DNA from: an uncultured Eubacteriales bacterium
GTDB taxonomy: Bacteria > Bacillota > Clostridia > Oscillospirales > Oscillospiraceae
Assembly: GCA_900319275.1 (NCBI GenBank)
Contig: ONNS01000038.1
Location: 1 to 36,614, forward strand
Reading direction: 5' to 3'
Length of the DNA stretch: 36,614 nucleotides
Both the position numbers and the translations under genes were made by a program. Numbering within the stretch: position 1 is the first letter of the stretch; each line of letters begins with the position of its first letter. The notes beneath the pieces were generated by a model. It searched no databases, had not been told where the DNA came from, and worked only from the letters and a program-made list of their open reading frames with translations. This document shows positions 1 to 36,614 of the stretch, piece by piece.

Positions 1-937
1 GCATCCCCGGCCAGGGCTTTCCGTCGGGGCCGTCGTTATAGTTGCTGGCCAGATAGCAGTTCCAGCCCAGGAAATCCAGCGGCTGATGGATCAGCGCCAT
101 CTCCACATCCGAAAGCATGTCCCGCAGGCGAGGGTGCGCCTCGCCCTTCTGGATGGGGTCCAGCCACCAGTTGAGATAGTAGTGATTGAGCTTGCCGGCA
201 AAGGTCTTTGCCCGCGCCGCTTCGATGTCGGTCACGCTCTCGGATTCCGGCATATACAGTGTGCTGTCCGTGGCAATGCCGATCTGGGGCGGCAGGATCG
301 CCGTTTCCCGGATCACGCGGGCCGCCCTGGCATGGGCCAGCAGCAGGTTTTTGCTCAGGCGCAGCACCTTCTCGGCCTCTTCCTCGCTCCCCGCCGGGAC
401 ACTCTCGAAAGGAGCGTGGGTGCCGTGCAGGTAGCCCTCGCCGATGAAGGACGTGCCCTCGTTGAATGTCATCCAGTACGACACCTTATCCGACAGGGCT
501 TCCACCACCACGGCAGCGAAGGCCGCAAAATCCTCGCTGATGGAGCCTGCGAGCCAGCCGCCCTTCTCGTGAACCCACAGCGGCAGATCCCAGTGATAGA
601 GCGTGACTAGCGGCGTGATACCCGCGGACAGCAGTTCGTCCACCAGCGCCCGGTAGAAGTCCAGGCCCTTCTCGTTGACCTTGCCCTCCTCCGGCATTAC
701 CCGAGGCCAGCTGACGGAAAAACGATAGGCCTTGAGGCCGATCTTCTTCATCAGTGCCACGTCCTCCCGGAAACGGTGATAGTGGTCACAGGCGACCCTC
801 CCGCTGTCTCCATGGGCGATATGACCGTCCGCCAGAGCGTCCCAGATGCTCGGCCCCTTGCCGTCTTCGTCGTATGCGCCTTCGATCTGATAAGCCGCGC
901 TGGCCGCACCCCAAAGAAAATCCTGCGAAAAGCTCAT
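1..937 (-). CDS. GH1 family beta-glucosidase / 6-phospho-beta-glucosidase, 3' end cut by the window
   Basis: A glycoside hydrolase family 1 enzyme that would hydrolyse beta-glucosides, or their 6-phosphates, in the cytoplasm. The first 312 residues are visible. The N-terminus MSFSQDFLWGAASAAYQIEG is the classic GH1 start. The acid/base motif TFNEG places the catalytic Glu at residue 160. The second catalytic motif, the nucleophile in I/V-TENG, lies beyond the window edge, so completeness cannot be judged. The start is an ATG at 935-937 with an AGGAGG ribosome binding site at about 941-950. No signal peptide is seen. It appears monocistronic from here: the next upstream gene, the HipA-like kinase, ends behind a hairpin. 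I cannot tell phospho- from non-phospho-glucosidase without the C-terminal half. Confidence 0.93.
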   Translation of the reverse strand, partial: MSFSQDFLWGAASAAYQIEGAYDEDGKGPSIWDALADGHIAHGDSGRVACDHYHRFREDVALMKKIGLKAYRFSVSWPRVMPEEGKVNEKGLDFYRALVDELLSAGITPLVTLYHWDLPLWVHEKGGWLAGSISEDFAAFAAVVVEALSDKVSYWMTFNEGTSFIGEGYLHGTHAPFESVPAGSEEEAEKVLRLSKNLLLAHARAARVIRETAILPPQIGIATDSTLYMPESESVTDIEAARAKTFAGKLNHYYLNWWLDPIQKGEAHPRLRDMLSDVEMALIHQPLDFLGWNCYLASNYNDGPDGKPWPGM

Positions 938-1123
938 GATCTTCCTCCTGATGATGGATTCTTTGCTTGCTATCATAAACTCTTCTCCGGCCAAGGTATT
1001 GCAAAATCACGCTTGAAATTGTAAATTTCCCGCAACGCTATACCACAGATCAGGTCGCAAGCTCGTGCCTCTCTCCAGAAGTGTGGCAAACACGAATGCG
1101 TGATACAATCCTTGCAAGAACAA

Positions 1124-1151
1124 GCCGGAAGAAGCCTTGGCTCCTTCCGGC
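1124..1151 (-). terminator. Hairpin downstream of the HipA-like gene
   Basis: GCCGGAAG at 1124-1131 pairs perfectly with CTTCCGGC at 1144-1151 across a 12-nt loop, 8 bp beyond the stop codon of the HipA-like gene. In the minus direction the following bases are only moderately T-rich. On the plus strand the hairpin is followed by a T-rich run. It probably separates the kinase gene from the beta-glucosidase gene. The remaining 938-1123 holds no gene that I can support, only the beta-glucosidase leader. Confidence 0.55.
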
Positions 1152-1159
1152 ACATTTTC

Positions 1160-2251
1160 TTATTTTAGAATCAAGTTGACCTGGCACTGAACAATAGAAC
1201 TAAGCAATTCGAGCCTGTTTTCACTGATCGGGATTTTCGGATGGTTTTCAAACTGAAAATCCTTCAGCTTTTCCAGGTCGGCGCGGATTTCATCTGTCAT
1301 CAGACCGCGCGCAGTGATGATGAAATCGCGTCCCAGCTTCGGACGGCAATGGTCGATATACCAATTCGGCACGGCCAAGGCATCCTCGTCCAGCTCCGGG
1401 AACAAGGCGCGGTTGTTATCAAAGACCGGCGCCATGCCGATGATCGCCATAGTTTGGTTATCAAACAGGAAGCCAAAGTTTCCATAGTGGCGATCCGGGT
1501 TCAAGGTAATCGCATCCAGAACACACATCCGGCGGAAGTCACCATCGCTGCCGAGAGCCTGGCAAAAGTCCAGCAGGCGCGGGATCGTCTGCTCTCCATG
1601 GAACACAGCGCTGGCCTTGGCTAAGCCTGTCGCCTCCGTCGTGAACAGCGGGCATATGCTCACCAACTTATCGTGATACATGTCCAGATCATACTGCACT
1701 GAGTTCGGGCAAACGCGCTGTGCCAACTGCGATACCAGAAATTCAGATACCGGTTCGATCACATGCAGGCCACTGCCGCTCTTGTAAAGCCAGATCCCAT
1801 CTGAATCACGCACCCAGCACTTGGCGTAATAGCCGTCCGTTCCGAACTCCGGCGAGGTCGAAGAGAGATCGGTCTCACTGATCACGCCGTCAAAGGCAGC
1901 CTCGCTCACCAGCTGGTCAAACTCGTTTTGATACAGGGAAACACTGTCCCAGCAGAGATCACTGCCCGCCTCTTTCACCCAGAAGGTGTCATTCAGAGAC
2001 AGAGCGTGGGTAACGCGGAGAAAGCCCTCCAGATCGTCGCAGCCGTAACGCTCCAACAGCTCTTTGATGTGTTTGCGGTGCTTGGGGGCCTGCCGACGCG
2101 CGAGGAAATCGCCGAGCTTGTCATAGCCGATCGGCCGCAGATCAGTCAGCCATTCGAGTTCCATGAACTCCGGCTCATCAAACGCATTGCGCTCGCAGGC
2201 AAAGCTGAGCATGGGCAGATCCCGGTTCATCAATATATATTCTCTTGTCAT
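1160..2251 (-). CDS. HipA-like Ser/Thr kinase, orphan
   Basis: A 363-residue protein with the C-terminal core of HipA-family kinases. NPDRHYGNFG supplies a catalytic Asp at about residue 253. PVFDNN supplies the metal-binding Asp at about 278. A nucleotide-contact region around LYKSGSG lies near residue 157. The N-terminal 150 residues match no domain I can name. HipA proteins phosphorylate targets such as glutamyl-tRNA synthetase and are usually encoded beside a HipB antitoxin with a helix-turn-helix. No such gene flanks this one. I chose the ATG at 2249-2251 because GGGAGG lies at about 2258-2263; a start further upstream at 2326 would precede the best promoter. It could be a CtkA-like kinase with a non-toxin role. 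The family call is firm, the role is not. Confidence 0.8.
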   Translation of the reverse strand: MTREYILMNRDLPMLSFACERNAFDEPEFMELEWLTDLRPIGYDKLGDFLARRQAPKHRKHIKELLERYGCDDLEGFLRVTHALSLNDTFWVKEAGSDLCWDSVSLYQNEFDQLVSEAAFDGVISETDLSSTSPEFGTDGYYAKCWVRDSDGIWLYKSGSGLHVIEPVSEFLVSQLAQRVCPNSVQYDLDMYHDKLVSICPLFTTEATGLAKASAVFHGEQTIPRLLDFCQALGSDGDFRRMCVLDAITLNPDRHYGNFGFLFDNQTMAIIGMAPVFDNNRALFPELDEDALAVPNWYIDHCRPKLGRDFIITARGLMTDEIRADLEKLKDFQFENHPKIPISENRLELLSSIVQCQVNLILK

Positions 2252-2274
2252 GCGTCCGCCTCCCTTCACAAATA

Positions 2275-2303
2275 ATTGTAGCGCAGTTTTGTCGTTAATA
2301 CAA
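2275..2303 (-). promoter_or_regulatory. Sigma-70-type promoter candidate for the HipA-like gene
   Basis: Read on the minus strand, TTGTAT (2298-2303) and TACAAT (2275-2280) are separated by exactly 17 bp and lie about 24 bp upstream of the chosen ATG. A second candidate, TTGCAA (2340-2345) and TATATA (2317-2322), also with a 17-bp spacer, lies just upstream. The nearer promoter gives a very short leader that contains the Shine-Dalgarno sequence. Confidence 0.5.
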
Positions 2304-2417
2304 TGTTTTTCGTTGATATATAGCACACACTATCTGTTATTGCAATGCTCTTTGTAATGTGTTTAGTGGCAATGTGTATGCAGGAGTTGGTCTGTTAATC
2401 GTGATACCATAGGGTGC

Positions 2418-3842
2418 TTAGTTAGCCGGAGTAAATGTATATGTAACAACGAAGTGTGCTGATTTATCACTGTTTTTACCACCGTTTTCAGTAACATAAA
2501 CATCCATTGTAACAGAAAAACCGTTTTTCAAATCATCCTCTGTTACAGTATACCGTGCTGTGTTTTCACCGACATCAGGATTATCATCATCCTCAGATAT
2601 TCTTGTATGCAAGGTTAAGGTTTCGCTAGGAGCTACGCCAATCGTGCCATACACGCGCTCTCCGTTTATCTCATTTGTGTAGCTCCATTCATCCCCGATG
2701 TTCACATCGTCCTGACGAGGATGAGTAATGCGGAGATTCATGAGATGTTTAGAGCCGTCAACATTAACAGTATAAGAGGCGGTAACCCCGTTTCGAGTGG
2801 TTGCAGTGATAGTGGCTAAACCTCCTCCAACGGCTGTAGCTGCGCCCTTAGCATCTACGGTTGCCACAGACTCATCACTGGAAGTCCATGTTATGGTTTT
2901 ATCCTCAGCGTTATATGGGGAGATAGTAACCGAAGGAGCTGTTTTTTCGCCTATGGAAAGATCTGTTTTCGTATTCTGTATATCAATAGTTTCAATAAGA
3001 ATTGGCTGTGGAACTATGACAGTTATATAGTCAGATACGATCGTGCCATCTTTTGAGGTAGCGTAAACGCGAGTCTCTCCCGCACCAACGCCAGTAACGT
3101 CGCAATAGAAACAATCTTTAAGCGCAACGCTTTTCAGAGAAATGGTGGCAACCTCTGGTTTTTCGCTTACCAGAATAACATCGTCAGGGACCAGGTCATT
3201 TGAACGTCTGGCTTTAACCTTCAGATAGCCGCCCACCGATCTTGATTCTCCAACTTTTACCGTAACACTCTCATTACGCAAGAACTCCAAACTCTTGATA
3301 TTATTATCTGTGGAGCTCGTTGCGGTTCGCGTTGCATCGGCTCCAACGCCTGAAGTACTTGAAGATGAGCTATCAGCATTTGCAGCAAAAACAAATAGCA
3401 AGTAAAACAGCCATGCAATGGCAACTATTACTATTTTGACTACTTTATTCATCTTTTGGTTTCTATGTAGCAGAATAGTGAGGGGCAAAGGGAAAACAAA
3501 TATCCATCCAAGAACCCACAGCCATGTTTTCCTTTTCTTCACAGGCTTTGCAGATTGCCTTGCCCTAATAGGGACTGTTCTTTCGGCGTTTGTAGCTGCA
3601 GTTTCATGCCCACCACGGACATATCCGCAGGTGGGACATGCATTGGAATAGTATTCACGACCACACTTCGGACAAACCCTCGGTCTTTGACCTGCCTTTA
3701 CACCGCATTTTGGGCAATAGTCTCCTTCAGAATAAATGGTTCCACAATTATTGCATTTGTGCTTAAAGTCGTGCGCCCCACAGTTTTCGCAAATAACTGC
3801 ATTATCCGGATTCTCTGTGCCGCAGTAACTACAAACTTTCAT
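2418..3842 (-). CDS. Multi-zinc-ribbon membrane protein with bacterial Ig-like (Big_2) domain
   Basis: 474 residues in three parts. The first 75 or so residues hold repeated CxxC zinc-ribbon knuckles of the kind CSYCG, CENCG, CNNCG, CPKCG and CPTCG. Next come two closely spaced hydrophobic segments, roughly residues 105-120 and 135-155. A long Ser/Thr-rich linker then leads to outward-facing beta-rich sequence including a Big_2-like Ig domain (ITWTSSDESVATVD motif). This architecture fits a membrane-anchored protein with a cytoplasmic zinc ribbon and an extracytoplasmic adhesive-type domain. I prefer the ATG at 3840-3842, which gives the canonical MKVCSYCG start and has GGGAGGAG about 9 bases upstream. 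An ATG at 3860 overlaps the preceding gene's TAA but lacks its own ribosome binding site. It forms a two-gene operon with the DUF4236 gene. AT-rich relative to the right half. Function unknown. Confidence 0.8.
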   Translation of the reverse strand: MKVCSYCGTENPDNAVICENCGAHDFKHKCNNCGTIYSEGDYCPKCGVKAGQRPRVCPKCGREYYSNACPTCGYVRGGHETAATNAERTVPIRARQSAKPVKKRKTWLWVLGWIFVFPLPLTILLHRNQKMNKVVKIVIVAIAWLFYLLFVFAANADSSSSSTSGVGADATRTATSSTDNNIKSLEFLRNESVTVKVGESRSVGGYLKVKARRSNDLVPDDVILVSEKPEVATISLKSVALKDCFYCDVTGVGAGETRVYATSKDGTIVSDYITVIVPQPILIETIDIQNTKTDLSIGEKTAPSVTISPYNAEDKTITWTSSDESVATVDAKGAATAVGGGLATITATTRNGVTASYTVNVDGSKHLMNLRITHPRQDDVNIGDEWSYTNEINGERVYGTIGVAPSETLTLHTRISEDDDNPDVGENTARYTVTEDDLKNGFSVTMDVYVTENGGKNSDKSAHFVVTYTFTPAN

Positions 3843-3859
3843 GCTGCGTTCTCCTCCCA

Positions 3860-5191
3860 TTACTCAAAAGAATCAAAAGGAACAATTGTCTTAAAAAGAG
3901 ATGTGGTGGTCATATTACACCTATTCTCAGCTGACAAGCAAAACTCTTTTGGCATTACTCTTGATAGATCCCTTTGTTCGAACATATCACGAGTAAACTT
4001 AATGGAGTATAGGTAATCTTCTTTCGCGTTTCCTTCCTTATCAGTTCGTTCAGCATAACCCGAGAACAGAATATTATTTATCGCGGGTGATACATTGAAT
4101 GTGTGGGAAGTAATGAAAATTGCAAGCCCAAAAAGCAGAGTAGAGTACTCACCACGAAGTTCTGCTTGAGTTTTCTTTTTTTCTTTTAGATTTCCGGCAT
4201 CTGTCTTTACAAGTTTTGTCGCTCTTAGTTCTTCGATTCGAGGAAGATCAACATCAAGCATCATTGTTCCAGTTATTTTGTTCCATTCATATGAGATGTC
4301 AGTTTCAACGGGCATCTCACAGCCTTTTATCCAAGAATCAAATACTTCGCTTACGGCAGATTCATCGCCTTCAATTAGGGCGGCTAAAAAAAGCTTCTGT
4401 TTTTCACACTCCTCCTTAGCGGCCTCATCTGCTATAGCTTTTTCCTCAGACTGAAATGCGTAGAATTCATCGCGCTCACTTTCCCATGCAGAAAGAGCAT
4501 TTGAATATCTCTGTTCAATATTATCTTCGACATACTGTCTTCTCAGTTTGCCAATTTTGAAGATGGACCCTTTTACGGCTGTCTCTGCTTCTTTTTTTAG
4601 AAAAACCAATATGTCGTCTTTTGTTGGGGCAGGCACATCGAATTCTGCTTCTTCGTATTCCAACGGCCGTATATTGTTGAGGCGGTCTTGAAATCGAGAA
4701 AGAGGGTCAACAACTGCTGACAGTTCGTAAATGTTGATGAATTGTTCGTTTTCTGCTTCAGAATCACGGACCATTTCATCAATTTTTTCTCTTCTCTGTG
4801 CATCAAGTTGTGCTACCTGCGCTTGATACTGGCTGGTCGCCTTTATCTTTCTTAATACAGACTGATTAGTTATTTCGTTTCCGTTTCCATCCTCAATTAC
4901 GACTTTTCCTTTGTCATCCATTCGGATATTAACCTGTTTTGGAATTGGCACTGAAGATCTTGAAGAAGAGGAATGCGATGATCGTGAGCGACTGGAACTA
5001 TGGCTTTTGCCACCAATCTTGGTGTTATAGGAAAGGCCTGTCCCCGGAATGCCAACGTGGGCGTGTGTACCGCTACCGCCGAAAGTCACTCCGTGTCCTT
5101 TACCGCCAAGCGAAAGACTTGCACCTGATTTCGAGAAATATACCCTTACACCCTTTGCTATTCTTACTGATTTTCTAAACCGCAATGCCAT
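3860..5191 (-). CDS. DUF4236 domain protein with long charged C-terminal region
   Basis: 443 residues. The first 55 residues are a good DUF4236 match (ALRFRKSVRIAKGVRVYFSK, then Gly-rich strands ending in PGTGLSYNT). A Ser/Arg-rich linker follows (about 65-83), then a long, mostly alpha-helical, charged region rich in Glu and Lys. One hydrophobic stretch around 350-360 (TLLFGLAIFITS) might be buried or membrane-associated. The function of DUF4236 is unknown; it often appears as a short N-terminal module on unrelated proteins. The ATG at 5189-5191 has AGAGGAG about 8 bases upstream, better than a TTG two codons earlier. Its TAA overlaps an ATG in the next gene, which suggests translational coupling with the zinc-ribbon protein. 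Confidence 0.78.
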   Translation of the reverse strand: MALRFRKSVRIAKGVRVYFSKSGASLSLGGKGHGVTFGGSGTHAHVGIPGTGLSYNTKIGGKSHSSSRSRSSHSSSSRSSVPIPKQVNIRMDDKGKVVIEDGNGNEITNQSVLRKIKATSQYQAQVAQLDAQRREKIDEMVRDSEAENEQFINIYELSAVVDPLSRFQDRLNNIRPLEYEEAEFDVPAPTKDDILVFLKKEAETAVKGSIFKIGKLRRQYVEDNIEQRYSNALSAWESERDEFYAFQSEEKAIADEAAKEECEKQKLFLAALIEGDESAVSEVFDSWIKGCEMPVETDISYEWNKITGTMMLDVDLPRIEELRATKLVKTDAGNLKEKKKTQAELRGEYSTLLFGLAIFITSHTFNVSPAINNILFSGYAERTDKEGNAKEDYLYSIKFTRDMFEQRDLSRVMPKEFCLSAENRCNMTTTSLFKTIVPFDSFE

Positions 5192-5288
5192 GCGCAATAC
5201 TCCTCTCTATTCCATAGTGCGTCTTCACTTTCTGAAGGACACGATCTCTATAGCCAATACTTTTCTCCATGCGTATTATCTCTAGCAA

Positions 5289-5317
5289 ATTATAACAAAA
5301 TCACGGTCTGTTATCAA
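5289..5317 (-). promoter_or_regulatory. Sigma-70-type promoter for the DUF4236 - zinc-ribbon operon
   Basis: On the minus strand TTGATA (5312-5317) and a perfect TATAAT (5289-5294) are separated by 17 bp. The inferred start site is about 90 bp upstream of the DUF4236 ATG. The rest of 5192-5416 is AT-rich and shows no other gene. Confidence 0.6.
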
Positions 5318-5416
5318 CATGAACAATTTCAATATTTAACCTACATATTGTACAAGGACAAAATAATCCGTGCATAGTCATTTTTTCCCGATCTTTGATA
5401 AATGAATATAACTCCG

Positions 5417-7123
5417 TTATGAATTCCACCTCTGTATGTCTTTGTAAATCTGCTCTATTTGTTTTTTTAAATCAAACCGAGCGTCGTCTACAGTAATGCA
5501 ATTTGAGATTTTCTTTGCAACTTGTACTTTTTGCGAAGAAAAATTAGGGATGATCTTTTTTATGTATTCTGGAAACAATTCATATTGTTCTATATCGTGT
5601 TCCAAGTCCAGATTGTATGCTTTTTTTATACTTCTGGCCGTAAGATAGTTTTCTATCTCTTTTCCCTTTGTAATCCAGCATGTATAACCTTTCTTTACCA
5701 ACTCGTTTTGAATTCGAGTTTTCGTTTTGTTAATCGGTGCTGATCGATATTTTTTATCACTATCGATTACTACAACTGCATTTCTATTTGTTGTTAATAT
5801 GCTTATTAATCCCTCAATAGATTCATCACTCGATGCGTCATAATGGGCCAATAGTCGGCCGCCATAGTACAGGAACTGATAGTCTTTGCCCTCAATATAC
5901 TTATTTTCTGTAAACAGACTCAACCATCGTTTAATATAGATTCGATCAGAAGGGCCTTCTACCCAGATAATACCATTGGATTGCAGTATATCGCTAGCCT
6001 TTACATCTAAGTCTTCAAGCAGCTCTGCTTTATCCATATATGAGTCGATATACTTTAGCCTTGAGATTCCGTCCTCTTTTGTTACATGACATATTCTGGC
6101 CAGCTCTTTGCCATAAAAAACATTTATTGCTACATGAGAATGAGACGTTAAAAAAATCCTCACATTATGAGTTTTGGCATATGAATAAAGATACTCGAAT
6201 ACTCGACGCTGAAGTGCCGGGTGTAAATTGTTCTCTAATTCTTCAAAAGCAAAAACAAATGTTCGATTTTGTTTTTTTGGTATTTTTGGAAGCAACAGCA
6301 GGTTTACCAGCATTAAGAGAATGGTTTTCAGGCCGCTGCCAGATTTAGATAATGCGAATCGGTTTTGTCCTTTTTCTTTCAAAAAGATTTCCCAAAGGCT
6401 TCCATCATCCTGAGTAATCTGTTGAATGCGAATGCTTTCAAAGCAGGCGTCTTTTCCCATGATTGAGTTAAGCTCAAAAAGAAGCTGTTCCTCAACTTCT
6501 TTCTCGTCGAATTCACTATTATTTAAGAATTGCCTTATGAGATTTGTAGTTCCATCTCCGCCATATCCTACATTTAATGCTTTATCCTCTGGCTCAGGAA
6601 TTATATTTCGATCCGCATTTATCCGCCTGAATTCAATCGCATTTGCAAAATCTTCATATGTTTTTACGGTTCTTTCCCAATAGTCCGTCCCGTAAACATC
6701 TATCATCTGATTATCTTTGATAAGCCCCTTAAATTCCAACGCCCTTTCGGTGTACCGCTCTCCAGTATAATGCGTATTTATAAACGTATTGAGTTTTGTC
6801 TGAATGGAATATCCAACAAACTGCTGTGCATATGCATAATGACTTTCTCCAGGAATCCCACCGCCACGCGTATTCTGACTAAATGCTAATAAGTGTTTTT
6901 CAGATAAAGAAAATGTCGGTTGGATTTCTGTCAGAGTTCCTAACAAACGATCACATATTTTCTTGTTATACACAAATTCCAGGATATCAATTAAACTGGA
7001 TTTTCCTGAGTTATTTCTACCAATAATCAGGCAAATAGGTGCGGTCAAATCGATCGTTTCCATGTGATCACTGTGGAAGCTTTTATAATATGAAAAACTA
7101 ATGCTCTGCAATTCATCTTGCAT
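5417..7123 (-). CDS. OLD-family ATP-dependent endonuclease (AAA ATPase plus TOPRIM)
   Basis: 568 residues with both halves of an OLD-type nuclease. The ABC/SMC-like ATPase part has Walker A GRNNSGKSS (residues 35-43), a signature-like ALSKSGSGLK near 258-266, Walker B FVFAFEELENNLHP near 289-302 and a TSHSH switch near 326-330. The TOPRIM part follows with IIWVEGPSDR (metal-binding Glu near 389) and VVIDSDKK (Asp pair near 454 and 456). OLD proteins cut DNA in an ATP-regulated manner and several act in phage defence. Gabija GajA is a relative but is paired with a UvrD-like GajB, which is absent here, so this resembles a stand-alone class 1 OLD or a fused ATPase-TOPRIM defence protein. ATG at 7121-7123, with AGGAG 8 bases upstream. 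Strongly AT-rich compared with the genes right of 8.2 kb, suggesting transfer. Confidence 0.88.
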   Translation of the reverse strand: MQDELQSISFSYYKSFHSDHMETIDLTAPICLIIGRNNSGKSSLIDILEFVYNKKICDRLLGTLTEIQPTFSLSEKHLLAFSQNTRGGGIPGESHYAYAQQFVGYSIQTKLNTFINTHYTGERYTERALEFKGLIKDNQMIDVYGTDYWERTVKTYEDFANAIEFRRINADRNIIPEPEDKALNVGYGGDGTTNLIRQFLNNSEFDEKEVEEQLLFELNSIMGKDACFESIRIQQITQDDGSLWEIFLKEKGQNRFALSKSGSGLKTILLMLVNLLLLPKIPKKQNRTFVFAFEELENNLHPALQRRVFEYLYSYAKTHNVRIFLTSHSHVAINVFYGKELARICHVTKEDGISRLKYIDSYMDKAELLEDLDVKASDILQSNGIIWVEGPSDRIYIKRWLSLFTENKYIEGKDYQFLYYGGRLLAHYDASSDESIEGLISILTTNRNAVVVIDSDKKYRSAPINKTKTRIQNELVKKGYTCWITKGKEIENYLTARSIKKAYNLDLEHDIEQYELFPEYIKKIIPNFSSQKVQVAKKISNCITVDDARFDLKKQIEQIYKDIQRWNS

Positions 7124-7718
7124 GATTCATACTCCTGTCTCTATCAAGAGGATCTGTGTCCCTCTTAAACATGCCCTATCACAGTTACTCTGTTTTAATA
7201 GGAAAACCTTGAATACCCGGCGACAAAAATGTCAAGGAATTCACTTAAATCAACGAATATTATTGTAGCATAACAACAGAGAAAAGTAAAACTATTGCCC
7301 GGTAAAAAATAATAATGGTAGATAGCGATACCAAACCGAAGTAATTCACTGTTTGGTGTCAAGATGAAGCATCACCATTCTTACATAGCCACAAGAAAGG
7401 ATTGATACTGTTTTCCAATTACAAAAGGAGACTCTGTCTAATTTCAATCGGAGTCTGTATGACCATCATTTGCCGGTGCAACTTTGGCCATCTTGGAGAA
7501 ATGCAACAGCAGCTTTATAAACAGTTTTTCGCACGCGATTCCATCGCCATTCCATCACGATTCCATCAAGACCTGTGGGCGGGGGAGAAGAGGGGCCTGA
7601 AAAGATTATATTTGGAGATGTACCAACTAAGCGCTGAAAATGAAAAGAATCACAGAGCTATGCATTTGTGATCGGCGCGCGCCGAGCGCAGCGGACGGCG
7701 GATGGAATGATGATGGAA
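7124..7718. other. Gene-poor AT-rich stretch upstream of the OLD gene
   Basis: About 600 bases without a gene I can support. A plus-strand open frame at 7402-7671 begins with TTG, has no convincing ribosome binding site and resembles nothing known. Inside it, three near-copies of the 9-mer GATTCCATC stand in a row at about 7536-7568. The leader of the OLD gene occupies the left edge but I see no clear consensus promoter there. Confidence 0.5.
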
Positions 7719-7722
7719 CAAC

Positions 7723-7757
7723 AAAGCAGCCTGTTTCGTACAGAAACAGGCTGCTTT
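7723..7757 (-). terminator. Perfect intrinsic terminator after truncated tRNA copy A
   Basis: A 15-bp perfect stem (7723-7737 with 7743-7757) with a 5-base loop. Its arms start in AAA and end in TTT, so it can work in both directions. It lies about 22 bp downstream of the CCA end of the tRNA-like fragment at 7779, where a tRNA terminator is expected on the minus strand. Confidence 0.8.
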
Positions 7758-7778
7758 TGATCAAGTCTATTGACTTTT

Positions 7779-7811
7779 TGGTGGAGATAAGCGGGATCGA
7801 ACCGCTGACCT
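7779..7811 (-). pseudogene. Truncated tRNA-Ala 3' end, copy A
   Basis: On the minus strand this reads as a tRNA from the variable loop onward: AGGTC, then a T arm with stem AGCGG / CCGCT around loop TTCGATC, then acceptor strand TATCTCC, discriminator A and CCA. The anticodon and D arms are missing. Where they should be, a 10-bp perfect inverted repeat (7810-7834) begins. The terminator at 7723-7757 follows. Identical over its length to copy B. A scar of integration at a tRNA gene is the likeliest origin. Confidence 0.7.
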
Positions 7812-7829
7812 TTCCGGCGATAGACGCCG

Positions 7830-7923
7830 GAAAGCCGCCGAAGGCGGATTTGATTGAAATACAAGAGGTCAGCGGTGAAAGCCGCCGAAGGCGGATTTGA
7901 TTGAAATACAAGAGGTCAGCGGT
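7830..7923. repeat. Tandem 47-bp repeat (two exact copies) carrying an inverted tRNA-Ala piece
   Basis: 7830-7876 and 7877-7923 are identical 47-bp units. Each holds a GC-rich palindrome (CCGCC-GAA-GGCGG) and ends in a 15-base piece of the tRNA-Ala variable loop and T arm (7862-7876 and 7909-7923). That piece is oriented opposite to the two flanking tRNA fragments. The repeat thus carries tRNA sequence and sits between two tRNA-derived ends. It is not a CRISPR array, since the copies touch with no spacer. Confidence 0.8.
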
Positions 7924-7946
7924 GTGCAAACGAATCCGCGGCAACG

Positions 7947-7977
7947 AAAAAAGACAGGCATGAAACCTGTCTTTTTT
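7947..7977 (-). terminator. Perfect intrinsic terminator after truncated tRNA copy B
   Basis: A 12-bp perfect stem (7947-7958 with 7966-7977) with a 7-base loop, flanked by A and T runs and starting 3 bases beyond the CCA end of tRNA copy B. A classical bidirectional intrinsic terminator. Confidence 0.85.
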
Positions 7978-7979
7978 GT

Positions 7980-8024
7980 TGGTGGAGATAAGCGGGATCG
8001 AACCGCTGACCTCTTGAATGCCAT
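7980..8024 (-). pseudogene. Truncated tRNA-Ala(GGC) 3' half, copy B (putative attachment site)
   Basis: 45 bases that match tRNA positions 32-76 on the minus strand: anticodon loop ATGGCAT (U33, anticodon GGC, Ala), 3' anticodon stem TCAAG, variable loop, complete T arm, acceptor 3' strand, discriminator A and encoded CCA. A U at position 70 fits the G3:U70 identity pair of tRNA-Ala. Homology stops sharply at the anticodon loop, and the preceding bases cannot form the 5' anticodon stem. Such tRNA 3' halves are the usual core of attachment sites used by tyrosine integrases. No integrase gene is in the window. Confidence 0.75.
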
Positions 8025-8253
8025 TTATTCTGAGATGGTCACAAAGCGCCATCTGAGGTATAACCAAAGCACATTGAAAACCAAGATTTTTCCTGTAAAA
8101 TCAAGAGTTTTAAGGCCCACGTACCACGAAACCCAAGCATGCCAATCTCTCTGAGTTTTTTGAAGAATCGGAAATTTGTTAGATGGGTGTTAGAATGCCT
8201 GCTGTTGCAAAAGAAAATGAACGGAATTTAAGAGTTCAGTTTTGGAGGAAAAC
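8025..8253. other. Spacer between tRNA remnant and TnpV gene
   Basis: No clear gene. A 24-codon plus-strand frame (8183-8257, starting MGVRMPAVAKEN) ends in an ATGA overlap with the TnpV start. That could be a coupled leader or the tail of a lost transposon gene, but it has no ribosome binding site of its own. Confidence 0.35.
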
Positions 8254-8637
8254 ATGAATACAAATAAGTCCTTTTTCGAACGTAACGGCGGCACCTACAG
8301 ACAGGTCGGAGATTACCTTCTCCCCAATCTGACAATTGACGAATCCGGGCAACAGCCCATCGGCAAGTACGGTCGGATGCGCAAGCGCTATCTGAAAGAG
8401 CACCGCCGCGTACTTTACACCAACTTGCTTGTGACCGGCAAGCTGGATCAGCACCTGGCCGAGATCGACAAAGCATGCGAGGAACGGATGGAACTTCTCA
8501 TCCCCCAGATGACCGAGCAGGAAGGCGTGACAGAAGCACTAAAGGCCACCGATCAAATGGAATGGGTGCGCCGCATGAACAGCATCAGAAGCCGTGCGGA
8601 AGAGATCGTGCTGCACGAGCTCGTCTACGTATCATAG
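8254..8637 (+). CDS. tnpV: TnpV-like transposon-encoded protein
   Basis: 127 residues matching the TnpV family of Tn4451/Tn5398-type mobile elements of Clostridia. Diagnostic segments are TYRQVGDYLLPNL near residues 14-26, GKYGRMRKRYLKEHRRVLY near 37-55, and the C-terminal half with LLIPQMTEQEGVTEALKA and MEWVRRMNSIRSRAEEIV. TnpV is dispensable for excision and its biochemical role is unknown. Here it stands alone, with no large resolvase (TnpX) or relaxase nearby, so it is probably a remnant or a passenger of a larger element. The ATG at 8254-8256 has GGAGG 5 bases upstream. It is the only convincing plus-strand gene in the window and converges on the ABC/ECF operon. Confidence 0.85.
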   Translation: MNTNKSFFERNGGTYRQVGDYLLPNLTIDESGQQPIGKYGRMRKRYLKEHRRVLYTNLLVTGKLDQHLAEIDKACEERMELLIPQMTEQEGVTEALKATDQMEWVRRMNSIRSRAEEIVLHELVYVS

Positions 8638-8659
8638 AGAGTACAGGAATCAAAGACGC

Positions 8660-8687
8660 GAGGACAGGAGATCACTCTCCTGTCCTC
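8660..8687. terminator. Bidirectional terminator between convergent genes
   Basis: A 12-bp perfect stem (8660-8671 with 8676-8687) with a TCAC loop, 22 bp past the TnpV stop and 16 bp past the EcfA stop. T-tracts are short on both sides, but position and stem strength suit termination of both convergent transcripts. Confidence 0.7.
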
Positions 8688-8703
8688 ATTTGCTATCAAG
8701 GAT

Positions 8704-10146
8704 TCACTTGTCGTTCCTGTTTGAGCCTTGAGTGGGAAACGCCAGTCTTCGGCTGCAGCAGGCACGGATCAGCTCACTGTCATGGGTGACCACAAGAATC
8801 GTTGCTCCCAGGCCTTGCAGCTGCCGCAGAAGCGCCGCCGTCTCCATCATGTGGGCGTAGTCCAGACCGCTGGTGGGTTCGTCCAGCAACAGGAGTTTTC
8901 GCCCCGAGGCCAGCGCGCAGGCGATGGCGAGCCGCTGCTTCTGCCCGCCGGAGAGACTCTGCGGGTGACGATCCAGGAAGCCGTCCAGATCCAGCTGCTT
9001 CAGGATCTCCACCGCGCGCTTCTTCTCATTGGCCGTTCCCTTGGGAAGGGAGATCAGCACCTCGTCCAATACGCTCTCGGTGAAGAGCTGGTTGCCGGTG
9101 TCCTGCATGACCATGAAGCAGAGCTTCTGCCGTGCCTTGCGGTCATACCGCTTCCCGTCAAGCTCCAATGTGCCCCGGCAGCGCTTCTCCAGGCCGCAGA
9201 GGCAGGAGAGAAAACTGGTCTTTCCTGCGCCGTTGGTGCCGGTGATGGCGGTGATTTCCCCGGCGGCAAGCCGCAGCTCCGGGAAATCAAAGATCGAATG
9301 CCCGGAGCCCGGGTAGGTGAAGCGGAAATCCCGCAGGATGATCTCCCGGTCGCTCTCTTTGCGGACCGGCAGCTCGATCTGATCCGGCGCCTCCTGCGTG
9401 ATCGAGCGCAGGCCCATGGCGGCAAGTTCCCGGTCGGTCAGCGCGTCCTTTTTCTCACCGCTGAGTTCCTTTACGATCCTGCCGTCCCGCAGAATCACCG
9501 CCCGGTCGATCAGATCCCAGAGATACGCGATCCGATGCTCGGCGGCGATGATGGTCTTACCCTGGCGCTGCCAGAGTTGGATCAGTTCCCGCAGTGCCAT
9601 GGTCGACGCATCATCCAGATTGGCCGAGGGCTCATCCAGAAGGATGATCTCCGCTCCGCTCACATCCACCGAGGCGCAGGCGATTTTTTGTTTCTCCCCG
9701 TCGGACAGACGGAAGATGTTCCGGTCCATGAGCGCTTCGATCTGAAAGCGCGCCACCGTGTCGTCGATCCGTTCATAGATCTCCCGCTCCGGCAGGCCGC
9801 GGTTTTCACAGCCGAAGGCCAGCTCCCCGGTGGTGTCCACGTTATAAAACTGGCTGCGTGGGTTTTGGAAAACCGTGCCCACCTGCGCGGCGATCTCGTA
9901 CAGCTCCCGCTCATGCACGGGCTCTCCGTCGATGGTCACGCTGCCTGTCAGCATGCCGGGATAGAAGTGCGGAATCAGGCCGTTGATGAGCCGCAGGACT
10001 GTGGTCTTGCCGCAGCCGGAGGGCCCGGTCAGCAGAACAAATTCTCCGTCACGCACCGTCAGACTGAGGTCCGAGAGGCTGCTTACCAGCTCCGCGCCTG
10101 CCTCCTCCGCACCGTAGCGGAAGCTCACATGTTTCAATTCTACCAT
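8704..10146 (-). CDS. Fused double ATPase of an ECF-type ABC transporter (EcfA-EcfA')
   Basis: 480 residues with two complete ABC ATPase domains in one chain. Domain 1 has Walker A GPSGCGKTT (41-49), signature LSDGE (147-151) and Walker B ending DEP (171-173). Domain 2 has Walker A GTNGAGKTS (303-311), signature LSGGQ (398-402) and Walker B ending DEP (422-424). Fused ATPases of this kind power energy-coupling-factor importers, joining EcfT and an S component in the membrane. The start is the ATG at 10144-10146, which overlaps the EcfT stop (ATGGTAG); translation is probably coupled because the upstream Shine-Dalgarno is weak. An open frame continues further upstream but has no homology. Last gene of the TetR-led operon. 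Confidence 0.9.
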   Translation of the reverse strand: MVELKHVSFRYGAEEAGAELVSSLSDLSLTVRDGEFVLLTGPSGCGKTTVLRLINGLIPHFYPGMLTGSVTIDGEPVHERELYEIAAQVGTVFQNPRSQFYNVDTTGELAFGCENRGLPEREIYERIDDTVARFQIEALMDRNIFRLSDGEKQKIACASVDVSGAEIILLDEPSANLDDASTMALRELIQLWQRQGKTIIAAEHRIAYLWDLIDRAVILRDGRIVKELSGEKKDALTDRELAAMGLRSITQEAPDQIELPVRKESDREIILRDFRFTYPGSGHSIFDFPELRLAAGEITAITGTNGAGKTSFLSCLCGLEKRCRGTLELDGKRYDRKARQKLCFMVMQDTGNQLFTESVLDEVLISLPKGTANEKKRAVEILKQLDLDGFLDRHPQSLSGGQKQRLAIACALASGRKLLLLDEPTSGLDYAHMMETAALLRQLQGLGATILVVTHDSELIRACCSRRLAFPTQGSNRNDK

Positions 10147-10877
10147 AGCGCCACCCCACACAGTTCCAGGATCCAGACCGCGATTACGAACAGGCACCCG
10201 ACCAGCAGAACAAGGTCCTGCGCCCGGAAGCCGATCCGGCAGATATTGGTCCGGCGCACAGGGCCGCCCAGCCCCCGGGTCAGAGCGGAAGCGGAGAGCT
10301 CCTCCCCGATGCGCACGGTGGAGGTCATCATGGGCACCAGCTGGTATTCCAGCACCCGGGTCGCTTTCGCGCCGCCCAGGTGGATGCCACGCATGCGCAT
10401 GGCCCGGCGGATGGACCGCCACTCGGCCCCGATGGTGGGAAAGAGCCGGAACATCACCGACATGGGGATCGTGACGGCCTGGGGCATGTGCAGTCGCTCC
10501 ATGGCGGAGATGAACTCACTGACGGAGGTGGAGGCGATCAGATATTCGCCCATGACGACGGTCACCACGAACCGGGTCAGAATCCCGCCGCACATGAGGG
10601 CCAGGAAGTTCAGTACGCCCGGCAAATATGGTAAAGCGAACAGCAGGCCGTAGCCCACGGCCAGCATGAGTATGCCCCGCAAAAAGCGTTTCCCTTGCCG
10701 CTCTACCAGCAATAGCGCAAAGGGCAAAGCGGAAAGAGCCGTTTTAATTGGCCGCAGCGCCTCACCGCCAAGGCCGCCCATCACGAAGAGGGCCAGGATC
10801 AGCACCAGCGCCAGCTTGGTGCGGGGATCCAGGAAGCCCCGGCGGGCTTCTTGGGAGCGTTCAGAAGAATAGGCCAT
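10140..10877 (-). CDS. ECF transporter transmembrane component EcfT (CbiQ-like)
   Basis: 245 residues with about five hydrophobic segments. The two cytoplasmic coupling-helix motifs of EcfT are present: RMRGIHLGG near 161-169 and LTRGLGG near 199-205. These Arg-Gly motifs dock onto the two ATPase domains encoded next door. The ATG at 10875-10877 overlaps the preceding S-component stop by one base (TGATG), and the 3' end overlaps the EcfA start, so S component, EcfT and EcfA are tightly coupled. This makes a dedicated (group I) ECF importer. Confidence 0.88.
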   Translation of the reverse strand: MAYSSERSQEARRGFLDPRTKLALVLILALFVMGGLGGEALRPIKTALSALPFALLLVERQGKRFLRGILMLAVGYGLLFALPYLPGVLNFLALMCGGILTRFVVTVVMGEYLIASTSVSEFISAMERLHMPQAVTIPMSVMFRLFPTIGAEWRSIRRAMRMRGIHLGGAKATRVLEYQLVPMMTSTVRIGEELSASALTRGLGGPVRRTNICRIGFRAQDLVLLVGCLFVIAVWILELCGVALW

Positions 10878-11461
10878 CAGGCGAGCCCGGCCTTCTCAAA
10901 GTGCTTTTTCAGCAGCGCCCGTCCCAGCAGGCCGCCGAGAATGCCGCAGACAAAGCAGGCGATCAGCAGCACCGGGGCCATCCACAGGGGCATCAGCTTC
11001 TGCACCGCGTCGATGTATGCCTGGCCGTAGTCCGCCCGCTGGGCAAAGTAGCCCTCATAGTCGGTAAAGAGCGGCAGATAGTTGCCGTAGATCCACATAC
11101 TGAAAAGGCCATAGCTCAATACCGCTTTCTTCGCGCTCTTGTATTCGCCGCTCTTGAAGCAGAGCTCCGAGAGCAGTCCCGCGACGGCGCAGGTCAGGAG
11201 CGGCCAGGGGCCCATACCGGTCAGCAGCATGAGGATGCCCATGATCATGGCAAAGATGAAGATCATGCCGGGCTTTTTCACCTTGGTCAGAAACAGCATG
11301 AACGGAATGCCGCCGAGAATCGGCACCAGCACGCTCAGCAGCGGCAGGAAGATAGGGATCATGCCCAGCATCGCCACCGCAAAGAGAATGACGAAATAGA
11401 TCGCCCCGTAAATGCCCACGTTAATGAGGTCGCGCCCTTTGAGTTTGTTGTCGGTTTTCAT
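10877..11461 (-). CDS. MptD-like ECF transporter S (substrate-binding) component
   Basis: 194 residues, very hydrophobic, with about five to six membrane segments. The N-terminal pattern KLKGRDLINVGIYGAIYF and the PILGGIPFMLFLTKVKKPG segment resemble the MptD/Trep_Strep family of putative S components. This subunit would set substrate specificity. That substrate is not known for the family; metal chelates or siderophore-like compounds are a reasonable guess because these S components often travel with paired exporter-fold ABC proteins, as here. ATG at 11459-11461 with GGGAGG upstream. Confidence 0.8.
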   Translation of the reverse strand: MKTDNKLKGRDLINVGIYGAIYFVILFAVAMLGMIPIFLPLLSVLVPILGGIPFMLFLTKVKKPGMIFIFAMIMGILMLLTGMGPWPLLTCAVAGLLSELCFKSGEYKSAKKAVLSYGLFSMWIYGNYLPLFTDYEGYFAQRADYGQAYIDAVQKLMPLWMAPVLLIACFVCGILGGLLGRALLKKHFEKAGLA

Positions 11462-11482
11462 AGATCGATTCCTCCCATTTCT

Positions 11483-13214
11483 TTATGTTCTGACCTTCCA
11501 GCTGGCGGCCTCGCGGCGCTCGCCGATGAAGGTCCTGTATATTCCTTCCTCCGCCATCAGGCTTTCATGGTTGCCCTGCTGGACGATCCTGCCGTGGTCG
11601 ATCACCAGGATCTGGTCGGCATGCTCCACGGTTTTCAGCCGGTGGGCGATCATGATGACGGTCTTTTCCGCCGTCAGGGCCTGGATAGCCCGCATCAGTT
11701 CATTCTCGTTCTCCGGATCCACGTTGGCCGTGGCCTCGTCCAGGAAGATCACCGGCGCGTCCTTCATCATGGCCCGGGCGATGGAGATGCGCTGTTTTTC
11801 CCCGCCGGAAAGGCTGGCGCCGCCCTCACCGATCACCGTGTCGTAGCCCTCCCGCAGGGCCATGATGAAGTCGTGGCAGCAGGCCTTCTTGGCCGCCGCG
11901 ATCACGGTCTCCATGCTTGCCTCCGGCTGACCGAAGCGGATGTTGTTGGCGATGGTGTCGTGGAAGAGGTACACGTTCTGGAACACAAAGGAGAAGTTGG
12001 CCATCAGGGAATCCATGTCGTAGTCCTTCACGTTTCGTCCGCCGAGGGCGACGCTGCCCGCGTCCACATCCCAGAAACGGGCCAGGAGATTGACCAGCGT
12101 GGTCTTGCCGCCCCCCGAGGGGCCGACGATGGCCGTGGTGGTCTTCTCAGGGATCTGCAGCGAAACGCCGTCGATGACCTTGCGCTTTTCGTAGGAGAAT
12201 TCCACCGCCTCGGCGCGGAGCTCCCGCGTTGCAGGCTGGATCATCTCGCCGGCAATGTCCATCTGCGGCGTGTCCAGGATCTCCTGGGCCCGGTTGACAC
12301 TGACCTCCACCACCCGCAGTAGGGCGGAGTAGTTGCCCGCCGTCTCGAGACTGGCGTAGACGATGAAGGCGGAGATCACCATGACCACGGCGGTCAGCGC
12401 GTCCATGCTGCCCGCGCAGAAGAAGGCGCAGGAGAAGCCCACCATGCAAACGCCCGTGAGCTTGGCAAGAAAGCTCTGGGCCGTCATGCGGGGGATCAGG
12501 GTCATCTCCATGTCGGTGTTGATTTTCACGTTTTCGGCAATGGCGTCGTTGAGCTCCCGGCTCTTGGCGCCGGTCAGGTGGTAGGCCTTGACCTCGGCCA
12601 TGCCCTGCAGGTACTCCAGCACCTTCTCCACCAGCTTTTCATCCGCCGCGATCTTCCGCCGGGCAAGGCCGCCCGCCGCCTTCTGCAGGAAGCGGTTGGC
12701 CAGCAGGAAGAGGGCAAAGCCCGCCAGCAGCACCAGGGCGATGCGCCAGTCGAAGAAGAGGAGCATCACGATGATGAGGGAGGTGGTCAGCAGCCCCTCG
12801 CACACCAGCATCACCACCCGGGTCGCCACATTTTCCAGATTTTCCATGACGTTGGTGGTGACAGAGGTGATCTGGCCCAGGGAGTTCTCATTGAAATACC
12901 CCATTGGGAGATAGCGCATATGCTCGGCGATTTCCACCCGCTTTTTGGCGCAGGTGTCGTAGCCCGCCTCGGTCTGGAGCATGGTGCTTCTGGCCTTGAT
13001 GAGGCCGGAGCCCAGAATGCTCAGCAGCATGATGCCCAGGGAGAGCAGAATGTCCTTCGTTTCGATATTGCCCCGCAGCAGGGCCCGCACCATACAGGCG
13101 ATGGCGGGGATCTTCAGAGCTTCAAAGATAGCCTGCAGCACGCCCAGTGCGATGGAGACGCGGAACTTGTGCCGGTTCTCCTCGCCGCAGAAGGCGAAAA
13201 AGCGCTGTATGATC

Positions 13215-13222
<8 letters not shown>
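11483..13222 (-). CDS. ABC transporter, exporter-fold half-transporter B (permease-ATPase)
   Basis: 579 residues: an N-terminal six-helix type IV (exporter-fold) membrane domain (about 20-300) and a C-terminal ATPase with Walker A GPSGGGKTT (367-375), signature LSGGE (471-475), Walker B FLDE (Asp495, Glu496) and H-loop His527. All catalytic residues are present. Its start overlaps the stop of the partner gene by 8 bp, so the two are probably made one-to-one and form a heterodimer. Pairs like this next to siderophore or metal genes include importers with exporter fold (YbtPQ, IrtAB). From sequence alone, export of a drug or peptide cannot be excluded. ATG at 13222 with GGAGG upstream. Confidence 0.9.
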
Positions 13223-14960
<1,738 letters not shown>

Positions 14961-14981
14961 AAGTAAACCTCCCGTGTTTTT

Positions 14982-14991
14982 GTTAGCTAAC
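14982..14991. promoter_or_regulatory. GTTAGCTAAC palindrome ahead of the ABC genes
   Basis: The same GTTAG and CTAAC half-sites as the operators at the tetR and flavodoxin promoters, but abutting with no 6-bp spacer. It lies 22 bp upstream of the first ABC start. Possibly a low-affinity or half-occupied operator. Spacing differs, so this is tentative. Confidence 0.35.
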
Positions 14992-15030
14992 GAAGACCTT
15001 CCCTCGTTAACCAACCCTAAAAATGGCCAT

Positions 15031-15059
15031 CGCCTATCCCCCTGAGAGAGGGATAGGCG
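15031..15059. terminator. Strong hairpin between tetR and the ABC genes
   Basis: A 10-bp perfect stem, CGCCTATCCC (15031-15040) with GGGATAGGCG (15050-15059). It follows the tetR stop in the minus direction and is succeeded by ATGGCCATTTTTAG, a weak T run. It could partly terminate the tetR message, or lower the ratio of the transporter message to it. Confidence 0.5.
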
Positions 15060-15083
15060 GTGTTTGTAAAAGGATCGTTCCGG

Positions 15084-15692
15084 CTAAAAGCCCATCAGTT
15101 TTTTCCAGCCGGGGAGAAAAAAGGCTTCAATGGTGTCCAGGCAGCGGATCGCGTCCTCAGGCGGATAGCTGTGAATGACCGGTTCAAAAAGCGCAGTCGA
15201 ATAAGCGGAGAGCAGAAGATGCAGCTGGGTAGAATTGATGTCCCAGACCGGATATCCCAATTCCCGAAGCACAGGCAGATACGAAAGAAACTGCTCCTGT
15301 CCGGTCTCCGTCAGGTCGTGCAGGAAGTTCTCGTACTTCGTCCCACGGGATTTGGCAACAAGGAGGATATAGTCCTCCATGTGGGGATAGACGACCTCGC
15401 GCATCATGTCGATCCAGGAATCCCGCCACCGGGGCTCCCGACTGCTCAGGGCATCGTTCACATAGCGTTCAACATGCTCTTTCAGCCAGGTGTTCAGCCG
15501 CTCGACGGAGGGAGAGACCAGTTGGTCGAACAGATCCTGTTTATCCCGGCAATGGCGGTAGAGCCCCGCCGCCGTCATACCGCAGCGATCTCCAATGGAG
15601 CGCATGGAGGCCTTCTCAAATCCAAGTTCAAGAAATTCCTCCCGCGCGGCAGTCATCAGTTTGATATGGTTGGCGGTTTTATCTCGCGGCAT
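15084..15692 (-). CDS. TetR/AcrR-family transcriptional regulator
   Basis: 202 residues. An N-terminal TetR helix-turn-helix covers about residues 8-55 (GFEKASMRSIGDRCGMTAAGLYRHC). A helical ligand-binding domain follows with no obvious relative. I chose the ATG at 15690-15692, which has GGGAG 6 bases upstream; a longer frame runs through its own promoter. An inverted repeat GGTTAG-N6-CTAACC covers the predicted transcription start, the usual autorepression arrangement. The same operator is present twice upstream of the DUF2325-DUF3793-flavodoxin operon, 5 kb away. The regulator therefore probably controls itself, the ABC/ECF genes and that operon, released by a ligand that may be the transported molecule. 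Confidence 0.9.
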   Translation of the reverse strand: MPRDKTANHIKLMTAAREEFLELGFEKASMRSIGDRCGMTAAGLYRHCRDKQDLFDQLVSPSVERLNTWLKEHVERYVNDALSSREPRWRDSWIDMMREVVYPHMEDYILLVAKSRGTKYENFLHDLTETGQEQFLSYLPVLRELGYPVWDINSTQLHLLLSAYSTALFEPVIHSYPPEDAIRCLDTIEAFFLPGWKKLMGF

Positions 15693-15709
15693 AGTACACT
15701 CCCGTAAGT

Positions 15710-15758
15710 GGTTAGCCATGTCTAACCGTATGTTAACAGAATTTGCGTTCGCTGTCAA
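15710..15758 (-). promoter_or_regulatory. tetR promoter with GTTAG-N6-CTAAC operator
   Basis: Minus strand: -35 TTGACA (15753-15758), 17-bp spacer, -10 TAACAT (15730-15735). The operator GGTTAG-N6-CTAACC (15710-15727) starts 2 bp downstream of the -10 box, over the start site. A further TGTTAACA palindrome (15731-15738) overlaps the -10 box. Placement fits autorepression by TetR. Confidence 0.75.
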
Positions 15759-15767
15759 GGGAAGATT

Positions 15768-15899
15768 CCTCTTGCTGTCATGGCTGAAAATATCGGAGAA
15801 GCACCGGTCGCCGTCTTGGTTCGGGGCGATGAAATCCCCGGTAAAGAGAAGTGTGTCGCCGATCAGGCAGCGCAGATGACCCAGCCTGTGCCCGATGCC
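15768..15899 (-). pseudogene. Remnant of a metallo-beta-lactamase-fold hydrolase
   Basis: A 44-codon stretch on the minus strand with no start codon reads GIGHRLGHLRCLIGD, then LLFTGDFIAP and CFSDIFSHDSKR. This is the segment of an MBL-fold enzyme around the third metal ligands. It aligns without gaps to the intact MBL gene at 32745-33617 (PGHTWGHMVYLID, LFTGDTIW, and an equally spaced Asp-x-x-Arg region). It has lost both ends; its right end abuts the tetR promoter. It is evidently the debris of a second copy. A shared ancestral MBL gene from another family is also possible. Confidence 0.6.
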
Positions 15900-15918
15900 G
15901 GCAGTGCCTGCACTTTCG

Positions 15919-16833
15919 TCACAGCCGCTTCAACAGTGCGATCTGGTTGCCGAAGTCTCGCCGGCTTTCCTTGAACACCGGCGCGGAGGCGTAGCAGTGC
16001 ATGAGCCCCGGTTCGATGTGCATGTGCATTCTTGCTCCAACGCCGTCCTTGCTATAGCGATTACGAATTGCATCCGCGACGGCGGAGCAGGCCTCCTCCG
16101 TGTAGAACACGTAAGTCTCCGGCGCGCTGCGGAAGTCCATATCGTCAGGATGCAAAAGGCAGTCCGGTGTATCCGGTGACAGTTTCAGCGTGAGCCCCAG
16201 CATCGCCGAAAAGGCGCCGGGCGTGATTATCGCGTCGTCCCGTTCCAGTTCCTCCGCCCGCTTCCATTCGGCTTCCGTTTTCGGATAGGCGAAGGGGGAA
16301 TTCAGAATCAGAAGCCCCGGCATCTCTGCATTCGCAGGATTTCGATTGATACACGTCAGAAGCTGCATGGCGAGAAGCCCACCGTAGGAGCCGCCGACAA
16401 CAGCCACCATTTCCGCCCCGTATTCCTTCACCATACTCCGATACATGTCGAAAATGAGATCCGCTGTCCGGGCCGGAGAGGCCTCCGTGAACGGCGGATA
16501 GATCGGATAAAACACGTCCATGCCCGCCCGCTTCCCATACCTTCTGGCGAAGGACAGCTCGGGCTTCCACGCGTCGTGATCCCCACCGCCGTGGAGGAAC
16601 AGGATCGCTTTGCGCGCAGGTTTCTCCGGCCGGATCACAAGGCAGGGGTACCCGTCCACCCATCGCGTTTCATAAACCGCTTTACGGTCTGTCGGCTCTT
16701 TATAAGGATGCTTCCGGTTGTATTCCCTCGCTCTCCTCAGGCCTGCCTCCAGGTCCGCATCCGGACCTTTGACGAGGCCGCTTTTCTTGATCGCCCGCAT
16801 GGCCGATACCGCGGTTTTTGCCCCAAAACTCAA
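15919..16833 (-). CDS. Alpha/beta-hydrolase, HSL/acetyl-esterase-like
   Basis: 304 residues resembling the hormone-sensitive-lipase branch of esterases. HGGG (81-84) would form the oxyanion hole. GGSYGG (147-152) carries nucleophile Ser149. MHCY supplies His279. At the acid position the intact paralogue has GTDE, while here the segment reads YTEEACS, so Glu replaces Asp. It starts with TTG at 16831-16833, 8 bases from GGGAGG; the next ATG would remove 11 residues. Paralogue of the partial gene at the right window edge. Last gene of a four-gene run led by an ATC hydrolase. Substrate unknown; an ester or amide of a small acyl compound is typical. Confidence 0.85.
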   Translation of the reverse strand: MSFGAKTAVSAMRAIKKSGLVKGPDADLEAGLRRAREYNRKHPYKEPTDRKAVYETRWVDGYPCLVIRPEKPARKAILFLHGGGDHDAWKPELSFARRYGKRAGMDVFYPIYPPFTEASPARTADLIFDMYRSMVKEYGAEMVAVVGGSYGGLLAMQLLTCINRNPANAEMPGLLILNSPFAYPKTEAEWKRAEELERDDAIITPGAFSAMLGLTLKLSPDTPDCLLHPDDMDFRSAPETYVFYTEEACSAVADAIRNRYSKDGVGARMHMHIEPGLMHCYASAPVFKESRRDFGNQIALLKRL

Positions 16834-16865
16834 GGAGACACCTCCCTTACGAATTCATTTCCTCT

Positions 16866-17741
16866 TCAGTCCCATCCCTCTAAAAATCGGAACTCCTGCT
16901 CGAAGCAATCCTTCCGGGAGGCGTCACATTCTTCCGGCCACATTTTCTCCGCCGGGAAGGCCTTCTTCCAGGATTCCGGTGGGTTGGTCCCCAGCAGGTG
17001 GCTTGCATGGGGATAGATCACGGTTTTTACGCGATAGGGGTAAGCCACATCTTTTAGCTTCTGCTCCATCCGCCAAACCGCCGTGGGAGAGGGCCATTCG
17101 TTGTCCCGCTCAGGCGCGATGAGCAACAGGTCCGCCTTCAGGTTTTCCACCCGAATGCGGGAGGCCTCCGTCAGCGTCGCGTTTTCGTAGAGGGAACGGA
17201 GAAATTCGCCCTGATGCGACCTGTCCTGCCGCCGGTACTCCCGAAGGGAGCCGAAGAAACCCTTCTCCCGCTGTCCGGTAAAGAGCGAACAGGGGTAATC
17301 ATTTCCATGATAGCTGAACCAGGACCGCCCGGTGGGCTTGCCGAAGATCTTCGGCTCCTCCATCACATAGTCAAAGGGGCAGATACTGAGCACTAGGCTG
17401 ATCTCCGGGATCAGCGAGGCGCACAGGAGGGCATAGGCAGCGCCCGAGGAGATGCCGTGGATACCGATCTTCTCAAAGCCGCTGCGCCTAAGCTCGGCCA
17501 CGGCCTTTTCCACGTAATCCACAGGTATGGCGCGCATCGCCTTCGGCATGCCCTTCCAGAAATAGAAGCCGAGGACCAGCACCGAGTATCCGGCCGCGCG
17601 CATATACTCTGAATCCGCAAGACAATGCTTTTCGTTCATCCCAGACCCATGCATCCAGATGACGGCCTTTTCCTTATGGCTCGTACCCTCAAACCAGCGG
17701 GCCTCAAAACCGTCCTCTTTCAGGTGATAACTGTTTTTCAT
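16866..17741 (-). CDS. Alpha/beta-hydrolase, BAAT/dienelactone-hydrolase-like
   Basis: 291 residues. Features are WMHGSG near residue 30 (oxyanion region), nucleophile motif GISSGA near 95-100, a late Asp in APERDNEWPS and His in PHASHLLG near 250. The architecture fits the BAAT C-terminal / dienelactone-hydrolase-like group. Paralogous to 34863-35783, sharing GFxxxW near the start and a PFDYVMEE / PPDFVMEG segment after the nucleophile. Its ATG overlaps the upstream hydrolase stop in ATGA. No signal peptide, so cytoplasmic. Substrate unknown. Confidence 0.85.
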   Translation of the reverse strand: MKNSYHLKEDGFEARWFEGTSHKEKAVIWMHGSGMNEKHCLADSEYMRAAGYSVLVLGFYFWKGMPKAMRAIPVDYVEKAVAELRRSGFEKIGIHGISSGAAYALLCASLIPEISLVLSICPFDYVMEEPKIFGKPTGRSWFSYHGNDYPCSLFTGQREKGFFGSLREYRRQDRSHQGEFLRSLYENATLTEASRIRVENLKADLLLIAPERDNEWPSPTAVWRMEQKLKDVAYPYRVKTVIYPHASHLLGTNPPESWKKAFPAEKMWPEECDASRKDCFEQEFRFLEGWD

Positions 17742-18550
17742 AATTGCTTTTCCTCTTCAAACAGTTTTTCCCCTCTCGCCGCCGCGGAAAGCCAAGCGCA
17801 GTATTCCTCCAAATGCTCTCCGGGATATCCCACATGGCCGTAGCCGCTAACCAGCATATACTGCGCATAGGGATAGGCTTTTTTCAGTTTCCTGTGGCAG
17901 AAGCGCCAGGCGGATTCTTCTTTGGAATAGAAGAAGGTCAAACGCTTTTGGAAGTCTCTGTCTATGGCAGGGAAATCAAAGGTCACGCAGGCATCCGCCT
18001 CCCGTTCCAGCGTCTCATCGCTCATATAAGCGGCGTTCTGGCAGATCGGCCCCAGCATATTGCTGTAGCGCTCCGGCTTCCCGCCGGAGAATTTTACAAT
18101 CGTGGGCTCCCGCAGCGCCTCGTCCAGGGTCTTGCCCCGCAGATTTCCCACAATGGTTTTGAACTTGTTTCCCAGCACTGTGGAGACGAACTTCGGTAAG
18201 TGCAGGAAGGGTCCTCCGTCAAAGAAAGCCGCACCCACTTCAATGCCGTTCTTCTTCAACTGGGAGAGAAGCTCCAACCCCATCTCGCCGCCCATGGACT
18301 GTCCGTATACCAGGGCGACGGAGGTCATGGACAGCTCCCGTAAACAGCGGATGACTTCTTCCGCCTCTCCGCGCCGTGAGGTAAAGGGCTTTTCGCTTCC
18401 GGCATACTGTCCATTATAATCCACGGCCAGAATGTGAAAACCCCTTTCCAGCCTGCTTATGATGTTCGCCATAGTGTCCGCATTGCAGAAAGAACCCGGC
18501 AGCATGATGACGGCCGGCGCGTCTTTCTCTCCGTATGTATGAATCCTCAA
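17738..18550 (-). CDS. Alpha/beta-hydrolase, small cytoplasmic type
   Basis: 270 residues with MLPGS near 17-21, nucleophile motif GQSMGG near 83-88, and a C-terminal His in SGYGHVGYPG. Resembles the hydrolases at 21024 and 23045: all three have a short N-terminal strand, a V-x-YDG/NG segment near 45 and a similar length. Starts with TTG at 18548-18550, supported by GGGAGGGGGA upstream. Middle gene of the run, ATGA overlap to the next. Likely an esterase; substrate unknown. Confidence 0.83.
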   Translation of the reverse strand: MRIHTYGEKDAPAVIMLPGSFCNADTMANIISRLERGFHILAVDYNGQYAGSEKPFTSRRGEAEEVIRCLRELSMTSVALVYGQSMGGEMGLELLSQLKKNGIEVGAAFFDGGPFLHLPKFVSTVLGNKFKTIVGNLRGKTLDEALREPTIVKFSGGKPERYSNMLGPICQNAAYMSDETLEREADACVTFDFPAIDRDFQKRLTFFYSKEESAWRFCHRKLKKAYPYAQYMLVSGYGHVGYPGEHLEEYCAWLSAAARGEKLFEEEKQL

Positions 18551-18576
18551 GTCTCATCCCCCTCCCGCTTGTTTTG

Positions 18577-19209
18577 TCAGATACTCTTGCTTCGCTCCCA
18601 GCCGTTTCCGGCGTCGGTCTCATGCCGAACAAAGCGAAAGTCGCAGAGCTCGCCTCCCTGACACAGTGTCTGGGTACGGATGAAATCCGTGTAGGGCAGG
18701 CTCCCGTAGTTGATGATATCCGCCCGGCAGCACATGGCGCCCAGCTTCAACAGTCCGCGCCTCGAGAGGATCTTCTCATAGATGCACTCGTTGCACTCAA
18801 AGTGAAATTCGTCCTTCGGATCGTCCGCATGCCAGGTGTAGCGCCAGCCATAGCCGGAGCCCTTCTTAAAACCGAAGGGAATGATCTTCTTCATCAGCGG
18901 CAGGAAGAAACGCTTCTTTGCCAGCTTCTGCATGCCGGAGGGATCGAGAAACTTCCACATCTCCTCGGAGACGATCCGATAGGACTCTTCCTCGCTGCGG
19001 CCGTGCCGCTGCAGCACCTCGTACAAAGCGATGGAGGTGAGGATCTGCGCCATGTGCTTGGTATTGCCCTTGTCGCAGTACGCCTTTTCCTCTTCGATGA
19101 GCTTCCGTATGCGGGCGTAGACGTCCTCCTGGATCTTGGTCGGAAGGCTCGGGAAATAGTTCTGATAGCGGCTGATCGCCACAAGCTGCTTTGCTTCATA
19201 TTGCTTCAT
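18577..19209 (-). CDS. L-2-amino-thiazoline-4-carboxylic acid (ATC) hydrolase family protein 1
   Basis: 210 residues. An N-terminal helical half of about 110 residues is followed by the Cys-rich catalytic-type core of this family: CNEC (Cys139, Cys142), MCCRAD (Cys160, Cys161, Asp164), R-x2-TL (Arg178, Thr181) and GELCDF (Cys189). The founding Pseudomonas enzyme opens a thiazoline ring to N-carbamoyl-cysteine. Most clostridial members are uncharacterised, so only family-level function is claimed. First gene of the 19.2-15.9 kb operon with three hydrolases. Two further divergent members lie at 26204 and 29378. ATG at 19207-19209 with AAGGGG 9 bases upstream. Confidence 0.82.
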   Translation of the reverse strand: MKQYEAKQLVAISRYQNYFPSLPTKIQEDVYARIRKLIEEEKAYCDKGNTKHMAQILTSIALYEVLQRHGRSEEESYRIVSEEMWKFLDPSGMQKLAKKRFFLPLMKKIIPFGFKKGSGYGWRYTWHADDPKDEFHFECNECIYEKILSRRGLLKLGAMCCRADIINYGSLPYTDFIRTQTLCQGGELCDFRFVRHETDAGNGWERSKSI

Positions 19210-19244
19210 CTTCTGTGGCCCCTTAATTGTTTCAGTTCTGCTCC

Positions 19245-19273
19245 ATTATAGTTTGCAGGCGCTAGCTCACAAA
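19245..19273 (-). promoter_or_regulatory. Possible promoter for the ATC hydrolase 1 operon
   Basis: A perfect TATAAT (19245-19250) lies about 35 bp upstream of the ATC hydrolase 1 ATG. The matching -35 position (19268-19273) reads TTTGTG, a poor match. No GTTAG-N6-CTAAC site is present, so this operon seems outside the TetR regulon. Confidence 0.45.
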
Positions 19274-19276
19274 GAG

Positions 19277-19313
19277 AAAGCGCTGCGGAAATCGGAAAAT
19301 TTCACAGCGCTTT
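19277..19313 (-). terminator. Hairpin downstream of the flavodoxin operon, distal
   Basis: AAAGCGCTG (19277-19285) pairs with CAGCGCTTT (19305-19313). The minus-strand product continues into a short T/C-rich stretch. Probably a backup terminator isolating the next operon. Confidence 0.5.
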
Positions 19314-19360
19314 TGGCTTTTGCCCTATTTTTTCCATCAAGCGGTTGAAAAACCGGTTTG

Positions 19361-19399
19361 AAAGCGGAGATTCAGAAAGCTTTCCGGAATCTCTGCTTT
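19361..19399 (-). terminator. Hairpin directly after the small peptide gene
   Basis: A 13-bp stem with one G-T wobble (19361-19373 with 19387-19399) begins at the base after the TAA of the 29-codon frame. It lies about 100 bp past the flavodoxin stop and probably ends the DUF2325-DUF3793-flavodoxin transcript. Confidence 0.65.
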
Positions 19400-19489
19400 T
19401 TATCTCAGGGCTGCCGCCAGCAGAACCAAAGCAAGCGGCAGCAGCTCACCCAGGAGTTTGCGCCTGATGCGCTTCGCTGCGGCGTCCAT
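19400..19489 (-). CDS. Putative 29-residue single-pass membrane peptide
   Basis: A short frame starting 10 bp after the flavodoxin stop, with GAGGG/GGAAG as ribosome binding site. The product MDAAAKRIRRKLLGELLP, followed by a hydrophobic tail ending in LAAALR, has a basic N-terminus and one hydrophobic helix long enough to touch or span the membrane. Its TAA abuts a terminator stem, so it fits exactly between flavodoxin and the end of the transcript. No homologue recognised. It may be a small membrane partner of the operon or a chance frame in GC-rich DNA. Confidence 0.45.
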   Translation of the reverse strand: MDAAAKRIRRKLLGELLPLALVLLAAALR

Positions 19490-19499
19490 ATCTCTTCCC

Positions 19500-19922
19500 T
19501 CAGGCCAGCGCCTTGCCCAGGGCATTGCAGGCCGCAGCAGCGTCGCCGTCGGGCTCGCCGGCGCAAATCACGCTTTCGCAGGCAAGTTCGATGCCGGAGG
19601 CCTCGCAGTCGGCTTCCCATTTGCGCATCCACTCCCCGTCGCCCCAGCCGTAGGAGCCGAAGAGCGCGACCGCCTTGGAGGCCAGCTTCTTCTTGACATT
19701 GTCGAACATGGGCTCAAAGTCGCTGTCTTCCAGGGATTCATCCCCCATGGCGGGGCAGCCGAAGGCAATGGCGTCATAGGCGGTCAGATCGGCGGCGGCA
19801 GCCTGGCTGCACTCCAACAGCACTGCGTCAGCTCCAGCCTCACGCATCCCGGCCAGCACGGCGTCCGCCATGGCGGCGGTGTTGCCGGTACCACTCCAAT
19901 AGACAACTGCGGTTTTTTTCAT
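19500..19922 (-). CDS. Flavodoxin
   Basis: 140 residues. The FMN phosphate-binding loop WSGTGNTAAMA lies at about residues 9-19, and the isoalloxazine loops GCPAMGDESLED (about 58) and GSYGWGDGEWM (about 93) are typical of short-chain flavodoxins. It carries electrons in the cytoplasm and often replaces ferredoxin under iron limitation. The ATG at 19920-19922 was chosen because homology begins there; the open frame extends 53 codons upstream into the preceding gene. Co-transcribed with DUF3793 and DUF2325 from a promoter with two TetR-type operators. This context suggests a role in metal or cofactor handling, for example reducing an imported chelate. Confidence 0.93.
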   Translation of the reverse strand: MKKTAVVYWSGTGNTAAMADAVLAGMREAGADAVLLECSQAAAADLTAYDAIAFGCPAMGDESLEDSDFEPMFDNVKKKLASKAVALFGSYGWGDGEWMRKWEADCEASGIELACESVICAGEPDGDAAAACNALGKALA

Positions 19923-19954
19923 GCTTGTCTGTTCCTTTCTTAAAAAATAAACGA

Positions 19955-20506
19955 TCAGATGGCCACGGCAAGCTGGTCCAGTCCCATCCCCTGCCGCAGG
20001 CAGCGGCAGTAGCTGTCGGTGCAGCGCTGGAAGCGCTCGAACAGGCGCTGTGCCTTTTCCTCGTCGCCGTATACCTTCCACATGCCGATGCGCTTGTAGT
20101 TGGCGGCGTGGTTTTCGATGAAGCCCTGCACGTCCTCCGGCGGGTATCCGAGGAACAGACCGATCTCATGGGGAAAATCCTCGCTCTCGCGGAAGCGCTT
20201 GACCAGGCAGCTGACACAGGCGCTGCAGCCCTCCGTGGGATAGCCCGCCTTGCACAGCAGGCTCTGTGCCAGGCTGTTCTGCAGATCCTTTTTCAGCCCT
20301 TCCGGACGGAACAGATACAGCAGCGCCCGCTTTTCTCCGAAGCGCAGCGGCAACAGGCACAGCCCGCGGCGCACATAGCTGCGGTTGAAGGCGCGGATCT
20401 CCTCCTCCAGCTCTTCTCTGCTGTCATAGGCGCAGGGGAAGAGGTTACCGCTTTTGATCCCGGCCAGCGTCGGCGCGCACTGGCGTACCACGGTCTCGTC
20501 CGACAT
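19955..20506 (-). CDS. DUF3793 family protein
   Basis: 183 residues. Recognised by the conserved N-terminal CAPTLAGIKSGNLFPC, the LLPLRFGEKRALLYLFRP segment and the C-terminal IGLFLGYPPEDVQGFI and VYGDEEKA. Several cysteines (GYPTEGCSACVSCL near 90) could bind a metal or cofactor. The biochemical function is unknown; in clostridia the family occurs with flavodoxin and DUF2325, often near ferrous-iron (Feo) genes, so iron-linked activity is a fair inference. Start ATG overlaps the DUF2325 stop by one base (TGATG). Confidence 0.88.
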   Translation of the reverse strand: MSDETVVRQCAPTLAGIKSGNLFPCAYDSREELEEEIRAFNRSYVRRGLCLLPLRFGEKRALLYLFRPEGLKKDLQNSLAQSLLCKAGYPTEGCSACVSCLVKRFRESEDFPHEIGLFLGYPPEDVQGFIENHAANYKRIGMWKVYGDEEKAQRLFERFQRCTDSYCRCLRQGMGLDQLAVAI

Positions 20507-20784
20507 CAGGCATACTTCTCCAACACCTTGCGCAGCGCGGAGACCGAACTGGTGGGGCAGTGTTCGATATAGCAGTCCTGGCCTCTCAGCTCGCTCATGG
20601 CGCCCTGCAGCATTTTGTGGGACATACAGCTGGTGAAGAGGATCACCAGGTCCGGGCTGCCGAGCTTTTTCCTGACGCCGCCCACGGGCTTGATGAGCAC
20701 CTTGGCGTCATGCTTGTAATCACGACACAGCGCCTTGTAGTTGCGTTCCATACACTCGTTTCCGCCTAGAATCACAACACTCAT
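20506..20784 (-). CDS. DUF2325 domain protein
   Basis: 92 residues, a compact Rossmann-like fold typical of DUF2325: VVILGGNECMERNYKALC at the N-terminus and DLVILFTSCMSHKM in the middle, with a CYIEHCPTSSVSAL tail. Unknown function; common in clostridial operons with flavodoxin and DUF3793. The start ATG at 20782-20784 has GGAG 9 bases upstream. First gene of the operon directly downstream of the two-operator promoter. Confidence 0.88.
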   Translation of the reverse strand: MSVVILGGNECMERNYKALCRDYKHDAKVLIKPVGGVRKKLGSPDLVILFTSCMSHKMLQGAMSELRGQDCYIEHCPTSSVSALRKVLEKYA

Positions 20785-20816
20785 ACAGCCATCTCCTTTG
20801 CTGTCGGATTGTTTGA

Positions 20817-20869
20817 GTTAGTCATCTCTAACCATCTTTTATTATAGTTAGCGGCCTCTAACTTGTCAA
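20817..20869 (-). promoter_or_regulatory. Consensus promoter with two GTTAG-N6-CTAAC operators
   Basis: Minus strand: a perfect -35 TTGACA (20864-20869) and perfect -10 TATAAT (20841-20846), spacer exactly 17 bp. The first operator GTTAG-N6-CTAAC (20847-20862) fills 16 of the 17 spacer bases. The second (20817-20832) lies in the early leader. Both match the tetR operator. A promoter this strong would be fully active unless repressed, so it is almost certainly under tight TetR repression. Confidence 0.85.
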
Positions 20870-20909
20870 GAGCTTTTTGCGTTTTTCTTGCCCCCTCTGC
20901 GGGAAAGCC

Positions 20910-20937
20910 GACGGCAGACGTTCTCACATCTGCCGTC
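20910..20937 (-). terminator. Hairpin downstream of the 26.9-21.0 kb operon
   Basis: GACGGCAGA (20910-20918) pairs with TCTGCCGTC (20929-20937), about 90 bp past the hydrolase stop and before the flavodoxin promoter. No strong T-tract follows. Confidence 0.45.
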
Positions 20938-21023
20938 TGTCCACTTTATTCCGAATCCCGCTGATTGAGCCACGCCGCCTATGGAAACGCGTTGTTCCGG
21001 TTTCCCTTTCCTTTTCATATCCG

Positions 21024-21824
21024 TTATCCTTCGTATGCTCTTTCCGTTCGCCCTTCGTGGGCTTCGAGCTCCATAAACTCGTCGATCGCCTTCAGCACCG
21101 GCACGGTGTACTGCTCCCCGCCGAAGAGCCATTGCTCATGCTGCATGTCGAATTCCCGGATCTCCGGATCCCGGAAATATTTCTTGTAGCGCTTCAGATA
21201 CTTCTCTCCCATTTTGTTGGCGTAGATGAAATGGACCTTGGTGCCCTCCACTTGGATATCATCTTTGAGCCAGGTGAGCAGGTCCGTATAATACTCGTTT
21301 TTGATGGACTCAGGGCGGAATTTGGCAAAGCAGCCCATGAAGCGGTCCGCCGTCTCGTCGTTCATTTCAAAGAAGCTCTTGAGCTTTTCTCTGGTTTTGG
21401 CCATCTTCTTTTCGCTCTTGGTAAAGCTGGTCAGCAGCGGGACTACCAGCTTCGACTGCAGCCAGGCGCTGAACTTTCCGCTCTGGTCCAGATCCGGGCT
21501 GCCGAAAATGCCATGGTCGATGTGGATGTTCTCCCGCTGGATCAGTTGGCCGACGAAGCTGCTGCCCAGAGAGGAACCGATCGCCCCGTCCAGGCGTCCG
21601 CCGTGTTTTTCTTTGATGTAGTTTTCAATCTTTTCTGTGACCGTGATCATGTCGGGGAAAATGGTATCGCTGCCGTCAAAGCCGTCGTAGTTGACGCAGA
21701 TCAGGTGATACTTCTCGCCCAGACGGTCCAGCACCGCAGCGAAGTTCGTCTGATAGTCGCAGGCCGTCCCCGGCAGCAGCATCAAGGTCTTTCCGGACGG
21801 ATTGCCCATTTCAACAAATTGCAT
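21024..21824 (-). CDS. Alpha/beta-hydrolase, small cytoplasmic type
   Basis: 266 residues. LLPGTACDYQTNF (about 16-28) covers the oxyanion region, GSSLGS (about 83-88) is the nucleophile motif, and a C-terminal His lies in QHEQWLFGG. Closest in the window to 23045-23839; both read MxFxExG at the start and H(L/V)I-x-V-x-YDGF near residue 45. Last gene of the operon that begins at the ATC hydrolase at 26875. ATG with GGAGGG upstream. Substrate unknown. Confidence 0.83.
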   Translation of the reverse strand: MQFVEMGNPSGKTLMLLPGTACDYQTNFAAVLDRLGEKYHLICVNYDGFDGSDTIFPDMITVTEKIENYIKEKHGGRLDGAIGSSLGSSFVGQLIQRENIHIDHGIFGSPDLDQSGKFSAWLQSKLVVPLLTSFTKSEKKMAKTREKLKSFFEMNDETADRFMGCFAKFRPESIKNEYYTDLLTWLKDDIQVEGTKVHFIYANKMGEKYLKRYKKYFRDPEIREFDMQHEQWLFGGEQYTVPVLKAIDEFMELEAHEGRTERAYEG

Positions 21825-21837
21825 GGTTACACCCTCC

Positions 21838-22332
21838 TTATTTCAGGATCAGGGCCATGATCCCGGATAGGATGGCGGCAATAAGCGCCATGCCCACGGT
21901 TCCCATGATCCATTTCCGCTGCTTGTCCTTCGCCGTGATATACGGCCGTAAATCCTCCGTGCCCGGGATGATCCAGGCCTTGGTATGACCGACCCAATAC
22001 TCGTCGATCAAAATGCGGTCGATCAGATTCATGATGGACAGGATCACGAAGGCCTGCCAGAAACCAGGCCAGAAACCCCGCGCACCGTTGATGGCATATA
22101 CACACAGAATCACATAAATCAGATAGCCCGGAAGGCACAGGCTCTTAAAGCGCACGCTCCGCTTCCGGATCTCCTCCATGGTGGTCAGGCCCATCTTGAC
22201 GACCCGCTCCTGCACTTTTGGATCATACAAATGCACCATGCCGACGGCGCCGTTTCGGATGCCGATGGCGCAGACAAGGTAGAGCAGAAAACCCAGCCCA
22301 AGGCCTTCCACGATCAGTTTAAGTGCAGTCAC
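21838..22332 (-). CDS. Four-helix integral membrane protein, family 1
   Basis: 164 residues with about four hydrophobic segments (near 5-25, 65-85, 90-110, 140-163) and a polar loop containing LIDEYWVGHTKAWIIPGTEDL. Starts with GTG overlapping the preceding stop (GTGA). Related in layout to 23904-24401, which has a corresponding LID loop before its last helix. No named family; possibly a small enzyme or transporter subunit. It sits between two membrane/hydrolase pairs in the operon. Confidence 0.7.
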   Translation of the reverse strand: MTALKLIVEGLGLGFLLYLVCAIGIRNGAVGMVHLYDPKVQERVVKMGLTTMEEIRKRSVRFKSLCLPGYLIYVILCVYAINGARGFWPGFWQAFVILSIMNLIDRILIDEYWVGHTKAWIIPGTEDLRPYITAKDKQRKWIMGTVGMALIAAILSGIMALILK

Positions 22333-23048
22333 CTATTGTCCGTCCTTTCGTCTATCTTGATCGCTTGTATGCCGCCGAGGAACATCACAATCCAGCCAAA
22401 GCTCTCAAAGCCTGACGCGAAGCCGTTGAAGGGCAGCGGGAGGATCCACTCCAGCAGGAATCCGATCACGGCCACCAGCAGCGGGGCCGCCAGCACCCAA
22501 AGCTTTTTCAGCGGCAGCACGCCCCTTAGAATAATGGCGATCCATCCACCTGTGGAGGTGATCCCCAGCACAACAAACGATACCCAGTACGGGACTGCCT
22601 GCACTGTGTAAGATCGGTTCCAGGCTGCCACAGCTCTTGCCGTATCGCCCTGCGCGGCTTCATAGATGACGTTGTAGTTGTGGATCAGCGTTCCGCAGGC
22701 CAAGTGGAAATAGATAAAAACCATGCATCCCCAGTAGAGCCCCGCGATATACAGCTTCAGGAAACGGCGGCTCCACTTGTCGCCGCACCGGGCCAGCTTT
22801 TCGTTCAAATACCGCACAAAAGCCAGCGCGGCGACCATGTACAGCACGGTTCCGATCAGCCCGCCGATATTGGAAAGAGCGATCCGCCAGTCCGTGATCG
22901 TGAGCCAGCCAGACGAGATCATAAAAGAAATTGCCGTGCTGTTCTTCGGCTCAAGGCCCATGCAGTAGTCGCCGATGATGCACAGGATCATGGCAGGGAT
23001 GATCCACAGCATCCGCTTTGTGATCTTTTCCCGTTCCTGGGATGTCAT
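22329..23048 (-). CDS. Seven-helix integral membrane protein (DUF6796-like)
   Basis: 239 residues, about seven hydrophobic segments. An early Gly-Asp in helix 1 (ILCIIGDYCMG) and conserved polar positions in later helices (GGLIGTVLY, FHLACGTLIHNY) are shared with 25370-26065 (LLTLFGDCMIG, VHLPCGVLLWIY). The two are therefore paralogues in one operon. I believe this corresponds to DUF6796 but cannot check. Overlaps the preceding hydrolase stop by ATGA. Function unknown. Confidence 0.68.
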   Translation of the reverse strand: MTSQEREKITKRMLWIIPAMILCIIGDYCMGLEPKNSTAISFMISSGWLTITDWRIALSNIGGLIGTVLYMVAALAFVRYLNEKLARCGDKWSRRFLKLYIAGLYWGCMVFIYFHLACGTLIHNYNVIYEAAQGDTARAVAAWNRSYTVQAVPYWVSFVVLGITSTGGWIAIILRGVLPLKKLWVLAAPLLVAVIGFLLEWILPLPFNGFASGFESFGWIVMFLGGIQAIKIDERTDNR

Positions 23049-23839
23049 GCTTTTTCCTCCTTCTTTCTGGCGTGTCGGTGGGCCTTGTCCACCTCTTCGA
23101 TGAATTGCTCCGTGTTCTCGCCCACCAGGCCGCCGTGGCCCATATCCTCAAAGATCCTGCAGGTGAAGGGATAGCCTTTCGCTTTCAGTTCATCCAGGTT
23201 GGCCGAAAGCTTTTTGTCCACGGTTCCCTTGATCCCGTACCAGATGTGCATATCCGTATGGGCGAAGGCGCTGTAGTCTGTTTTCTTGCCGATCAGGCAC
23301 TCGTCCTGGTTCTTCCAGCTTCGCCAGCTGGCTTTGGTGTAGAGGATCCTGTCGGCCTCCTCTATGCTGCGGCCCGTGATCTTCGCCAGAAACCGCTTGC
23401 GCAGCTTTCCCGCCCGACCCATGACAACGAAGAAGGTCCAGGTAAAGAAAAACAGATACAGCTCTTTCAACGCCTCGCTTTTGATATCCGGGTAGTCCCG
23501 CAGAGACATGCCGTCGGCAATGGTCGTGGTGATTTGCAGGCGGTTGTCCTCCAGCACCTGCATCAGCGTCCGGCAGCCGTAGGAGAGGCCGTAGAGGATA
23601 TCCACCCTGCCGCCGTAGTTTGCGATAATGTAGTCCTCCAGCCCCCTGGCCTCCCAGGCCACGGAGCGAAACTCCGTCTCCGGCTCGGAGGGGTTGAAGC
23701 CGTCATAGGCAACCAGGATCACATGATATTTCTCCGCGATCTTCTTCGCGGTGGGAAGAACGCCGAGATAGCTGGTCCCGCCGCCGTGGAGAAGCACCAT
23801 CAATTCCTCGTTTTCCCGGCCAAATTCAAAATACTTCAT
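23045..23839 (-). CDS. Alpha/beta-hydrolase, small cytoplasmic type
   Basis: 264 residues. LLHGGGTSYLG (about 15-25) has an HGGG oxyanion motif, GLSYGC (about 83-88) carries the nucleophile, and EDMGHGGLVG gives the late His. Twin of 21024-21824. ATG at 23839 with AGAGGAG upstream; overlaps the next gene by 4 bp. Together with the adjacent seven-helix protein it may act on a membrane-linked substrate. Confidence 0.85.
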   Translation of the reverse strand: MKYFEFGRENEELMVLLHGGGTSYLGVLPTAKKIAEKYHVILVAYDGFNPSEPETEFRSVAWEARGLEDYIIANYGGRVDILYGLSYGCRTLMQVLEDNRLQITTTIADGMSLRDYPDIKSEALKELYLFFFTWTFFVVMGRAGKLRKRFLAKITGRSIEEADRILYTKASWRSWKNQDECLIGKKTDYSAFAHTDMHIWYGIKGTVDKKLSANLDELKAKGYPFTCRIFEDMGHGGLVGENTEQFIEEVDKAHRHARKKEEKA

Positions 23840-23903
23840 GGGAAAGATACTCCTCTGTTTTTTGTCGCCTCATTGAATCCGTGCCCCAAGCCTTCCCTCG
23901 GGA

Positions 23904-24401
23904 TCAGGACAGGGTGCAGATCCAGGCCGCCAGCGCGGACACCGCGGGAAAGATGACAAACAGCTTCAGCAGCTGGCTTTTGATGTTGAAGCCGTACTTC
24001 CTTCCTTCCATCACATGCGCCGCCTCGGGGTAATAATGCTGGAAGAAGTGGAATTTCAAAAGCAGGAAGTTGTCGATAAGAGCCATGTCACAGATCTTAT
24101 AGACGGTAAAGATCAGCACAAAACGCAAAAAGAATTGCCGGAACGTAAAACCGCTTCGAATGCCGTCCCAGACGGCGATCACGCCTACGCCGAGGATCAT
24201 CAGAACACTGATGATAAAGAGGGTCCAGCCGATCGCCCTTGCCCCGTAGAAGAGCTCCTGCTCTCTCTGGATCAGCACGTCTTTCGCTTCCTTGGGAGCG
24301 GAGGAGAAAAACTTGTTGTCCTGAATAAACGCCACGCAGGATATCAGCATCAATGCCATCGCCGCGCAAAATACAATTGACAGAAAAATGGTTAAAACCA
24401 T
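23904..24401 (-). CDS. Four-helix integral membrane protein, family 1
   Basis: 165 residues from the ATG at 24399-24401, which has GGGAGG upstream; a longer frame to 24482 lies inside the preceding gene. About four hydrophobic segments and a loop MALIDNFLLLKFHFF followed by PEAAHVMEGRKYGFN. Distant relative of 21838-22332. Immediately follows the PanE-like gene (4-bp gap). Function unknown. Confidence 0.68.
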   Translation of the reverse strand: MVLTIFLSIVFCAAMALMLISCVAFIQDNKFFSSAPKEAKDVLIQREQELFYGARAIGWTLFIISVLMILGVGVIAVWDGIRSGFTFRQFFLRFVLIFTVYKICDMALIDNFLLLKFHFFQHYYPEAAHVMEGRKYGFNIKSQLLKLFVIFPAVSALAAWICTLS

Positions 24402-24405
24402 GATG

Positions 24406-25380
24406 TTATCCTCCCAAAAGTGGCTCCTTGCCGCCTTGTTCAAGCCACTGGTAAAACTGCTCATGCAGCTTGAGCATCTCATCCGGCGCTTTCATCGAGT
24501 GCCGGTACATGAATCGATCCCCAAAGGAACTTTGAAAGACAAAGCCAAGGATCCATCCGACAAGCGGAGCGGGAAGCAGGCGAAACACCTGCATTTTTCC
24601 AGGGGACAGCCGGATTTTTCGGACCGCGATCGCGCTGAGGTTATCCCGGATCTGCTTTGCGGTTTTTCTCATGAGCGCTGCGTCTCGTCCAGCGTTCTCG
24701 GGGTCTGCCGCCTCATAATACGCGTCGGCGATCGGCACGACCATCGCCAGATGGCAGAGCTGCCAGGCGTGCATGTCCGGCACGATCTGATATGGAATCT
24801 TCGCCCGGCTGAGAACACGGGCGAGCTCTCTTTCTCTTCCATCTGTTTTCCCGAAGGTCGTCGGCTGGATAAGCCGCGGCGTCAGGGCCGCGTCCAGCAC
24901 ATTCCCGTCAAAGCCGCCGCCCGCGCCAGGGAAGGCGGGGATGATCCGCCCCTCTCCGCAGATCGCCTCCCATTGGTCATAGGTCTCCAGCGAATTGACC
25001 ATGGTGACGATCGTTGGGCTGACGTTTTGCCGAAGCTCTTCCAACGCCGAATGCAGCTGGTTTTCCCGGACGGTCAAAAAGACAAGATCATAGCGGCCTT
25101 CCGGTTCAATCGCTGAAAGCACTTGAATGGGTACTCTTCGGATCTCTCCTTTGCGCTTCACAATCAGTCCATCCTGTGTCAGGCTTTCCAGCCGCCGCCC
25201 TCGCGCATAAATCGATACGTCGTATCCGGCCTCCGCAAGCAGCGCGCCGTACAGGCAACCGATCACACCGGCGCCGAAAATCAGGATTCTCACGGGCTGC
25301 CACGCCTCCTCCCGCTTCAGCAGCCGGATCCGCTTTTGGAAGCCGGGAAAAGAGAGCTTTTCTGTACGATCATCTTTCAT
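24406..25380 (-). CDS. PanE/ApbA-like NADP-binding oxidoreductase lacking the catalytic Lys
   Basis: 324 residues. A Rossmann motif GAGVIGCLYGALLAEAG lies near residues 36-52, the nucleotide-specificity strand ends in YARGRR, and a MVNSLE region matches the LQNGLG element of ketopantoate reductases. In the C-terminal domain the family has W-R-K-L-A-V-N, with catalytic Lys and substrate-binding Asn residues. Here the stretch is W-Q-L-C-H-L-A, so Lys and both Asn are lost. A different 2-keto acid or imine substrate, or loss of activity, is likely, so it should not be counted as panE. ATG at 25380 overlaps the upstream stop by 11 bp. A GTG at codon 30, after GGAGG, is an alternative that begins right at the Rossmann fold. 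Confidence 0.78.
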   Translation of the reverse strand: MKDDRTEKLSFPGFQKRIRLLKREEAWQPVRILIFGAGVIGCLYGALLAEAGYDVSIYARGRRLESLTQDGLIVKRKGEIRRVPIQVLSAIEPEGRYDLVFLTVRENQLHSALEELRQNVSPTIVTMVNSLETYDQWEAICGEGRIIPAFPGAGGGFDGNVLDAALTPRLIQPTTFGKTDGRERELARVLSRAKIPYQIVPDMHAWQLCHLAMVVPIADAYYEAADPENAGRDAALMRKTAKQIRDNLSAIAVRKIRLSPGKMQVFRLLPAPLVGWILGFVFQSSFGDRFMYRHSMKAPDEMLKLHEQFYQWLEQGGKEPLLGG

Positions 25381-26065
25381 AATCCCTGTCGCCCACGTAC
25401 TTCTTCCAACTGAGCAGCAGCGCTGTAAACATGATGATCGCGCCGAGGCTCATATTGGATGTTCCGATCCCATTATACAGCGCCGTGTTGCCGAGACGGC
25501 GCACCGCGTTGAACACTGCCTTTCCGATCAGCAGATTGAACACGCAGTACCATTTGGGAAACGGCGTGCGGCCCTTTGCAAAGGCAATAAACTGCACTAC
25601 GCTCGCTCCGATAAAAAACACGCCGAACACGACCGCGGCAGGCAGCAGAAAACACAGCAGATATCGTGTCGCAATGTCACGGCCGACTTCTGCCCCGGAA
25701 GCCTCCGCGACGGCTTTGTATATCCACAGTAACACGCCGCAGGGCAGATGCACCGCTCCTCCGCCGAGAGCGAGATAAACGTACATCGAGAACTTGTAGA
25801 AACTGCCGCCGCGGGGCATATGCTCCCGGATCAAGGGACAGATCGTCATGAGAGCGGGGAATTCCAAGCAGATCCCCACAAAGCCGATCAAGCCACCCAG
25901 AATCGGCCTCCAGGCGGGCATGTCCAGCGCAATGGCAAAATAGCCCTCGATCATTTTCGCTCCGTCCGGAAACTTCGCCGCGCCGATCATACAATCACCG
26001 AACAGTGTCAGCAAAGCGCCGAACAGGCCGATCTTCAACCAGCTCTCCGCTTTTCCTCTGCTCAT
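25370..26065 (-). CDS. Seven-helix integral membrane protein (DUF6796-like)
   Basis: 231 residues, about six to seven hydrophobic segments; paralogue of 22329-23048 by the early Gly-Asp of helix 1 and the HLPCGVLLWIY segment near 110. ATG with GGAGGCGGG upstream. Second gene of the operon after the ATC hydrolase at 26875. Function unknown; it may pair with the PanE-like enzyme or the hydrolases. Confidence 0.68.
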   Translation of the reverse strand: MSRGKAESWLKIGLFGALLTLFGDCMIGAAKFPDGAKMIEGYFAIALDMPAWRPILGGLIGFVGICLEFPALMTICPLIREHMPRGGSFYKFSMYVYLALGGGAVHLPCGVLLWIYKAVAEASGAEVGRDIATRYLLCFLLPAAVVFGVFFIGASVVQFIAFAKGRTPFPKWYCVFNLLIGKAVFNAVRRLGNTALYNGIGTSNMSLGAIIMFTALLLSWKKYVGDRDYER

Positions 26066-26120
26066 ATTCCCGCCTCCAGTCGAAGGTTTTCACGCATGTC
26101 TCTCTCTTTGCCGCTTCCCG

Positions 26121-26189
26121 TCAGAACCTCTTGCTGTGTTCCCCGCCATCTCCGGCGTCGGCCTCGCGGTGACCGTGATCGCTCCGGTG
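26121..26189 (-). pseudogene. Possible C-terminal remnant of an ATC-hydrolase-like gene
   Basis: A 22-codon open stretch on the minus strand ends HREADAGDGGEHSKRF-stop. It resembles the C-terminal end of ATC hydrolase 1, HETDAGNGWERSKSI-stop, and the DNA is similar too (plus-strand TCCGGCGTCGG at both places). It lies in the 138-bp gap between ATC hydrolase 2 and the membrane gene. A duplicated and deleted copy is likely. Short length limits confidence. Confidence 0.4.
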
Positions 26190-26203
26190 CGCAGATCATG
26201 CGC

Positions 26204-26875
26204 CTATTTCGCGTCCGGGCCCGGCATGAAGCCCAGCTCCTCGGCTCTTTCCCGGCTCATCAGATGGAAGTTGCACTCGTCGTCGCCCCAGCCCAGGGTC
26301 TTTGTCCGGTCCAGCACGGCGCCCTGCATCTCAAAGGTGTAGTAGTCCATCATGCACAGATGCCTCGTAAGGCCCTCGCAGTGCTCCTGCTTCGTAAGTT
26401 TGCAGATGCCGCACTGTTTGTGGGTGATGTAATATTCTTCCTTTCCCGGCACGGTTTTAAAGTAGTAAAACCAGTTCATCGGGTATTCGTCGATGTGGTC
26501 CCGCGACCATTGGGCCTGCCGGGTGCGGTTTGCGATCTCTTTTTCCGTAAAGGCGCTCTTGCCCTGCTTGGCCTTCACCATCAGGGGGCAGTAGGCCAGC
26601 GCGCGGACCAGCCCTTTCAGCTTCTCCTCGTCCAGCTTTCCGTCCGCCTCTTTGTAGAGTGCGATCGCAAAGGCCCCGCAGTACATGGTCAGCACGAACA
26701 TGTTGTCCTTCATGCTGCCGATGCCGGGCGTCCGCTCCACGATGGCCCGGTACTCCCGCAGCACCCGCTTTTTGTAGGAGACCATATCCAGTCCCGGGAT
26801 CGCTTCTTCCATATAAGCAAAGGCTGTTTTGGCAAAGGCAAGCTTGATAAAGCCGCCCAGGATTCCGTATTTCAT
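26204..26875 (-). CDS. ATC hydrolase family protein 2
   Basis: 223 residues. The core motif set of the L-2-amino-thiazoline-4-carboxylate hydrolase family is present: CGIC (Cys155, Cys158), LCMMD (Cys174, Asp177), R-T-K-TL (Arg190, Thr193) and DECNF (Cys201). The N-terminal helical half differs from copy 1. Leads the operon of membrane proteins, PanE-like enzyme and two hydrolases down to 21.0 kb. The ATG at 26873-26875 has AAAGGAG 8 bases upstream; a longer frame to 26986 runs through a terminator. Enzymatic activity not shown for clostridial members. Confidence 0.8.
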   Translation of the reverse strand: MKYGILGGFIKLAFAKTAFAYMEEAIPGLDMVSYKKRVLREYRAIVERTPGIGSMKDNMFVLTMYCGAFAIALYKEADGKLDEEKLKGLVRALAYCPLMVKAKQGKSAFTEKEIANRTRQAQWSRDHIDEYPMNWFYYFKTVPGKEEYYITHKQCGICKLTKQEHCEGLTRHLCMMDYYTFEMQGAVLDRTKTLGWGDDECNFHLMSRERAEELGFMPGPDAK

Positions 26876-26960
26876 AAGAAAGCTCCTTTGTATTTCTCCG
26901 AGACGATTACAAGAGTTGCAAACAAACTTAGTTTTTTCATCCCGAAGGGAATCAGAATCG

Positions 26961-26989
26961 TTTTTGAGGCAGCTTTGCCGCCTCAAAAA
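26961..26989 (-). terminator. Intrinsic terminator between operons
   Basis: A perfect 10-bp stem (26961-26970 with 26980-26989) with terminal A/T runs on both sides and a 9-base loop. It lies about 100 bp beyond the P-type ATPase stop and upstream of ATC hydrolase 2. Between it and the ATPase (26990-27062) are further small GC-rich inverted repeats but no gene. Confidence 0.8.
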
Positions 26990-27062
26990 AACCCAGAGCC
27001 GAGCTTAGCGAGGCCTCGCGCCGACCAAAGCGGCCTAAAGCCGCTGCGATGAGCGCGAGTCC

Positions 27063-27090
27063 TTAATTGCGAAACGAGTTTCGCAATTAA
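27063..27090 (-). terminator. Hairpin overlapping the P-type ATPase stop
   Basis: A perfect 13-bp inverted repeat (27063-27075 with 27078-27090), TTAATTGCGAAAC and its complement with a 2-base centre, overlaps the ATPase stop codon at 27087-27089. It may act as a terminator or an mRNA-protecting stem. Confidence 0.6.
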
Positions 27091-29078
27091 ATCAGCGGCG
27101 TCATGCAGTCCATGCTCAGAAGCAGGGTCGAACCATCGTGCAGCAGGGCCGAGGTGGCAGGCCCCAGGACGCCGACGGCTCCAAGGACGATCAGGGCGCC
27201 GTTGAAGCCCATAACAAAGCGGTAATTCCGGTCGATGCGTCCCATCAGTTTTTGGGATAGTGTTCGCAGCAGCACCAGTTCCCGCAGATCCTCCGCCGCG
27301 ATGGTGATATCCGCCACCTCCCGGGCAATGCTGGCCCCGCTGCCGATGGCCACGCCCACGTCCGCGAGCGACAGGGCGGGCGCGTCGTTGATGCCGTCGC
27401 CGATCATGACGACCTTGCGTCCCGCCTCCAGTTCGGCGCGGATAAAGGCCGCCTTGTCCTCCGGCAGCACCTCGGCGCGCCAGGCGTCAATGTTCAGCTT
27501 CTCCGCAATGGCGGCCGCGGTGCCGCGGTTGTCCCCGGTGAGCATGACGACCTTTTGGATCCCGGCCTCGTGGAGAAGGCTCACGATCTCCTTCGCCTCC
27601 GGGCGCAGCGGATCATGGATGCCGATGGCTGCGGAGAGCCGCCCGCCGATAGCCAGATACAGCCAGGAGCAGTCCGGTTCCAGGGCATCAAACCGGGGCT
27701 GATCCTCCGGCAGGATGGAAACGCCCTCGTCCTCGAAGACAAAATGGCGGCTGCCGATGACGGCCCGCTCGTTGCCGATGCGGGAGGCGATGCCGTGGGC
27801 CACCACGTATTCCACCTCGCTGTGCATCTCCCGGTGGTCCAGCCCCCGCTCCCGGGCGGCGCGCACCACGGCGTTTGCCACAGAGTGGGGGAAGTGCTCC
27901 TCCAGGCAGGCGGCCTTGTCAAAGATCACGGTGTCCGCTTTGCTCAAAAGCTCCATGTACTTGCCGCCCTTGACGGTGATCTTGTGGCGGCCCGCCTCCC
28001 GCATGGCGGACAGGACGCTCAGGGGCATGGAGAGCTTCAGCGCGCAGGAGAAGTCCACCATCAGCACCGAGACGGCCCGTGTGGTGTTGCCGGTCAGCAG
28101 CCAGGTCAGGGCGCTTCCGCCCAGGCACCAGGGCACCAGTTTGTCCGCCAGACGGTAGGCCCGGTCCTCGGTGCCGGATTTCAGGCGCTCGGATTCCTCG
28201 ATCATGCGTACGATACGGTCATAGCGGTTTTCGCCCGCGGCGTGGGTCACGTGCAGGACGCAGCTGCCCTCCTCCACCACGCTGCCCGCGTAGACGGCGG
28301 CGCCGGGATGCTTTGCCACGGGGACGGATTCCCCCGTGAGAGATGCCTGATTGAGCATCACGTCCCCCTGCTCCAGAATGCCGTCCAGCGGCAGAACATG
28401 GCCGGTGTGGACTACGATTCGATCGCCGGTCTGTATCTGAGAGAGCGGGACGAGTACCTGCGTTCCGTCATCTGTCAGCTGCCAGACCTTGTCCACCTGC
28501 AGGGACATGCTCCTGGCCAGATCGTCCACGGATTTCTTGCGGGTCCAGTCGTCCAGCGTTTCCCCCAGGGAGAGCAGAAAGCGCACGGAGCCCGCGGTGG
28601 AGAAGTCCCCGGTCAGGAGCGAGGCGCCGATGGCCACGCCATCCAGCACCTCCACGGTCAGCTTGCCCCGCAGAAGCGTCTTCGCGGCAAGCCAGAGGCG
28701 GGGCAGGGCGCTGACGGTGTTGATGACCGCCCGGACAGGCGCGGGCAGAAACAGCTTTTTCCCATAGTGCCGCAGCACCTGAAAAACCAGCTTTTCCTTG
28801 TACGCCCGGTTGATCTCGCGGCTGTGGGGGCTGAGTACGTGCACCTCTTCTCCGGCTTCCTCATAGGAAAAGCGGGACAGGGCGCTGTACAGCATGTCCT
28901 GTTCCCCGGTAAAGAGAATGGTCACGCCGCAGATGCGCTCGTGCACCGTCACCTGGTCGACGCCGGGCAGGGCCAGGATCCAGGCCTCCAGCAGGTCGGC
29001 ATCACGCATGCTCATGGTGCGCTGCATGGCCCGCAGACGGACGCGCCCCCGGCTTTCGTGCAGAATCTGAAATCTCAT
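27087..29078 (-). CDS. P1B-type heavy-metal ATPase with internal deletion of the DKTGT motif
   Basis: 663 residues. A degenerate N-terminal metal-binding-like domain (HESRGRVRLR) is followed by actuator motif TGES (248-251), membrane motif SCALKLSMP (344-352) in place of CPC/SPC, Mg-binding GDGIND near 567, and a normal C-terminal helix pair. The phosphorylation site is wrong: it reads VIFDKAACLEEHFPH, where Asp387-Lys388 run directly into AACLEEH. The family has DKTGTLT followed by about 25 residues before that helix. A clean in-frame loss of roughly 30 residues at 27914/27915 therefore removes TGTLT. Reading frame and flanks are intact, so this is not a frameshift. The protein is probably unable to complete its catalytic cycle. 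Partner DUF6110 gene upstream overlaps by ATGA. Confidence 0.9.
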   Translation of the reverse strand: MRFQILHESRGRVRLRAMQRTMSMRDADLLEAWILALPGVDQVTVHERICGVTILFTGEQDMLYSALSRFSYEEAGEEVHVLSPHSREINRAYKEKLVFQVLRHYGKKLFLPAPVRAVINTVSALPRLWLAAKTLLRGKLTVEVLDGVAIGASLLTGDFSTAGSVRFLLSLGETLDDWTRKKSVDDLARSMSLQVDKVWQLTDDGTQVLVPLSQIQTGDRIVVHTGHVLPLDGILEQGDVMLNQASLTGESVPVAKHPGAAVYAGSVVEEGSCVLHVTHAAGENRYDRIVRMIEESERLKSGTEDRAYRLADKLVPWCLGGSALTWLLTGNTTRAVSVLMVDFSCALKLSMPLSVLSAMREAGRHKITVKGGKYMELLSKADTVIFDKAACLEEHFPHSVANAVVRAARERGLDHREMHSEVEYVVAHGIASRIGNERAVIGSRHFVFEDEGVSILPEDQPRFDALEPDCSWLYLAIGGRLSAAIGIHDPLRPEAKEIVSLLHEAGIQKVVMLTGDNRGTAAAIAEKLNIDAWRAEVLPEDKAAFIRAELEAGRKVVMIGDGINDAPALSLADVGVAIGSGASIAREVADITIAAEDLRELVLLRTLSQKLMGRIDRNYRFVMGFNGALIVLGAVGVLGPATSALLHDGSTLLLSMDCMTPLI

Positions 29079-29335
29079 GCTTTCGCAGCGTCTTCGATGT
29101 ACTTGGCATCCTCGGCGGCTCTCGCCTCGTTGATGGCCTTGGCGTCGGCCAGAATGTCCGAGCAGCCCTCCTGTACGGCCTCCACGTCCCGCATCACCTG
29201 ATCCTTGCAGCGCAGCACGGCGGCGGTGGCCTGGGTATAGACCTTGCGGGCATCCCTGCTGCCAAGGATTTTCAGGCCGGCGGAGCCAAACAGCGTGCCG
29301 CCTACAAACAGTGCGATCTTTCCGGTAGTAGTCAT
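29075..29335 (-). CDS. DUF6110-like small protein
   Basis: 86 residues. An N-terminal hydrophobic segment (KIALFVGGTLFGSAGLKIL, residues 6-24) is followed by a helical, charged tail (YTQATAAVLRCKDQVMRDVEA). Small proteins of this type are usually encoded immediately upstream of clostridial P1B ATPases. AGGAGG ribosome binding site 9 bases before the ATG. Probably anchors in the membrane and assists the ATPase. Function not established. Confidence 0.75.
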   Translation of the reverse strand: MTTTGKIALFVGGTLFGSAGLKILGSRDARKVYTQATAAVLRCKDQVMRDVEAVQEGCSDILADAKAINEARAAEDAKYIEDAAKA

Positions 29336-29356
29336 ATCTTTATCCTCCTATGTTTG

Positions 29357-29380
29357 CCCGGCTTTCGCCGGGTTTTTTTA
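29357..29380 (+). terminator. Intrinsic-terminator hairpin in plus orientation
   Basis: CCCGGC-TTTC-GCCGGG followed by seven T on the plus strand. No plus-strand gene ends here. On the minus strand it is a GC hairpin preceded by A residues, placed between the ATC hydrolase 3 stop (29378) and the DUF6110 ribosome binding site. It could stop antisense transcripts or stabilise a processed end. Confidence 0.55.
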
Positions 29381-30007
29381 CTTTTTCTTATATCCGCAGT
29401 CGCAGTACGGCCCGCCGGAGGCGAGCGTGTATTCCCGGACAAATTCCGATGCGCCGCCCGCCTCGCTCATGGTGTAGTCCAGATGGCACATGGCGGGGGT
29501 CAGTTCAAAAAGTCCCAGCTCCTTCATGAGCGTGCAGATGCCGCATTTGGTGAAGCGGGCCTCGTAGCCGCTGCCGTCCGGATAGGGCAGATAGTCCATG
29601 TTCCAGGAATAGGGGTTGCGGTCGGCGGCGCGCAGCGCGGCGGTATCCCGCATGCCCTGAAGATCCGCGTCCGTGAATTTGCGCTTCCCGCTCATCCGGC
29701 AGAACCACCGGGTGGGCGCGGTCATCATGGCGCGGGCGTAAAACGCGGTCAGCTTCTCCACGTTCGGCCGCTCCTCCATGCTCAGCAAAAAGGCGCAGAG
29801 CATAGCGCAGTTCACGATATTCATTTCGAAGCGGTCGCCCTTTTCGAATTCCGGGAGCTTTTCGATGATCTCCCGGTATTTGGGCTTCGCCTTTTCGGTG
29901 ATCTCCCTTGCCTCCTGTTCCGTACACCCCAGCACGGAAACCAGATGCTCCCGGAAAGACTTCCGATACAGCAGCCACATGCCCAGAGGCATTCCCATGT
30001 ACTTCAT
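29378..30007 (-). CDS. ATC hydrolase family protein 3
   Basis: 209 residues. The Cys core is CGIC (Cys155, Cys158), MCHLD (Cys174, Asp177), REYTL (Arg191, Thr194) and a final YCDCG (Cys202, Cys204). The first four key residues sit at exactly the same numbers as in ATC hydrolase 2. The N-terminal half (60-100) is helical. The start ATG overlaps the upstream methyltransferase stop (ATGA) and is preceded by GGAGAGG. Sits between a run of methyltransferases and the metal ATPase. Activity inferred only from family. Confidence 0.8.
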   Translation of the reverse strand: MKYMGMPLGMWLLYRKSFREHLVSVLGCTEQEAREITEKAKPKYREIIEKLPEFEKGDRFEMNIVNCAMLCAFLLSMEERPNVEKLTAFYARAMMTAPTRWFCRMSGKRKFTDADLQGMRDTAALRAADRNPYSWNMDYLPYPDGSGYEARFTKCGICTLMKELGLFELTPAMCHLDYTMSEAGGASEFVREYTLASGGPYCDCGYKKK

Positions 30008-30846
30008 GCTTTTTCCTCTCCAAACACGATCTTTACGATCACCATCTTGACCAGGCTGTCGCAGAAGCGGATCATCAGCTTGTGAAAGGCGTTTACCTTG
30101 GGGTAGATGTCCCGGTAGCCGCGCATATAGCTTTTCGTCGAAACGGCGGCGAAGTCCTTGCTCCAGCCCTTCAGGGTGCTCGGGTCATCCAGGGAGAAGA
30201 GCGCGTTCACGTCCCGGATCCCGGCCCCCTTGAGCCAGGTTTTGGTCATCATCTTGGCCCCGCGCCGGTTGCAGCAGTCAAAGGCCAGCACCGCGCCGGG
30301 AAAGCGCGCGGCCATCGCCCGAAACAGCGCCTTGACTGCCTCTGTCTCAAAGTAGTAGAACACCCCGGAGGCGAAGAACACCGCGCCGTGGGAGGCATCG
30401 ATCCTGTCCATCCAGCGGTGGTCGTTCAGGTCGCAGCCGATGTTTTCTTCCCGCTCGCCCGCGGGCAGCAGCTCGTTTCGAACGGATATCACATCCGGCA
30501 TGTCCAGGTTGCAGCCCCGGCACTCGCCGTTATCCACCTGGGAGAAGGTGTCGTCCAGCCCGCAGCCAAGGTTGACCACCGCTGCTTTGGGGTGGGCCTT
30601 GAGGTAATCGCGCACCTCCCACATGAGGTCGTACTGCCGCTGGGCCACCTCCAGCGCGCCGAAGAGCCCCGCCTGGGACTCCATGAGTTTCCGCTTTTCG
30701 GAGAAGTCGTAGTCCAGCATGGCGCAGATGCGCGCTGCCGACGGGTCGGAGAACAGCTCCGGGTAATGCTCGGAGCAGATGAGCCGCCCGAAGAGCGGGA
30801 TGATCAAGGTCTCCTGGATCGAATTCTTTTCAATATGATATTTCAT
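30004..30846 (-). CDS. SAM methyltransferase, leucine-carboxyl/TcmP-Omt family
   Basis: 280 residues. The SAM-binding motif VNLGCGLDDTFSQVDNG (about 90-106), LDMPDV, and GVFYYFE near 160 are characteristic of the PPM1/TcmP-like O-methyltransferase family. These methylate carboxylates or hydroxyls of small molecules. Seven bp after the preceding methyltransferase gene; same transcript as ATC hydrolase 3. A different family from its four neighbours. Confidence 0.85.
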   Translation of the reverse strand: MKYHIEKNSIQETLIIPLFGRLICSEHYPELFSDPSAARICAMLDYDFSEKRKLMESQAGLFGALEVAQRQYDLMWEVRDYLKAHPKAAVVNLGCGLDDTFSQVDNGECRGCNLDMPDVISVRNELLPAGEREENIGCDLNDHRWMDRIDASHGAVFFASGVFYYFETEAVKALFRAMAARFPGAVLAFDCCNRRGAKMMTKTWLKGAGIRDVNALFSLDDPSTLKGWSKDFAAVSTKSYMRGYRDIYPKVNAFHKLMIRFCDSLVKMVIVKIVFGEEKA

Positions 30847-30852
30847 TGCCTC

Positions 30853-31653
30853 TTACTTCCTGCCCACCAGCAGCGTGGAGCCGCCAAGGCCCAGCAGGGC
30901 TGCTTCCTTCCGGCCCATAAAGCGGCCGTCCGTGGTATCGATCAGGCGCACGTCCTCATAGCCCTCGGCCTTGAGCTTCCGCACAAAGGCTTCCATGTCG
31001 CCGTAGTAGCGGGCGCGGCTCATCAGGTCGTGGATGGCGAAGCTGCCGCCTTTTTTCAGTACGCGCAGCGTCTCCAGCAGCAGTGCCTGCTTATTCTGCC
31101 CGGCGATGTTGTGGTACACGTAGTTGCTGGTCACGGCGTCAAAGCTCTCATCGGGGAAGGGGAGACGGACAGCGTTGCCCTCGGTAAAGCGCACATTGGC
31201 AACGCCTTCCGCAGCGGCGTTTTCCTCGCAGCGCTTCTTTGTGAAAACCGCTTTGTACGCGCCGCTCCAAATATCACAGCCGACCATCTGCGCCCTGGGG
31301 TTTCGCTTGGCGCAGGCAATGGTCAGCGCGCCGCTGCCGCAGCCCACGTCCAGCCCCGTGCCGCCGTCGGGAAGCGTCAGATACTCCGCCGTCCCGTCGA
31401 TGATGGTCTTGGCCAGCTTGCGCTTTCCGTTGTAGTCAAAAGATCTGTGCAGGGCGCCCATCCAGCCCGTGTAAAACAGCAGCACCGGCGTTGCTGCGCC
31501 AAAAGCGGCTGCAGCGATCTGCCGCGGCCTGCCTTTCAGGATTGATTCTGTCGAGCCAAAAAGTACAGACAGGCTCGCGGAAGCGGCCGTCGCCGCGCCA
31601 AGACCGATCACCATGCTTTTGGGCACCCAGTTCTTATAGTCAGGTTTTTTCAT
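30853..31653 (-). CDS. Class I SAM methyltransferase with N-terminal membrane segments
   Basis: 266 residues. Two hydrophobic stretches (about 14-30 and 45-65) precede a methyltransferase domain with motif I GLDVGCGSGALTIAC (about 99-113), motif II VGCDIW, and NAVRLPFPDESFDAVTSN. It is probably membrane-attached, facing the cytoplasm. ATG with AAAGGAG upstream. Substrate may be lipophilic. Confidence 0.85.
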   Translation of the reverse strand: MKKPDYKNWVPKSMVIGLGAATAASASLSVLFGSTESILKGRPRQIAAAAFGAATPVLLFYTGWMGALHRSFDYNGKRKLAKTIIDGTAEYLTLPDGGTGLDVGCGSGALTIACAKRNPRAQMVGCDIWSGAYKAVFTKKRCEENAAAEGVANVRFTEGNAVRLPFPDESFDAVTSNYVYHNIAGQNKQALLLETLRVLKKGGSFAIHDLMSRARYYGDMEAFVRKLKAEGYEDVRLIDTTDGRFMGRKEAALLGLGGSTLLVGRK

Positions 31654-31671
31654 CGATTTTCTCCTTTCGAT

Positions 31672-32019
31672 TCATCCAAACAATCTCCCGAGGCTCAGGA
31701 TCAGGCCCCGGGTCAGCGTCGCAATGGCGCAGACGTTAAAAAGCCAATAACAAATTAAGTCCAAAACCCCGCGTACTTTCGTAAGCACTTGTGACAGACG
31801 GCTCTCCGCCCGAATCCGTTTCTTCGCAAGGGGTGTCATGACGGGCATCGTCTGCGCCGCCGTGCCGTAATACTTCACGTTGGACTGGCACTGGATTTTA
31901 CAGTTTTCGCAGTCCCCCGGGCAGTCGCAGAGTTCCCCCTGCCGGCGGTGCCAGAGGACAGAGGAAACACAGAGGATGACGACCGCCGCCAAAAAAACGC
32001 AAAGCAAAACATTGATCAT
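31672..32019 (-). CDS. Cys-rich small membrane protein (FeoB-associated-like)
   Basis: 115 residues. An N-terminal transmembrane helix (about 3-22) is followed by a Cys cluster CDCPGDCENCKIQC (31-44) similar to FeoB-associated Cys-rich membrane proteins. A basic stretch and a second hydrophobic segment (about 85-110) follow. The Cys cluster could hold iron, zinc or a cluster. Sits inside the methyltransferase operon. No FeoB in view. ATG with AGAGGTGAG upstream. Confidence 0.65.
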   Translation of the reverse strand: MINVLLCVFLAAVVILCVSSVLWHRRQGELCDCPGDCENCKIQCQSNVKYYGTAAQTMPVMTPLAKKRIRAESRLSQVLTKVRGVLDLICYWLFNVCAIATLTRGLILSLGRLFG

Positions 32020-32061
32020 GGTCTCACCTCTAACCGCGCCGGATAGAAATCCGCATAGCGC

Positions 32062-32742
32062 TTATTTGACGCAGCGAAAGCAGCCGATGCCTTCCACGCT
32101 GGTCACGTTGACCGAACAGTACAGCTCAGAAAGCCGCTGACGCAGGCTCGTCTCCGTCTCGTAGGGCGGGGTAAAAAAGCCCTTGGGCTGGTAGAGATGC
32201 CGAATGAACCAGTCGGTCCGTTTGCAGCCGCCCAGGATATAAAAGCAGCCGCAGAAGGTGCCGCCGGGTTTCAGCACACGGAAGGTCTCCCGGTACGCTG
32301 CCTCCTTGTCCGGGAAGGCGTGAAAGCCGTTGAGGGAGAGCACGATGTCAAAGCTCTCATCGGGGAAGGGCAGCGCGCCCACGTCTCCCTGCACAAAGCG
32401 CACATTTCCGATCCCGGCCTTTTTTGCGCGCTCCTGCGCCGCCGCCATCATATCGGGGGAATAGTCCAGGCAGGTGATCTCCGCCTCAGGCAGGTCCCGA
32501 TAGACCGGCATGGTCAGCACACCGGTTCCCACCGGCACCTCCAGCAGCTTTCCGGAAAAATCCTCCGGCACGCCGGCGAGGGCATGCTCGAGATAGCGGA
32601 GGTTCTTCTCCCCGTCCATGTTCCACACGATCCGGCAGATCGCTTTACCTGGCAGCGTGGAATAGGTCATCATGCCGTCGTAAAAGGAAGCGTTTCCTCC
32701 CGTCAGCCGGTAGGCGTTTTGGATCTGCTCTTTTCGTGTCAT
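32062..32742 (-). CDS. Class I SAM methyltransferase
   Basis: 226 residues from the ATG at 32740-32742 with a GGGAG-type site upstream; an open frame continues further up but overlaps the MBL gene. SAM motif I LLEVPVGTGVLTMP (about 65-78) has an unusual VPVGTG in place of VGCGTG. Other motifs are CLDYSPDM, GDVGALPFPDESFDIVLS and VLKPGGTFCGCFYI. UbiE-like. Three bp after the MBL-fold gene, so translated together. Confidence 0.84.
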   Translation of the reverse strand: MTRKEQIQNAYRLTGGNASFYDGMMTYSTLPGKAICRIVWNMDGEKNLRYLEHALAGVPEDFSGKLLEVPVGTGVLTMPVYRDLPEAEITCLDYSPDMMAAAQERAKKAGIGNVRFVQGDVGALPFPDESFDIVLSLNGFHAFPDKEAAYRETFRVLKPGGTFCGCFYILGGCKRTDWFIRHLYQPKGFFTPPYETETSLRQRLSELYCSVNVTSVEGIGCFRCVK

Positions 32743-32744
32743 GT

Positions 32745-33617
32745 TTACGCTCCCGCTCCTTTCTTTTTGGATAGCGGCACGGTCCGCGCCCATTCCTCTG
32801 TGTCCTCTGCCTCCTCGTAGCCGTCGTAAGGGGCCTCCGGGTCGGAATATCGCTTGGTGAAGGGCTTGCAAATCTCTGCCCTGTGGGCAAAGGCGAAGTC
32901 CAGATCGTCCGTCCAGCCGGTGTGCCCGGTGATCACCGCGATGCGGCCCTTTCGCGCGCGGATGTTCCGCTCCAGTCTTTCCAGGGAGCGAACGGCCAGC
33001 CTGTTGTCCTCCGCCAGGGTGCTGATGAAGCTGTAGCCGCCGTCGGCGCCGAACCAGATCGTGTCCCCGGTAAAGAGATATTCGTCGTCGATCAGGTAGA
33101 CCATATGGCCCCAGGTGTGGCCGGGAACGAGGATGCACTCGACCTTGATGTCTCCGATGTGGAAAACCTCGCCGTCACGCAGCAGCACCTTTCGGTTGCC
33201 CATCCTGACCATCGGCAGCTTATACAGGCCATGAATGACCTTCCGCCGCGTCTCGCCGGTCAGATAGCGGTTTTCGATCTCACCGATGTAAACTGTCGCG
33301 TTTTGAAACAGCAGCTCGCTGTCCTCTTCCAGGGCGCCCACGTGGTCGGTGTCCTGGTGCGTGATCAGGATGTGCCCGATCGAGGCGGGATCGATGTCCA
33401 GCCACTGCATTTTTTCCTGCAGGCGGGCATAGTTGTAGCCCGCGTCGATCATGATGGTGACGCCGTTCTTCGTGTAAAAGAAAATATTTGCCACCCATTC
33501 GCGTACACAGGCCACATGCTCGTCGATGCGCCCGGTGTTCAGAGGCTTGAAGATCGCCCGCCCGCGGAACATAGCGCTCATGGACTTTTTTTGGTTATCC
33601 GAATCTTTTCTTGCCAT
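32745..33617 (-). CDS. Metallo-beta-lactamase-fold hydrolase
   Basis: 290 residues. Metal-site motif THQDTDH (residues 86-92) has His-x-Asp-x-Asp-His in place of the common His-x-His-x-Asp-His. Further ligands: His167 in PGHTWGH, Asp185 in FTGDT and His in ITGHTG near 235. The C-terminus is acidic. The second ligand is thus Asp, seen in some MBL subfamilies. Likely a hydrolase of ester, thioester or lactone. Intact homologue of the fragment at 15768-15899. ATG with GGAG upstream; in the operon between two methyltransferases. Confidence 0.88.
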   Translation of the reverse strand: MARKDSDNQKKSMSAMFRGRAIFKPLNTGRIDEHVACVREWVANIFFYTKNGVTIMIDAGYNYARLQEKMQWLDIDPASIGHILITHQDTDHVGALEEDSELLFQNATVYIGEIENRYLTGETRRKVIHGLYKLPMVRMGNRKVLLRDGEVFHIGDIKVECILVPGHTWGHMVYLIDDEYLFTGDTIWFGADGGYSFISTLAEDNRLAVRSLERLERNIRARKGRIAVITGHTGWTDDLDFAFAHRAEICKPFTKRYSDPEAPYDGYEEAEDTEEWARTVPLSKKKGAGA

Positions 33618-33619
33618 GC

Positions 33620-34210
33620 TCAGTTCTCCTTCTTCTGAAACCGAAAATAGCCTTCCAGTCCCAGATCGTTTGCTTTGTGCACGGTTTCAAAGCCGCGTTT
33701 ATTCGCCTCTTCCTCGAACGCCTTGAGCGTAAAGAGCGCCTCCTCCGCATGATCCCAGTGCAGCAGCGCATCGACGATGTGGATACAGGTTTTGGAGAGA
33801 TCGGCCACATAGATGCTCCCTCCGTCCTTCAGCACCCGACGGCTCTCGTCAAAGAAAGTCCGCCAGCCCTCCACATGATGGAGGATGCAGAAGTCCAGGA
33901 TCGCGTCGAAGCTCTTATCCGGGAACGCGCTCAGATCGTCCGCGCTTCCCAACACGAAACACGCGTTGGGAAGATTTCGCTTTCGCGCGATCTCCAGCTG
34001 CTCCGGCATGATGTCCAAACCCGTATAACTGTTGACGCCTTGGGCTGTGATTAAGGAAGCCGCATAGCCGTTCCCGCAGCCTACCTCCAAAATATCCGCG
34101 CCGCGGAGCTCAAGGCCGAACTTTTCAAAGGTCTTCAGCTCTACCTTTTCGATGTACCATTTCCGCCAGCCCATTTGCATGGCGTCGAATTCTTTCGCGC
34201 TCAGCTTCAT
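33620..34210 (-). CDS. Class I SAM methyltransferase
   Basis: 196 residues. SAM motif I ILEVGCGNGYAASLI (about 40-54), acidic loop GLDIMPEQ and post-I LGSADDLSAFPDKSFDAILD, with a LHHVEGW segment. Typical methyltransferase_11 fold. Ends 2 bp before the MBL start. Substrate unknown. Confidence 0.87.
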   Translation of the reverse strand: MKLSAKEFDAMQMGWRKWYIEKVELKTFEKFGLELRGADILEVGCGNGYAASLITAQGVNSYTGLDIMPEQLEIARKRNLPNACFVLGSADDLSAFPDKSFDAILDFCILHHVEGWRTFFDESRRVLKDGGSIYVADLSKTCIHIVDALLHWDHAEEALFTLKAFEEEANKRGFETVHKANDLGLEGYFRFQKKEN

Positions 34211-34219
34211 CTCTCGCCC

Positions 34220-34843
34220 TTACTTTCTCGCCAGCACCGCGATCCAGGGCTTCGTGGGATGATGGTCGATCTCCACCTGGGAGAAGCCCGCGGTCTTCAG
34301 AGCGGCTTCGATTTCCTGCGGCGTGTAGTTCTTCATGCCGTCGATAATCTTTTCAAATCTTGCGCTCGTGGGATCGGTCCCGTCGGACTCGTTGCAGATC
34401 AGGAAAGTCCCGCCGGGCTTCAGCACCTTTGCCGCCTGCCCAAAGCATTTTTCCAATCCGGGCCAGAAGTAGACGGTCTCAAAGGCTGTGGCCAAGTCAA
34501 AGGCCGATTCAGGAAGCTGCAGGTCTGAAACGTCTCCCTGCCGCACCTTGCAGCGCCCCGCTGCGATCATGTCCCGGTTGTATGCCTTTGCCTTTTCCAC
34601 ACACAGAGGGGAGTAGTCGATGGCGGTCACGTGTGCCGCCGGGTACTTTTTGAGCAGTTCGCCCGCATTGCGGCCGCCGCCGCAGCCCAGATCCACCGCC
34701 GCAGACACGGAAAGCGCGGGCAGGTGGGCAAAGCCCCAGTCCGCCAGTTTTGCGTGTCCGCTGTTCATACCGCTGAGCATCAGTCTGCCGAGAAAACCCT
34801 CCGGCTTTCGGGTCTGATTGAAGAATTTTCTGAGAAGCGCCAT
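34220..34843 (-). CDS. Class I SAM methyltransferase
   Basis: 207 residues. SAM motif I AVDLGCGGGRNAGELL (about 49-64), AIDYSPLCV, RQGDVSDLQLPESAFDLATA and LKPGGTFLICNE. The C-terminal AALKTAGFSQVEID completes the fold. ATG with AGGAGGATACC upstream. Followed 9 bp later by the next methyltransferase. Confidence 0.87.
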   Translation of the reverse strand: MALLRKFFNQTRKPEGFLGRLMLSGMNSGHAKLADWGFAHLPALSVSAAVDLGCGGGRNAGELLKKYPAAHVTAIDYSPLCVEKAKAYNRDMIAAGRCKVRQGDVSDLQLPESAFDLATAFETVYFWPGLEKCFGQAAKVLKPGGTFLICNESDGTDPTSARFEKIIDGMKNYTPQEIEAALKTAGFSQVEIDHHPTKPWIAVLARK

Positions 34844-34862
34844 TTTGGTATCCTCCTGTCAT

Positions 34863-35783
34863 TCACCATTCCGCCAGCGCCTTTTTCAGGCGCCGGTCAA
34901 TATCGAGCCGCGTCTCTCTGCACCCTTTCGGATGCTCCTTCCCGGCTTTGAACATGAACGATACCAGCAGCCCGGAGCCCACCGGCAGGATGCTCTTGAG
35001 CAGGGATTCTGGAAAGGCAAAGTGTGTGCCGTGCTCATAGAGCCAGCTTTCATAAACACTGTCATGAGGAAGCCGCTCCAGCCGCTCCTCCATCCGGCGG
35101 ATATACCGGCAGGTATCCCACAGCACGTCGTCCTCCGCGCCGATGAAGATGAGCTTTCCGCGGATCTTTTCGACCTTGATCCGCTCCTCCTCCTGAATGG
35201 GATGGCGGCGCTCCGACTCGTCAAACATCTTCCGGGAGGCGATTTTGTCCCCTCCGGCTTTCGAATCAGCGACGATCCGCTGCCAGTATTCCGGGTGCCG
35301 ATAGGCATAGGGCAGATAGGGCAGAGGCTTGCCCTGCCAGGTGACGGTGGATTCGTTGTCTCCGGGGCGCTCGTGCATGCCGTCCCTGCCGTCCTGATAA
35401 AAGCCCTCCATGACAAAGTCGGGAGGCGAAATGGCAACGGTGAGCGTGAGTTCCGGATAATAAGACGCCGCCAGCAGCGCCATCATCCCGGTGGTGGAGG
35501 CGCCCACCACGCCCAGCTTTTCACAGCCCTGTGCTTTCAGAAAGGCGATGGCCAGGCCGAAGCGCTCCAGCGGGATATTGTGGTGCCCGTAATCCTTTTT
35601 CTCCGGGGACATGGCCAGTACATGGATCCCTTGTCGGTTCAGCCATTTGGCTCCGCATGAAGCCATATAGTCCTCCGCGCTGTCTCCCAGCATGGCGATG
35701 ATCCCGCGGTTGCTCTCCGCGGCGCAGGGATACCATGCGCCGATAAAGCCGTCGGTCTCTACCCGGAAAACCTGTCTTTTCAT
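34863..35783 (-). CDS. Alpha/beta-hydrolase, BAAT-like
   Basis: 306 residues from the ATG at 35781-35783, chosen because GGAGGG lies about 9 bases upstream and the ATG overlaps the preceding stop (ATGA). Nucleophile motif GASTTG near 100, late acid in GAEDDVLWDT near 220 and His in HGTHFAFPE near 265. Paralogue of 16866-17741. Acyl-CoA thioester hydrolase C-terminal-like. The oxyanion loop is MLGDS, not HGSG. Confidence 0.82.
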   Translation of the reverse strand: MKRQVFRVETDGFIGAWYPCAAESNRGIIAMLGDSAEDYMASCGAKWLNRQGIHVLAMSPEKKDYGHHNIPLERFGLAIAFLKAQGCEKLGVVGASTTGMMALLAASYYPELTLTVAISPPDFVMEGFYQDGRDGMHERPGDNESTVTWQGKPLPYLPYAYRHPEYWQRIVADSKAGGDKIASRKMFDESERRHPIQEEERIKVEKIRGKLIFIGAEDDVLWDTCRYIRRMEERLERLPHDSVYESWLYEHGTHFAFPESLLKSILPVGSGLLVSFMFKAGKEHPKGCRETRLDIDRRLKKALAEW

Positions 35784-36614
35784 GTCTCGTCCCTCCATCG
35801 AATCATCCGCTCGACCATCTGCCGCCAGCCATCCTTGCCCTCTTGCACGATGGGGAAGACCGGATAACAGTGGAACAGGCCTTCGCCGAGGATCAACTCG
35901 CAGGAAGCGCCGCTTTTCTGCAGCGCCGCCTCGATGGCCGGGGCGCAGGCGTAAAGCGTCTCATCGGTTCCGTAAATGAGCGTGACCGGCGGGCAGCCGC
36001 TAAAGTCCGCCCGCTGCAGCCAGAGCATGTAATCGGGCACGCTGTCATCTCCGTGGCGCATGACCTCCAACGCCGTTTTCATGTATTGGGCGGGGATGGC
36101 CACATCTTTCTCGTCCAGCTCCAGCATCCGTTGCCACTCCTCCTCGCCGTCCACACAGGTACCGGGAGAAATCGCCATGATATACGACGGCATCGGGGTG
36201 TCGTCATGCCTGTCATTGATATACGGCACCATCCCCAGTGCCAGATTCCCGCCAGAGGAGGTGCCGAGGACGGAGATCCGGTCAGCCGCATACTGGTGCA
36301 GCATCACGCGATAGGTCTCGTGGATCATCTCATAGGCCTTGGTGATGGGATAGTCCGTGCAGAGCGGGTAGTACGGCACAAAGAGATCCAGCCCCGTCTC
36401 TTTGGCAAAGCGCAGGGCCTTTCTGATAGAACCGGGTCTCGGCGCACTGATCATCCCGCCGCCGATCAGGAACAGATTGGCATGCTCCGCAGGCTGCTTA
36501 TGGATCAGCTTCAGTACCGGGAAGCCCATGACGTCGATCCGGCTGATGGCAAAAGCGTCGTCCTTTAGCTCCGGAATGTGATTTTTGGCGTTTTGCTTCC
36601 GGCGGTTTTCCAGC
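35780..36614 (-). CDS. Alpha/beta-hydrolase, HSL-like, 5' end cut by the window
   Basis: The frame stays open to the window edge (278 codons seen), so the start is outside. GGG oxyanion motif in LFLIGGGMIS, nucleophile GTSSGGN, acid in GTDETLY and His in GLFHCYPVFP are all present. Paralogue of 15919-16833, which has Glu in place of the Asp of GTDE. The first visible gene of the long methyltransferase/hydrolase operon running down to 27.1 kb. Confidence 0.85.
   Translation of the reverse strand, partial: LENRRKQNAKNHIPELKDDAFAISRIDVMGFPVLKLIHKQPAEHANLFLIGGGMISAPRPGSIRKALRFAKETGLDLFVPYYPLCTDYPITKAYEMIHETYRVMLHQYAADRISVLGTSSGGNLALGMVPYINDRHDDTPMPSYIMAISPGTCVDGEEEWQRMLELDEKDVAIPAQYMKTALEVMRHGDDSVPDYMLWLQRADFSGCPPVTLIYGTDETLYACAPAIEAALQKSGASCELILGEGLFHCYPVFPIVQEGKDGWRQMVERMIRWRDET

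Follow-up and report, generated by a model that had tools for sequence, protein, structure and literature searches.

Distinct N6-spaced and spacer-less GTTAG dyads, a probable iron box and a candidate TetR operator, at an importer and flavodoxin locus of an Oscillospiraceae bacterium

In a 36,614-nt stretch of DNA from an uncultured Eubacteriales bacterium (hereafter the window), the inverted repeat GTTAG-N6-CTAAC (N6 box) is found both before a tetR gene that is followed by ABC and ECF importer genes and before a DUF2325-DUF3793-flavodoxin operon. Which regulator reads this repeat? A preliminary description of the locus held that the TetR protein binds it and represses itself, the importer and the redox operon. 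The features of the locus are as follows.

20841..20869, minus strand: sigma-70-type promoter of the DUF2325-DUF3793-flavodoxin operon, 12/12 to consensus (TTGACA 20864-20869, TATAAT 20841-20846)
20847..20862, minus strand: N6 (probable iron) box, exact match, covering 16 of the 17 bases between the two hexamers of this promoter
20817..20832, minus strand: second N6 (probable iron) box, exact match, just 3' of the -10 hexamer
20506..20784, minus strand: DUF2325 protein (PF10087, 87.5 bits)
19955..20506, minus strand: DUF3793 protein (PF12672, 187.7 bits)
19500..19922, minus strand: short-chain flavodoxin (PF00258 and TIGR01753; start set by the domain match)
15730..15758, minus strand: tetR promoter TTGACA-N17-TAACAT, 10/12 to consensus
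15711..15726, minus strand: N6 (probable iron) box, exact match, just 3' of the tetR -10 hexamer
15084..15692, minus strand: TetR-family regulator, 202 aa (PF00440, 42.8 bits)
15029..15061, minus strand: conserved hairpin in the stretch separating tetR from ABC half-transporter 1, 14 consensus pairs
15006..15015, minus strand: upstream member of the paired spacer-less sites, GTTGGTTAAC, 2 mismatches
14982..14991, minus strand: spacer-less site GTTAGCTAAC, exact, candidate operator for TetR at the ABC promoter
13215..14966, minus strand: ABC half-transporter 1 (top scores among solved bacterial half-transporters: siderophore importers 6p6i, then IrtA)
11483..13222, minus strand: ABC half-transporter 2 (profile match)
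10877..11461, minus strand: ECF S component, MptD/Trep_Strep family (PF09605, 220 bits; TIGR02185)
10140..10877, minus strand: ECF T component, CbiQ-like (PF02361)
8704..10146, minus strand: ECF A component, two ATPase domains (PF00005, two stretches; start inferred from the ORF)

The N6 box in the window, the genome and the order

The domain matches agree with the gene calls of the preliminary description. In addition, when the whole window was scanned, we found exactly the three exact N6 boxes that had been described, far above chance (0 of 100 shuffled windows held one), and the remark that there are no further copies is correct for exact copies in the window. At up to two mismatches, 8 copies were seen and 6.29 expected; this is about chance level, and thus the weaker window copies are uninformative. 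An Rfam search of 14900-21000 gave no match. Meanwhile, in the hairpin that follows tetR, 10 of the 14 pairs showed at least one two-sided change among 20 aligned sequences, and locus L231 seems to be without this hairpin.

In the whole genome (3.04 Mb), there were 6 exact N6 boxes and 1 match of the reversed-pattern control. At one mismatch, the numbers were 14 and 24, so that such copies are mostly background. They were dropped as a regulon list, and two of them were retained by their position, namely C104:15890 before feoA and C89:3578 before a second DUF3793 gene. One exact box lies downstream of the feo cluster (C104:19546).

The box is also kept in relatives. Over 60 genomes of the order, there were 171 boxes against 38 for the reversed control, and 51 of the 60 genomes carried at least one (control, 25). 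The preliminary description had proposed to look for the motif near orthologues of this TetR. However, a full-length TetR relative was found in only three of the 60 genomes (its own, G002 and G008), and 48 of the other 57 carried the box, with 139 sites against 36 for the control. The N6 box is thus not restricted to genomes or loci with a TetR orthologue.

The genes that follow the box point to iron. We found that N6 boxes precede feoA, feoB, DUF3793, ABC importer and DtxR-family genes. The sample comprised 147 sites (144 of the 165 sites of relatives plus three sites of its own genome outside the window) and the 119 genes lying no more than 250 bp from them, with 25 of 118 families listed. 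Among the matches listed, there were 17 of FeoA, 9-11 of FeoB models, 6 of DUF3793, 5 of iron-dependent repressor domains, 2 of NEAT and 2 of Zip. It should be noted that gene calls around the sites were mechanical, and that the FeoA2 seed was read out of frame, which left the second FeoA without a seed of its own in this comparison. Thirteen of the 147 sites lay within ORFs of at least 150 aa. Furthermore, 25 of 28 DUF3793 genes had an N6 box at up to one mismatch within 700 bp upstream (0.38 in shuffles), and 17 of 28 had an exact one (0.03 in shuffles). This set comprises 28 of 29 rows, the omitted row being a second fragment of the C89 gene; less than 700 bp of upstream sequence was covered for G052, G010 and G025. 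The shuffles here, as for the DtxR genes below, preserved dinucleotide blocks.

The spacer-less dyad and TetR

The preliminary description had also listed the spacer-less copy at 14982-14991 as a version of the same operator. The copy is present, and it is the sole genomic copy of GTTAGCTAAC (control, 0). Reading it as a variant of the N6 operator was rejected, for the two dyads are distributed differently in genomes. The exact spacer-less site occurs in 23 of 40 tetR-ABC1 intergenic regions; at up to one mismatch, it occurs in 28 of these 40 and in 31 of 40 tetR upstream regions, where the N6 box reaches only 11 of 40. Exact N6 boxes before tetR are also found in L220-L223 and G002, and one with a single mismatch in L224. 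Among 98 relative loci (712 kb, 94 of them with an N6 box), there was one exact spacer-less copy, and it lies at the TetR orthologue of G002. In addition, the site at 14982-14991 is paired with the one at 15006-15015 (24 bp start to start), and spacer-less pairs 24 bp apart stand before the ABC gene at 18 of 40 TetR loci. Shuffles for these counts and pairs preserved base composition only. For 38 named TetR loci, the retrieved stretch also included a flavodoxin gene in 8 cases. In short, the spacer-less and N6 dyads are different elements, and the former, conserved at loci of TetR orthologues and rare elsewhere, is probably the TetR operator.

The two dyads meet at some importer promoters. Eight exact N6 copies lie no more than 200 bp downstream of tetR, and each of them is nested with a spacer-less dyad (up to one mismatch); elsewhere, this holds for 11 of 144. 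Because both dyads use the same half-site, cross-binding is possible as far as the sequence tells. We tentatively suggest, at somewhat less than even odds, that two unrelated repressors, of the DtxR type (sensing iron) and the TetR family (sensing a ligand), read the same GTTAG half-site and distinguish their sites by spacing alone (6 or 0 bp). At nested 16-bp operators of the form GTTAG-CTAACA-CTAAC, iron status and a ligand signal would then compete for one half-site at the importer promoter. A tamer view is that the third half-site may be part of the TetR protein's own operator.

A DtxR-family regulator as the candidate reader of the N6 box

The genome encodes a 123-aa protein, P0001 (G000:C104:15369-15737, outside the window), with a DtxR core and no SH3 domain (PF02742, 53 bits; PF01325, 47 bits), and it is the sole PF01325 match above the cut-off in its own genome. 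Its gene is divergent from feoA, which has a one-mismatch N6 box upstream and a promoter that by eye reads TTGACA-N17-TATACT. C101, E104, H105 and H79 are invariant in 20 aligned sequences (P0001 and 19 of 29 others; some rows start one codon upstream of the start). We take the Cys, Glu and His of the C-x2-EH motif and His79 to be metal-site residues. A blind dyad search in the 300 bp upstream of DtxR genes (best 30 of 63) found GGTTA-N8-TAACC at 14 and GTTAG-N6-CTAAC at 10, with a maximum of 3 over 200 shuffles. Of the 14 former cases, 8 match the N6 box exactly, and the remaining 6 deviate from its frame by one or two mismatches. In the same best 30 of 63, 17 genes had no N6 box at up to one mismatch within 300 bp upstream. 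Repressor and metal domains, metal-site residues and TTAG-N6-CTAA palindromes at iron-uptake promoters, as in a DtxR/IdeR regulon, are thus all found.

P0001 relatives and the box largely occur together: 47 genomes have both, 4 the regulator only, 4 the box only and 5 neither (Fisher p 0.002, a value that ignores kinship and assembly completeness). The regulator is thus found in 47 of the 51 box-bearing genomes, and exact boxes were absent from G001, G004, G031 and G044 although the regulator is present. The box-bearing genomes in which no P0001 relative was found are G043 (7 sites, 97% complete), G052 (5 sites, 97%), G035 (4 sites, 81%) and G028 (2 sites, 57%). No metal-domain match over the cut-off was found in these four, and their PF01325 matches are weak, except for one in G028, which lies in a 524-aa frame and just exceeds the cut-off.

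These four genomes are the main point against P0001, and they speak for another conserved regulator, outside the DtxR family, as the binder of an N6 iron box. We consider this improbable, since the four may miss the gene by incomplete assembly or divergence, N6 boxes stand at DtxR genes with the geometry of a DtxR site, and the DtxR-type repressor EqbA binds a palindrome with the exact N6 dyad (PMC3672683). That TetR itself binds the N6 box, and thereby represses its own gene as well as the transporter genes and the flavodoxin operon, has some appeal: the tetR promoter contains the box both in this genome and in close relatives, its half-site is common to the element that tracks TetR, and the two are nested in eight ABC1 promoters at TetR loci. 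However, we regard this reading as very improbable, because the box is found at feo and DUF3793 genes in genomes that have no full-length TetR relative, and because the spacer-less dyad far outnumbers it before tetR. As the sole N6 binder, TetR is rejected by the distribution over the 60 genomes.

The sensed metal could also be manganese or zinc, in an MntR-like role. The best structure matches of P0001 are MntR (57 bits, compared with 35 bits for DtxR), two Zip genes are downstream of boxes among the matches listed, and P0001 shares with MntR an Asp at residue 10. Against this, Feo genes predominate among the targets, next to flavodoxin, NEAT and siderophore-type importers, and the metal-site cysteine is of the DtxR type, described as giving a response to Fe2+. 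A manganese or zinc sensor thus seems unlikely to us.

Considering the distribution and gene contexts of the N6 box together with EqbA binding and the IdeR frame (below), the box is most likely an iron box. We propose, with a probability of roughly 0.8, that GTTAG-N6-CTAAC is the operator of the iron-sensing, SH3-less DtxR-family repressor P0001, and that TetR is a target with its own spacer-less operator. With Fe(II), P0001 would cover and switch off the promoters of feoA-feoA-feoB, DUF2325-DUF3793-flavodoxin, the second DUF3793 gene and tetR. Low iron would release them jointly; the cell would then take up ferrous iron, use flavodoxin in place of ferredoxin and express the tetR/importer region. 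In this clade, tetR would be an iron-box target, and TetR, whether as repressor or activator, would control the ABC/ECF importer locally through the spacer-less pair, probably in response to an imported metallophore or haem-like ligand.

The single physiological unit of importer, flavodoxin, DUF3793 and DUF2325 that had been proposed is upheld by the shared box, by its place before DUF3793 genes and by the flavodoxin genes near some TetR loci, but not by way of TetR: the transporter-flavodoxin link stands through iron instead. The error is an easy one, as two operators sharing a half-site were taken for one. If this reading is right, a role in iron starvation is predicted for DUF3793, and for DUF2325 and flavodoxin in the same operon, in rumen and gut Clostridia. 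The EqbA-type operator, described on a single mobile element, would then extend to a regulon found across the order, and the iron response would become predictable from sequence in largely uncultured bacteria.

Comparison with known systems

Literature searches on the DtxR family with feo or ferrous iron, flavodoxin, Clostridia and Faecalibacterium turned up no paper whose listed entry names this regulon, and a search on DUF3793 found only a fungus paper. In Faecalibacterium duncaniae, feoB of feoAABC is iron-repressed and a flavodoxin gene goes up together with feoAABC, like the joint rise predicted here; in the main text of that study, the words "DtxR" and "motif" are absent (PMC10781979).

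The closest known case is EqbA, a DtxR-type repressor without an SH3 domain from the equibactin element ICESe2. According to its report, fragments without the palindrome holding GTTAGATGTATCTAAC gave no gel shift; the shift was weaker with EDTA, stronger with Fe2+ or Zn2+ and less enhanced by Mn2+, and Fe3+ and Cu2+ gave no enhancement (PMC3672683). EqbA has the DtxR cysteine and lacks the DtxR methionine ligand. The palindrome of the eqbB operator contains GTTAG-N6-CTAAC, as here; P0001 shares the SH3-less DtxR core and would share the box, and the equibactin locus likewise includes importers, with a YbtPQ-like pair among them. However, EqbA serves a single siderophore locus on a mobile element (PMC3672683), whereas the box here marks a regulon that includes feo, DUF3793 and flavodoxin genes and is joined by a TetR with a candidate operator of its own. 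The TTAG-N6-CTAA frame of the N6 box recurs in the site that IdeR uses as a single dimer, TTAGG-N4-CCTAA, and IdeR likewise belongs to the iron-dependent repressor family. In contrast, the usual actinobacterial IdeR/DtxR site is 19 bp long (TTAGGTTAGSCTAACCTAA) and takes two dimers, and those proteins have the SH3 domain that P0001 lacks (PMC8464063).

The importer resembles YbtPQ and IrtAB in its paired exporter-fold ABC half-transporters, for which these were the top-scoring solved bacterial matches. Among the solved half-transporters, 8vsi chain B is named YbtQ, and 6p6i chain A is presumably YbtP. Unlike YbtPQ and IrtAB, the pair here has tetR ahead of it and an ECF module (S, T and A) behind it.

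N6 boxes in the window and its own genome

The inverted repeat GTTAG-N6-CTAAC (N6 box) occurs three times in the window, as the preliminary description had reported, and 0 of 100 shuffles gave any copy. In the whole genome (3.04 Mb), there were 6 exact boxes versus 1 for the reversed control. The relevant features are as follows.

15711-15726: exact N6 box, tetR promoter
20817-20832 and 20847-20862: exact N6 boxes, flavodoxin-operon promoter
15006-15015 and 14982-14991 (-): pair of spacer-less sites before ABC1, the first half-transporter gene (13215-14966, -)
15029-15061 (-): hairpin CACCGCCTRTC...GAYAGGCGATG, between tetR (15084-15692, -) and ABC1
C99:349 and C99:437: pair of exact N6 boxes outside the window
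C104:19546-19561 (6047-6062 of locus L008): exact N6 box outside the window
C104:15890: one-mismatch N6 box, feoA promoter

Contig C104 holds feoA-feoA-feoB, and the box of the feoA promoter is divergent from the gene for a 123-aa DtxR-family protein (P0001), the only PF01325 match over the cut-off in this genome. This setting suggested that the N6 box is an iron box. The promoter of the flavodoxin operon agrees with the sigma-70 consensus at 12 of 12 positions; one N6 box fills 16 of its 17 spacer bases, and the second lies just 3' of the -10 hexamer. In addition, the tetR promoter (TTGACA-N17-TAACAT) has its box just 3' of TAACAT, and a second DUF3793 gene on C89 has, by eye, a comparable layout with weaker boxes. 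This placement is standard repressor architecture.

The match to the second DUF3793 gene (C89:2775-3567, L298) falls into two pieces that differ in frame, and a one-mismatch box lies upstream of the gene. The C104:19546 box lies 3' of the feo cluster, in an intergenic stretch that also has hairpins, and follows a promoter-like TTGACA-N17-TAAACT (by eye); the site possibly belongs to a small RNA or is a chance copy. The C99 boxes are upstream of an ORF (L007, about 239-301, -), whose first 21 residues resemble by eye a DtxR-family N-terminus before the similarity is lost near the contig end.

TetR or a DtxR-family protein as the binder

The survey took in 60 genomes: 37 from this genus, the present genome among them, and 23 from other families of the order. 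The N6 box was found 171 times versus 38 for the reversed pattern, and in 51 versus 25 genomes. Full-length TetR relatives were present in 3 of the 60, again counting this one, and the remaining matches were short HTH stretches. Among the 57 genomes without such a relative, 48 bear the box (139 sites versus 36 for the control). The proposal that TetR binds the N6 box to repress itself, the importer and the DUF2325-DUF3793-flavodoxin operon is partly supported; TetR as the binder is not supported. Its transporter-flavodoxin link recurs, since the fetched stretch includes a flavodoxin gene at 8 and a DUF3793 gene at 5 of 38 named TetR loci. The double box present in L220 and L222 precedes DUF2325-DUF3793-flavodoxin and lies on the opposite side of the transporter.

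A DtxR-family protein was found in 51 of the 60 genomes, 47 with the box and 4 without; the nine genomes without the protein split into 4 with the box and 5 without (Fisher p 0.002, kinship ignored). A blind dyad search upstream of 30 DtxR genes recovered the N6 box, and 17 of the 30 have no box at ≤1 mismatch within 300 bp. What counts most against P0001 being the binder in general is the set of four box-bearing genomes, two of them 97% complete, in which neither the family profile nor a search for the metal-domain family found a DtxR relative; PF01325 gave weak matches there, one just over the cut-off in a 524-aa frame (G028).

We fetched 98 relatives' loci, 94 with an exact box, covering 144 of 165 relatives' sites. 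Looking out to 250 bp from 147 sites gave 119 genes, among them FeoA (17), FeoB (9-11), DUF3793 (6), iron-dependent repressor (5), ABC (5), ATC_hydrolase (4), HMA (3), NEAT (2) and Zip (2), counts taken from 25 of 118 matched families in a scan of the box-adjacent genes alone. Across the 60 genomes, 25 of 28 DUF3793 genes have a box at ≤1 mismatch within 700 bp upstream (17 exact); those without one are in G052, G031 and G011. We conclude that an EqbA-type iron box is the most likely identity of the N6 box.

An AraC-family regulator gene in G008 (C23; L144, 3034-3984) lies 17 bp from an N6 box and is possibly a further iron-uptake regulator. The window encodes three ATC_hydrolase-family proteins (18577-19209, 26204-26986 and 29378-30007). 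The family is named after a thiazoline carboxylate hydrolase, and our guess is that these proteins might dismantle thiazoline-type metallophores.

The spacer-less site and the importer

The comparison of TetR loci covered 40: the window, G002 and the 38 of 47 matched loci with full-length matches, from rumen Ruminococcaceae and Lachnospiraceae MAGs, three Treponema, Eubacterium brachy and others. The spacer-less site (GTTAGCTAAC) at ≤1 mismatch was found in 31 of 40 tetR upstreams (shuffles 0.16) and 28 of 40 tetR-ABC1 intergenics (shuffles 0.26), and the N6 dyad in 11 of each. The spacer-less site, which had been taken for a version of the N6 operator, tracks TetR loci and is classed here as a different element. 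Paired spacer-less sites 24 bp apart precede ABC1 in 18 of the 40. The site has one copy in the window's genome and one in 712 kb of relatives' loci, at the G002 TetR orthologue. We read it as most likely the TetR operator. In the window's clade (L220-L224, the window and G002), the tetR promoter bears the iron box instead (≤1 mismatch). Eight loci have an exact N6 copy upstream of ABC1 that is nested with the spacer-less site.

Conservation of the tetR-ABC1 hairpin extends to distant TetR loci, and 10 of its 14 pairs show two-sided changes; it has no match in Rfam and is possibly a terminator or attenuator. A TetR gene 61-66% identical, with an ABC pair, is present in distant phyla, in three Treponema loci (L230, L231 and L243; ABC1 82% identical) and a MAG labelled Succinivibrionaceae (L238; ABC1 34%). 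This distribution suggests horizontal transfer or, for L238, MAG contamination.

Among the best 60 of 259 ABC1 matches, the best solved bacterial half-transporters were the yersiniabactin importer and IrtA, and long eukaryotic exporters scored higher than both. That the ABC importer takes up a metallophore is a fair inference. Positions 15919-36529 encode many alpha/beta hydrolases, SAM methyltransferases, a metallo-beta-lactamase-fold protein and a P-type ATPase beside DUF6110, and may form an accessory island surrounding the importer.

Comparison with known iron-responsive systems

LhaSTA is described as an iron-controlled ECF importer of haem (PMC7299338). In Faecalibacterium duncaniae, iron is reported to repress feoB, and a flavodoxin gene goes up along with feoAABC (PMC10781979). 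According to PMC3672683, EqbA of Streptococcus equi is a DtxR-like, SH3-less protein with the DtxR-type metal cysteine and without the DtxR methionine; it shifted the eqbB promoter only with the palindrome holding GTTAGATGTATCTAAC, more weakly with EDTA and more strongly with Fe2+ or Zn2+, less so with Mn2+. The IdeR single-dimer site given in PMC8464063 (TTAGG-N4-CCTAA) has the frame TTAG-N6-CTAA, which is common to the N6 box.
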